Below are positions 1 to 64,000 of a DNA stretch of 64,000 nucleotides, one piece after another. The stretch comes from Phorcus lineatus (lineage: Eukaryota; Mollusca; Gastropoda; Trochida; Trochidae): positions 15,313,924 to 15,377,923 of the forward strand of contig OV121097.1 of the NCBI GenBank assembly GCA_921293015.1, read 5' to 3'. Made by a program: the position numbers and the translations under genes. Every line of letters begins with the position of its first letter. The stretch's first letter is position 1. The notes beneath the pieces were generated by a model, which saw only the letters and a program-made list of their open reading frames with translations, had not been told where the DNA came from and made no database searches.

Positions 1-19
1 TTCCTTTTCATATTATTAG

Positions 20-679
20 TCAAAGCCTGAAAGCACTACAAGCAAACCCAGATACCCGCCAAACTTTACAACCAGTAACCCGTTGAGAAAAAGTGAGCAG
101 CCTAAAAGCCCACCAAGTGAGCAGCCTGGAGGCCCAACAAGTGAGCAGCCTGGAGGCCCATCAGATGAGAAGCCTAAAGGCCCAACAGGTGAGCAGCCTG
201 GAGGCCCATCAGGTGAGAAGCCCAGAGGCCCACCAAGTGAGCAGCCCAGAGGTCCACCAGGTGAGCAGCCTAGATGCCCATCAGGTGACCAGCCTAGACG
301 CCCATCAGGTGACCAGCCTAGACGCCAATCAGGTGACCAGCCTAAAGGCCCAACAGGTGAGCAGCCTGGAGGCCCATCAGGTGAGAAGCCCAGAGGCCCA
401 CCAGGTGAGCAGCCTAGAGGCCCATCAGGTGACCAGCCAAGAGGCCCACCATGTGACCAGCCTAGACGCCCATCAGGTGAACAGCCTAGACGCCCATCAG
501 GTGACCAGCCTAAAGGCCCAACAGGTGAGCAGCCTGGAGGCCCATCAGGTGAGCAGCCTAGAGGCACAGAAAGTGAGCAGCCTAGAGGCCCAGAAAGTGA
601 GCAGCCTAGAGGCCCAAATAATGACCAGTCTAGAGGCCCAACAAGTGACCAGCCTAGAGGCCCAACAAGTGACCAGTGA
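20..679 (+). CDS. Secreted octapeptide-repeat protein, unit 1, exon 2 (5' partial)
   Basis: Second and last coding exon of the first gene in the array; exon 1 with the signal peptide lies left of the window. The acceptor is the AG at 18-19 after a pyrimidine-rich tract, and the exon opens in phase 0 with SKPESTTSKPRYPPNF, a header kept in all units. After 24 header residues come 24 octapeptides plus three residues (GEQPRGPS, GDQPRRPS, GEKPRGPP and variants), ending SDQ and TGA. Exon 2 codes 219 residues, so the full protein should be about 238. It has one cysteine in a PCDQ repeat and one in PRCP, no predicted fold, and is rich in Pro, Gln, Arg and Glu. It is probably an unstructured extracellular matrix, mucus or adhesive component, inferred from composition only. 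I recognise no named family. Confidence 0.75.
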   Translation, partial: SKPESTTSKPRYPPNFTTSNPLRKSEQPKSPPSEQPGGPTSEQPGGPSDEKPKGPTGEQPGGPSGEKPRGPPSEQPRGPPGEQPRCPSGDQPRRPSGDQPRRQSGDQPKGPTGEQPGGPSGEKPRGPPGEQPRGPSGDQPRGPPCDQPRRPSGEQPRRPSGDQPKGPTGEQPGGPSGEQPRGTESEQPRGPESEQPRGPNNDQSRGPTSDQPRGPTSDQ

Positions 680-710
680 CTTATTGATGATAAAGTCCAG
701 TTGACCATCG

Positions 711-716
711 AATAAA
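711..716 (+). terminator. Polyadenylation signal AATAAA, unit 1
   Basis: AATAAA lies 31 bases after the stop in a stretch (GACCATCGAATAAA) found after every unit of the array, including unit 6. Confidence 0.7.
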
Positions 717-2966
717 ATCCCATGCATTTTGATTTTGTTGTTGTCTTGCCTTTACCTATATTATATCGAAACCTTATATCACTACCTTACAAACCAATAT
801 TAATGACCAACAGAGCTTCAAAAACTTTTCTCATCATTCTTCGTATTTAAAAGAACATATATTATCAAAACTATGAATTCACATCAACGCGCACAAGTAC
901 GATTAACTACAGTTGCTTTGCAAATCCTAGAAGTTTACTATTAGCAAAAGGTTTTTGAAACGCACGTGTCAATAGTATGTTATTATTGTCATATGACCAA
1001 CATTATTATTAGTGATACTATTATAGACAGAAATTGAATAATCTTAAGAATACACCAACATGCAGTGTTAGATTTCTTTCTGATACCTCAACAATCCCCG
1101 TACAGCTTCACATACAAAATTTAAGCCTTGCTGAATTCCGTGGTCATTCTTTGCTGTGCCAGCTCTTTAAAGTAATGAACCCAAACTTGGTAGCCCTGTC
1201 AGAAATCTCCTAGAGTCTGGTACCTATCGTGCATCGAAGCTTGACATAGCCAGTGAGGATGGCCAGCCTTTATTGTTAACAAAGAAACGAGTGTGCATAC
1301 AATTTTCATTTAAACAAGCAATTGTGGTGTTTAATAGTTTTTTTTACCATTTTATGAAATTTGCGGATAATAACAAATGATTTAATGGACCATCATATCA
1401 TTCATATATCAACTATTGTTTACTAACAGAGACAGATAAATCAAAAGTTTTGTTATCAATTCAACCGAGAACACACTTTATACACGTACGTTGAAATGCA
1501 TAAAAATGTCCTAACGTTTGTATTAAAGTGACTGCACCTTTAGTTTATAAGAAACAACGAAATATACAAAATGAACTTCCTAGAAAGTAATTTAAGAATA
1601 AATTTCGACATGCATCTCAAGCTCATGCTCCAAACTACTGGTTTTAAGATGATCCTGAAAGCTTTCTATGCCTTTCTGAAAGACTATGCTGAGATGTTTG
1701 TAAAACAGACCCAAAATACCAATAACTGTTTCAACTGTTGTACAAGTACACACAATAAAATGTATCTCTAAGATTTGTGATGGGAGTCGCTCAAGATACA
1801 ATCCCTCTTCATCCTTCAATACATACTTGATAGGATTAGTAGGCCGTTCATGTTTACTGGCTAAACATTCTTACATCGGTCCATCAGAGAACTTTTTAAA
1901 ATGTTGATCAATTCTCGTGATATCATGGATTTCATAACGGTTTCGAATAACTAGACTCCAAATAAAAAATATCAATGTGAAATGAACCTCGAGATATCAA
2001 TGAGAAACATACTATTTAAGAAAAAGCTTTTTAAAAAACAATATTGCGAACTATCTTCAATGTTTAAGAAAAAGAAAATATTGTAATAATAAATAGTCCG
2101 GTGATTGATATTTTATACATTTATCCAACAAGGAAAACTTATTTAATCAATAGAATTGTTTATTTCAACTGAAAATAAATGCAAACAAGTATCATTATTT
2201 GGAAAAAGCCTAAGCCGAACGTTTTCCTTCAATCGAATGTATGAACAGTTGTTCCTCGGGATGCCTTTAGGTAATAAGACTTTCATTTTGAAAATTAATT
2301 TATTGAGTACTAATTTGTTACCACATCTTGTGCACGTCCTAAACATATGAAAAATGTTACTCATACTGTCAATGTAAATAACCGTTGTACCTTGAACAAA
2401 TAGCAAAGACAAGTTTATATGAATACAGCTAGAGAGATAGCAGATCAGATTGAAAGGGACACTCAAGTTATTTTCTGTATGAACAGCCAGGGTCTAGCAA
2501 CGCAAAAGTCGGCTATTGCACTTGTTATCAAAAAAGTTTTAAAAAATTGTTTACTGCAGACACCCGAGCGATACTACGTTTTTGAACTTGTCTTAGTTTG
2601 GATAATAGATTTGATATATCATTGTCACACAGATAGCCCACATACAGTACTCTCCCTATGACATAAGTGAGGAGTAATATCTTGTTGTATTCCTGACGTA
2701 GCTGACTTACTAATCTATCGGCTCTTGTTGAGATTCGACTTCGATATATTGAGTTTTGCGTCATGTTGTGAGTCACAAAAACTAACCAATATATTTTGTT
2801 TTCTCAAGAGAAATATAGAAAAAGAAAAACAATAAACAATATATATAATTGAACCTTGAATGAACAATCATTTTAAAGCACAACGTACAAATACCAAACA
2901 CAGAAATTAAGTTTGCAAATTCAATTTATATCTATCTATACATAATTCATTACTTCAATAGATATA
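717..2966. other. Spacer after unit 1, duplicated with the gene
   Basis: No gene seen. The sequence aligns with the spacers after units 2 (from 9719), 3 (from 16978) and 4 (from 23705). A 66-codon frame at 1571-1771 recurs at 10150 but is broken in the other copies. The 113-bp tandem array present after units 2 and 3 is reduced here to its last repeat, near 2340-2390, so unit 1 has lost about 0.9 kb. Confidence 0.6.
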
Positions 2967-2971
2967 TGTAT

Positions 2972-5900
2972 CATCGAAACGCATAATGATAAACGCTTTA
3001 TTGAATTGGGTGACCTCTATAATGTGGATGAGTTCACTGAGCCTAGAAATTCTCAAGACTGTAAAACAAATAAGTTTTGTTTAGCTTTGTTGAAACTGTG
3101 TAAAGAATTTGGCATGCATATTGTAAACGGTAGACGACCGGGTGATCCACTTGGATGTTTTACTTATATAGGGGTGAGCGGTACCAGTTTGGTTGACTAT
3201 TTTATAGGTGCTTCAAGCTTTGTAAATCATGTTCATGATTTGCTTGTTCATAATAGGACAGAATCTGATCATTTGCCAGTCTCGTGTCAAATTTCTTTCA
3301 ATTTAGATGCCCCTAAAAACATTGAGCAGTTAGCAAATTCAAGCTCATATACTACAAAAAGGTACATATGGAATGATGAAGGTAAATATACTTTTATCGA
3401 AAATTTTAAGTCAAATGAAGCTCAAGCAATTCTAAGTAGTTTTCTTGACTGTGTCAACACAAATGTAAATGAGGCAGCATCTCTACTTTGTAATCTAATT
3501 CAATCAGCTGGCTCTCACTTTGAAAAGAAACCAAAATCTACTTACCTAAATTCTGGTGAAAAAACACAAACAAAATGGTTTGATGAAGAATGTGTAGTTC
3601 TTAAAAAGTTGAAGTATGCAAAATTATTTGTCTTAAGGAACACTAATTCTAAAAGAAGCTTAGAAGCTTATCTTGAAGCTAAAAGAAACTTCAGAAAAAC
3701 ATGCAGAAATAAACGAACAAAATTTGACAAAGAAACAGCAGAAAAAGCAAATCTTACAACTGGTGATTGTAAATCATTTTGGAGCGCCGTAAAATCTTTC
3801 TTGAAGGTTAAAAATCAAAAGAATGACATTTCAATGGCAGATTGGCACACTTACTTCTCAGATTTATTAAATCCTGCCGGGAGACAAACCGATGATTTTG
3901 ATGAAACTGTGGAAATCTTTATTAAAAATCACGATTGTATTAATTGTTAAGAATGTAATAATTCACACTTGCTATCTGAGGTTATAACAGAGGATGAGAT
4001 ATCCAAAGCTATAGCATCATTAAAACTGAACAAATCCCCCGGTATTGACGGACTGTCAGCAGAATTTCTTAAATATGCTCCCCAGTTACTTCATTTACTA
4101 TTCAACTCAATTCTCGACCATGGTATATTCCCAGATTCCTGGAATGTCGGGATGATACTTCCTCTATATAAGAAGGGTGACCCCTCTGACCCAAATAACT
4201 ACAGGGGCATATCACTATTAAATTCATTTGGAAAGGTTTTCACTTGTATCTTAGAACAAAGACTTCGAGTTTGGTTAGAACTAAATGATTTATTGTCAGA
4301 AGCACAAGCTGGATTCAGACACGATTATTCTACCACTGATAACATTTTCGTCCTTCAGTCTTTAGCTCAGAAATATTTGAGAAAACCAAAACACCGTTTT
4401 TATGCCGCCTTTATAGATTTTAAAAAAGCATTTGATTCAGTTGAAAGGAATAAGTTACTCTATATTCTATTGCAGTATGGTATTCATGGTAAAATATATA
4501 ACGTTATTGAAAACATGTATAGAAATGTTCGTGCTTGTGTTAAAAAAGGACAAAATATCACTGATATATTTACTACATCTAGCGGAGTACGACAAGGTTG
4601 CATGTTGAGTCCCTTGCTGTTCATATTTTTCATAAATCTACTGGTTATTGAACTGGAAACTGAATCATCAAGAGGGATATTTGTTGATGAAGTTATTGAA
4701 GCTATAAAACTGCTATTGTTTGCAGATGATATTGTCTTAGTTTCAGACTCCGTAAATGATTTGCAAAGAAAGCTGAAGGTGTTAGAATTATTTTGTAAGA
4801 AGTGGGGACTTGAGGTAAATCTAGACAAATCTAATATCATTGTTTTCCGTAACGGCGGAGTACTAAAAAGTGTTGAGAAATGGTTTTACAGAGGGAAACG
4901 AATGATGACAGTAACATATTACAAATATTTAGGAATTGTTTTTTCCTCAAGGTTGTGTTGGTCGAAAGCATGTGAAACATTAGCTGTTCAAGCATCGAAA
5001 GCTTGTTTTCCGATATATCAACTTATGAAATTTTACCCACATCTTACCCTTAAAGTCTTCATTTCAATATTTGATAGTAAAATAGTACCCATTGCATGTT
5101 ATGGCAGTGAAATATGGGGATTTACCTTCCGAGAAAGTAATGAGAAGGTACAAAGTAACTACTTTAAGCGCTATTTACGACTCAATAAGAAAACATCTTC
5201 TAACGCAGTAATGGGAGAAATGGGGCGTTATCATCTATCCGTAACGTACTTTTGCCGATGTATACGATATTGGTGTCGTTTAATTCAAATGGATTCCAAA
5301 AGACATCCCCATGCCTGCTATAAGATGCAAAAAATACAGGATGAAAATGGTAGTGTCAATTGGGTTACTCATGTAAGAAATCTTCTTTTTCAAACTGGTT
5401 ATGCGTATGCTTGGATTTTCCAAGACTGTGGAAATGTACACACTTTTATGTCAAAATTTAAACAAAGTTGTATTGATTTAGATATACAAGCTTGGTATCA
5501 GAAAGTAAATGAGTCAACTTTTTTAAAACCATATGAATCGTTTAAGACTGTATTCGAACAAGAGTTATATTTGAGTATAGCACTCGATTCTGACCTAATT
5601 CAGGCTCTTGCTAGATTTAGATGTTTAGCTCACAAACTTAAAATACAATTGATGCTAATGTACAATCATCTTGTTTGAATTGTGATAAGTGTGATTTAGA
5701 TGCTTTGGGTGATGAATTTCATTTTCTCCTTGTGTGTCCTTACTTTAAAGATAGTAGAAAACAACTTATACCTGATTACTATTCTCAATATCCGACGCAG
5801 CAGAAATTTATACAATTGTTATCATGTAAGACAAAAAGTATTTTAAGATCACTTGCTTTATACTTAAAAAGAAACATGTATAGATAATTGCTTCGCATAC

Positions 5901-6013
5901 CTGTTTTAATGTCTATTTTGTCACTACATGGAAATGTACATTGTACACAAATTTTGTACTCTGGGCCATGTGGCCTTCAATACAGGAAATAAAACTCTCT
6001 CTCACTCTCTCTC
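2972..6013 (+). mobile_element. 5'-truncated non-LTR retrotransposon (LINE)
   Basis: This insertion splits a spacer that is continuous after units 2 and 3 (compare 12545-12575 and 19985-20010). TGTAT at 2967-2971 is repeated at 6014-6018 as a short target-site duplication. The element starts inside the endonuclease domain, so its 5' part is missing. It runs through a reverse transcriptase and a C-terminal zinc-knuckle region to a 3' UTR ending GGAAATAAA followed by a CTCT-rich tail. A related 3' end lies on the minus strand at 42300-42915. The boundaries come from comparison with the empty sites and should be good to a few bases. Confidence 0.85.
3006..5887 (+). pseudogene. LINE endonuclease / reverse transcriptase (ORF2), lightly broken
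   Basis: The reading starts at GDLYN, matching the endonuclease GDFN motif, and includes the later endonuclease motifs (SLVDYF near 3190, SDHLPV near 3270). The reverse transcriptase runs from about 3990 to 4850: KSPGIDGL, NNYRGISLL, AFIDFKKAFDSV, RQGCMLSPLLF and the catalytic LLFADDIVL. It is followed by a thumb/connection region and a C-terminal CDKCDLDALGDEFHFLLVC knuckle. Only two lesions separate it from an open frame: an in-frame TAA at 3948-3950 and a frameshift near 5640-5675 just before the knuckle. That suggests a fairly recent death. Clade assignment (jockey/CR1/I group) is by eye. Confidence 0.85.
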
Positions 6014-6018
6014 TGTAT

Positions 6019-8229
6019 GAATGCTAAAATAGATACATAGATACATACATGCATACATTCATACATACATACATGTACATACATACACACCTACATACAA
6101 ACATGTATATATTTAAGAAGTGAATTAAGAGTTCGTAAAACTAATTCCAACAAAGAATAAATGAAAGCCCTGTCTTTATAATGTCTTTATAACCCTGTAT
6201 ATGACTCAAATATAAATATATGAATATTATATATTTATAAATGGATTGTTTTTACCTCTAACTTAATATTTTTCACTATCAAATGATATACATTTACACA
6301 ACAAGAGTAATTTCATGCAGCATGAATTGTGCATGTTTAAACATTAGAATATATATTCAGGGTTTACCTCTACTGGCATTCATAAAGTGTTGTTTTAATT
6401 TTAAGGTCCAAAGCTAATACTAGTAGTAGATAAATAAAGTATAGCCGAATGATGAGATTTTCATTTAATGGAATAATGCTATACATTTAAAGGGTTTCCA
6501 AATTAACAAAGAAGTATGTTTAATCCTTATCTCATCATTTAGGTCAATTTAAAAAAAGAACAATAAATAAGTTCTATCGATATATACTATATATCACAAA
6601 TATCATACCATATCCCTTCATATCTTATCATTTGATATTATTTGCATTCAGTCCTAATACATTGCATGTCATATCATTTAACATACCAAATGATTTCAAT
6701 TGACATATTGATAATGAAGTATTTCATATCAAATATCACAAATCATATACTACACATGCCATAAAAACCCCCATACAACCGGTACTTCCCATACCATAAC
6801 TGACCAATACATCGCCATTGGCAGTGCATACCATACCATGACATTTCATATATTTATAAGTTTTAAATGTATAAGAACCTGTATAAGAACTGGGTATATA
6901 ACCCCAATATCCATGTATAAAAATGATGGAATAAATATGTAAAATAACATAACAAAACTATATTTATTTCATGCATCATCACTTGTGCTTGTTTAAACCT
7001 TAGTATATTATTCAATTGCAGGATTTACGTCTACTAAGATACTTTTAAAGTGTTGTATTAATTCTTAGGTCCAAAGGTGGTACGTTATACATAATGTATT
7101 TCCAAATGATGAAATTTTCATTAAATGGAATTATGATATACATTTAAAGGGGTTTCCAATTCAAATTAACAAGAAAGTATGTCTAATCAATTTTCTCATC
7201 CTTCAGGTCAATGAAAAATGAAAATAAGTTCTATCTGTAACGAAATTTTAAAAAAAATATCTACAAAACTGGTTTCTCATTCCATTAACCATTTCTTAAA
7301 TTTCTCCCAAAGAAAATATTAAAACTTCTACAAATATCATATCACCCCCCCCCCCCCTCCCTCCTCTTCATATCTTATCATCTGATATCATTTGCATTCA
7401 ATCCTAATACATAGCATGTCATATCATGAAACATATCAAACATATCAATTGACATATTGTTTATCAAATAGTGTTTCATATTAGATCATATATCACATAT
7501 CATAAACTACACATGCCATAGAATACCATACCATAGAGTACCATAAAATACCATACAACCGGTACAACCCATACCATGACTGACCAATACATTGCCATTG
7601 GCAGTGCATACCATACCATGACATCCCATACCTAAACATTCAATAGCATGATTGAGTGAGCGAGTTATTGTTTAGCGCCGCTCGACCAATATTTTGCCAT
7701 TATTATGTATACCATACCGTTCTGTACAGTATCAACCATGACATAAGATAGCACAACATGGACGAGTATAGCTTGGCAAAGTATGCAAAACCATATTAAC
7801 CACACCATACTTTACTATAGCATACCATACTGTAATTTACATAAGTAAGTTAATGTTCAGCGCAGATTGACCAACATACAGCAATTAACAGGGCATACCA
7901 TGCAATTTCAACAATATCACATTATGCCATACCACACATGTACCATATCATACCATATAATACCATACTATATTAAACATACCATACTATACCATTCCAT
8001 ACCATACCGTGAATAAGTTGTTTAGCGCCATTAGACCATTTTTCAGCAATTACGAGCGCTTACCATACCTTTCCATACCATACCATATATTACATCACAT
8101 CACATCAAAATAATGATTCATCTACCGCCCACCCTTCCATTTAAAAATAAAACACTTTTAAAAATCTTGACTAATGGCAAATCATTGAATTCCAATAAAA
8201 CCTTAATTTAAAAAAATATGAAAATGAAA
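6019..8229. repeat. CCATA-rich degenerate spacer with an internal duplication
   Basis: No gene seen. A CATA tetranucleotide tract (about 6045-6110) is followed by sequence full of CATACC/CCATA words. Two blocks, about 6340-6850 and 7000-7600, are diverged copies of each other: both have the sequence around ATTTGCATTCA and the CCATTGGCAGTGCATACC stretch. A second such pair occurs after unit 3 (20440-21030 and 21080-21600). Confidence 0.55.
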
Positions 8230-8511
8230 CCTAAGCATTTGCATGATTAATGTATTTGTTTGATTGAAAGATAATACTTTTTTACCTTTTTAAAACGACT
8301 ACACCTGTAAGTATACGTTCCAAAATAGAAACGGACAAAGCAGGTGATGATACCTTACACCGCATTCGACTCATCTTACGTGACACAATATATTGCAATA
8401 GGCGACAACAGGAAAATTGAACACTTAACACCTGGAATTTATTAATTAGATCCTCATTATAAAAGTACGAGACGAACACCTCAACATCAATCGGACTTTC
8501 CTCAACCGAAA
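8230..8511 (+). promoter_or_regulatory. Promoter of unit 2 (TATA box, three CACCTG E-boxes)
   Basis: TATAAAAG is at 8458-8465, 54 bases before the ATG. About 200 bases upstream are strongly conserved in units 2 to 6. E-box hexamers CACCTG or CAGGTG stand at 8302, 8341 and 8429. An octamer-like ATTTGCAT and an ATTAATTAGATC stretch next to the TATA box are also kept in units 2 to 4. Factor identities are inference. Confidence 0.65.
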
Positions 8512-9681
8512 ATGAAGACCCTCATCATTTTTCTGTCCGTCGTGGGCATTTGTGCTGCCTTTTGGTCGGTAAGTTAACGATATACTTCTTTGAACATGTC
8601 TTCTTCTTCAGAAATCTAATGGTATAACTTTCAACATTTATTTAAATCATTCTTTGATTCCGACAAATTTTTCACTTGCAAAAGAATTTGATTCCGGCAA
8701 ATCTGGCAGAGTTTTATGAGAACTGCAATATAAGCAGTAAAATTCAATGCGGCTTTGACTTTATGTTTTGGAATTTCTGTGCATTTCAAATACACAAGTA
8801 ACTTATATATTCAATCTCAAAGTAAACCATGTACTAGTTAAACAGCTCGATCTGAATGTCACTTTAAAAGCCAAACATGACAATGTAAAACGTGATTCAG
8901 TTTGCTTTCCTTTTCATATTATTTTTCAAAGCCTGAAAGCACTACAAGCAAACCCAGATACCCGCCAAACTTTACAACCAGTAACCCGTTGAGAAAAAGT
9001 GAGCAGCCTAAAAGCCCACCAAGTGAGCAGCCTGGAGGCCCAACAAGTGAGCAGCCTGGAGGCCCATCAGATGAGAAGCCTAAAGGCCCAACAGGTGAGC
9101 AGCCTAGAGGCCCATCAGGTGAGAAGCCCAGGGGCCCCCCAGGTGAGCAGCCCAGAGGTCCACCAGGTGAGCAGCCTAGATGCCCATCAGGTGAGCAGCC
9201 TATACGCCCATCAGGTGACCAGCCTAGACGCCCATCAGGTGACCAGCCTAGACGCCAATCAGGTGACCAGCCTAAAGGCCCAACAGGTGAGCAGCCTGGA
9301 GGCCCATCAGGTGAGAAGCCCAGAGGCCCACCAGGTGAGCAGCCTAGAGGCCCATCAGGTGACCAGCCAAGAGGCCCACCATGTGACCAGCGTAGACGCC
9401 CATCAGGTGAACAGCCTAGACGCCCATCAGGTGACCAGCCTAAAGGCCCAACAGGTGAGCAGCCTGGAGGCCCATCAGGTGAGCAGTCTAGAGGCCCAAC
9501 AGGTGAGCAGCCTAGAGGCCCATCAGGTGAGCAGCCTAGAGGCCCTACAAATGAGCAGCCTAGAGGCACAGAAAGTGAGCAGCCTAGAGGCACAGAAAGT
9601 GAGCAGCCTGGAGGCCCAAATAATGACCAGTCTAGAGGCCCAACAAGTGACCAGCCTAGAGGCCCTACAAGTGACCAGTGA
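8512..9681 (+). CDS. Secreted octapeptide-repeat protein, unit 2 (2 exons)
   Basis: Exon 1 (8512-8568) codes MKTLIIFLSVVGICAAFWS, a signal peptide, and ends in phase 0 at GTAAGT. Exon 2 has the 24-residue header and 28 octapeptides plus SDQ, stopping at TGA 9679-9681. The expected acceptor AG, present in units 1, 3 and 4, is TT here (8924-8925). The next AG, in the codon AAG at 8929-8931, follows a good T-rich tract and would start exon 2 at 8932 in the same frame, losing only Ser-Lys. The protein would be about 268 residues. Composition is Pro/Gln/Arg/Glu/Gly with no predicted fold. Function is unknown; a structural extracellular role is inferred from the signal peptide and repeats. Confidence 0.75.
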
Positions 9682-9712
9682 CTTATTGATGATAAAGTCC
9701 AGTTGACCATCG

Positions 9713-9718
9713 AATAAA
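9713..9718 (+). terminator. Polyadenylation signal AATAAA, unit 2
   Basis: Same position relative to the stop as in unit 1, in the conserved GACCATCGAATAAA context. Confidence 0.7.
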
Positions 9719-11094
9719 ATCCCATGCATTTGGATTTTGTTGTTGTCTTGCCTTTACCTATATTATATCGAAACCTTATATCACTACCTTACAAACCAAT
9801 ATTAATGACCAACAGAGTTTCAAAAACTTTTCTCATCATTATTCGTATTTAAAAGAACATATATTATCCAAACTATGAATTCACATCAACGCGCACAAGT
9901 ACGATTAACTACAGTTGCTTAGCAAATTCTAGAAGTTTACTAATAGCAAAAGGTTTTTGAAACGCACGTGTCAATAGTATGTTATTATTGTCATATGACC
10001 AACATTATTATTATTGATACTATTAAAGACAGAAATTGAATAATCTTAAGAATACACCAACATGCAATGTTAGATTTCTTTCTGATACCTCAACAATTTC
10101 CGTACAGCTTCACATACAAAATTTAAGCCTTGCGAACGAAATATAAAAAATGAACTTCCTAGAAAATAATCTAAGAATAAATTTCGACATGCATCTTAAG
10201 CTCATGCTCCAAACTACTGGTTTCAAGATGATCCTGAAAGCTTTCTATGCCTTTCTGAAAGAGTATGCTGACTTCTTTGTGAAACAGACCCAAAATACCA
10301 ATAACTGTTTCAACTGCTGTACAAGTACACACAATAAAATGTATCTCTAAGATTTGTGATGTTCATGTTTACTGGCTAAACATTCTTACATCGGTCCATC
10401 AGAGAACTTTTTAAAATGTTGATCAATTCTCGTGATATCATGGATTTCATAACGGTTTCGAATTACTAGACTCCAAATAAAAAATATCAATGTGAAATGA
10501 ACCTCGAGATATCAATGAGAAACATACTATTTAAGAAAAAGCTTTTCAAAACAATATTGCGAACTATCTTCAATGTTTTAGAAAAAGAAAATCTTGTAAT
10601 ACTAACTAGTCCGGTGATTGATATTTTATACAATTGTCCAACAATGAAAACCTATTTAATCAATAGAATTATTTATTATAACTGAAAAGAAATGCAAACA
10701 AGTATCATTATTTGGAAAAAGCCTAAGCCGAACGTTTTCCTTCAATCGCAAAGTGAACAGGATATAATCATTTGTCACCTTGAAATCAGTGAGAGGTTTG
10801 GTACCTGACGAGCAAAAGCAAGTAAAATACTAATGCCTTTTACGAATGTATGAACAGTTCCTCGGGATGCCTTTAGTAAATAAGACTTTCATTTTGAAAA
10901 TTAATGTATTGAGCAGTTTATGTGCGAATAGCCATACATTCAAATTGTTTCGAAGGTTAGGTGTGAGTGTGGCTAGTTGCAAATATGGTACAAACTGGAA
11001 ATGATCAGTTGATTTCGTTTGGACCTTAAGAATCTTGCGAATTAACTTGTGTGTTTGTGGAAACAAATCTACTATTGTTTTATACCAATTAAGC
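9719..11094. other. Spacer after unit 2
   Basis: Non-coding by all signs. It matches the spacer after unit 3 closely and that after unit 1 less closely. Relative to unit 1 it lacks about 400 bases between the AAGCCTTGC near 10130 and CGAACGAAATATA. Confidence 0.5.
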
Positions 11095-11970
11095 TCCAAA
11101 AATAAATGAAGTTATCACCAAAAGAACAATCATACCACAAGCACTTGAAATCAGCTTATTCAAGGGAAACGCTGTACAAAGAGTAAATGAAGTTTCTACG
11201 ACAAGAACATTCACAAGGCAAGCATTTGAAATCAGAATATTCAAGGTAAGAATTTCAACAAAGTAGCACATGTTGTAAATCCCAATTGAAATACGTAAAT
11301 ATAAATAAAATTTACACCAGAGAATTCCCACAGCAACTACTCGAAACCAGCATATTCAATTAAATAATTTCAACAAAGTTGCTCATTATGTATAAGTCAA
11401 ACAAAATATGTAAGAATGAATTAATCTTTCACAAGACCATTCACACGACAATGAAACCAGATTATTCCAGGAAACATATAAAATGTAGCTAATGTTATAA
11501 ATTTAAATCAAATGCTGTACATAAAAATAAAAGACGTTTTTACTACTAGCCATTTCACAAGTCAAATAACTTACATTACACCTTCTCGGGGGAAAAATAT
11601 GAGTAAAGGAGCTCATACTGTAAATGTCAAACATAATACGTAATTATATAAAGTTTTCACATGAGAATTCAAACAGCAATCACTCGAAACCAGCGTTTTC
11701 AAAGAAAGAATTTCAACAAAGCAGCTCATGTTGTAAATTTCAATTAATATATGTAAACATAAATGAAGTTTTCACAAGAGAATACACACTGCAATGAAAT
11801 CAAATCATTAGAGGACGTATATAAAAGTAGCTTATATTTTAAAATTAAATCAAATGCTGAAAAAAGAATAAATAACGTTTTCACGACTAGGCCAAGCACA
11901 CATCAATCACTTGAATTTTCGAGGAACATATATGAAAAATGTTACTCATACTGTCAATGTAAATAACCGT
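11095..11970. repeat. Diverged tandem array, about 8 copies of a ~113-bp unit
   Basis: Each copy has the order AAATGAAGTTTTCAC, CACTTGAAATCAG, TATTCAAGG, CAACAAAGTAGCTCATG and TAAATTTAAATCAAATG. Copies differ a lot from one another, so the array is old. It is nearly the same as the array at 18538-19410, so it was copied with the whole unit. Confidence 0.7.
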
Positions 11971-13639
11971 TGTACCTTAAACAAATAGCAAAGACAAGTT
12001 TATATGAATACAGCTAGAGAGATAGCAGATCAGATTGAAAGGGACACTCTAGTTATTTTCTGTATGAACAGTCACCATTTTAGCCAGGGTCTAGCAACGC
12101 AAAAGTCGGCTATTGCACTTGTCATCAAAAACCTTTTTTTTAAAAAATTGTTTACTGCAGACACCCGAGCGATACTACGTTTTTGAACTTGTCTTAGTTT
12201 GGATAATAGATTTGATATATCATTGTCACGCAGATAGCCCACATACAGTTATCTCCCTATGACATTGGAGAGGAGTAAAATCTTGTTGTATGCCTGACGC
12301 AGCTGATTAACTAATCTATCGGCTCTGTGTTGAGATTCGACTTCGAGATATTGAGTTTTGCGTCATGTTGTGAGACACAAAAACTCAACAAGAAATATTG
12401 TTTTCTCAAGAGAAATATAGAAAAAGAAAAACACTAAACCATATATATATTTGAACCTTTAATGAACAATTATTATACATTATAAAGTACAAATACCAAA
12501 TAAAGAAATTAAGTTTGCAAATCTATATATTATTCATTACTTCAATAAATATATTTATGAATGCTTAAATTTCATACATAGATACATACATGCATATTTT
12601 CATACAATCATACATGCATACATACATACATACATACATACAAACATATATATTTAAGAAATGAATTAAGAGTTCGTAAAACTCATTCCAACAAAGTATA
12701 AATGAAAGCTTAAAAGTTTTTATAAGGGCAATATAACAGCAGGCAAGGATTCCTCCTTTCATACACATTTATGTGTATATGTCTTTATAACCCTGTATAT
12801 GAGTCAAAAATAAATATATGAATATTATATATTTATAAATGGATTGTTTTTACCTCTAACTTAATATTTTTCACTATCAAATGATATACATTTACACAAC
12901 AAGAGTAATTTCATGCAGCATGAATTGTGCATATTTAAACATTAGAATATATATTTAGGGTTTACCTCTACTGACATTTATAAAGTGTTGTTTTAATTTT
13001 AAGGTACAAAGCTAATAGTTGATAAATAAAGTATAGCAGAATGATGAGATTTTCATTTAAAGGAATAATGGTTTACATTTAAAGGGTTTCCAAATTAACA
13101 AAGAAGTATGTTAATCAATATCTCATCATTTAGGTCAATTTAAAAAAAAAGAACAATAAATAAGTTCTATCGATGAAGAATTTCAACAATACTACACTAG
13201 TCCATACCACACATGTACCATATTTTCCATATAATACCAAATTATGTTAAACATACCCTATTATACAATTTCATACCATTTCATGAGTGAGTGAGTTATC
13301 ATTAAACGCAATTTGACAAAATTTCAGCCTTTAACAGTGAATTCCATGCCATACCGTATCGTATCAGTCATACCATTACATACCATTCCTTACAAAACCA
13401 CATATAACCAAACTACACCTAACAATAATTGTCCGTCAAATAGCATAGCAAACCATACCATACCTCACTTTATCATACCGTATCGTAACGTCCCAGACAT
13501 ACCATACTATATTAAACATACCACCATATCATTACATACCTTACCGTGAGTATGTTGTTTGGCGCTTTTGACCATTATTCAGCAATTAAGATCGCATACC
13601 ATACCTTTCTATAGCATACCATCTCAAATCATATCATAT
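11971..13639. other. Spacer between the 113-bp array and the LTR, no gene
   Basis: Contains a CATA microsatellite (about 12590-12645), the block also found near 6150-6560, and CCATACC-type low-complexity DNA from about 13195. This is the empty site for the LINE inserted after unit 1: CTTCAATAAATATATTTATG (12540-12559) reads on without interruption. Confidence 0.5.
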
Positions 13640-15412
13640 TGTGACGACCATGCAATGATAGCCTCTTGTCAGGATGGCTAATTCTTCTCAATAATTAATA
13701 CTTCAAGGCAAATGATAAATCAACAAATGGTTTTAAAGTTCAATAACGATTTTATTTGGTGATGAAACACCCAACTGAAAAATATGTATATATGAAGATT
13801 CAAGCGAGATCATAGAGCAACAATAATTGCATTATTACTTATCACAGAATCTTATTCACACAACACTAAACAATAAACTGTAATACTGATAAGTATCAGA
13901 ATCAAACGTCTAAACTCTGGATAAACAGCACTTGTATGATAAATATGAGATCTATATGTGTGATATGCAATGTCTTAACACCATATAGGTTTACATCAAC
14001 TTTGCTTTATACTTATGAAATATAATCTTTAAGTGATTTAAAATGAGTTATTACTTTATAGACAGAATCTTATGCCTTCAACAAGATCACAGATTGATAT
14101 CAACAAACTTCTGAGATCAAATCCGTAGAGATAATGCTTGATTGTGCTTATATTTGTAATTATACAATACTTATGATTAAAGAGATATCAACAATAGATA
14201 AAAATAGACTTCAACAGTATATCTCAATTAGTCTATACCAGAAATATCTCAACCCTGACAACTGTAATAGAATTCACAGTGATCAACTTTATATTCAAAC
14301 AACTATAATATCACTGAACTACAGTTGTTTATCACTTCAACAACTGTAAAACTTTGTCTGAAAGAACCACTGAGAAACAGACAATCTCACAAAAATACTT
14401 CTTCTAATATCACAGAAATTTACCCTGTAATATGTCAATAAATACTTTCAAGTTGAACCGCTACAGCTACGTTACTGTATTATCATATTTCAACGTGAAA
14501 CAATCTCAATATTAAATGCACCCTGAGTTTAACTCAGTCTGCAACATTCATTAACTTTGTGAGAATATAACCCTGAACACTCCGGTAAAACTTTAAAATG
14601 AGCGCGAGTGTTCGCTAATAAATTATCTGCCAAAAACACAATACTACTTTATCCTATCGTTATTTATGTGAACCTGAATTACAACGCTATTATAACAACC
14701 CTCCAAAATTTCTGATTAACCCAACTAACCTAATGACGAGTGACGCTAACACGACCTTTTCACTACGGCGATGACAGGCTAACCTGGGCCAGTCGACTGG
14801 CACCTCTATTTATACCCTCCGATCTTGTGGAATTCTGTGCAATCTTGTGCAATCTTGTGGAAAACGCTTGTGGAAAACGCTTGTGAAATTCCCTTGTGGA
14901 ATAGGCTTGTGGAATTTGCTTGTGGAATATGCTTGTGGAGTATGCACCAAGTGACGTGCACCCGATGAAGATGACAGAAATGTCTATCAAAATTACCTAA
15001 ATACAATCTGTTTCAACTACTGGAGCCCTAAAATAGCATAATAATTCATTTATAGGCAATGATATAATCCTAACCATGAATAAAGAGAAGATCTAAGTTT
15101 GACATATACACTATCGCGTAACTTACCCGCGAAAGTTTGACAGCTGTGACCCGGAAGTAAACAATGTGTGACCTGGGTCAGGGGTCAAGGTAATTTGACA
15201 TGAAAAGTTATGCTAGATGCGAACACGAGGGGAGTGTTGAGAGGTAAACAAAAGATATTAATGCTGAATTACAATGTTAATATTTACTGATGGCAAAGGA
15301 GAATTGATGAGAAAACATTTAGTGACATTTACATTTATCGGGAAGTATGATAATGTATGACAATAAATCACAGTTAATCAGAATATATGAATTAAAAAGT
15401 CGGTTCCTCACA
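13640..15412. mobile_element. Probable solo LTR (1.77 kb) of a retrotransposon
   Basis: An insertion present only between units 2 and 3. It begins TGTGACGACC and ends GGTTCCTCACA, so it has TG...CA ends and a short imperfect inverted repeat. It is flanked by ATAT at 13636-13639 and 15413-15416. No protease, reverse transcriptase or integrase is seen, which fits a solo LTR left by recombination. A large non-autonomous DNA element is the alternative. Flanking CATATCAT / ATCATACC sequence belongs to the spacer. Confidence 0.55.
14822..14945. repeat. Minisatellite of CTTGTGGAA words inside the LTR
   Basis: About ten imperfect copies of a roughly 12-base word (GCTTGTGGAATA and variants) in a row. 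Its minus-strand reading gives short frames rich in FHK/YST, which are by-products. Confidence 0.7.
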
Positions 15413-15560
15413 ATATCATACCATAACCTACATCATATCACATCACTCTATATCACATCACATCATTATAATGATTAATCTACCGCCGAACCATATCATG
15501 ACTAATAACAAATCATTGAATTCCAATAAAACCTTAATTTAGAAACATATCAATATGAAA

Positions 15561-15842
15561 CCTAAGCATTTGCATGATTAATGTATTTGCTTGATTGAAA
15601 GATAATACTTTTTTACCTTTTTAAAACGACTACACCTGTAAGTATACGTTCCAAAATAGAAACAGACAAAGCAGGTGATGATACCTTACACCGCATTCGA
15701 CTCATCTTACGTGACACAATATATTGCAATAGGCGACAACAGGAAAATTGAACACTTAACACCTGGAATTTATTAATTAGATCCTCATTATAAAAGTACG
15801 AGACGAACACCTCAACATCAATCGGACTTTCCTCAACCGAAA
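15561..15842 (+). promoter_or_regulatory. Promoter of unit 3
   Basis: TATAAAAG at 15789-15796, with the same E-boxes and octamer-like site as unit 2. The conserved block starts right after the spacer sequence that resumes beyond the LTR insertion. Confidence 0.65.
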
Positions 15843-16940
15843 ATGAAGACCCTCATCATATTTCTGTCCGTCGTGGGCATTTGTGCTGCCTTTTGGTCGG
15901 TAAGTTAACGATATACTTCTTTGAACATGTCTTCTTCTTCAGAAATCTAATGGTATAACTTTCAACATTTATTTAAATCATTCTTTCATTCCGACAAATT
16001 TTTCACTTGCAAAAGAATTTGATTCCGGCAAATCTGGCAGAGTTTTATGAGAACTGCAGTATAAGCAGTAAAATTCAATGCGGCTTTGACTTTATGTTTT
16101 GGATTTTCTGTGCATTTCAAATACACAAGTAACTTATATATTCAATCTCAAAGTAAACCATGTACTAGTTAAACAGCTCGATCTGAATGTCACTTTAAAA
16201 GCCAAACATGACAATGTAAAACGTGATTCAGTTTGCTTTCCTTTTCATATTATTAGTCAAAGCCTGAAAGCACTACAAGCAAACCCAGATACCCGCCAAA
16301 CTTTACAACCAGTAACCCATTGAGAAAAAGTGAGCAGCCTAAAAGCCCACCAAGTGAGCAGCCTGGAGGCCCAACAAGTGAGCAGCCTGGAGGCCCATCA
16401 GATGAGAAGCCTAAAGGCCCAACAGGTGAGCAGCCTGGAGGCCCATCAGGTGAGCAGCCCAGAGGCCCACCAAGTGAGCAGCCCAGAGGTCCACCAGGTG
16501 AGCAGCCTAGATGCCCATCAGGTGAGCAGCCTAGACGCCCATCAGGTGACCAGCCTAGACGCCCATCAGGTGTTCAGCCTAGACGCCAATCAGGTGAGCA
16601 GCCTGGAGGCCCATCAGGTGAGAAGCCCAGAGGCCCACCAGGTGAGCAGCCTAGACGCCCATCAGGTGACCAGCCTAGACGCCCATCAGGTGACCAGCCT
16701 AGACGCCCATCAGGTGACAAGCCTAAAGGCCCAACAGGTGAGCAGCCTGGAGGCCCATCAGGTGAGCAGCCTAGAGGCCCATCAGGTGAGCAGCCTAGAG
16801 GCCCTACAAATGAGCAGCCTAGAGGCACAGAAAGTGAGCAGCCTAGAGGCCCAGAAAGTGAGCAGCCTAGAGGCCCAAATAATGACCAGTCTAGAGGCCC
16901 AACAAGTGACCAGCCTAGAGGCCCAACAAGTGACCAGTGA
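15843..16940 (+). CDS. Secreted octapeptide-repeat protein, unit 3 (2 exons)
   Basis: Exon 1 is 15843-15899 (signal peptide, phase 0, GTAAGT donor). Intron 1 is 357 bases, the same as in units 2 and 4. The acceptor AG is at 16255-16256 and exon 2 is 16257-16940. The mature part is the 24-residue header and 25 octapeptides plus SDQ, giving about 246 residues in total. Compared with unit 2 it lacks some GDQPKGPT/GEQPGGPS copies and has more PRRPSGDQ copies, so length changes are in whole 24-bp steps. All splice signals are intact, making it one of the best candidates for an active short gene. Confidence 0.8.
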
Positions 16941-16971
16941 CTTATTGATGATAAAGTCCAGTTGACCATCG

Positions 16972-16977
16972 AATAAA
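16972..16977 (+). terminator. Polyadenylation signal AATAAA, unit 3
   Basis: Conserved GACCATCGAATAAA context 31 bases after the stop. Confidence 0.7.
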
Positions 16978-18537
16978 ATTCCATGCATTTGGATTTTGTT
17001 GTTGTCTTGCCTTTACCTGTATTATATCGAAACCTTATATCACTACCTTACAAACCAATATTAATGACCAACAGAGCTTCAAAAACTTTTCTCATCATTC
17101 TTCGTATTTAAAAGAACATATATTATCCAAACTATGAATTCACATCAACGCGCTCAAGTACGATTAACTACAGTTGCTTTGCAAATCCTAGAAGTTTACT
17201 ACTAGTATTAGCAAAAGGTTTTTGAAACGCACGTGTCAATAGTATGTTATTATTGTCATATGACCAACATTATTATTATTGATACTATTAAAGACAGAAA
17301 TTGAATAATCTTAAGAATACACCAACATGCAATGTTAGATTTCTTTCTGATACCTCAACAATTCCCGTACAGCTTCACATACAAAATTTAAGCCTTGCGA
17401 ACGAAATATAAAAAATGAACTTCCTAGAAAATAATCTAAGAATAAATTTCGACATGCATCTTATTAATTAAGCTCATGCTCCAAACTACTGGTTTCAAGA
17501 TGATCCTGAAAGCTTTCTATGCCTTTCTGAAAGAGTATGCTGACTTCTTTGTGAAACAGACCCAAAATACCAATAACTGTTTCAACTGCTGTACAAGTAC
17601 ACACAATAAAATGTATCTCTAAGATTTGTGATGTTCATGTTTACTGGCTAAACATTCTTACATCGGTCCATCAGAGAACTTTTTAAAATGTTGATCAATT
17701 CTCGTGATATCATGGATTTCATAACGGTTTCGAATTACTAGACTCCAAATCAAAAATATCAATGTGAAATGAACCTCGAGATATCAATGAGAAACATACT
17801 ATTTCAGAAAAAGCTTTTCAAAACAATATTGCGAACTATCTTCGATGTTTTAGAAAAAGAAAATATTGTAATAATAAATAGTCCGGTGATTGATATTTTA
17901 TACAATTGTCCAACAATGAAAACCTATTTAATCAATAGAATTATTTATTATAACTGAAAAGAAATGCAAACAAGTATCATTATTTGGAAAAAGCCTAAGC
18001 CGAACGTTTTCCTTCAATCGCAAAGTGAACAGGATATAATCATTTGTCACCTTGAAATCAGTGAGAGGTTTGGTACCTGACGAGCAAAAGCAAGTAAAAT
18101 ACTAATGCCTGTCACGAATGTATGAACAGTTGTTCCTCGGGATGCCTTTAGTAAATAAGACTTTCATTTTGAAAATTAATTTATTGAGCAGTAATTTTTA
18201 ACCACATCTTGTGCACGTCCTAAAGCACTGTGCACGTAACTAAGTGAAATAGATAATGATAGATAATCAGTAGAATGATAAGATGTCTTAAGAAGATATT
18301 TTAGATAACTTATTTGTGAAATGTGAGAAAAACCCAACAAGCCTGTCAGTTCGAACATTTGTGCGAATAGCCATAAATTCAAACTGTTTCGAAGGTTAGG
18401 TTAGGAGTGAGTGTGACTAGTTGCAAATATGATACAAACTGGAAACGATCAGTTGATTTCATTTGGACCTTAAGAATCTTGCGAATTAACTTGTGTGTTT
18501 GTGGAAACAAATCTACTATTGTTTTATACCAATTAAG
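16978..18537. other. Spacer after unit 3
   Basis: Near-copy of 9719-11094 with small indels, such as a TTAA-type insertion near 17463 that breaks the short frame open at 10150, and extra sequence near 18190-18340. No gene seen. Confidence 0.5.
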
Positions 18538-19410
18538 CTCCAAAAATAAATGCAGTTATCACCAAAAGAACAATCACACCACAAGCACTTGAAATCAGCT
18601 TATTCAAGGAAAACGCTGTACAAAGAGTAAATGAAGTTTCTACGACAAGAACATTCACAAGGCAAGCATTTGAAATCAGAATATTCAAGGTAAGAATTTC
18701 AACAAAGTAGAACATGTTGTAAATCCCAATTGAAATACGTAAATATAAATAAAATTTACACCAGAGAATTCCCACAGCAACTACTCGAAACCAGCATATT
18801 CAATTAAATAATTTCAACAAAGTTGCTCATTAAGTATATGTCAAACAAAATATGTAAGAATAAATTAATCTTTCACAAGACCATTCACACGACAATGAAA
18901 CCAGATTATTCCAGGAAACATATAAAATGTAGCTAATGTTATAAATTTAAATCAAATGCTGTACATAAAAATAAAAGACGTTTTTACTACTAGCCATTTC
19001 ACAAGTCAAATAACTTACATTACACCTTCTCGGGGGAAAAATATGAGTAAAGGAGCTCATACTGTAAATGTCAAACATAATACGTAATTATATAAAGCTT
19101 TCCCCTGAGAATTCAAATAGCAATCACTCGAAACCAGCGTTTTCAAAGAAAGAATTTCAACAAAGCAGCTCATGTTGTAAATTTCAATTAATATATGTAA
19201 ACATAAATGAAGTTTTCACAAGAGAATACACACTGCAATGAAATCAAATCATTAGAGGACGTATATAAAAGTAGCTTATATTTTAAACTTAAATCAAATG
19301 CTGAAAAAAGAATAAATAACGTTTTCACGACTAGGCCAAGCACACATCAATCACTTGAATTTTCGAGGAACATATATGAAAAATGTTACTCATACTGTCA
19401 ATGTAAATAA
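18538..19410. repeat. Diverged ~113-bp tandem array, copy after unit 3
   Basis: Same order of diverged monomers as 11095-11970, so monomer by monomer it is the duplicate of that array and not an independent expansion. Confidence 0.7.
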
Positions 19411-22191
19411 CCGTTGTACCTTAAACAAATAGCAAAGACAAGTTTATACGAATACAGCTAGAGAGATAGCAGATCAGATTGAAAGGGACACTCTAGTTAT
19501 TTTCTGTATGAACAGTCACCATTTCAGCCAGGGTCTAGCAACGCAAAAGTCGGCTATTGCACTTGTCATCAAAAACCTTTTTTTTAAAATTATTTACTGC
19601 AGACACCCGAGCGATACTACGTTTTTGAACTTGTCTTAGTTTGGATAATAGATTTGATATATCATTGTCACGCAGATAGCCCACATACAGTTCTCTCCCT
19701 ATGACATTAGAGAGGAGTAAAATTTTGTTGTATGCCTGACGCAGCTGATTAACTAATCTATCGGTTCTGTGTTGAGATTCGACTTTGATATATTGAGTTT
19801 TGCGTCATGTTGTAAGTCCCAAAAACTCAACAATTAATATTGTTTTCTCAAGAGAAATATCGAAAAAGAAAAACAATAAACAATATATATAACTGAACCT
19901 TTAATGAACAATTATTATACATTATAAAGTACAAATACCAAATAAAGAAATTAAGTTTGCAAATCTATATATAATTCATTACTTCAATAGTTATATGTAT
20001 GAATGAATGCTTAAATTTCATAAAAAGATACATACATGCATATTTTCATACAAGCATACATGCATACATGCATACATACATACATACATACATACAAACA
20101 TACATACATACATACACACATACATGTTTATATTTAAGAAATGAATTAAGAATTCGTAAAACTCATTCAAACAAAATTTAAATGGAAGCTTAAAAGTTTT
20201 TATAAGGGCAATATAACAGCAGGCAAGGATTCCTCCTTTCATACACATTTATTTGTATATGTCTTTATAACCCTGTATATGACTCCAATATAAATATATG
20301 AATATTATTTTTTTTTATAAATGGATTGTTTTTACCTCTAACTTAATATTTTTCACTGTCAAATAATATACATTTACACAACATGAGTAATTTCATGCAG
20401 CATGAATTGTGCATGTTTAAACATTAGTATATATATTCATGGCACGGTTTAATTCTAATGACATTTATAAAGTGGTGTTTTCATTTTAAGGTCCAAAGCT
20501 AATAGTTGATAAATAAAGTATAGCCGAATGATGAGATTTTCTTTAAATGGAATAATGGGATACATTTAAAGGGTTTCCAAATTAACAAAGAAGTATGTTT
20601 ACTCATTATATCATCATTTAGGTCAATTTAAAAAGAAAGAACAATACATAAAGAAAAAAAGTAGTATATCTACAAAACTTGTTTCTCATTCCATTTACCA
20701 ACTCTCAAATTCATCTTAAAGAAAAACTATATATCACAAATATCATACCACATCCCTTCCTATCTTATCATTTGATATTATTTGCATTCAATCCTAATAC
20801 ATAGCATGTCATATCATTTAACATACCAAATGATTTCAATTGACATATTGATAATGAAGTATTTCATATCATATATCACAAATCATATACTACACATGCC
20901 ATAGAATACCATACCATAGAGTACCATAAAATACCATACAACCGGAACATCCCATACCATGACTGACCAATACATCGCCATTAGCAGTGCATACCATACC
21001 ATGACATTTCATATATTTATAAGTTTTAAATGTTTAAGAACCGTGTATATAACTAAATATGTAAAATAATATTTAATTTTTCATTACATGGGATTATGAT
21101 ATACATTTTTAGGGGTTTCCAAATTAACAAGGAAGTATGTCTAATCAATTTTCTCATCCTTCAGGTCAATGAAAAAGGAAAACAAGTTCTATCCATAACG
21201 AAAATTTAAAAAAAATATCTACAAAACTGGTTTCTCATTCCATTAACCAACTCTTAAATTTCTCCCAAAGAAAATATTAAAACTTCTACAAATATCATAT
21301 CGACTCCCCCCTCCCTCCCCCCCTCCTCTTCATATCTTATAATTTGATATCATTTGCATTCAATCCTAATACATAGCATGTCATATCATGAAACATATCA
21401 AACATATCAATTGACATATTGTTTATCAAATAGTATTTCATATTAGATCATATATCACATATCATAAACTACACATGCCATAGAATACCATACCATAGAG
21501 TACCATAAAATACCATACAACCGGTACATCCCATACCATGCCTGACCAATACATCGCCATTGGCAGTGCATACCATACCATGACATCCCATACCTAAACA
21601 TTCAATAGCATGATTGAGTGAGCAAGTTATTGTTTAGCGCCGCTTGATCAATATTTTGCCATTAATATGTACACCATACCGTTCCGTACAGTATCAACCA
21701 TGACATAAGATAGCACAACATTGAAGAGTATAGCTTGGCAAAGTATGCAAAACCATATTAACCACACCATACTTTACTATAGCATACCATACTGTAACTT
21801 ACATAAGTAAGTTAATGTTCAGCGCAGCTTGACCAATATACAGCAATTAACAGAGCATACCATGCAATTTCAACAATATCACATTATGCCATACCACACA
21901 TGTACCATATCATACCATATAATACCATACTATATTAAACATACCATACTATACCATTCCATACCATACCGTGAATAAGTTGTTTAGCGCCATTTGACCA
22001 TTTTTTAGCAATTACGAGCGCTTACCATACCTTTCCATACCATACCATATATTACATCACATCACATCAAAATAATGATTCATCTACCGCCCACCCTTCC
22101 ATTTAAAAATAAAACACTTTTAAAAATCTTGGCTAATGGCAAATCATTGAATTCCAATAAAACCTTAATTTAGAAAAATATGAATATGAAA
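19411..22191. repeat. CCATA-rich spacer between units 3 and 4
   Basis: Contains a CATA/TACA microsatellite at about 20024-20125 and the paired blocks 20440-21030 and 21080-21600. CATACC-type low-complexity DNA runs to about 22050. It aligns with 6019-8229. No coding sequence is supported. Confidence 0.5.
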
Positions 22192-22473
22192 CCTAAGCAT
22201 TTGCATGATTAATGTATTTGTTTGATTGAAAGATAATACTTTTTTACCTTTTTAAAACGACTACACCTGTAAGTATACGTTCCAAAATAGAAACGGACAA
22301 AGGAGGTGATGATACCTTACACCGCATTCGACTCATCTTACGTGACACAATATATTGCAATAGGCGACAACAGGAAAATTGAACACTTAACACCTGGAAT
22401 TTATTAATTAGATCCTCGTTATAAAAGTACGAGACGAACACCTCAACATCAATCGGACTTTCCTCAACCGAAA
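22192..22473 (+). promoter_or_regulatory. Promoter of unit 4
   Basis: TATAAAAG at 22420-22427. It is nearly identical to the unit 2 promoter; one of the few changes is A to G just before the TATA box (TCCTCGTTATAAAAG). Confidence 0.65.
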
Positions 22474-23667
22474 ATGAAGACCCTCATCATTTTTCTGTCC
22501 GTCGTGGGCATTTGTGCTGCCTTTTGGTCGGTAAGTTAACGATATACTTCTTTGAACATGTCTTCTTCTTCAGAAATCTAATGGTATAACTTTCAACATT
22601 TATTTAAATCATTCTTTCATTCCGACAAATTTTTCACTTGCAAAAGAATTTGATTCCGGCAAATCTGGCAGAGTTTTATGAGAACTGCAGTATAAGCAGT
22701 AAAATTCAATGCGGCTTTGACTTTATGTTTTGGAATTTCTGTGCATTTCAAATACACAAGTAACTTATATATTCTATCTCAAAGTAAACCATGTACTAGT
22801 TAAACAGCTCGATCTGAATGTCACTTTAAAAGCCAAACATGACAATGTAAAACGTGATTCAGTTTGCTTTCCTTTTCATATTATTAGTCAAAGCCTGAAA
22901 GCACTACAAGCAAACCCAGATACCCGCCAAACTTTACAACCAGTAACCCGTTGAGAAAAAGTGAGCAGCCTAAAAGCCCACCAAGTGAGCAGCCTGGAGG
23001 CCCAACAAGTGAGCAGCCTGGAGGCCCATCAGATGAGAAGCCTAAAGGCCCAACAGGTGAGCAGCCTAGAGGCCCATCAGGTGAGAAGCCCAGGGGCCCC
23101 CCAGGTGAGCAGCCCAGAGGTCCACCAGGTGAGCAGCCTAGATGCCCATCAGGTGAGCAGCCTAGACGCCCATCAGGTGACCAGCCTAGACGCCCATCAG
23201 GTGACCAGCCTAGACGCCAATCAGGTGACCAGCCTAAAGGCCCAACAGGTGAGCAGCCTGGAGGCCCATCAGGTGAGAAGCCCAGAGGCCCACCAGGTAA
23301 GCAGCCTAGAGGCCCATCATATGACCAGCCAAGAGGCCCACCATGTGACCAGCCAAGACGCCCATCAGGTGACCAGCCTAGACGCCCATCAGGTGACCAA
23401 CCTAAAGGCCCAACAGGTGAGCAGCCTGGAGGCCCATCAGGTGAGCAATCTAGAGGCCCAACAAGTGAGCAGCCTAGAGGCCCATCAGGTGAGCAGCCTA
23501 GAGGCCCATTAGGTGAGCAGCCAAGAGGCCCATCAGGTGACCAGCCTGGACCCCCATCAGGTGACCAGCGTGGAGGCCCAACAAGTGAACAGCCGAGAGG
23601 TCCAACAAGTGAGCAGCCTAGAGGTCCAAATAGTGACCAGCCTAGAGGCCCAACAAGTGACCAGTGA
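22474..23667 (+). CDS. Secreted octapeptide-repeat protein, unit 4 (2 exons)
   Basis: Exon 1 is 22474-22530 and exon 2 is 22888-23667 after an intact AG at 22886-22887. Exon 2 has the header and 29 octapeptides plus SDQ, for about 278 residues in all, the longest of the short genes. Its C-terminal third differs from units 1 to 3: instead of the ESEQPRGP/NNDQSRGP series it has GEQPRGPL, GDQPGPPS, GDQRGGPT and NSDQPRGP. This suggests separate repeat turnover at the 3' end. Frame and splice sites are intact. Function is unknown; a secreted disordered structural protein is inferred. Confidence 0.8.
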
Positions 23668-23698
23668 CTTATTGATGATAAAGTCCAGTTGACCATCG

Positions 23699-23704
23699 AA
23701 TAAA
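23699..23704 (+). terminator. Polyadenylation signal AATAAA, unit 4
   Basis: Same context and spacing as the other units. Confidence 0.7.
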
Positions 23705-25489
23705 ATCCCATGCATTTTGATTTTGTTATTGTCTTGCCATTACCTATATTATATCGAAACCTTGTATAACTACCTCACAAACCAATATTAATGACCAACA
23801 GAGCTTCAAAAACTTTTCTCATAATTCTTCGTATTTAAAAGAACATATATTATCCAAACTCGGAATTCACATCAACGCACACAAGTACGATTAACTACAG
23901 TTGCTTTGCAAATCCTAGAAGTTTACTATAAGCAAAAGGTTTTTTGAAACGCACGTGTCAATAGTATGTTATTATTATCATATGACCAACATTATTATTA
24001 TTGATAATTTTAAAGTCAGTGATTAAAAAGTCTAAAAAAATACACCAACATTCAATGAATGATTTTTTTTCTGAAATCGCAATACTCCCCGTACAGCTTT
24101 ACATACAAAACTTAAGCCTTGCTGAATTCCGTGGTCATTCTTTTCTGTGCCACCCCCTAAAAGTAATGAACCTAAACTTGGTAGCCCTGTCAGAAGTCTC
24201 CTAGAGTCTGGTACCTATCGTGCATCGAAGCTTGACATAGACAATGATGGTTGCCAGCCTTTATTGCTAATAAGAGACGACTTCATATAGTTTGCATATC
24301 GTTTTCAAACAAGTAATTGTCGTGTAAAATAGTTTTTAACAAGTTTTTTTAATTTATGGATAATAGCAAATTATTCAATGCATCATCATATCATTCATAT
24401 ATCAACTATTGTTTACTTATAGAGACAGATAAATAAAACGTTTTGTTTTCAATACAACCGAGAACATACCTTATACACATACGTTGAAATGCATAAACAT
24501 GTCCTATCGTTTTTATTTAAGTGACTGCACCTTCAGTTTATAAGCCACAACGAAATATACAAAATGAACTTCCTAGAAAATAATTCAAGAATAAATTTCG
24601 ACATGCATCTAATGATCATACTCAAAACTACTGGTTTTAAGATGATCCTGAAAGCTTCTATGCCTTTCTGAAAGAGTATGCTGAGATGTTTGTAAAACAG
24701 ACCCAAAATACCAATAACTGTTTCAACTGCTGTACAAGTACACACAATAAAATGTATCTCTAAGATTTGTAATGGGAGTCGCTCAAGATACAATCCCTCT
24801 TCATCCTTCAATACATACTTGACAGGATTAGTAGGCCGTTCATGTTTACTGGCTGAACATTCTTACACTGATCCCTCAGAGAACTTTTCCAAATGTTGAT
24901 CAATTCTCGTGATCATCACTGTTTCGAATTACAGGACTCCAAATTCCAAAATATCAATGTAAAATGAACCTCGATCATAAAGATATATTAATGAGAAACG
25001 TATACGTTATTAAAGAAGAAGTTATTAAAAACAATAATGCGAACTATCTTTATTGTTCTTTTTATGTATATTATATTGATAAATTTGATAGTTCAGTGAT
25101 TGAAATTCAAAAAGATTTGTCCAACAATGAAAACATATTTAGTAAATACAATTGTAAATTTCAAATGAAAAACAATGTAAACTTTATTATTATTTGAAAA
25201 AAACCCAACCAAAACGTTTTCCTTCAATCGCATAGTGATCAGGATATAATCATTTGTCACATGAAATCGGTGAGAGGTTTGGTACCTGACGAGCAAAAGC
25301 GAGTAAAATACTAATGCCTTTCACGAATGTATGAAACGATGCTCCGAAGGGACGCATTTAGTAAATCATTGATAGTTCTCCAAATTTCATCAAAGTAAGA
25401 CATCCCTTTTGAGAATTAGTTCATAGCGTCGTTACTTTTTCACTACACCTTGTGCACGTCTTAAAAGGCACTACAATTTATCATCCAAA
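23705..25489. other. Spacer after unit 4, older copy
   Basis: Aligns with the spacers after units 1 to 3 but is more diverged, and it keeps the stretch deleted after units 2 and 3 (compare 24100-24500 with 1120-1560). No gene. Confidence 0.5.
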
Positions 25490-25918
25490 ACTGTGTTCCG
25501 TAGGAGATATCGCTTGTGGAAGATCAAGCGATATCTCTTAGGAGATTTCGTTTTGACAGTAGACTTTGAACAATGCCCTATTACAGTCAAGATCATGACA
25601 TCACAATTGCTTTACATCATCAAGTAATGTCATCGCAATGCTATGACATCATAAACATGATGACGTCACAATGCTATGACATCACACCACTGAGAGTCTT
25701 AGAGTAGTTCAATATTCAGAAATACACATTTTTCACGGAATCGAAATGAAAAATGATTTTGAATGATAAATAGAATCTCACCCTTGTGTCTTCTGATATC
25801 AAATATATCAACACTCGTTGATAAAAGTAAAATATCCTCGGCAAGCCTCGGATATTTGTAACTTTTATCAACTCGTGTTGATATATTTGATATCAGAAGA
25901 CACTTGGGTGAGATTCTC
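25490..25918. repeat. Hairpin-rich insertion with a ~147-bp palindrome
   Basis: A short hairpin (GAGATATCGCTTG / CAAGCGATATCTC, 25507-25543) is followed by repeated TGACATCA-type words. A long inverted repeat spans 25772-25918. Its outer arms are AGAATCTCACCC / GGGTGAGATTCT and its inner arms are TTCTGATATCAAATATATCA and its complement, around an inner AAATATCC / GGATATTT stem. The sequence is absent from the other spacers, so it is probably a fold-back or MITE insertion. Confidence 0.65.
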
Positions 25919-27264
25919 TATGTATGCACGTAACAGGGAAATATAGAGATCTTATAAAAAGGAAAACGAATGTGGTGATATAAGGATTTATCAAACGATA
26001 GTACCACGCAAAGTTAGGAGGCGCAAAAACCATTTGCTAACGATGTTCATACTAAAATGGCAGCACGCAGTTTTTGCTTCATACGGGACACCTTCTTACA
26101 CGATAGACTATCGGTAGAATGGTGAGACGTCCTAAGAAGATATATATTATGCATAGTGTTATCATTGATTTGTGAAATGTTAAAAAAGAGTCTGCCGGTT
26201 TGAACATTTGTTGTGTTAGTTGCGTGTGACTTGTTACAATCAAACATTCATTGTAGAACACACATGATACATTGTGGGTAACGATCAGATGATATGCAGT
26301 GGGCCTATTGAGTTTTGCGAATTAACTTGTGTATTTGTGTAAACAATTCTACATGTTGGTCTATACGAATTAGCTTAAAAATTAAATGAAGTTCACCCGA
26401 TAAGAACATAAACACAAGTACTAGAAAACAACTTATTCAAGGGAAAACATGTAAGAAAAATAGCTCATATTGTATATTTAAATCAAATGCTGTACATAAC
26501 AACAACAGGAAAGCCAGGTTTATAGAAATAAAGCTCGAAAGATAGCAGATCAACTTGAAAGCGACACTCACTTTATTTCCTGTATAAACGGTCACCCTGT
26601 TTAGACACCCTCTTTAGCCAGGGTCTAGAAACGCTAACGTTTGCCTCATCAAAAACCTCTTTAAATTTTTTCTGCAGACACCCGAGCGATACAAGGGGTT
26701 TGAACTTGTCTTCGTTGGGACAATAGATTAAATCTTTCATAGTCAAACCATAGTCAAACCACGTAGAGTTCTCTCCCTTCGACATAGTAGAGGAGTAAAA
26801 TATTGTTGTACACCTGACATAGCTGACACCGCAGACCTAATCGAGATTAGACTTGTGTATATTGAGTTTTGTTTTGAGTCATCAAAACTCAACAATATAT
26901 ATTGTTTTCTCAAGAGAAATATAAAAAAAAGAAAAGTCAAAACGATATGAACCTTCAATAAACAAAAAGAAAAAAAGTACCTCGTACAAATACCGAGTAA
27001 AGAATTAAGTTTTCAAATTTAGGATATATATTTTAAACTTATTCATTATTGAAGAAATGAAACCGGTAGCAAAATACTGTTCATGCAATAAAGAAGTCGT
27101 GTATCAACAGACGTGGTTTCACCAATTCTTGTAGATTTGATAAGAAATGAGTTGAAATATTTTATCTCTAAATTAGCGTGAAGAATTGCCTTTGCAATAT
27201 TGAATATCTTAACCGAATTGTGTTGCAACTGTATTGGTTTGTCATAACTTTGTGTTGTATGTTC
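25919..27264. other. Spacer, relic of the 113-bp array and neighbouring blocks
   Basis: About 26380-26530 keeps one or two copies of the 113-bp unit. 26520-26960 matches the block that follows the array in other units (for example 12000-12430) with many changes. No gene. Confidence 0.45.
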
Positions 27265-27375
27265 GATGGTTTCAAAATAATTTGTATTGGAGCGGCATTA
27301 ATATAAGTTTCCAGCTTGTTTGCCAATCCATTTTATTTTCTTACTTTGAAATGAATAAAATATGTTTAAACCATA
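27265..27375 (+). mobile_element. LINE 3' UTR fragment
   Basis: GGAGCGGC...GCTTGTTTGCCAATCCATT...ATGAATAAAATATGTTTAAA matches the 3' end of the LINE at 60470-60557, including the terminal AATATGTTTAAA. Only about 100 bases remain, so it is a very short 5'-truncated copy. Confidence 0.6.
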
Positions 27376-28810
27376 CTAGTCCATTCTATACCGTTATTGT
27401 AGCACTACCTGACAATTTTAAAGCTATTAGCAGCGCATACCATACAATACCATAGCATACGATATCACTGAATATAGTACTTTGAATCATTCACATTCAG
27501 CCATAGTGCATACCAGAACGTTCCTATTGTATCGACCAAAGCATATCATGGTATAGCATAGCATTCCAAACAAGACTATACCACACCATACCAAACAATA
27601 TTAACCAAAAACCATACCACATTTTAGCATACCATGATGTATGTTAGTTAACTATTGATTATTGCGGCTTGACCAATATGCAGCAATCAACAGCGGTCTC
27701 GTTTCCACCTTATCTCACCATGACAAACTATACATATACCATATCACTCCATACAAACCATATCATATTAAAAAACCTGACTTTACAATTTCATGCCATA
27801 CCGTGAGTGAGATGTTGTTATGGGACGCTTGACCAAATATTGGCTACTAACAGCACATTCCATGTCTTACCGTGTCGTATCAACTATAACATAGCATACC
27901 TTTCCATGTCATTCCATAAAATGTCATACTTTACCTTACCATACCATTCCATACCATACGTTACCGTACCATACCATATCATATTAAACATACCATACTG
28001 TACCATTCCATTCTATACCGTGATGTTTGTTGTTAAAAACCCCTTGACCTTTTTTCCAGGAATCAGGTGCGCATACCGTATCGTTCTCGTTTCCATCATA
28101 ACTCACTATGACTCACTATACATATACCATATCATTCCATACAAACCATATCATATTAAAATACCCGACTTTACAATTCCATACAATATACAGTGAGTGA
28201 GATGTTGTAATGGGACGCTTTACCAAATATAAGCTACTAACAGCACATTCCATGCCCAACCGTGCCGTATCAACTTTACCATAGCATACATTCAATACAT
28301 TTCCACCTTACCTTACTGTGGCAGATGTATTTTATTGAAAATAAAGTATTTTATCTTATTGCTATTCTCTCTTTTTATTTATATTATTATATAGCACACC
28401 AAGGATTAAGCCTTTAGAGTTTGGTCTTATATAATGTAACCAAGCCAGAACGATTGTCAGCTGATTGGTCTTACTAACTTCATTCCCATTTCAAGTCATT
28501 TTGCACAGCTTCTTTGCACTGCATAATTGTCCATTAGATACCATATCATACCATATTGTACCGTATCGTATAGTCTTAAACATACCTTACCATACCATAT
28601 CGTATTAAACATACCATAATTTACAATTCCATACTATACCGTTATGTTTGTTGTTTAAACCCCTTGACCATTATGCAGCAATAAAGTGCGCATACCATAC
28701 CTTTATATATCACACCATACCATACCATACCATACCACTTTATATATCACACCATACCTTTCCATGTCACACCATTCCATACCATACCATAGATTACATC
28801 ATATCACATT
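27376..28810. repeat. CCATACC-rich low-complexity spacer
   Basis: Dense CATACC, CCATAC and TACCATA words with two similar blocks (about 27690-27870 and 28060-28240, both with CATATACCATATCA and GTGAGTGAGATGTTGT). Short frames here read as TIPYHT-type peptides and are artefacts of the repeat. Confidence 0.55.
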
Positions 28811-29171
28811 TTATTACTCGCCCGCGTAAGATACCGCAGTGTAATATTTATACGGCGATATTAAACTAGTGTAATACCGCTCCCCCGTATGACGTCATAA
28901 TATTGTGTTGTTGTGACGTCACAATCTTGGCACCGACGTCACAATGGCGGCTTAATCGCGGAAATGCTTCGTTCAGTACACTTTCGGCATTCAATGATTG
29001 ATTACTGAGGTCAAGTAATAAACAGAATACTAAACTTCCTTCAATTTAATACTATTTTTATTAAACTCGTTAATGATTTAGTACCAAACTCGCTTTCGCT
29101 CGTTTCATACCGAATCATTAACTCGTTTAATAAAAATAGTATTAAATGGAAGGTCGTTTAGTATCCTCTAT
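28811..29171. mobile_element. Fold-back element, copy 1
   Basis: This 361-base sequence recurs at 37880-38239 in unrelated surroundings. It begins TTATTACTCGCCCG. The second half is a long stem-loop: about 49-base arms around AATACTATTTTTATTAAAC and its complement, with a loop holding CTCGCTTTCGCTCG. The first half has several TGACGTCA-like sites. It has no coding capacity. Confidence 0.7.
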
Positions 29172-29269
29172 TATCACACCATACCATACCATAGATTACA
29201 TCATATCACATTATTTTACAGTGCATCACATCATAATGATGAATCATATATTGCCCACACTTCCGTTTC

Positions 29270-29537
29270 TTTTAAAAACCAAGACTTTTTATCTCAGGAC
29301 AAATAGCAAAATATTGGATATCTAATAAATCCGGTAAGTATACGTTCCAAAATAAAACAGACAAAGCAGGTGATGACACCTTACACCGCGTAAAACTGAT
29401 ATTACGTGACACAATATATTGCAATAGGCGACAACGGGAAAATTGAACATTTAACACCTGCAACTTATTAATTAGATCCTCATTATAAAAGTACGAGACG
29501 AGCACCTCAACATCAATCGGACTTTCCTCAACCGAAA
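29270..29537 (+). promoter_or_regulatory. Promoter of unit 5
   Basis: TATAAAAG at 29484-29491. The block shared with the other units begins near 29325; the stretch before it, which holds the first E-box in units 2 to 4, is altered. The middle CAGGTG and the ACACCTG before the TATA box are present. Confidence 0.55.
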
Positions 29538-30364
29538 ATGAATACCCTCATCATTTTCCTGTCCGTCGTGGGCATGTGTGCTGCCTTTTGGTCGGTAAGT
29601 AATAAACGATATCTTCTTCGAACATGTCTTCTTCTTCTGAATTCTAATGGTACCACTTTCAAGATTAACTTAAATCAAACTTTGATTCTGGTAAATTTTT
29701 CACCCCATTATATTTTGATTCCGGTAATTGTATTATAAGTTGTAAAACTCCACTTAATCTAATCGGAATCTAATCGGAATTAAATTTGCAAATCAACAAG
29801 AGATGGAAAACAGTCTTTCACCAAAAATGATAAAGGTCCGTACGATGATTTGTTAATTTCTTAAAATTGCTTCGTTATATTCTGCTTTCTGCAAGTCGAG
29901 CATCATGTTAGCAACAATAATTTATTAATAGGATGTAAAGATGCCTCAATAGAAATTTTAACGTTCTGTATGGTTAAATTGAGAATTCTCGAAAAATGTG
30001 AGGCAGTTTTTCTTGGAATACGTGTGAGCGACAGCGATTGTTTATGATTGTTTCATTTAAGGGATTCTCATAAACTGAGTTCTGTGCAACATCGTGTTAA
30101 GACCTCAATACTTGTATGAGATGTAAAACTCCACATTTTTTAAAAATTAAGCTGTAAGCTTATTTTGTCATTTCGCTAGAGGAATGGTACAGAATTTCTT
30201 CAACAAAGAATATGTAATAATACTATTTCCTCCATTATAGATTATAATCATACAAATAATGACTGGGTAAATCAAGAGAAATACGAAAAATTATTCACCG
30301 AAAGCAAACTAGATGTAATGATCCGGACGTAATGCATTACAGCTAATATTATACTTAATACTAA

Positions 30365-31275
30365 GAGTCGAACGAAGATTCGATACCTTTTTATATCAAT
30401 CAGAGCCGAATGCGTAGCGTGAGGCTTCGAATTTAATATCAACAGTATCGAATGTACGTTCGAAACACAAAATTTTCAGAACACAATTGGTTTATCTCCA
30501 TTTTACCATGACGAGTTTATTAACTTTAAATTGCATTTTTTTGATGTCGCGAAATTTCAGGCGTGATGCGGCCATAGGCATTTCCATTTTAAGTAGGTAT
30601 AATATTGGTAAACCCTACTCTAATATCGTTAGATTAGGGAACGTTGAACATCAGAGAGTTATCAAGACAAACTATGTACCTTGAAATTGTTCTTAACACT
30701 CATGATGGCAGCACAAAATATTCCAAATCGACGTCCTAAAGATACTGAATCACCTCCAACAAAATGGCTGATACCAAATTCCTTTAGCTGATCATGTGAC
30801 TAGCCTTGTGACGTCATAACTGCACACGCCTATGATGTCACTGTGTTCAAATGAGTCTTCGCAGCTTTAAATCCAAAGCTTTTTTTCCGATATTGATGCA
30901 AACAAATCATACGGCTGAGTGTTAAAATGTTGATAAAATTGTGATGAAGTAAGTGTAGGTAACGTTATACATTTTGGAGGAAACCACAAGCCGTACTGTA
31001 CGGAAACTGCATGCGACTCCTGACTTGATCATTTGTAGCCAAGTGTAGTTGAAATACCGGTCAGTATTCGAGAAAATCCACAGCTTAAAATTAGGTCTTA
31101 AAAAATAAAAACAAGTTGGAAGAATGTGAACATAATAGAAACCGCAAAATGAAGGCTATTCAAGCCGGTTTTAATGTTTAGCACCCTCATGGCATCGAGC
31201 CTTGGGGACGATATTTTCCACCGCGGTTATTCGGCTATCTAAAAAATTTGTTCGAACGTAGATTCGACGATGAAA
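30365..31275. mobile_element. Fold-back-type insertion in intron 1 of unit 5
   Basis: Extra sequence relative to the 357-base introns of units 2 to 4. CGAACGAAGATTCGA (about 30370) and TCGAACGTAGATTCGA (about 31252) frame it, and TCGAATGTACGTTCGAAC (about 30446) is the complement of the latter. It also has TGACGTCA-like sites. The ends are approximate. Confidence 0.35.
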
Positions 31276-31461
31276 TAAACCAATCAATAACAAGGATTTT
31301 TAAATGCTATGGTAGAATGTCACTTTATAAGGCAAGCATAACAATTTAGAAATGTGATTCAGTTTATGTTTTCCTTTCCATATTATTAGGTAAAGCCTGA
31401 AAGCACTACAAGCAAACCTAGGTGCCCGCCAAAAGGTACAACCAGTTACCCGTTGAGAACA

Positions 31462-32815
31462 AGTGACAAGCCTGGAGGCCCAACATGTGACAAGCCTGGA
31501 GGCCCAACATGTGACCAGCCTAGAGGTTAAACAGGTGACCAGTCTAGAGGCCCAACAAGTGACCAGCAAAGAGACCCAACAGGTGACCAGCCTAGAGGCC
31601 CAACTGGTGACCAGCCTAGAGGCCAAACAGGTGACCAGCAAAGAGGCCCAACAGGTGTCCAGCCTAAAGGCCCAACAAGTGACCAGCCTAGAGACCCAAG
31701 AGGTAACCGGCCTAGAGGCCAAACAGGTGACCAGCCTAAAGGCCCAACAAGTGACCAGCCTAGACGCCCAACAGGTGACCAGCCTAGAGGCCCAACAGGT
31801 GACCAGCCTAAAGGCCCAACAAGTGACCAGCCTAGACGCCCAACAAGTGACTAGCAAAGAGGCCCAACAGGTGACCAGCCTAAAGGCCCAACAAGTGACC
31901 AGCCTAGACGCCCAACAGGTGACCAGCCAAGAGGTACAACAGGTGACCAACCTAGAGGCCAAACAGGTGACCAGCCTAGAGGCCCAACAAGTGACCAGCA
32001 AAGAGGCCCAACAGGTGAGAAGCCTAGAGGCCCAACTGGTGACCAGCAAAGAGGCCCAACAGGTGACCCGCCTAAACGCCCAAAAAGTGACCAGCCTAGA
32101 GACCCAAGAGGTAACCCGCCTAAACGCCCAACAGGTGACAAGCAAAGTGGCCCAACAGGTGACCAGCCTAGAGGCCCAACAGGTGACCAGCCCAGAGGCC
32201 CAACAGGTGACCAACAAAGAGGCCCAACAGGTGAACAGCTTAGAGGCCCAACAAGTGACCAGCAAAGAGTCCCAACAGATGACCAGCATAAACCCAACAA
32301 GTGACCAGCGTAGACGCCCAACAAGTGACCAACAAAGAGGCCCAACAGGTGACCAGCCAAAAGGCCCAACAGGTGACCAGCCTAAAGGCCCAACATGTGA
32401 CCAGCCTAGACGCCCAAGAGGTGACCAGCCAAGAGGTCCAAGAGGTGACCAACCTAGAGGCCAAACAGGTGACCAGCCTAGAGGCCAAACAGGTGACCAG
32501 CAAAGAGGCCCAACAGGTGACCAGCCTAGAGGCCCAACAGGTGAACAGCTTAGAGGCCCAACAAGTGACCAGCAAAGAGGCCCAACAGATGACCAGTCTA
32601 AAGGCCCAACAAGTGACCAGCGTAGACGCCCAACAAGTGACCAACAAAGAGGCCCAACAGGTGACCAGCCTAAAGGCCCAACAAGTGACCAGCCTAGACG
32701 CCCAACAGGTGACCAGCCAAGAGGTCCAAGAGGTGACCAGCCTAGAGGCCAAACAGGTGACCAGCCTTGAGGCCCAATAAGTGACCAGTAAAGAGGCCAA
32801 ACAGGTGACCAACCC
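31462..32815. repeat. 24-bp tandem repeat, about 56 copies (unit 5)
   Basis: Unit GGTGACCAGCCTAGAGGCCC plus AACA, about twice as many copies as units 1 to 4. Because 24 is a multiple of three and four of the six frames lack stops for long stretches, several overlapping long open frames appear here. They are not evidence of coding. Confidence 0.85.
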
Positions 32816-33105
32816 TTGTGAAAATATTTATAATATCTCCTTAACCTTAAAAAATGATATTACTACGATTTGTGAAAAAAAATGAGGAAATAAAAAATAC
32901 AAGTTTTAATATCCTTATCTCGATCGTTTTTGAAACGAAATAAAGTATTTACATTCATCATATTGACGACGTTTTAGATCCAAATAACAAGAACTCGCTG
33001 TTGGCATTTGGGTTTCAGGAGACCAGGGAAAAAGTCAATGACGAGGAGTTGCTATAGGGTTTTTTTAAACAGAATTTGTTGATGGAAAAGTCGAGATGAC
33101 CATCG

Positions 33106-33111
33106 AATAAA
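33106..33111 (+). terminator. Polyadenylation signal AATAAA, unit 5
   Basis: In the conserved ATGACCATCGAATAAA stretch that follows the relic last exon. Confidence 0.55.
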
Positions 33112-33737
33112 GACCCCATGCATGTTCATTTTATTGCTGGTTTGCCTTTACCTATATCTCATCGAAACCTTTAACCAATATTAATGACCAACTCGCTCCT
33201 AATTCTACGTATTTAATTGAACATTAATTATCCATAATCGGGATTCACAGCCAAGTAAAAGGTTTAATGAAACGCATGTCTCAAAAGTATTTTATTATTG
33301 TCATATGACCAACATTTATATTATTGATACTATAAGTCAGAAATTGAATAGTCTTAAAAATACACCAACATTCCAATTTTTTTCTGAAAATCTCAACTCT
33401 CCCCGCAAGACTTCACATGCAAATCTTAATCCTAGCTGAATTCAGTCGTCATCCTATCTGTGCCAGCTCTTTAGAGTAATGAACCTAAGCTTGGTAGCCT
33501 GGTCAGAAACTTCCTAGAGACTGCTACTTATTGCGCATCAAAGCTTAACATAGCCAATGGTGAAGGCCAGCCTTTATTGCTAATAAAGAAACGACTTCAT
33601 ATAATGCGCATATCATTTTCATTCAAACAAGCGATTGTCCTGTTAAATACGACAAAGACGTGCAGTTTTTGTATATGCGGTTAATAACAAATGATTCAAT
33701 GGATCATCATAGTATCATTCATATATCAACTATTGTT
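33112..33737. other. Spacer after unit 5
   Basis: Diverged copy of the spacers after units 1 and 4 (for example CATATATCAACTATTGTTTAC near 33719). It ends where a LINE remnant begins. No gene. Confidence 0.45.
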
Positions 33738-35107
33738 TACTTAATAATATAATTCCATCTTCTTTGAAACATACCATTAGACGCACAGGATATATACCTA
33801 TTCTGAATTTAATTATATCATATTATCATTTGAATTTAATTAAATCTCATAAAGGTTCCAGATTGTTTTATGATACCCTGATTTCTAATGCAGAAATACC
33901 TAAAATTTGTTTTAATTGGCAAACTTCCTTTACAGATGTCAATCTTAACTGGAGTAGAATTTTCACAGAGATGGTATAAAGGATGTAAAACTCAGAGATT
34001 TTCAAAATAAGTTTTTACATGATATTTTCTATACTAAAAGAGAACTATCTAAGATGAAACTTGTCGACAACTTATGTTGCTGTTTTTGCAAGAAGATGAA
34101 TGAGAGTTTCTGTCATGTATGTTGGGAATGTAGAATGGTACAATCATTCTTGAATGATCTTGACGGTTGGATCAATTGTCATATGCAATATACAATCAAC
34201 ATACCAAAATACCTTGTTTGGTTTGGAACAATCAACATTAATAGACTACTGAATCATATTATATTATCAGCAAAAAAATATATCCATTTATGTAACATTA
34301 AGCAACATGTCCCACATCTTGATAGTTTTGAAAGATATATGTCGAAAAGTGTATTGCAAATAAAAACCAATCTTTTTAAACATGACAAGAAATGGTCATG
34401 TATATTGCATCCGATTACTGAGATTATAAGAATAATCAACAAGATGCGATGAATTACGGTTTATCTGTCCTGAGTGTAATATTGTTATTAACTCCGAGCT
34501 TTAGCGAGGAATTTATCATTATAATTCACGAGGGACAGATAAACCGTAATTCCGTGCTTCGAGTTGGTTATTCTTTTTCTTACCTGAGTCAAATTCTAAG
34601 AATATGTACGGTACTTTTGGAAAGGCGAGTTGCAAGTGAACTAGGTCGTTCATGTGCGACGAACAACGATTATGTCATGGTGCAGTTTATGTAGTCTCAG
34701 CAATTCATAACATTTTTGTGGATCATATATTAAGCAAGACAATCCTAAATGAACGAAAAAGTAAAACAAACAACATATAAAACATTTTACGTTTCATATT
34801 AATCCATACGAAATGAAATACAATGTTTTTAAAAGTCTCTTTGACACGTGTAAGACTCACTGATCGAATGAATAGAAAATAGTTCTCTCAGCCAATCAGA
34901 TTACAGGTTATCTTTAGAAAAACTGTAATTCCCGTGACCATTATGAAAATTTTAATACCAGGAATATTTGTGCCCGCTTGGGTAAGAATCAATTATAATA
35001 TCTATTTGAAATATCATGTGATAGTTGTAAGAACTTGAATGTATTGTATTCATGTACGACAATCTGCTCTTGGGATCAATAAAAACATATTTAAAAAACA
35101 AAAAAAA
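33738..35107 (+). mobile_element. L1/Tx1-like LINE 3' remnant
   Basis: The frame at 33764-33979 (HLNLIKSHKGSRLFYDTL) and the next one from 33982, after a frameshift, read like the C-terminal part of an L1-type ORF2: KFLHDIFYTKRELSKMKL, then a CCFCKKMNESFCHVCWEC knuckle, then a tail to TGA at 34450-34452. The 3' UTR resumes after an inserted hairpin element and ends in GGGATCAATAAAAAC and an A-rich tail (35085-35107). Confidence 0.6.
34451..34945. mobile_element. Hairpin/MITE inserted at the LINE stop codon
   Basis: Perfect 20-base inverted arms GAATTACGGTTTATCTGTCC (34451-34470) and its complement (34533-34552) enclose an 82-base hairpin. A weaker third copy near 34905-34935 (ACAGGTTATCTTTAGAAAAA, CTGTAATTC) may mark the right end. 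No coding capacity. Confidence 0.5.
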
Positions 35108-36182
35108 ACTATTGTATATTATATGACATACAAAATAATTTCATATGACATATAGATTATGAAGTAGTTATTTAAATAATATCATATTCTATAGAATATC
35201 ATACCATAGAGTACCATAGATTTCCATACAATACCATTCCATACCATGACTGACCTATTATTTAGCGCCGTCTGACACATATATCCATTAATTATCAACT
35301 ATCAACTATCGGATAATGAGTGAATTTCATTTTTCGTCGATGCATTTGTCTCAAATCTAGTCATATGACCGTCGGCAGTACTACACCATGAAAGACCATA
35401 CATTACCATACAATACCGTACTTTTTTAAGTGATTGATTGTTTAGCATCGTTTGACCAATGTACATCATTTAACGACTCATACAATAGCATACCCTGTCG
35501 TTTAAACCATGCAACACCATGCCATACCATACATGTACATGTACATATCATTCCATACAATACCATAATATTAAACATATTAGACTTAACAAACCTTGAG
35601 TGAATGGGTTATTGTCGACCAAATTTCAGCCATTAACAGCGCATGCCATGCCATACCGTATCGTATAAACCATACCATTGCATACCATTGCATACCAGAC
35701 CATGTCATAAAGTATCATACCAAATCTTCCCATCATTAAGCATACAAAACCACGCCGTACCGTATCGTACCGTCTCAAACATACCTTACCATACTATACC
35801 ATATCAAACATACCATGGTATATCATTCCATACCATTCAGTTGTTTCGCACGACAATTATTCAGCAATTAAGAGCGCATACCATACCTTACCATACAATA
35901 CCATACCATATCTGCCATATATTACATCTTACAAATCACATCATGATAATTATTCATCTACTGCCGACCCTTTCATTTAAAAAAACAAACACTTTTTAAA
36001 ATAATAAAACACTGAAAGCCAATGACACATAAATTTAGAAAAAAATACATATATATAGAATATACAGATAGCTACCAGATACCGGGACTATCATTACTCT
36101 TAGACTTTGAAAAAGCTATTACCGATACTGGAACTACAAAGGAATCCACTTCATAAAACTGGAGGCCCCATCCTTCAAAACA
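35108..36182. repeat. CCATACC-rich spacer before unit 6
   Basis: Same low-complexity CATACC words as the other spacers up to about 35935, then unremarkable AT-rich sequence. A roughly 75-base piece (ACTATCGGATAATGAGTG... TCATATGACCGTC, 35299-35375) recurs at 38659-38735 inside intron 2 of unit 6. Confidence 0.5.
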
Positions 36183-36629
36183 TTAAATATGCACAAAGTA
36201 ATTATGCTGTTGGGATCAAATATGCCAAACTTCATAAAGGGTGTTATTCCATCGACAAGTAGTGGTTGTTTCTGAAAATTTACATCTCAATGCTTATAAG
36301 TTACCATAGAGACAATAAACAACAAAGACGTCGAGACTTATGATCGAAAACCGGACAATCACGCGCGCCAATCACTCAAACGTAATTTTGGAAACTTATT
36401 TATAGCTGGCATAACGAGAAATATGGTTTGATTTAGCTTTGGTTTGATTAGGCCCTTTAACTAATGTACATGCTGAATATGGACTTCTTAACATTTACAT
36501 AAAAGTTTTGAATTAAACTCGAAAACAAGAAATGTTATAATCATAATAATATTGATTCGGGTCATAAGTTATTTTGGCTTCATTTTAGCCACATACAAAA
36601 CTCATGAAACATACTCTGTGTCACTTTAA
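36183..36629. mobile_element. MITE-like dispersed repeat, copy 1
   Basis: About 450 bases shared, with divergence, with 49159-49611. It begins TTAAATATGCACAAAGTA and ends CATACTCTGTGTCACTTTAA, an imperfect terminal inverted repeat. No coding capacity. Confidence 0.5.
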
Positions 36630-36799
36630 TTTCTAAAGTCCACGATTACTATGAGGTTACTTAATGTGCAGCTGAAATGTCAAACAAAATCTATATGTTA
36701 TGCAACTTCTGGCTATCCTGTATGTACATTTGAAATTAAAACAGTGAATTAAAATATTTTTTTTAAATTTTGTGAAAAATATGAAAATTAAAAGATAAA

Positions 36800-37081
36800 T
36801 ATTGGCATGATTAAGGTATCCGTATTATGAGGATAAAACTTTTTTACCTTAATAAAACGAACACACCTGTAAGTATACGTTCCAATATAGAATCAGATGT
36901 AGCAGGTGATGACACCTTACACCGCGTTAAACTCATATTACGTGACAAAATATAGTGCATTAGCCGACAACGTGAAACCTGGTAAATAAGATGTTTAACA
37001 CCTGCAATTTATTAATTGGATCCCCACTATAAAAGTATGAGACAAATACCTGAACATCATATGGACTTTCCTTCTCCGAAA
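36800..37081 (+). promoter_or_regulatory. Promoter of unit 6
   Basis: TATAAAAG at 37028-37035, 54 bases before the ATG as in the other units. CACCTG at 36864, CAGGTG at 36903 and CACCTG at 36999 match the three E-boxes of unit 2 in order and orientation, although the surrounding bases have diverged more. Confidence 0.65.
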
Positions 37082-40024
37082 ATGAAGACCCTCATAATTT
37101 TCCTGTCCGTCGTAGGCATTTGTGCTGCCTTTTGGTCGGTAAGTATACGATATTTTTTAGCATGTCTTCTTTTTCTGAATTCTAATTGTATTATTTTCAA
37201 GTTTCACTGAAAATATACTTTGATTCTGGCAAATGTTTCATCTGCTTTAAACTTTGATTCTGGAAAATCTTTCATCTGCATTATAATTTGATTCTGGCAA
37301 ATGATTAATCTGCATTATAATTTGATTCTGGCAAATGTTTCATCTGTATCATAATTTGATTCTGACAAATGTTTAATCTGCATAATAATTTGATCCCGGC
37401 GTATGTGGCATAGCATTTATGGTACTGCGTAATAAGCTGTAAAACTCCGAGCGACTATGGCTTTATGTCTTTAGGAATTCTGTAAATTTCAATTGAAAAT
37501 CCACAAAAGATGGAAAAACAGCTTTTCACCAAAAGTTTTATGATAGTTTTATCTTAAACAGAGCATCATGTTAGCAATGATAATTTCATGGGATGTAATT
37601 AACTCAAAAGCAATTATTAGGTTCTGTATGGTTAAATTAGAACTTTTCCAGAAATGTAAGACAGTTTTTATCCGGAAACCTGTGGGCGACAGCGATTGTT
37701 AATGATTGTTTTTAAGGATTTTAAAATTAAGTTCGGTGCATCATCATGTGAAGATGCTCAATACTTGGATGAAATGTAAAAGTCTATTTGTTGTTCTCCT
37801 AATATGAGGGACTCTGTTTCTTTTGTAATTTCGCTAGAGGTATAGCATTTATTCCCCAATGAAGATGTAATATTACTGTTTATTACTCGCCCGTGTACGA
37901 TACCGCAGTGTAATATTTATACGGCGATATTAAACTAGTGTAATACCGCTCCCTGTATGACGTCATAATATTGTGTGGTTGTGACGTCACAATCTTGGCA
38001 CCGACGTCTCAATGGCGGCTTAGTCGCGGAAATGCTTCGTTCAGTACACTTTCGGTAATAATGCTTGATAACTGAGGTCAAGTAATAAACAGAATACTAA
38101 ACTTCCTTCCATTTTATACTATTTTTATTAAACTCGTTAATGATTTGGTATCAAACTCGCTTTCGCTGGTTTTATACTTAATCATTAACTCGTTTAATAA
38201 AAATAGTATTAAATGGAAGGTCGTTTAGTATCCTCTATTTCCTCCATAATTGAAAAAATAATGACCAGTAAACTCAAATAAGTCATTCTCAATTCGAAAA
38301 ACAAAATATGCCTCATTAAAGGCTCAGTTGATTGGACAAATAGTTAAACTATTCCATTGTAACTTGAAGTTCTTTCTCAAAGTAAACCATGTACTAGTTA
38401 AAATGTAGCACGTTGATTCATTTTATTGTTTACCTTTTCATATGATAAGTCAAAGCCTAAAAGCACTACAAGCAAACCCAGTTACCCGCCTAAAAGCACA
38501 ACGAGTTACCCCTCAGGAGGCAGTAACAGTTACCCGCCTAAAAGCACAACGAGTTACCCGTTGAAGGGGAGAACAAGTTACCCGCCTAAAGGGACAACCA
38601 GTTACCCGCATGACAGAATGCCTAGATGTAAGTTGCATCGTAACCATGAAATATTATGAACTATCGGATAATGAGTGTTTTTTTCATTTTTCACCGATGT
38701 ATTTGTCTATAATTTAGTCATATGACCGTCAGCAATGTACAGTTCTAAATTGGTGATGAGGTCAATACTTGTTTCATAGACACAAGAAAAACAATATTGA
38801 CCGAGGACGTACAACATTGCTTTCCTTGGATCTATTTGGAAAAGTATCGTCCAATTTAACATTATTTGTAACAGTATTTGGCCTTGTGATATGTTTGTCC
38901 TAATTATATAGTATGGATGAGACGTAAATTCCAAACAGTAAAGAATAGATACAAATATCATATGCTTCTGTAAGGTTTAACTGGAAACAAGAAATGTGAT
39001 GAGCCTTGATGAATGTATAATATAATTATAATGAGAGAAGAAATGATAACCTTAGAACGATTGTCTCAAATTCATTAATATCTAGAAAATACATTTCTAT
39101 TACATAAATGCCTTTACAAAATTTAATTTTTGAAAGCAATTATTTTGAATAGCCACATGCAGCGGTTGTGGTTGTCTCACAGAGAACTGTCCGATGGGTG
39201 ACTATTCAAACACTAATGGAATGGAAGGGACTTGCAAGTATGACCATTAATCGCCTTCGATATTTATAGTTAACATTGTATGGCTTTTTTCATTAAATAA
39301 ATTAACATCATCACACGTTTATTACTCAAAAATGATCCACCTCGGTGGTACATGAGTAAAGAAATATAACATTTTAACATGTACAACAATATAAGTGCAT
39401 GATTCATATCAACAATCAAAGTGATAACAAATAGTCCTATTGAAATTGGAAAGTTTTTGAGAGTTAAAATTTACTTATGAAAAGTTTACGATACTTATAC
39501 ATACTAGGCCAGGTTAAATGATTTTCTTGAAACAATGACCTTATGACAATGATGTTACACGAAAATTAGACGTAGATGTAAAAGTCTGAAGGAGACATCC
39601 CTTTGTACAATTTCTTGTGTGCGACAGTTACATACGATACATTTCAAGTTGTAATTGTTGAGAAATGCATGTTGGATGCGATGAAATGTACAGCTGCATT
39701 CCGAAAAATTGCTCACCTACTGGTGTGTCCTAGCCAAAACCAATTGAAAACCGGGCTCGTCGTAAATTTGTTCCATCAAGTAAACACGAAAGGAAAAAAA
39801 AGGAACTGTGTATAAAAATTATTTGGGAGGTGGATGTTTCTTCATTCCATTTCTGGAAACTAAAGACTTATTTTGTATCTTTTAAATCTCTAATATTTGA
39901 AAGAGTTTAACATTGATATTGTATTTTCTTTCATTGTCGGCAAATTATCTTGGTGACATTTGTTACATTAAAACTACTACTGCTACTATTACTACTACTA
40001 TTACTACTACCAATACAACTTATT

Positions 40025-40070
<46 letters not shown>

Positions 40071-43000
40071 TACCACTACTTTTACTATTACTACTAATAC
40101 TAGTAATCATTATCATTTCAGCGTCTCCATGACATTTTTCTACTGTAGAAGCAAATACCTCCGACAAGGCATATGTCTTGAAAGCATAGGATCATACGAG
40201 TCCCTGAGGAACACGCTGTTGTCTTCTTGTGCATCTTTCGGTGATTTTTAAAAATTTCATTTAAACTATTTTGTGGGTAGAAAAATTGATAACTGTGTAA
40301 TCTAAATTCAAACACCTCAAAGGACAACATACATAAGTATTCACTATTCACGCTTCCATTTCTCTTCTGTACGAGAATCGGTGTAATATGATGTTCTCAC
40401 AAGGGAAGTGGCATATGGATAATATTTAAAAAGGGAATGGTGGGGGTTGGGGGTGGTGGGTCATCTATTGTAAATGGTAGCCATCTTATGGGGTCAACCA
40501 TTTTACTGTCAGTTATCATGCACATGTAGGGGGGGGGGGGGGGGGGGGGGTTACACCATATTCTAATGTATAATCTCTTCATTTGTAACGTCAATTATGT
40601 AATTTTGCATTATAGAATGATTATAAGAATTACTGCTCTCATCAGTGGTGTGAACAAGTGCTTGTCACTCATTTGAAACATCAAGAGAGAACCTATAAAA
40701 TGCAATATCAATTTTTTCAACCGTTCATATACGATGGTGTTCACATAAGTAACATTGGTAAAGTCTAGGTTTAGTCACATGAAATATCTATTTAGCAAAA
40801 ATCAAATTCAAAACAATCGATACAAATGCAGGTTTCACCGAGGACAACCCTGAAACGGCCCTTTCGACAATGGGTTCTGAAGACTTCTTTTACACAACAA
40901 CCGGGTACCAATTTCATGGTTCAACCAGCTACCCGTCTTATGGCACAACTGGGTACCCTTACTATTCCCACGGTTCAACCTCATACCCCAGTTACTATAC
41001 CACAACGGGTTATCCGTACTATGGTTCAACAAGCTACCCGTCTTATGGCACAACAGGGTACCCTTACTATTCCCACGGTTCAACCTCATACCCCAGTTAC
41101 TATACCACAACGGGTTATCCGTACTATGGTTCAACCAGCTACCCGTCTTATGGCACAACAGGGTACCCTTACTATTCCCATGGTTCAACCTCATACCCCA
41201 ATTATTATACCACAACGGGTTACCCATACTATGGTTCAACAAGCTACCCGTCTTATGGCACAACTGGGTATCCCCACTATTCCTATGGTTCAACCTCGTA
41301 CCCTAATATCTATACCACAACAGGTTACCCTTATCATGCAACTGGGCATCCATATTACCCAAAGTACCAAACAACCAGCTACCCATATTACGGTTCAACA
41401 GGCTACCCCTATTACTATACCACAGCCGGATATCCGTTTAATCCAACCTCCCAAACAACCAGCTACCCATATTACGGTTCAACAGGCTATCCATATTACC
41501 ACACTACAGCCGGATACCCGTATTATCAAACAACCAGCTACCTATCTTATGGTTCAACCGCCTATCCCCATTACTACACGACAGCCGGATACCCAGGTTT
41601 TGGTATGTATTCTTAAATAACAATATCGCTTACTTGATAGATACATTTACAAACCCCGGATGTCATGTTTGAGTCATTCTGGCGATTATTCTTTCGTTGA
41701 GTTAAGCTCCTGTTAGGATCATATACAACATTCCTGGGAAATTCTATAAAATGTCTATTTTGTAATCTCGTGAATTAGAAAATCATATATTTACCCTAGT
41801 GGCTCCGCCACTCGTGAAAATTTAAATTTCTACTTCACTTCATGAGATATCCATGGTATTCGACGAGATATGTCAAATATCCTCTATTTATTTTCATGTC
41901 TGTTCAAATACAATTAGGTCGTGAAATCGCTTTTCATATTTTTGGGGGCAAGAACGTTTGGTATTTATGTTTAAAAATTTCAGAAATTTAGAAATTTGAT
42001 TTACGGGAGTTGTTATCAACATATATAACATTCTATGACGTCAATATTTCGACACATCATTTGACCAAGACGCCATAATACATGCTTATTTTGACTCTCC
42101 TATCTCGTATACTTAAGGGTATCCAAAACAACGATTTCTTTTTTAAAAACTAGTATTTCAGAACGTATATACAGATATCGTTTTCAAATTCAAAATGTGG
42201 CATGTTTGGCTGTTTCTCTCTTTAAGTCGTATTAATCACTCGTGGATTGCGATATACCATATTTTGCATGGTGACATGTCTAATGTTCATTAGTTTATAT
42301 CAATCAATCTTTATTTCCGTACTTAAAAGGCCACAGGCCTGTAGTACATTCATGGGTAGATCACATCATCAAATTATTACAAGTTTTTACAATATCTCTT
42401 CTATATAGCATTGCATAATAAATATAGATTGCAAGATTCTGTAGTAATACAGTATTCGTATTTGTTAGCAATAATTATAGTTTTGTTCTATCTGGGTGAT
42501 TACAAAAGTATGGTTTAAGATATTTTGTCCGTAGACTTCTATAGACAGGGCAAATTAAAAGGAAATGTAGCTCATCTTCCACGGCATTCATATCACAGAT
42601 TTTACATATTCTGTTGTTTCTTTCAATACCCACATATCTACCTGTTTCAACAAACAATTCTTTTGATGAACAACGAAAACGGGATAGAGCATTACGGAAC
42701 TTTTTTACATCAACTTTTGAAAGATAAGCTTCAAGGCATATTTCAGATTTCCATTGCCTATAATATAAACATTTGGTTGATAATGACATGGATTCTGTCC
42801 AGGATTGTAAGTACATATCTTTCATTCTTTGTGTTATTGAAACGATAAATTCTGATTGTAAATGTACACTTTGATTATACCAAATATGACCAAATCCTAC
42901 TTTAGTTTATAACACAGCTCCAATACTTTTCAATAAATATTATAATTGAATTGTCTTTTTTATAATAGGAAGAATATTTTTATATCAAACTAACGGCATT

Positions 43001-46000
43001 TTGGGGATTTTTTACTGCATCATAGCACCAAAAACTGTCATAAGTGCTATAGAATAAAGTGTTAGCTTATTGTGACAAAAACATTTATCAAAATTTTTCA
43101 CGTATATACGATTTCCTTCCCCTGTATAGAAGGAAATTGAGATAAAGTTTTTTACATTCGTTGATAAATAAATAAAGTGTATAAACATCTATAACATTAC
43201 AATAAAAACAGAATCTTTACCCAAACAAATTAGAATCTTCATCGGAGCTTTATCAAAATATGAACAATGTGTTTACACATCTATTGTTTTACAATATAAA
43301 AGAATCAATATCGAAACAAAATTAAAATCTTTATCACACCTTTATCAAGATATGAACAAAGGGTATTAAAATCTAATGCTTTACAATAAAATTAGAATCT
43401 TTATCGAAACGTCACTTATTCTTTAGTATCGCCCCAAACTCAAGTATAGAGAAGAAAAAAGAATAATTCTCGCATTTCCCGGTTGATCATTCAGGCATCA
43501 AGAATCTGTCCCAGCTTTTTTTAAAAAATGTTGAAGACGTTTAGTTGTTACGTTTTGCAAATATCACTTAAAATCATATACACATGTGAATTGACTAAAC
43601 AATTGAAACTATCGATAGTTGGCCGTGAAATCGTTACTATCGATATTATTCAAAGTTACTATTGAAACTATCGATAGTTGGCAGTGAAATCGATAATATC
43701 AATATTATTCAAAACTACTATTGAAACTATCGATAGTTGGCAGTGAAATCGATAATATCAATATTATTCAAAACTACTATTGAAACTATCGATAGTTGGC
43801 AGTGAAATCGATAATATCAATATTATTCAAAACTACTATTGAAACTATCGATAGTTGGCAGTGAAATCGATAATATCAATATTATTCAAAACTACTATTG
43901 AAACTATCGATAGTTGGCAGTGAAATCGATAATATCAATATTATTCAAAACTACTATTGAAACTATCGATAGTTGGCAGTGAAATCGATAATATCAATAT
44001 TATTCAAAACTACTATTGAAACTATCGATAGTTGGCAGTGAAATCGATAATATCAATATTATTCAAAACTACTATTGAAACTATCGATAGTTGGCAGTGA
44101 AATCGATAATATCAATATTATTCAAAACTACTATTGAAACTATCGATAGTTGGCAGTGAAATCGATAATATCAATATTATTCAAAACTACTATTGACACT
44201 ATCGGCCTACATGTAACAACTGTCGCGTTAAGGCGATAATTCGATCTATCGTTTCAAGCCTATTCCTTATCATTTTACGTCCTTGCTTTTATTCGTTCAA
44301 GATGACTCCTCTTGTAAAGTGGAGGATCTGTCCTATTGTGCTCAGCAACTGAATGTGGATAAGTACGGAGCGTGCAGGTAAATATGTTCATAAAGTTTGT
44401 TTAACATAATTCATTAAAAATATATTGAAAACTTATTCCAGGTTTGTGATCAAACACCTCAGTAAGATTAAAGATAGACAGTTTCTTTGTTTTAATCTCA
44501 ACCCGTTATTCATACATTATCATTTAAAGGATTTCAATACGCGTAAAACACCCTCATATGTCTCTATTTTAACATCACAAAACCAAAGCCTACACTTAAG
44601 ATTATTTTTTTTAGAAAATTTGAATGTATAACAGACAAAAATATTAAGGACGGAGAGTAAAATATGTCGACATATTTTAAGGCATCGTTGGAAAGAAGAA
44701 AACCAAAACATAATGTTTCAGAACAGTGTCGTTGATTCTTGGAGAATTATGCTTTTAAACACGTATGGTATATAAACCAATTCTTGTATTCTTATGGTTA
44801 TCATTTCAAACTATATTATTCCGACAGTGCTTACAACACCTACTTGACTTGTCTTGAAGCCACGATTCCATCTTGTCCCTCCGTCGAACCAGCGTTAGTA
44901 GAGGCTCGGAAACAATTGTTGCCCTACTGTGAATCTAACGGTAATTTCTCCCATTACATCAGTGTTCTAAATGTTTTCTTTAACGTTCTATAATCATCTG
45001 TTTCGTGGTACCCATACACCGAGATAATGGACTAAAGCCGGAGCAAAGTCTATCGCTAAGTGTCAATCACCGTGTACATTTCAACGTGCTGCACGAGGAA
45101 CACGACTCATTGTGTTTTTCAGCGGGGACTCTATGACGTATATTTTACTGCCCTGCGCGCACAGGACCGTGATATATGTTTGCAGGCGAAAATTGTATAC
45201 TCCTGACCGATCGCGAATTTGCAATTTGTTAATCCATGGTGATGAAATCCCTCTGTTAAAAGTTTATTATTTTCTGTTTGAATGTTCCGGCGAATAGGGT
45301 TGATAGGTTTTGATTGGTTTTCATAATACAGAGTATCCACAAGCACGGGGGACATTGATATAGTTCATATACCATATGAAACAAGGCTTTCACGTAAGCT
45401 CCGATATATATGATGTTATGAAAATACTCATAAAGTGACATCGGTAAGTATTACTCGTAACGTATTCATAAATGATCTACCTCCAATTCAACAGGGGAAT
45501 TTCGTCTGTCACCTTCTTAATTAGAGCTACGTTACTTCAATTAGTGAAAAGCGAATTTTGTAGCGTCATCGCAAGACGGATGTGCCCAGATCGAGTCATA
45601 CTTCAGCTTCGTTCAATATGCGACCTGCCTTGTCATTGGTCCGTTTCGAAAACACAACAAATGCACGTGCTAAGAGGAACATGTGCATCTCGAAATTTAA
45701 TATTTTAACTATGTGCTACACGAATTGCCCATGCTCGTTTTGATCCTTGACCAAGCGGCAGGAATTGTGCTTATCGTGCGACATGAATTACCCGTGCGTA
45801 CTGAAAACCTCACGATCAAACTTGACCGTGCGGAAGTGTTGCCTTACACATAGTGCATACATATAGTACATGTTTGGTCTGGTCCATTATCAAATGATAG
45901 GGGAGGAGGTCTATGACCATTGTTGTAACAAACGCTATTGGTGTTATGGGAGGATACAGAATTGCCTATGCTTTTTGTAAACTTTATGATCATACTTGAT

Positions 46001-46457
46001 GGTGTTTATAATACTCAATAAATTTAAACAACACTGTATCCAACTCTGAAGAAACATTTATACAGACAAAAGCAAATGTTTTTTTTATTGTTTTTAATTT
46101 GTAATTTTTACAGATCCCACAAAGCCCCAACAAGATGACCTGCCAGGTACATAATTATACATATTGATATTAAATATTTGAAAATATATAACATCTACTT
46201 AACTTGAAAAATAATATAACTACGATTTGCAAAAAAATTAGACGTAAAAAAGCAATTTTTAAATTTTAATCTCGATCGTTTCGGAAATGAAATAAAATAT
46301 TCACATTTAACATACTGACGAATTTTCAGCTTCAATTGACAAGAACTCGCTGTTGGCTTTCATCGAAGGAGCGCTCCAGGAGACCAGGGAAACAGCCAAT
46401 GACGCGGAAGAGTCCCTTCAGGCTATTGAAGATGTTGTCGACTTTATCAAAGGCTGA
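37082..46457 (+). CDS. Modular secreted Tyr/Pro-repeat and cysteine-rich protein, unit 6 (9 exons)
   Basis: I joined nine exons: 37082-37138, 38450-38627, 39153-39237, 40122-40240, 40832-41602, 44302-44377, 44828-44940, 46114-46146 and 46330-46457. All junctions are GT-AG, intron phases match throughout (0,1,2,1,1,2,1,1), and the total is 1560 bases, or 519 residues plus TGA. Order: signal peptide (1-19); SYPPKSTTSYP-type repeats (20-78); cysteine-rich module 1 (79-147); tyrosine-rich repeats (about 148-403); module 2 (404-467); acidic linker (467-478); amphipathic C-terminal helix (479-519). It is secreted. The KPSYPPK words recall the decapeptides of mussel foot protein 1, and tyrosine-rich repeats suit DOPA chemistry or silk-like packing, so an adhesive, byssal, shell-matrix or capsule protein is a reasonable inference. 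I recognise no exact family. Exons were found by eye without transcripts, so a missed exon in the long introns 5 or 7 is possible. Confidence 0.75.
37880..38239. mobile_element. Fold-back element, copy 2 (intron 1 of unit 6)
   Basis: Near-identical to 28811-29171. The uninterrupted site is visible in unit 5 intron 1 (ACTATTTCCTCCAT near 30222), so this is an insertion. Confidence 0.7.
38450..38627 (+). CDS. Unit 6 exon 2: SYPPK-type repeats
   Basis: Starts SKPKSTTSKPSYPPK, the counterpart of the header in units 1 to 4. Four near-repeats of about 10 to 14 residues centre on SYPPK and TTSYP. Donor GTAAGT at 38628 leaves phase 1. In units 1 to 4 the octapeptide array stands where this exon ends. 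Confidence 0.75.
39153..39237 (+). CDS. Unit 6 exon 3: first half of cysteine module 1
   Basis: Codes STCSGCGCLTENC then a Gly/Asn-rich loop to GTC. Acceptor is GAATAG and donor GTATGA, phases 1 to 2. It has five cysteines (81, 84, 86, 91, 106). Confidence 0.65.
39972..40104. repeat. ACT/CTA trinucleotide microsatellite (intron 3)
   Basis: An almost pure run of CTA/ACT triplets ending just before the pyrimidine tract of exon 4. It is open in several frames, which gives poly-Thr, poly-Leu and poly-Ser reading artefacts. Confidence 0.9.
40122..40240 (+). CDS. Unit 6 exon 4: second half of cysteine module 1
   Basis: Acceptor TCATTTCAG. It codes an FFYC...ICLES...SLRNTLLSSC helix-like stretch with cysteines 115, 125 and 143, phases 2 to 1, then splices with G to GT in exon 5 to make Gly147. 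Confidence 0.65.
40529..40550. repeat. Poly-G run of 22 (intron 4)
   Basis: Twenty-two G in a row. It is a possible quadruplex or an assembly weak point. Confidence 0.95.
40832..41602 (+). CDS. Unit 6 exon 5: tyrosine-rich repeat exon
   Basis: Acceptor AATGCAG, donor GTATGT. After an acidic lead-in (FTEDNPETALSTMGSEDFF) come four near-identical 105-base (35-residue) repeats at 40918-41337, built from GSTSYPSYGTTGYPYY and GSTSYPSYYTTTGYPYY halves. Less regular QTTSYPYYGSTGYPYY and TTAGYP segments follow. One 35-residue repeat has 11 Tyr and 4 Pro and no Cys. The other two forward frames are also largely open, but only this frame joins the neighbours in phase. Confidence 0.8.
41795..41885. repeat. 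Short dispersed repeat (intron 5), pair of 55520-55612
   Basis: About 90 bases (CCACTCGTGAAAAT... GAGATATCCATGG... TCAAATATCCTCTA) are shared at roughly 90 percent with 55520-55612. It is part of some dispersed element; the ends are not clear. Confidence 0.5.
42300..42915 (-). mobile_element. LINE 3' end in intron 5
   Basis: The minus-strand frame 42825-42475 codes the C-terminal end of a LINE ORF2: RFRCSSKELFVETGRY, then CKICDMNAVEDELHFLLICP, which is like CDKCDLDALGDEFHFLLVCP in the LINE at 2972-6013. The 3' UTR ends GGAAATAAAGATTGATTGATA at about 42300. It is 5'-truncated near 42915. Confidence 0.75.
43605..44205. repeat. 59-bp satellite, 10 copies (intron 5)
   Basis: Ten head-to-tail copies starting GAAACTATCGATAGTTGGCA. 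The first is diverged; the rest are nearly identical. Each contains the 12-base palindrome ACTATCGATAGT and an ATCGATAATATC / GATATTATTC-like region. It ends about 100 bases before exon 6. Confidence 0.95.
44302..44377 (+). CDS. Unit 6 exon 6: first half of cysteine module 2
   Basis: Codes DDSSCKVEDLSYCAQQL...YGAC, cysteines 408, 416 and 428. Acceptor TTCAAG, donor GTAAAT, phases 1 to 2, the same as exon 3. Confidence 0.65.
44828..44940 (+). CDS. Unit 6 exon 7: second half of cysteine module 2
   Basis: Codes YLTCLEATIPSC...ARKQLLPYC with cysteines 437, 445 and 463, then ESN. Acceptor CCGACAG, donor GTAATT, phases 2 to 1, the same as exon 4. Confidence 0.65.
46114..46146 (+). CDS. Unit 6 exon 8: short acidic linker
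   Basis: A 33-base microexon after TTTTTACAG, coding DPTKPQQDDLP. Donor is GTACAT. Phases fit both sides (1 and 1). Confidence 0.55.
46330..46457 (+). CDS. Unit 6 exon 9: C-terminal helix and stop
   Basis: Acceptor ATTTTCAG. It codes ASIDKNSLLAFIEGALQETR and on to VVDFIKG and TGA. The heptad-like spacing of Leu, Ala and Ile with acidic faces suggests one amphipathic helix, maybe for self-association. A damaged version is at 32980-33050 in unit 5. Confidence 0.75.
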
Positions 46458-46499
46458 TTGAAACATCATTTGTTGATAGAAAAGTCCAGATGACCATCG

Positions 46500-46505
46500 A
46501 ATAAA
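46500..46505 (+). terminator. Polyadenylation signal AATAAA, unit 6
   Basis: Lies 43 bases after the stop in GATGACCATCGAATAAA, the stretch conserved after all units. Confidence 0.75.
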
Positions 46506-47655
46506 AATATCACGCATTTTGATTTTCTTGCTGCTTCCCCTTTACTGTATCCTCTCAAAACTTTAATCCAATATTTTTGTCCAATTGAGCTTCAAAAGTT
46601 CACTTCTCAGTCAACGTCATTAATTGAAGAATGATTATCCATAATCGGGATCCACACTAACGCCCACAACCACGAATAACAACAGATGCCCGCCGAATCG
46701 AAGACGTTTATAAGCTAAATGTTTTTATACTACGCATGTTTCAAAATTGTTTCAAATTTATTATTGATATTCTGAAAATCTAAATATGAATAGTCTAAAA
46801 ATACACCGACAATGTATGATCCTTCTGAAAACCTCAAATTTTCAAGGCTTCACATACAAAAACTTAAGTCTTGCTGAATTCCTTCGTATTATTTCTAGTG
46901 CCACAGCGCGCAGGGTTTAGTGGAGATGTAACCCAGGGTACTACAGTGGAGCGTCAGCGTATACGTTTTACTCACAAGATGATTAATTATAGAACAAACA
47001 TAATACACGATCAGGTGATTTGCAGGTGTTCTTTTGAGTTTTGCGAATGAATGAGTGTATGTAACCTCATTTACATAAGTAACGATATTGAGTTTATCAC
47101 ATTGATAATTGCAACGATAAAACCCCTAATGATATTAATCGCGAATTTTTGGCACTGCTTTCATCTAAAAGGACAGTCCTATTATTTTGTGAAAAAGAAA
47201 TTCAAGGGGACATTCTCTTTTATACAAGTTTGTTATCAGTTCATGAATGTAACATAGCCCAGTATAATCATGGTACTGAAGATAACATTTTTGTTGATTT
47301 AGATTTTACAGGAAGACAAATGAGAGCGCACACTTGGTAAAATAAAACAATAATGAGAAGTGAAGCCATTCATCGGCGCTACGAGAGTGAAAAGCCTTGC
47401 TACGGCATAACAATGCATTGGCGATTAGTCTTAACATTAATCATTTTTTAATCTCCTGATATTCTATCCATACATATAGTTCACCTTTGATAAGTTGTGA
47501 AATTAGTTAAAGAACAGCGCATGTCATTTCATGTCATTTTCCTACAAAGCAACATGGCGGACCTTAAGCATCTTTAGCTTTAGAAAACTTGTCCGACTTG
47601 TATACGATTTCAGATCTTTCAAAGTAAATACATGAATTTATACGCATCATGCAAC
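46506..47655. other. Downstream flank of unit 6
   Basis: Up to about 47070 it still aligns weakly with spacers of the array (for example GAGTTTTGCGAAT near 47036, as at 26310), marking the right end of the repeated block. Beyond that I see nothing. Confidence 0.4.
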
Positions 47656-47659
47656 AAGT

Positions 47660-48105
47660 AATAATTACCCTGAGGGAGCATGGTGGTATGAATGTAATAT
47701 AATCATTCATGTCCACTTTAAACTGAGCCGTTGCATATAGATGCAGGTTTTGGTACAGATTGACCAAATAAATAATAATTACCCTGAGGGAGCATGGTGG
47801 TATGAATGTAATATAATCATTCATGTCCACTTTAAACTGAGCCGTTGCATATAGATGCAGGTTTTGGTACAGATTGACCAAATAAATAATAATTACCCTG
47901 AGGGAGCATGGTGGTATGAATGTAATATAATCATTCATGTCCACTTTAAACTGAGCCGGTGCATATAGATGCAGGTTTTGGTACAGATTGACCAAATAAA
48001 TAATAATTACCCTGAGGGAGCATGGTGGTATGAATGTAATATAATCATTCATGTCCACTTTAAACTGAGCCGTTGCATAGATTGCAGGTATTGGTACAGA
48101 TTGAG
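47660..48105. repeat. 114-bp tandem repeat, 4 copies
   Basis: Near-identical copies starting AATAATTACCCTGAGGGAGC (ACCC at 47667, 47781, 47895 and 48009). The period is a multiple of three, so an open minus-strand frame runs through it; I do not regard it as coding. Confidence 0.9.
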
Positions 48106-48276
48106 CTTGTGTATTTTGATGTCGATGACTTTGGTACCTGATGACATGAACCTGGAGAGATGAATCAAAGGCTTTGGAGTATAGGTGAGGTCAGGTGAGG
48201 TGACTTATATCGCGGCTGCTTGTATTATTGCAGGAAAAAAGCCCGCAACACCATTGTTGCTATGCATTGCGGTGAA

Positions 48277-48575
48277 ACTATCAGATGTAGATTGAATACA
48301 ATAAATATATATATTTTTTATTTTCGGCCCTTTTTCCTCGGCCCTTATGGCTATTTACTTCGGCCCTTTTGACTATATAGGAGAGTATATTAAGTAATTA
48401 ACATTTTATCGTAATCATCATGAAAACAAATTAACAAAGGAATGAAACATACAACAATAAGTAATGGTATTGCATGTTGCCATAACAGTTAGCAATGCCA
48501 TGGCATTTAAATAAGGGAGTTAGATGTATTATTTTTGTCAAATATTTATCTTTACACTCAATATGTTACCAAATA
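48277..48575. repeat. Segmental duplication block, copy A left part
   Basis: About 300 bases (AACTATCAGATGTAGATTG... CGGCCCTTATGGC... CTCAATATGTTACCAAAT) nearly identical to 58646-58947. With the metalloprotease genes this marks the left part of a direct duplication. Confidence 0.8.
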
Positions 48576-49158
48576 AATAAGTATGTTTTTACTTTAGTCA
48601 ACGACCAAGTCGCCTAAATGGCCATTGGAGTTCTAGAATGAATCCGATTATTGCCGGCGAAGAATTTGTTTTGTTCTATTCGGTTCATTTGAAGATATAA
48701 AGTCACGATTCTGATCGGAACACGAACAATGAAACACGTCGATTGGTAACAATTAATGAGATAAATCATCCCTCCCAAAAACGTTTCCAAATAACAATAC
48801 TCATTGATGAAAGTGACATCATCTTGCGTTAAATATATATGATATCTTAAGGCAATTTATTAATCTTTTTTGTATATATAGATAACTGTCATCTCAAATA
48901 TCATATTTTATCTCATTACATTTTTTTTGCATTTTTTTCAGCATTAGGATGCTCAGTATATGGTTTTCAGCCATCGGAATTTCACTCGTTTTTTGTACAC
49001 AGTTATTGTTGGTAAATCACCTTCTTCAATATGGACACATACTTTTTCTTCGAAGTGCTCATGTACTGATATTTTGAAAGTATCATATTCAAATATTTGA
49101 CATAGAAAATGTTCCTTGTATTAAAAAAGAAACAAAGTAGTAAGTTAGTTGTGTCGTT

Positions 49159-49611
49159 TTAAAGGGGTACATAGTACATGGATGTTGTTATAGTCAAATA
49201 TGCAAAACTTCAGAAATGGTGTTATTTTATCATGATGTGGTGTTTTTTTTCCAAAATTTAGCATCTTAGTGCTTATTAGTTCAGTATAGTGACACAAAAC
49301 AGGTTAGAGTCTCGATTTGTAATCCAAAACCGTCAATGACTCAAACTTAATTTTGAAACCTATTTACAGCAGACACAAATGTAAATATGGATTGTTAGTA
49401 TTAATCAGGACTTTTAACTAATATACATGTAAAATGTATGCAGAATGTCGACGTCCTGACACTTGGCCGTTTTTCATTTGTCATTGAAAACATGAAAATA
49501 GCGCAATTTTGGAGATAAAGGTGCGAGTTAAGTTGGCGATTTGAACTTAAATGAGGACATCTGGTAATTTTGCTCCTATTTGAGGAACATAAAATATCCA
49601 TAAACATACTC
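49159..49611. mobile_element. MITE-like dispersed repeat, copy 2, split by a LINE
   Basis: Aligns with 36183-36629 from its left end TTAAAGGGGTACATAGTA to CATAAACATACTC. The matching right end (TGTGTCACTTT) is not here but at 60571-60581, after LINE sequence in copy B. Confidence 0.55.
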
Positions 49612-49652
49612 ACAAAACCGGCAACATTTACGACCCTTCAAACTATAGACCT

Positions 49653-49770
49653 GGGAGTGCTTTCACAAAGCAACCTTAACTAAGGTTAACCTTAACTCCC
49701 ATTCTTTAACATTGTACTAAAGCTACCTTAAGGACTTACGATCACCTTAGGGCTTTGTGAAAGCAGGCCC
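49653..49770. mobile_element. Short Harbinger-type MITE
   Basis: About 118 bases with terminal inverted repeats GTGCTTTCACAAAGC / GGCTTTGTGAAAGCAG, of the same style as the adjoining longer element. Confidence 0.55.
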
Positions 49771-49771
49771 A

Positions 49772-50986
49772 GGGCCTCCTTTCACAAAGCAACCTTATCT
49801 CTAAGGTTAACCTTATCTCTAAGTTTTCAACCTTAGGCCTTTACTAAGGTTGACGTCTTCTTTCACAAAACAACCTTAGCTAAGGTTAACCTTACGTAAG
49901 GTGAAAACACTAAGGTTGGCATGACCCAGTCTTAGCGCCACTAAGGTTGATAATTAGTACCAATCAAAATGGCGACTGTTTTGATGTTATGCGAAGAGAT
50001 CGAACGTAGTTTCAAGAGACAGAGGGTATTTCGAGACAGGACGATGCAGCTCGACGCTCTCGCCGACGCGGAGCTGTTTGCTCGATACCGGATGCCTCGA
50101 CAAGCTATAATGACACTCGTTCAACTTGTCAGGCCTCAGCTTGAGAGACCCACCCAGCGTTCGAACCCCCTCTCCCCGGAGACGCAGGTGCTTCTCACTT
50201 TAAGGTACTTGGGGAAAGGTGGTTTCTTGTCCGAGATCGGCGATCTCCATGGTGTGTCGGAGGCAAGTGTAAGTCGGGCCTTCCACAACACTGTGCGCGC
50301 AATTAACGAAAACCTTAATAACATCACATTCCCATGGACCAAAGAGGAACAAGAAAGAAATAAAGTTGGGTTTAATGCCATATCTGGTTTCCCACAAGTA
50401 CTTGGTTCAGTTGATGGAACACTGATCCCTATCAAACGACCTTCTCTCAACGAGGAAATGGCTTTCGTTTGTCGGAAGGGGTACCACGCCATAAATGTGC
50501 AGGGAGTTTGTGATTTTGAACTCAGGTGAGCCCATTTATCATGAACATAACCGAAAAATAACCATCAATCAGGAATGATTATCATTTGAATTCGGCTGTG
50601 TGACTAGAAAATATAAATCTGTTTTCAGCAGCGAATCGTTCACCTGTTTACATTAGCAACGTCCTTGACCTTATGAAATGTCAGTATAGTACTTTCCAGT
50701 CGAATAGAATCTAAAACAATTAAAATTAAATCGGTCATCTGTTTATATTCCGTGATACTTAAAAAATTGTGTTTTTATTTCTTTTATCAACTCAAAAAGT
50801 ATCGCCTTATCGTTAATAATACTTAACAGCTTATATAAAAAGTTAAATGGAGCACCCTTAAAATATGATAAGGTTATCGTAAGGTTGTTTCGAGAAACTG
50901 GCGTAATTTTTTGTTGAGGTTACCTTAAAAGCCAACCTTAGAGATAAGGTTAGCCTTAGTAAAGGTTGCTTTGTGAAAGGAGGCCC
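49772..50986 (+). mobile_element. Harbinger transposon, internally deleted
   Basis: Terminal inverted repeats GGGCCTCCTTTCACAAAGCA (49772-49791) and its complement (50967-50986), with CTAAGGTTAACC-type subterminal repeats. It carries only the first exon of a transposase, so it could move only with help. Confidence 0.8.
49969..50529 (+). pseudogene. HARBI1-like transposase, first exon only
   Basis: Reads from ATG at 49969 through a helix-turn-helix-like region (GDLHGVSEASVSRAFHNTV) to VLGSVDGTLIPI, which holds the first catalytic aspartate of the DDE nuclease, then NVQGVCDFELR. The sequence CTCAGGTGAGC after FEL is a good splice donor, and in the family the text goes on into the rest of the nuclease. 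No second exon is seen before the terminal repeat, so two of the three catalytic acids are missing. Confidence 0.75.
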
Positions 50987-51507
50987 AGTAGCATTAATGA
51001 GTTGTCTAGCTAAAGTATTTGAAAAATGTATCTTTAAATATGTAAATAATTTTCTAAGAGATAATAACCTCCTCTCAAATCTTCAATCAGGATTTACCTC
51101 TGGCGACTCAACAACTAATCAATTGACATATCTATATGATTTCATAGCAAAAACGCTGGACGACGGAAAAGAAGTAAGAGCGGTGTTTTGCGATGTTAGC
51201 AAAGCATTTGATAAAGTTTGGCACAAGGGAATACTGCAGAAATTAAGATCATATAGAATTGAAGGCAATTTATTGAATTGGTTTGAAAGTTACCTAAATA
51301 ATAGAACCCAGCGAGTTGTTATTAATGGACACGCATCAAATCCAAAACATGTATTAGCAGGTTTCCCTCAAGGTTCTGTTTTGGGACCCCTATTATTCAT
51401 TATTTACATTAATGATATTATAGATGATATTGACAGTAACATCCGACTTTTCGCAGATGACACTTCTCTGTATGTCATAATTGATGATCCTAATGTAGCC
51501 GCAAACT
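50987..51507 (+). pseudogene. LINE reverse transcriptase fragment
   Basis: Palm-domain motifs are in order: LQSGFTSGDSTTNQL, AVFCDVSKAFDKVWH, GFPQGSVLGPLLFIIYINDI and FADDTSLYV. It is open to DPNVAAN and stops at the deletion junction. Identical in order to the start of 59174-59260. Confidence 0.85.
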
Positions 51508-51911
51508 AATTGCATCATCAAGCAGGCCCCCAGCTATTCTCAACTGCATTTGATTCATCGGCACTCCAAGAGATTAGAGACAGAAATACAATTTGCATTA
51601 CGTACCTGTATCGGGTCATCGTCAACTTGCTAATACCCGAGTAGATCCAGTATCTAGCCAATCTTCCTCACAATCGGATCATATCTTTAACGCCCTACCT
51701 CGCTGTGTTTCTGATCTGTGACCCATCACCTGATGTTTATTCATCCAGAGAGCCTCGTAGATATAAGGACAAGTAACTTGTTGCTTAGCTGTATAGCGAA
51801 AAGTGTAAAGGCATTTAGTCATTTTAAAGGTAGGAGGCAAAGCGAGATACGAAAGATATGATATGAAAGTTTTAAGAAGTTCTACAGGACTACGTGAGTG
51901 AAAGTGATCAC
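51508..51911 (+). promoter_or_regulatory. 5' flank of metalloprotease copy A
   Basis: About 400 bases very like 60620-61016 in copy B, and in part like 63687-63810. No clear TATA box. GTAGATATAAGGACAAG near 51747 could serve. Conservation between copies suggests promoter and 5' UTR. Confidence 0.45.
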
Positions 51912-53684
51912 ATGATGCGGTGTTTTCTTTGTCTGCTGGGAGTCTTCCCGCTTATGTGGTCTGTGTTGTCTCTTTCTTTCATGACAGAGTCGCAGGATAA
52001 AGCAACAGATACTGTCAACGTCCAAGTGGTTCACTACGCCCACACGCGAGAGAAGCGATCCACACTGCAACATCCAGACTTTCTTCACTTGAGGTTCGAT
52101 TTCCGAGGCTCGGAGGTTCAGCTGAACCTGACACAGAAGAGGAGACCGGTGCCCAATATACCTGTGTATGCAAACGATGGGCGGAGCAAGGTGCTTCAAG
52201 ATGATCTTCCGGAGAATGAGAAGTTTGCTGTGTTCAGAGACAAAGTGAAAGGAGCTGTTCTTGTTGTTGAAATCATTCATGAGAATGCTTTCCATGTGTC
52301 CGGTAACTTCCATCATGAGAACAAACAATACAAAATATGGCCACAAGAACAGAGATTACACAAGCGAGCAAGTGACCTCGAGCCAAACCACAGCATACTT
52401 CTCATAGAGGAAACTTCTGATATGACTAACGATATCCTGTCCCTGGACTTAGAAAAGATGTCTGTAGAAACACTCAGGCAGACAGATGATGGAAGAGAAG
52501 AGAACGATTCTTCTTTCGAGAGTGCCAATATCCAGAGTAGCGCCCCAGAGGTGGCTCGGTATGTAATAGAGTTAGGCGTCTACTCAGACTTCGCAATCTA
52601 CAGCTTTTTCTTAAGGGAGGCTAATTCTAACACCAATCAAGCCTTGGCAAACCAAAGAACCTACTACTCATTTCTTGAGGATTCGATCCAGCTGCGATAC
52701 GACACCGTCAACGAACAAGATCCCTCCATCTCTATCACCGTGTGGATAAAGTTCCTCGAGATTGCTCAGACACCAGATGCAGCGCCATGGTTTGAAGTCG
52801 GCAGGAATGGCACAAGAGTCGAAATCTTCCCCTCAGGTAATTATATCGTAAACTATTTTCAAAATGGAAGCGCTGTAGACACCGCTGATCACTACATGTT
52901 TTTCACTGGATACGACATTGGAATTGGCGAGAATAGAAATATCATTGGAATTGCTGCGTCCATTGGTGGTCTGTGCACGTCTTTAGCTTTTTCTATAAAT
53001 GAATATTTCTTGAATGGTCGAACAGCTGTCGTTGCCGCCCATGAACTTGGCCACAATTTAAATTCATTTCATGATGGATTTCAAGGTGGCATAAACTGCA
53101 GTGCAAATGACCTATTTATAATGAGTCCTACAATTGGTTATCCAACCTTGACCAATCCATCCAGCCAGTGGTTTTTCTCCATTTGTTCAATAGAACAGAT
53201 GAAGTCTTTCCTTGCGCAACCAGCTGCAAGCTGTGCAAGAGAGACGACAATTAACCGAGGAATTTCGAATGGACAAAATGAGGGTCAGGTTTTTAATGCG
53301 GATACTCAGTGTGCTCGTGAAGTCGGAAGTGGATCTGTGTTCTGTAGACGAGCATACCCTAACAGGTTCTACGGAATATGTCAAGTTTTGTTCTGTACAG
53401 GGATGAATGGAAATCAGAGTAGGTGCCCTGGCTTTCGCGTCCCCTCAGAAAGAACATCGTGTGGAAATGCGGAGTGGTGTGAGAGAGGACAGTGTGTCCC
53501 TAACGCTGCAGCCCCTGTCCGTGTAGAGAACTGCCCCCAGGGAGACGAGGCTGGGGCAAACTGTAGACGGTCAGACTGCGAAACTTTGTCAGGAAATGAT
53601 TTGATTCGATGCTGTAGAACCTGCGCCCCGTTTGAACCCACGGTGACAATCGAGAGATATATCATAGTTGTGCCATTTTCATGA
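51912..53684 (+). CDS. Secreted reprolysin/ADAMTS-like zinc metalloprotease, copy A (single exon)
   Basis: A 590-residue open frame. I chose ATG 51912 because it starts a clear signal peptide (MMRCFLCLLGVFPLMWSVLS); an upstream GTG frame extension is not needed. A propeptide follows (about 23-210) with a REKR site at 46-49 and an HKR site further on. The catalytic domain (about 213-435) has the zinc motif HELGHNLNSFHD (His377, Glu378, His381, His387) and the Met-turn IMSP (Met404). It ends in a cysteine-rich tail (about 460-575) with CGNAEWCERGQCV, resembling the disintegrin-like and cysteine-rich parts of ADAMTS proteins. No thrombospondin repeat or membrane segment is seen. It should cleave extracellular proteins; substrates are unknown. 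The gene has no introns and is the intact member of a tandem pair. Confidence 0.85.
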   Translation: MMRCFLCLLGVFPLMWSVLSLSFMTESQDKATDTVNVQVVHYAHTREKRSTLQHPDFLHLRFDFRGSEVQLNLTQKRRPVPNIPVYANDGRSKVLQDDLPENEKFAVFRDKVKGAVLVVEIIHENAFHVSGNFHHENKQYKIWPQEQRLHKRASDLEPNHSILLIEETSDMTNDILSLDLEKMSVETLRQTDDGREENDSSFESANIQSSAPEVARYVIELGVYSDFAIYSFFLREANSNTNQALANQRTYYSFLEDSIQLRYDTVNEQDPSISITVWIKFLEIAQTPDAAPWFEVGRNGTRVEIFPSGNYIVNYFQNGSAVDTADHYMFFTGYDIGIGENRNIIGIAASIGGLCTSLAFSINEYFLNGRTAVVAAHELGHNLNSFHDGFQGGINCSANDLFIMSPTIGYPTLTNPSSQWFFSICSIEQMKSFLAQPAASCARETTINRGISNGQNEGQVFNADTQCAREVGSGSVFCRRAYPNRFYGICQVLFCTGMNGNQSRCPGFRVPSERTSCGNAEWCERGQCVPNAAAPVRVENCPQGDEAGANCRRSDCETLSGNDLIRCCRTCAPFEPTVTIERYIIVVPFS

Positions 53685-53821
53685 TACGTATGTATATGTG
53701 TATGTATATGTTAATGTTTGTATGTATGTATGTACCTTTATAATCTGAAATCGTATATAGTCGGACAATAGTAATATTAGATGAAATGGAGCATACACGT
53801 GTACATGTAGGTAGTTAAGTA

Positions 53822-53827
53822 AATAAA
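53822..53827 (+). terminator. Polyadenylation signal AATAAA, copy A
   Basis: First AATAAA after the stop, 138 bases downstream. Homology with copy B ends a few bases after the stop codon, so the two genes use unrelated 3' ends. Confidence 0.45.
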
Positions 53828-53988
53828 TCAGTATACCTGACAATGTTATTAAGTGTTTTAAGAGGCGTAACACCCATATAGCCACCCGGTCTATGAATCC
53901 ATGTCAATCCTCAGATCCATATCAACATCAGTTTGGGCGAGTTAAGCCCCTTGTCCAGAGTTTCGTTACAAGCGACCAGACCATCAGA

Positions 53989-53990
<2 letters not shown>

Positions 53991-54046
<56 letters not shown>
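53991..54046. repeat. AT dinucleotide microsatellite
   Basis: Twenty-eight AT units in a row. Confidence 0.95.
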
Positions 54047-54051
<5 letters not shown>

Positions 54052-57000
54052 TAAGTTAATTGTCTTCTACAAAAAAAGTTGTAACAGTTGTTGAGCCTTA
54101 TGATTTGTTAAAAATGTTGAAATAGCAATGTGCGCATGAGAAGGCAACTTTAACTATTATTGTTTCTTTTATCAGGGATGTGTTCACATGATGATTTCAC
54201 AACTTTCACGTCAGGGCGCTTTCCCTTCGAGTAACTATATGCGATTAGTCATTTCTTGACAAATTGATATGTATCAATAATACAGGGGAAGCTTTATAAA
54301 ATCATTAAACTATGTGTTTGCAGAATTCTTTTCTTGAATCGTTGTTTGGAATTGAACTACGAATCCTACATTATCTCATGAAAAATTATTTTAACAAACA
54401 AATTCCTCAAACATTCAAAGGATGTGCAAATGAATTTGACAATCAGATCTTATTGAATTTATTACGTACAACGTACAACGTACAACGCAACAAAATACAC
54501 GAGTGTGAAATAATTCAGTGTATCGTGGACAGATTCAAAATGAAATTACCAGCTGCATACTTTTTATTTATTATAAAATTGAAAATTATGATAACATTTT
54601 ACGAATGCATAGTAAAATTATAATAACTTGTGGTGGTTGAATCTGGCAATTTTTTTTCAATTATTTGCTGATTTCACTAAATGATTAATTTGTGCATGGC
54701 CGATGTTCGATATGGAATTTTTATTGTAAGCTTTCCATGTTTTAAAATCCATGACCAGTCTTTATTTTTTCTGACCAAACACAAAAATTATCAAATATTC
54801 TGAACCTTCATTCATTCTTTCGTCCATTTTTCATATTTCCTTTGTTGGAATTGGAAATAAGCTGATCAATCGCCCTTCACCTATTCACTAGGAATTAGGA
54901 TAAAAAAGATTAAAATAAGTCTATCAAAATGTATGATATTACAAACAATGTATTGACAACAGAACTACAGTGAAATAATGTTCCAAAAATTGGTGCAATT
55001 AAATTTTCTTTCTTTTTTGGTGTTGCAACAAAAATAGATGAATTATTATATAAAGTTTACAAATAATAAATAAAAATGCTCAAGCACAGTGTTTTGTTTG
55101 TGATGTTATTTACTTGCATATTAACAGCACACAAAATTCCCTTGTTTGCTTTAATTGCTATTTTTCTTCTAAATATGTACTTTAACTAAGCATTGCCTTA
55201 TACAATAAAATAAACTGCTATGGATGCTGAATATATTCATGCATTGATGTCTATAACCAAGATATTTAACTAATGACATTGCATATTCAATAAAAAAAAT
55301 GCAATTTTTGTTCAGTCATCTTAAGACATCTTCTATGTACAAAAAAGCGTTTTTGTTTCCAGACACTCCACCCCAAATATCATAAACTGTCATCATTCTG
55401 TCACAGCATTAAAATATTGCTCAAGTGAATACTATTTTGACAATCTAATAAAATATAGATTATAAATGCATGTGATAAGATTCATATTACAAAAATAGAA
55501 TAAACCATTTATTATATATCATTATGCGCCACTCGTGAAAATATAAATTTCTACTTCACTCGATGAGATATCCATGGTATCCGACGAGAAATGTCAAATA
55601 TCCTCTATATATTTTTGTATGTCAGTCTTAATGTTATGTTATTCGAAATTAAGGGGGGGGGGATACATTGGGATGATTGTCTTAATTTTGAAAGTCAAGT
55701 TTGGCACACAGAATAATTGGGCTTTACATTATTTCCAAGCTATGCAAAAAATTATATTCAATTTCCTGATTAGGGAGAATAATTTAAGCAATATTTGATA
55801 TTGAATCTGATTGAATAAATTAAATTTTATAAATCCATTCTGTTTAAATAATAATAAAATTTATTTGATTCACTTTATTTTGCTTTGTATTTATAGTTCA
55901 TTTACAAAAAATGTTGAAATAATTAAAGTATATATCATTTTGAAATTTAGAGTTGAAAGACTAAAATGTAAATGGTGTCATCTGGTGATTTTTCACCCTC
56001 TAGAAAATTCTAATATCAACAACAAATTATCTTTGTTCATATCATAGATATGATTTTGTAATTGACTCAAAATCCCCAGTACAACAAATTTAACTTCACC
56101 GATTGTTCAAATATTTTTTTCATACACTTGTACTGATGTAGATTGAGGCCGCCTTTCGAAGGTCACGGCAGCGAAATATAAACAAAACTCGGCGAATGAC
56201 CAGAGCTGCGTTCGAGAGACTTACAATGACAAATCAGCTGTTTCATTGAGGCTTAAAAACGAAATGATATTGATACAATCGACAGTAAACTGACGAAGAA
56301 ATTTTTTTTAGGAAAATTATAACAAGGAGTCACTCACCGGTGTTTTTAATTGGGTGCATTACCCGTGTACACAGTGTAAAGCAGTGGTTTGAGACTGCGA
56401 ATTTATCATACGAATTGTTTCCATAATTATAACGTATAAAAGTCATCAAAAGGCTTTTTCCTTTTTTCTTAATTTTCGTACAGCACTTATATTTAAAAAA
56501 CACCACCCTAAAACGTTCTGAGTTTTCAACAGCTACGAGAAAACGATCACCTAATTATGAAATGTGGTGTTGTTTACATTTGTTATGGCGGCTACGTCAC
56601 GTGTGTTTTCCACAGTTGACGTCACATCCGGTTGATTTCACGGAACAACACGATCGGGAAGGCATTTTTACTATCCTTTTTTCAATCGAAATTATTTACA
56701 TAATCAAGTTATCTAAACTTGTTAAAACCTGACGTAAAATCAATTCAAGAAGGATATATTATGAAAACATGCACATAAGTGTACAGTTTGGCTTGGTTAA
56801 ATAAGGTGATTTTACCCGGGAGCCCCACTTTAAGCTGATTCCAAATATTTTACACATAAAATTCTTTCGAATGTTCATAACAAATTCTGCAAAGAGGTTC
56901 TTTCCTTATGGTCATTGCTGTGATAATGATTCTAGAAGTCATGAAGATATATTGACCATGTCTATTTGGCACGACAATGACATTAGGATTGGGAATTACA

Positions 57001-58290
57001 CTATTTATATCTAGCAATGTCATAAAAGGGAATTACACTATTTATATCTAGCAATGTCATAAAAGGGAATTACATTTGTAATAGATATCATATATGAAAA
57101 GGGAAGAAAATATGAAAATAAAATTTTGTAAAATCAATATGACATTAAAACAGATTTCTTGACATGTATAAGTTTGAAAGAAATCTATGTCGTCTTTTTT
57201 GCAAAATAGTAAAGTTGGTTTTAAGTGCATTTTTTACACCATATCGACCCTTTCACATATCAACAATTAACAAGCAACAAGGTTGTTCAGAATTCCGTAA
57301 GATTTTATTGCATAACAATATTTAATCACAGACAACATACCTGAAATGGGAAGAATACTTTGACAAACATTACAGTAAATCTGAATGGAGAAATATCAAC
57401 CAAATGGCCAAAGGATGTTCACAAAATTATACATAATGTAATAAGTACAAATAAACTATTGTTTAAGGATGTCCGCTCCTCAAATTTAAACTATTAAACT
57501 TTTTTTCTAACTTGTTTTTTTCAAAGGGTTAGGGTATATGCATGAAATATCCGCCCCCAAAAATAGGGGTTAGTGTGGGTTTTTTCGAGATATTTTAAGA
57601 CAAAGATCCCTCTGTCAGTCAGAGTTTTAACATGGGAGTCTATGGGGATATGATGACCTTTTCGGAGAAATCTTAAATTTTAATTATTTCCTGTATTAAA
57701 CTTTTTTTAATATGAAAACATGTTACAGTTAACATAATCTTCGTCCAGAAAAAAGTAAAATATATATATGGTAGTGTGGGTTTTTAGCAGCTACGGCACA
57801 TAATGTATTCAAAAATTTTAATTAAATTATCAACATTCAAGCTATTTTGGGAATAAAAACATGCTTTCTCCCACTCATTATCTTAAACTATACCATAACG
57901 CATTCATACAAATCACATTCATCCAACAACATCTACTTTCTAAGAAAAACAGATAATAGAAATTGCTCAAATGATAGTTACAATTACAATTGCTGAGTCA
58001 GCAAAATTGTGAATAATATCAAAATGAAAATACTACGTTTCTTTATTTTGATTGATATTTAGTCCGAAATCATCAAAATTGAGAAATTACCGCTTTATTT
58101 TGTTTCATTATATAAGAACATTATGATTTAAGGTTATTTGAATTTTGTAACTGTGACTGAGGAGCGAACATCCCTAAGATAGGATACGTAATTTCCACAG
58201 CTTGTTCTTTATATAATGGATTTGATGAAACTACTGCTCACTACTATTTGCCTGTTAGTTTGCAAACGCAATATGGAGACAACTATCAGA
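54047..58290. other. Long AT-rich intergenic stretch
   Basis: No supported gene. A 103-codon frame at 54312-54623 has no recognisable domain. 55520-55612 is the partner of the short repeat at 41795. A 37-base unit (GGGAATTACACTATTTATAT...) is repeated twice at about 56998-57072. TACGTCACGTG and TGACGTCAC occur near 56592-56625. Confidence 0.5.
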
Positions 58291-58418
58291 ACAGAATATA
58301 TTGAGGGAAGTATTACCCGCAGTGATGAAAACATTCTGTTTGACTGACATTTGTCACATCCAAGTGCATGTTGGTTGCGCCTTACAGTTTTGTCACAATT
58401 TACACAATGGACAGCCAT
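58291..58418 (-). pseudogene. Zinc-finger fragment, possibly transposon-derived
   Basis: Minus-strand MAVHCVNCDKTVRRNQHALG and then CDKC matches the CxxC...VRRNQ..CDxC pattern I associate with transposase-linked zinc fingers. A shift after CDKCQS puts the following ECFHHCG in another frame, and a stop follows. Too little remains to name it. Confidence 0.3.
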
Positions 58419-58645
58419 AGTAAAGAAATGAAGATGTTTGTTAAGGAGAAATGTATATGTATATATACCATGACAGTATTAAATTGAGTTGATAAGTCAT
58501 GACATTGACTTCAGATAATTAACAAGGAAAACATACTTACTTAGTTATGAAAACATAAATCATATCACTTCCAAAACAACATAGCACAAGCAAAGGATTA
58601 ATTTTGGAATTGATTGGGATCACTTGGCTAATTAAACATATTACA

Positions 58646-58947
58646 ACTATCAGATGTAGATTGAATACAATGAATATATATATTTTTTATTTTCGGCCCT
58701 TTTTCCTCGGCCCTTATGGCTATTTACTTCAGCCCTTTTGACTATATAGGAGAGTATATTAAGTAATTAACATTTTATCGTAATCATCATGAAAACAAAT
58801 TAACAAAGGAATGAAACATACAACAATAAATAATGGTATTTCATGTTGCCATAGCAGTTAGCAATGCCATGACTTTTAAATAAGGGAGTTTAAGGGATGT
58901 ATTATTTTTGTCAAATATTTATCTTTACACTCAATATGTTACCAAAT
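58646..58947. repeat. Segmental duplication block, copy B left part
   Basis: Partner of 48277-48575 in the same orientation and order relative to the metalloprotease gene. Confidence 0.8.
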
Positions 58948-59173
58948 TCAATTTGATGAAACGTTTTCGTAATCAACAACGTCAAAATTTGTGCTGTCAA
59001 CAAGCAGTAATTCTCCTATGACATAGTCAATATATATGATATGCAAAAAATGCCCGTGTATGGGTCCGTGAAACTATCATGGTATCTAGATTGCCTGTAG
59101 TGGTGGATATGACTTTGGTGGGTTTGGCATACACACTTTATTAATAATTCAAAAGATCAATCAACCAACTTAA

Positions 59174-60557
59174 AGTAACATCCGACTTTTCGCAGATGAC
59201 ACTTCTCTGTATGTCATAATTGATGACCCTAATGTAGCCGCAAACTGTTTAAATAATTATCTGTCATTGATTGCAAACTGGGCCAAAAAGTGGAAAGTTT
59301 CTTTTAATCCTAAAAAACTAAGTCAATACAGTATAGCAGAAAAATAAATAGGAGCATTAAACCTCATCAAATAATGAACGGTGAAACGATTGAAGAAGTA
59401 GAAAGTCATAAGCATCTAGGCTTGACCCTTCAAAGTAACTGTTACTGGGATATCTATATAAACTCTATGATCAAGAAAGTTAGTCCCCTGATTAACTGTT
59501 TAAGAAGTCTGAAATATCGGCTATCGCGAAAAAGTCTAGAAATTATTTATAAATCCTTCATAATACCAATATTTGATTATTGTGGGCATATTTGTGATAA
59601 TTGTACTCAAGAGCAATGTAATTTACTAGAAAAGCTGAACTTGGATGCGTTAAGATCAATATGTGGAACAGTTCGCAGAACAAGCCATAAGGCACTTTAT
59701 GACGAACGAATAAGAAACCACTAGCAGAACGTAGATATATATCTAAATTGACTACTTTTTATAAAATGAAAAAGAATCTAGCACTTCAATATCTTAATGA
59801 ACTCCTACCAAAAACACCCAGTACGAATGACTACAATCTCAGAGAAAATTCATCCGTGCGAACAATAAAGTGTAGAACGGCGACTTATGCCAGGCCTTTT
59901 TTACCTAACACAATACAACTATGGAATTCATTAAATCCTCACATCCAAAATATCGATACATTATCCGGTTTCAAAAATAAGCTTTGTGGATCTAGAAATA
60001 CAAATGTTAACTTCGATCTTAATTATGGTTCAAGAATTTGTCAAATTATCCATTCCCGCCTCAGGCTCCGTGGTAGTGATTTTAATGCCGACAAGTTTGA
60101 TAGACATATCGCGGCGGCCCAGAGTGCTCATGCGGTCACCCAATTGAAAACGCTGTACACTATTTTTCCACATGCCACAAATACACAGAATTAAGACAGA
60201 ATTCATTCTTCTATTTGAAAGGATTTAGTATTAATACAGCACTCAGGGGATGTACATCGCTCTCAAACGACGATCTTAACAAATTATTGAAGTCTATTCA
60301 TCAATATATCATAAACTTTGATCGATTTGACTCCTTTTAAGCACTTGAATATGTAATGACTGCCACGCAAACAACATGTTATTCATGTAAAAGCACTATC
60401 TTTGAAGCTAAGTTGTGAATCGGACATGTGTCACTAATATAAGTTTTTATTTATTTATATGTAACTGTATCGGAGCGGCCTTGATTTAAGCTCTTCGGAG
60501 CTTGTTGGCCAATCCATTCATGTATATATATAAAAACATGAATAAATATGTTTAAAT
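59174..60557 (+). pseudogene. LINE, 3' part (copy B)
   Basis: Starts at SNIRLFADDTSL, matching 51436-51507, and continues through NNYLSLIANWAKKW and a connection region (HKHLGLTLQSNCYWD, IIPIFDYCGHICDNC). A C-terminal CSCGHPIENAVHYFSTC zinc motif lies near 60120, read in a shifted frame. The 3' UTR ends AATAAATATGTTTAAAT. Several frameshifts are present. It is followed by CATAAACATACTC (60558-60570), the duplicate of 49599-49611. Confidence 0.8.
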
Positions 60558-60619
60558 CATAAACATACTCTGTGTCACTTTCACTTATATCATTATCATA
60601 TGCAATCACTGGTCAAACT

Positions 60620-61016
60620 AATTACATCATCAAGCAGGCCCCCGGCTATTCTCCAAAGCATTTGATTCATCGGCGCTCCAAGAGATTACAGACAGAAATA
60701 CAATTTGCATTACGTACCTGTATCGGGTCATCTTCAACTTGCTAATACCCGAGTAGATCCAGTATCTAGCCAATCTTCTTCACAATCGGATCATATCTTT
60801 AACGCCCTACCTCGCTGTGTTTCTGATCTCTGACCCATCACCTGATGTTTATTCATCCAGAGAGCCTCGTAGATATAAGGACAAGTAACTTGTTGCTTAG
60901 CTGTATAGCGAAAAGTGTAAAGGCAATTTGACAGGTAGGAGGCAAAGCGAGATACGAAAGATATGATTTGAAAGTTTTAAAAAGTTCTACAGGACTACGT
61001 GAGTGAAAGTGATCAC
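60620..61016 (+). promoter_or_regulatory. 5' flank of metalloprotease copy B
   Basis: Near-copy of 51508-51911. It lacks a few bases (AAAGGCAATTTGACAGG against AAAGGCATTTAGTCATT...). Confidence 0.4.
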
Positions 61017-62786
61017 ATGATGCGGTGTTTTCTTTGTCTGCTGGGAGTCTTCCCGCTTATGTGGTCTGTGTTGTCTCTTTCTTTCATGACAGAGTCGCAG
61101 GATAAAGCAACAGATACTGTCAAAGTCCAAGTGGTTCACTTCGCCCACACACGAGAGAAGCGATCCACACTGCAACATCCAGACTTCCTTCACTTGAGGT
61201 TCGATTTCCGAGGCTCGGAGGTTCAGCTGAACCTGACACAGAAGAGAAGACCGATGCGCAATATACCTGTGTATGCAAACGATGGGCGGAGCAAGGTGCT
61301 TCAAGATGATCTTCCGGAGAATGAGAAGTTTGCTGTGTTCAGAGACAAAGTGAAAGGAGCTGTTCTTGTTGTTGAAATCATTCATGAGAATGCTTTCCAT
61401 GTGTCCGGTAACTTCCATCATGAGAACAAACAATACAAAATATGGCCACAAGAACAGAGATTACACAAGCGAGCAAGTGACCTCGAGCCAAACCACAGCA
61501 TACTTCTCATTGAGGAAACATCTGATATGACTAACGATATCCTGTCCCTGCACTTAGATAGTATGTCTGTAGAAACACTCAGGCAGACAGATGATGGAAG
61601 AGAAGAGAACGATTCTTCTTTCGAGAGTGCCAATATCCAGAGTAGCGCCCAGAGGTGTTTCGGTATATAATAGAGTTAGGCGTCTACTCAGACTTTGCAA
61701 TCTACAGCTTTTTCTTAAGGGAGGCCAATTCTAACACCAATCAAGCCTTGGCAAACCAAAGAACCTACTACTCATTTCTTGAGGATTCGATCCAGCTGCG
61801 ATACGACACCGTCAACGAACAAGATCCCTCCATCTCTATAACCGTTTGGATAAAGTTCTTGGAGATCGCTCAGACACCAGAAGCAGCGCCTTGGATAGAA
61901 GTCGCTAGAAATGGCACTGTTGTTGACATCGTCACCGCTGGTACATTCATGATCGGTTATATTCAAAATGGGAGCACCGTTGACACAGCCGATCACTACA
62001 TGTTTTTCACAGGGTATGATATTGCTTTTAACGGAAACAGGGGTACTCTTGGATTCGCCATAATTGGTGCACTCTGCGAGGCTTTTGGTATCTCCATCAA
62101 TGAACATTTTACGAACGGTCGAACGGGTGTCATAGCAGCCCATGAACTTGGCCACAGTTTGAATTCCTTTCATGATGGAGTTCGAGGTGGAATAAACTGC
62201 AGTGCCGCCGACAGTTTTATTATGAGTCCTTTACTTGGTTTACCAACCTTGACGAATCCTTCCAGCCAGTGGTTTTTCTCCACTTGTACAATAGAACAGA
62301 TGAAGCCTTTTATTTGCACAATCAACCGCAAGTTGTGCAAGAGAGACCACAATAACCCGAGGAATTTCTAATGGACAAAATGAGGGTCAAGTGTTTAATG
62401 CGGATGCTCAGTGTGCTCGTGAAGTTGGAAGTGGGTCTGTGTTCTGTAGACGTGGCTACCCAAACGGTGTCTATGGCATTTGCCAAGTTTTGTTCTGTAC
62501 AGGGACAAACGGGGATCAGATACGCTGTCCCGGCTTTCGCGTCCCCTCAGAAAGAACATCATGTGGAAATAGTCAATGGTGTGAGAGAGGACAGTGTGTC
62601 CCTAATGCTGAAGCCCCTGCTCGTGTGGAGAACTGCCCCCAAGGAGACGAGGCAGGAGCCAACTGTGAACGGTCAGACTGTGAAACTTTGACAGGAAATG
62701 ATTTGATTCGATGCTGTAGAACCTGCGCCCCGTTTGAAGCAACAGTGACAATCGAGAGATATGTCGTACTTGTTCCATTTGCATGA
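61017..62786 (+). pseudogene. Reprolysin/ADAMTS-like metalloprotease, copy B, two frameshifts
   Basis: The same layout as copy A: signal peptide, propeptide, HELGHSLNSFHD zinc motif (codons from 62141), IMSP Met-turn and cysteine-rich tail ending near 62786. One C is missing at about 61648 (GCGCCCAGAGG against GCGCCCCAGAGG), moving the catalytic domain to another frame. An extra base near 62312 restores the first frame for the tail. As it stands the product would stop at 61670 after the propeptide. Propeptide residues are nearly identical to copy A, but the catalytic domain differs at about a third of positions while keeping all zinc-site residues. Either it died very recently or one or both shifts are sequence errors. 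Confidence 0.75.
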
Positions 62787-62826
62787 TAAACTTTCCACGT
62801 TTTCACCATGCAAGTGCTACGAATTA

Positions 62827-62832
62827 AATAAA
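62827..62832 (+). terminator. Polyadenylation signal AATAAA, copy B
   Basis: First AATAAA after the stop, 41 bases downstream. Confidence 0.5.
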
Positions 62833-63329
62833 ATATGCGTCTCAGTTAACCTCATGTAAATCGTACAGTGTATATCAAAATAAGTTGTATTTTTCTAATC
62901 TCGAAGTCTATTGTGTAAACTTGTATTTTTTAGCTTGACGATTTGCTTATATCTCTGTTGTGCTACCTGCGAAACGAATATAGAAATTTGTATTCAGAGA
63001 AATGAACGTTTCAAAATATGTTTAACAAAATAACCCCGCATTATTTAACTAAACTTATCATTTTGTATATTGCTATACTCGGTTATCCAGGGTCGAATGT
63101 TCCGATGCTTTTCACTTTATCAATTATAGGGCATTTCATCAGGAAAATCTGTACTGAGATTACCCTCCCATGTTTTGAGTAAGCTTATTGAGTATCTCAG
63201 CTCATACCTGTGTGTTCACTACCTATAAAGAGGGAAGGTTTCTTTTCAAAAATTAAAATTATGTACCTGGGCATGCGCTGTGAAGAGTTCTTTCATAAAC
63301 ATTGATGTTCATCCTCTCGTATCAAGCCG
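62833..63329. other. Intergenic, nothing recognised
   Basis: AT-rich sequence without frames or repeats that I can place. Confidence 0.4.
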
Positions 63330-63500
63330 TTCAAGTTGGTTTTTGATTCATATCATGAAACCAGGGTGGTAAGATATAAGCTGATGTTTACGCCGCTTTC
63401 AAGAGTATCTCACTTATATCAAAGCTGTTTGTGTTAATGCAAGGTACCTTGCTGGACTTGTGGGACTCGAACCCCAGACCTCTTGATTCGAATCCGAACT
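63330..63500 (-). mobile_element. tRNA-derived SINE fragment
   Basis: On the minus strand, GGGGTTCGAGTCCCAC (63457-63472) is an RNA polymerase III B box with tRNA T-arm pairing. It is followed by AGCAAGGTACCTTGC and AAAGCGGCGTAAA, text typical of tRNA-derived SINEs. No A box or full cloverleaf is seen upstream, so it is not a tRNA gene. Confidence 0.45.
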
Positions 63501-63611
63501 AGTAATCTGAATAAACAAATACACCCATTGCAGAACACCAAAACCCATATCCGCATCATCCGACAACCACATCCACACACCACCACATCCAACAAACATA
63601 ACATCATCAAA

Positions 63612-63633
63612 CCCCCCCCCCCCCCCCCCCCCC
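63612..63633. repeat. Poly-C run of 22
   Basis: Twenty-two C followed by ATCCCCCC. A likely site of assembly error. Confidence 0.95.
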
Positions 63634-63686
63634 ATCCCCCCTTCTCCTTCCCCGGGCCAAACCAAACCAAACTTCCCCGGGCCAAA

Positions 63687-63830
63687 CAATCGGATCATAT
63701 CTAAAACGCCGTAAGTCGCTGCGCCTATATTCTGAGCTGTATTGTAAGTTTCATAAGGGGCCACGGCAAGTGATCTTGTGACCTTTTACCTAATGTTTAT
63801 TCAGCCGGAGAGCAAGGTTGTTCCAATTTC
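63687..63830 (+). promoter_or_regulatory. 5' flank of a third metalloprotease copy
   Basis: CAATCGGATCATATCT and then ...CCTAATGTTTATTCAGCCGG with GAGAGC align with 60783-60870 of copy B and 51673-51760 of copy A, with an extra ~40 bases inside. The coding part is not reached before the window ends and may or may not exist. Confidence 0.5.
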
Positions 63831-64000
63831 TTGGCGCTAGGTAAAAGTGCCGAAAGCCCGAGAAATGGTCGAATAAAATAGTAGTGAGTGTAAGATTATA
63901 GGACCTGTGATACCACTTGGATATCGATGTTAGCTTCGGTGAAGCGGGGGGATGGAGGGGAGTTTTATTTTAAACATCACCAATAAAATGTGTGAAATTG

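Follow-up and report, generated by a model that had tools for sequence, protein, structure and literature searches.

A putative nine-exon gene for a tyrosine-rich repetitive secreted protein at the end of a ten-copy tandem array in a gastropod

The window, i.e. the whole stretch of 64,000 nucleotides that was analysed, carries on its forward strand a nine-exon gene model that runs from an ATG at 37082 to a stop codon ending at 46457, with eight GT-AG introns, a GT donor in all eight and no stop codon or frame break in the exons. These ends, splice signals and the closed frame agree with the preliminary description of the gene; the 1560 coding bases and 519 residues given there were not reproduced, and we obtained 1470 coding bases and 489 residues. 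A TATA box (TATAAA, 37028..37033) begins 54 bases 5' of the ATG. Exon 1 (37082..37138) encodes MKTLIIFLSVVGICAAFWS, a signal peptide by inspection, and ends in phase 0 at the donor GTAAGT. Exon 2 (38450..38627) encodes SKPKSTTSKPSYPP and then 8-residue TTSYPPKG-like repeats, ending in phase 1. Exon 3 (39153..39237, phase 2 end) holds the first Cys module with five Cys, and is followed by exon 4 (39694..39722), a 29-base micro-exon encoding NCIPKNCSPTG. The Tyr-rich repeats occupy exon 5 (40832..41602, phase 1-1), whose 256 residues include 70 Tyr and twenty [ST]T[SG]YP motifs. Exons 6 (44302..44377) and 7 (44828..44940) encode the two halves of a six-Cys C-terminal module, exon 8 (46114..46146) is a 33-base micro-exon for a phase 1-1 linker (DPTKPQQDDLP), and exon 9 (46330..46457) encodes an acidic, helical-looking C-terminus and the stop codon. 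The 3' flank (46458..46904) has AATAAA at 46500 and shares homology with the corresponding flank of the other array members discussed below. The translated model bears out the domain order already proposed for it: signal peptide, SYPPK repeats, Cys stretch 1, Tyr-rich repeats, Cys stretch 2, a short linker and the helical-looking end.

The gene does not stand alone: it closes a tandem array of ten copies, of which it is a diverged member. The idea of a modular secreted protein is supported; the array context had been missed. All ten members share the signal-peptide exon and the TATA box at -54, and their second exons begin alike over the first three octapeptide units; no copy of the promoter and exon 1 was found outside the array in the 958-Mb genome. 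Eight members have basic octapeptide frames (GDQPRGPT-like) with 22.7-26.4% Pro, 16.3-18.5% Gly, 10.3-11.6% Gln and a pI of 8.6-9.8, and one member is a pseudogene; the acceptor AG of exon 2 is lost in three members other than the pseudogene. On the forward strand upstream of the nine-exon gene we located a member with QPRGP octapeptides (repeat exon 20..679, signal exon at -394 to -338 just before the window start, 238 aa with the signal exon), a member at 8512..9681 (signal exon 8512-8568, repeat exon 8926-9681, 270 aa if joined; its acceptor AG is lost, with an in-frame AG 6 bases on), members at 15843..16940 (246 aa) and 22474..23667 (278 aa), and the pseudogene at 29538..33249, which has stops in its repeat exon and keeps an exon-9-like stretch at 32986-33048. 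A fuller test on neighbouring members showed no purifying selection, with pN/pS 0.97 in frame vs 0.73 and 1.97 in the other frames (28 pairs); an earlier alignment had given 0.46-0.79 (three pairs).

The 24-base units of the array and of the nine-exon gene could be compared directly. The exon 2 unit matches the pseudogene form of the array unit at 17 of 24 bases (reached by 3 of 20,000 shuffles), the form of the other members at 15 of 24 (51 of 20,000), and the exon 5 unit at 16 of 24 (68 of 20,000). Set side by side, the exon 5 unit agrees with the array unit at 11 of 24 bases, no better than chance (9391 of 20,000 shuffles).

Exons 1, 2 and 9 are backed by homologous upstream copies. The 19-residue signal peptide of exon 1 recurs in the nine other tandem copies, identical in seven, with one change in one and two changes in another, and the identity of exon 1 to eight copies is 93-96.5% vs 80-82% for the 200 bases upstream. 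Over exon 1 and the first 63 bases of exon 2, the differences from two copies are mostly silent (pN 0.065, pS 0.25-0.29). The exon 9 homologue in the pseudogene has two deletions of 9 and 33 bases, each a multiple of three, and its base identity of 76% is not above that of its flanks (76% and 79%).

Exon 5 is under frame-specific constraint. It contains 105-bp repeats besides the 24-bp units, and among the former pN/pS is 0.15 in frame vs 1.45 and 2.02 in the other frames (six non-independent pairs), with third codon positions making up 12 of the 18 variable columns (binomial p 0.004). In a further pair of 75-bp repeats the changes, 2, 3 and 4 by codon position, have no clear bias. For exons 1, 2, 5 and 9 the gene anatomy counts as shown, and so does the array.

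The reality of the gene as first described accordingly stands for exons 1, 2 and 9 through their copies and for exon 5 through its constraint; exons 3, 4, 6, 7 and 8 were found to be without independent support, exon 4 being the weakest and exon 8 too short for an independent test, and we infer their inclusion in the gene. The cassettes 3+4, 6+7 and 8 are each phase 1-1, and since exons 1-2-5-9 also join in frame without them, closed phases alone are little proof. It is therefore possible, though unlikely, that the real gene is shorter and splices exons 1, 2, 5 and 9, perhaps with 6 and 7, while exons 3, 4 and 8 are open stretches with chance splice signals, or alternative cassettes. The acceptor tract of exon 4 is poor (5 of 16 pyrimidines) with an in-frame TGA just upstream, and Cys-rich open AG..GT stretches are not rare: 1626 of 23,683 and 1930 of 13,914 candidates match exons 6 and 7, respectively, which with three Cys each are unremarkable by this measure. 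Against the shorter gene, 103 of 20,476 open AG..GT candidates of 75-95 bases on the two strands of 264 kb, exon 3 among them, have at least five Cys, which places exon 3 within the top 0.5%, and the cassettes are symmetric, exons 3 and 4 complementing each other's phase. Genome-wide searches for exon copies gave no second copy of exon 3, which also speaks for the shorter gene, nor of exon 6, and no convincing one of exon 7; since the search that covered exons 6 and 7 did not list the exon-9 relic known at 32986, a blank from it counts for little, also as regards single-copy status.

Three apparent relatives of these exons were rejected. A stretch downstream of the window that is similar to exon 4 (E 0.14) could have marked this exon as part of an interspersed repeat, but just 13 bases are shared exactly. 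An exon-7-like stretch in the sequence L012 (2806-2910; tblastn E 0.007) has a TAA eight codons upstream in frame with no AG between by eye, and was attributed to chance; its absence from the matches of the genome-wide search just mentioned counts for little. The metalloprotease tail that matches exon 3 (E 0.03) has, by eye, a different Cys spacing.

The mature product contains 17.3% Tyr, 15.0% Thr, 13.5% Ser and 10.6% Pro, with a pI of 5.31, and its tandem repeats and biased composition are those of the repetitive low-complexity secreted proteins of molluscs, a descriptive class. The view that it is apparently undescribed and has no named relative holds in the databases searched. No Pfam family matched the product at E up to 1, its C-terminal part gave no protein relative at E up to 1 (92 candidates), and the whole protein gave a single relative at E up to 0.001, through the Tyr-Pro repeat (7994 candidates scored); no close published description came up in searches of an open-access library. 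The protein search covered relatives with shared exact words and similar length, so distant Haliotis orthologues may exist. The single relative, the prisilkin-39-like isoform X1 of Pomacea canaliculata (P0001), has a long STGYPYYTN run and aligns to exon 5 with 42% identity over 213 columns; its E in the database search is 2.3e-8. However, its repeat unit has 9 residues vs 8 here, it is listed with PF00431 (CUB), which did not match our product at E up to 1, and it does not have the Cys modules or the C-terminal helix. The likeness is at the level of the repeat only.

Mussel foot protein 1, the byssal coating protein with DOPA-modified tyrosines, consists of many AKPSYPPTYK-type decapeptide repeats with SYPPTYK units, which the Tyr-Pro-Pro-Lys motifs of exon 2 recall. 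Exon 2, however, has a few TTSYPPKG-like octapeptides rather than decapeptides, and no byssus is expected in a gastropod. What makes the byssal material first suggested unlikely is a neighbouring metalloprotease gene, whose named relatives are chiefly gastropod, with Haliotis accounting for five of eight hits; abalones are its best matches, so the host is probably a vetigastropod. Situated 5 kb downstream of the nine-exon gene, the metalloprotease is of the M12B type. A limpet pedal mucus reprolysin, P-vulgata_8, is of M12B type and carries low-complexity repeats in an adhesive mucus, as far as the available text goes (PMC7333891); it belongs to another protein family than our product and is a hint about the neighbourhood only. 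Closer in kind are the novel secreted proteins of the gastropod mantle and shell, e.g. the mantle secretome of Haliotis asinina, given as almost 85% novel (PMC1676022), and the shell proteome of H. laevigata (PMC6003135), which in the available text resemble our product in their short tandem repeats, a biased composition, a signal peptide (putative here) and, in many cases, a lack of homologues in other lineages. The available text of both gives no match to the Tyr-Pro octapeptide or the domain order found here, and a count of the terms 'tyrosine-rich', 'Tyr-rich' and 'QPRG' in the main text of PMC6003135 gave 0 for each. The SilkSlider definition of silk-like proteins is stated, in the available text, as at least 25% Gly in some 80-residue window (PMC4944945); our product reaches at most 15%, and the eight Pro-rich members have 22.5-25.0%, one reaching 25%.

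Other Tyr-rich stretches occur in the genome, with at least 33 further matches at E<=0.001 among the 148 of 409 candidates that were scored. One (L034) has [ST]TSYPYYQG repeats, another (L035) has TTGYPWYERATRK repeats, and two more (L036 and L037) have other repeats.

We put a probability of roughly 0.6 on the reading that this is a gastropod, probably vetigastropod, protein-coding gene which has diverged at the end of an array of ten genes for repetitive secreted proteins. On our best reading the kind of protein is already known, i.e. a lineage-specific repetitive structural secretion that fits the rapidly evolving proteins used by molluscs for mucus, glue or shell, and the member is new; its use in an adhesive, mucus, shell or capsule is putative and argued from composition and precedent. 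On this reading the octapeptide grew into the basic Pro/Gly/Gln-rich block in eight members, whereas the nine-exon gene kept it as the short TTSYPPKG repeats and probably also derived from it the long Tyr-rich block (STSYPSYG, TTGYPYYG), which is enclosed between the two Cys-rich modules and followed by the acidic helical end. We infer expression, tissue, cross-linking and material as follows. The protein would be secreted from gland or mantle epithelium; its presumably disordered Tyr/Thr/Ser/Pro block would act as a polymer whose tyrosines stack or become oxidised and cross-linked; the Cys modules and the helix could join the chains end to end; and the result would be an extracellular material such as a mucus gel, an adhesive, or a shell or capsule matrix.

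A digestive role seems very unlikely, in which the array would encode proteins like the salivary PRPs that bind dietary polyphenols (e.g. algal phlorotannins) in a grazing snail, with the nine-exon gene as a Tyr-rich offshoot. The eight members are indeed rich in Pro, Gly and Gln with a basic pI, but these residues sum to just 52-55%, whereas mammalian salivary PRPs have about 70% or more, and the product of the nine-exon gene is itself acidic and Tyr-rich. Equally improbable is a decaying copy that has lost expression like the pseudogene at 29538: one of ten members is clearly dead, three others lack the exon 2 acceptor, a TGA lies near exon 4 and the introns contain tandem repeats and a mobile-element-like stretch, but the TATA box, the intact donors, the unbroken exons and the constrained exon 5 argue against it.

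Returning to the reading as an array of structural secretions, we speculate, as a long shot, that one array with one conserved promoter could encode both halves of a two-part material, with eight basic Pro/Gly/Gln-rich polymers of pI 8.6-9.8 and a single acidic one of pI 5.3 that is Tyr-rich and Cys-capped, all from one 24-base repeat, co-secreted as a charge-matched, tyrosine cross-linked gel or glue. If true, a single octapeptide would have been turned to opposing chemistries in the same gene cluster. If the array is expressed, it would provide a testable candidate for a component of gastropod mucus, adhesive or shell, and would warn that ORF-based annotation would split or miss such genes. 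It would then illustrate on a small scale how new structural secretions arise in molluscs, with two very different polymers derived from a single signal exon and octapeptide within about 70 kb.

The gene at 37082-46457 is most likely real, with some of its small exons uncertain. Our splice model, composed directly from the window sequence, places nine exons on the forward strand at 37082-37138, 38450-38627, 39153-39237, 39694-39722, 40832-41602, 44302-44377, 44828-44940, 46114-46146 and 46330-46457. Each of the eight introns begins with GT and ends with AG, and the frame closes. The preliminary description had given the same number of exons and the same start and stop; its size of 1560 coding bases and 519 residues was not reproduced, the model having 1470 bases and 489 residues. 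That the phases close is no proof of the small exons, since those of exons 2, 5 and 9 would also let these three be joined directly.

Copies of the promoter and exon 1 (36774-37270) were sought in the 958-Mb genome (best candidates only) and in 264 kb including the window. Ten copies were found among the best candidates, all in a single tandem array at 15290098-15351193 of the contig that holds the window, and two extra 55-base matches are tandem repeats in intron 1 of our gene. All ten members have the TATA box at -54 and the GTAAGT donor. In eight the repeat exon is open and encodes octapeptides rich in Pro, Gly and Gln, the whole predicted product having 238-326 residues and a pI of 8.6-9.8; of the other two, the one at 29538 is a pseudogene and our gene closes the array. 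The preliminary description overlooked this setting. The open frames are not proof that the eight Pro-rich members are coding: across 28 pairs they have a pN/pS of 0.97 in frame, against 0.73 and 1.97 for the two alternative frames, and an earlier alignment of three pairs of array members gave 0.46-0.79. In three of the eight (the one at 8926 and two upstream of the window) the acceptor before exon 2 reads TTTT instead of TTAG, with an in-frame AG 6 bases further on, possibly a common acceptor shift.

Homology with the upstream copies covers exon 1, the first part of exon 2, exon 9 and the gene's 3' flank. Eight copies share 93-96.5% identity with exon 1 and 80-82% with the 200 bases that precede it; among nine copies, 4 of the exon's 5 variable columns fall at third codon positions. 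Exon 5, open over 771 bases, consists of Tyr-rich repeats; its four 105-bp units (six non-independent pairs) have a pN/pS of 0.15 in the model frame versus 1.45 and 2.02 in the others, with third positions making up 12 of 18 variable columns (p 0.004); its 75-bp repeat pair has 2, 3 and 4 variable columns by codon position, without clear signal. In the pseudogene member, the stretch homologous to exon 9 has no gaps other than two of 9 and 33 bases, and its base identity (76%) is not above that of the flanking intron (76%) or 3' flank (79%). The case for exons 3, 6, 7 and 8 comes from their open frames, splice signals, phases and Cys content; with its 5 Cys, exon 3 belongs to the 103 of 20,476 candidates having at least 5, while the Cys count of exons 6 and 7 is unremarkable among candidates. 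Exon 4 is the weakest of the model, with 29 bases, a purine-rich acceptor tract and an in-frame TGA directly upstream.

The repeat unit of exon 2 matches the array unit in its pseudogene form at 17 of 24 bases (reached in 3 of 20,000 shuffles), the form of the other members at 15 (51 shuffles) and the exon 5 unit at 16 (68 shuffles). Between the exon 5 unit and that of the other members, agreement stays at chance level, with 11 of 24 (9391 of 20,000). As the pairwise matches run through exon 2, its unit links the other two, and all three are likely, though not proved, to share one origin.

The product appears to be undescribed in the databases searched, though its kind is familiar. The view that it lacks a named relative held: Pfam gave no match at E up to 1, and the only protein match of the whole product among 7994 scored candidates at E up to 0.001 is a Pomacea protein, prisilkin-39-like by its source (E 2.3e-8), the likeness being confined to its STGYPYYTN repeats. 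No relative of the C-terminal part was found among 92 candidate proteins at E up to 1, and its only PDB match, a deoxycytidylate deaminase (E 0.096), was judged chance. Genome-wide searches with the first Cys module and exons 6, 7 and 9 returned this locus alone, the remaining matches having E >4; no match of their own was obtained for exons 4 and 8. A distant second copy may exist, because the genome-wide search also overlooked the known exon-9 relic at 32986. An exon-like stretch of [ST]TSYPYYQG repeats lies on the same contig, C39, 11.5 Mb from the gene (fetched stretch L034:970-1227, at 3.857 Mb), and a frame of TTGYPWYER repeats lies on contig C12 (stretch L035), so the motif recurs in the Phorcus lineatus genome.

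Intron 5 holds, at 43602-44204, a tandem run of some ten 59-bp copies that are nearly identical (98%) and contain the palindrome AACTATCGATAGTT. A 370-base element occurs with 94% identity in intron 1 (37870-38239) and upstream of the pseudogene member (28801-29172); it gives inverted matches as well, so this may be a small DNA transposon. Reverse-transcriptase-like frames (LINE-like, by eye) and a fragment of a DDE transposase were seen at 2946-5678 and 49954-50529; for the fragment, PF13613 passes the cut-off and PF13359 falls short of it.

Two M12B (reprolysin, ADAMTS_CR_2) metalloprotease copies stand in tandem at 51876-53684 and 60981-62786. The first is one 602-codon open frame with HELGH intact; the second is spread over three overlapping frames and so is broken or spliced. 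A search with the first copy gave eight proteins at E up to 1e-10 (7994 scored candidates): five from Haliotis, where the best relatives lie, one from Patella caerulea, one from Solemya velum and one unnamed, the top three at 39% identity. PMC7333891 places a reprolysin-type protein with SPTT repeats in limpet adhesive mucus, a loose parallel to these genes beside ours.

The composition of the product (Tyr 17.3%, Thr 15.0%, Ser 13.5%, Pro 10.6%; pI 5.31), with 7 and 6 Cys in its two modules, would suit a secreted cross-linkable polymer. By the SilkSlider rule, a Gly criterion (PMC4944945), it is not silk-like, with Gly at 15% at most. Related work describes a vetigastropod mantle secretome that is almost 85% novel (PMC1676022) and an abalone shell proteome with short low-complexity repeats among its features (PMC6003135). 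The byssal material proposed in the preliminary description is unlikely, since the chiefly gastropod M12B relatives suggest a gastropod host, probably a vetigastropod outside Haliotis; judged from sequence, the product may serve in mucus, adhesive, shell or egg capsule. The gene holds more interest within its array than by itself.
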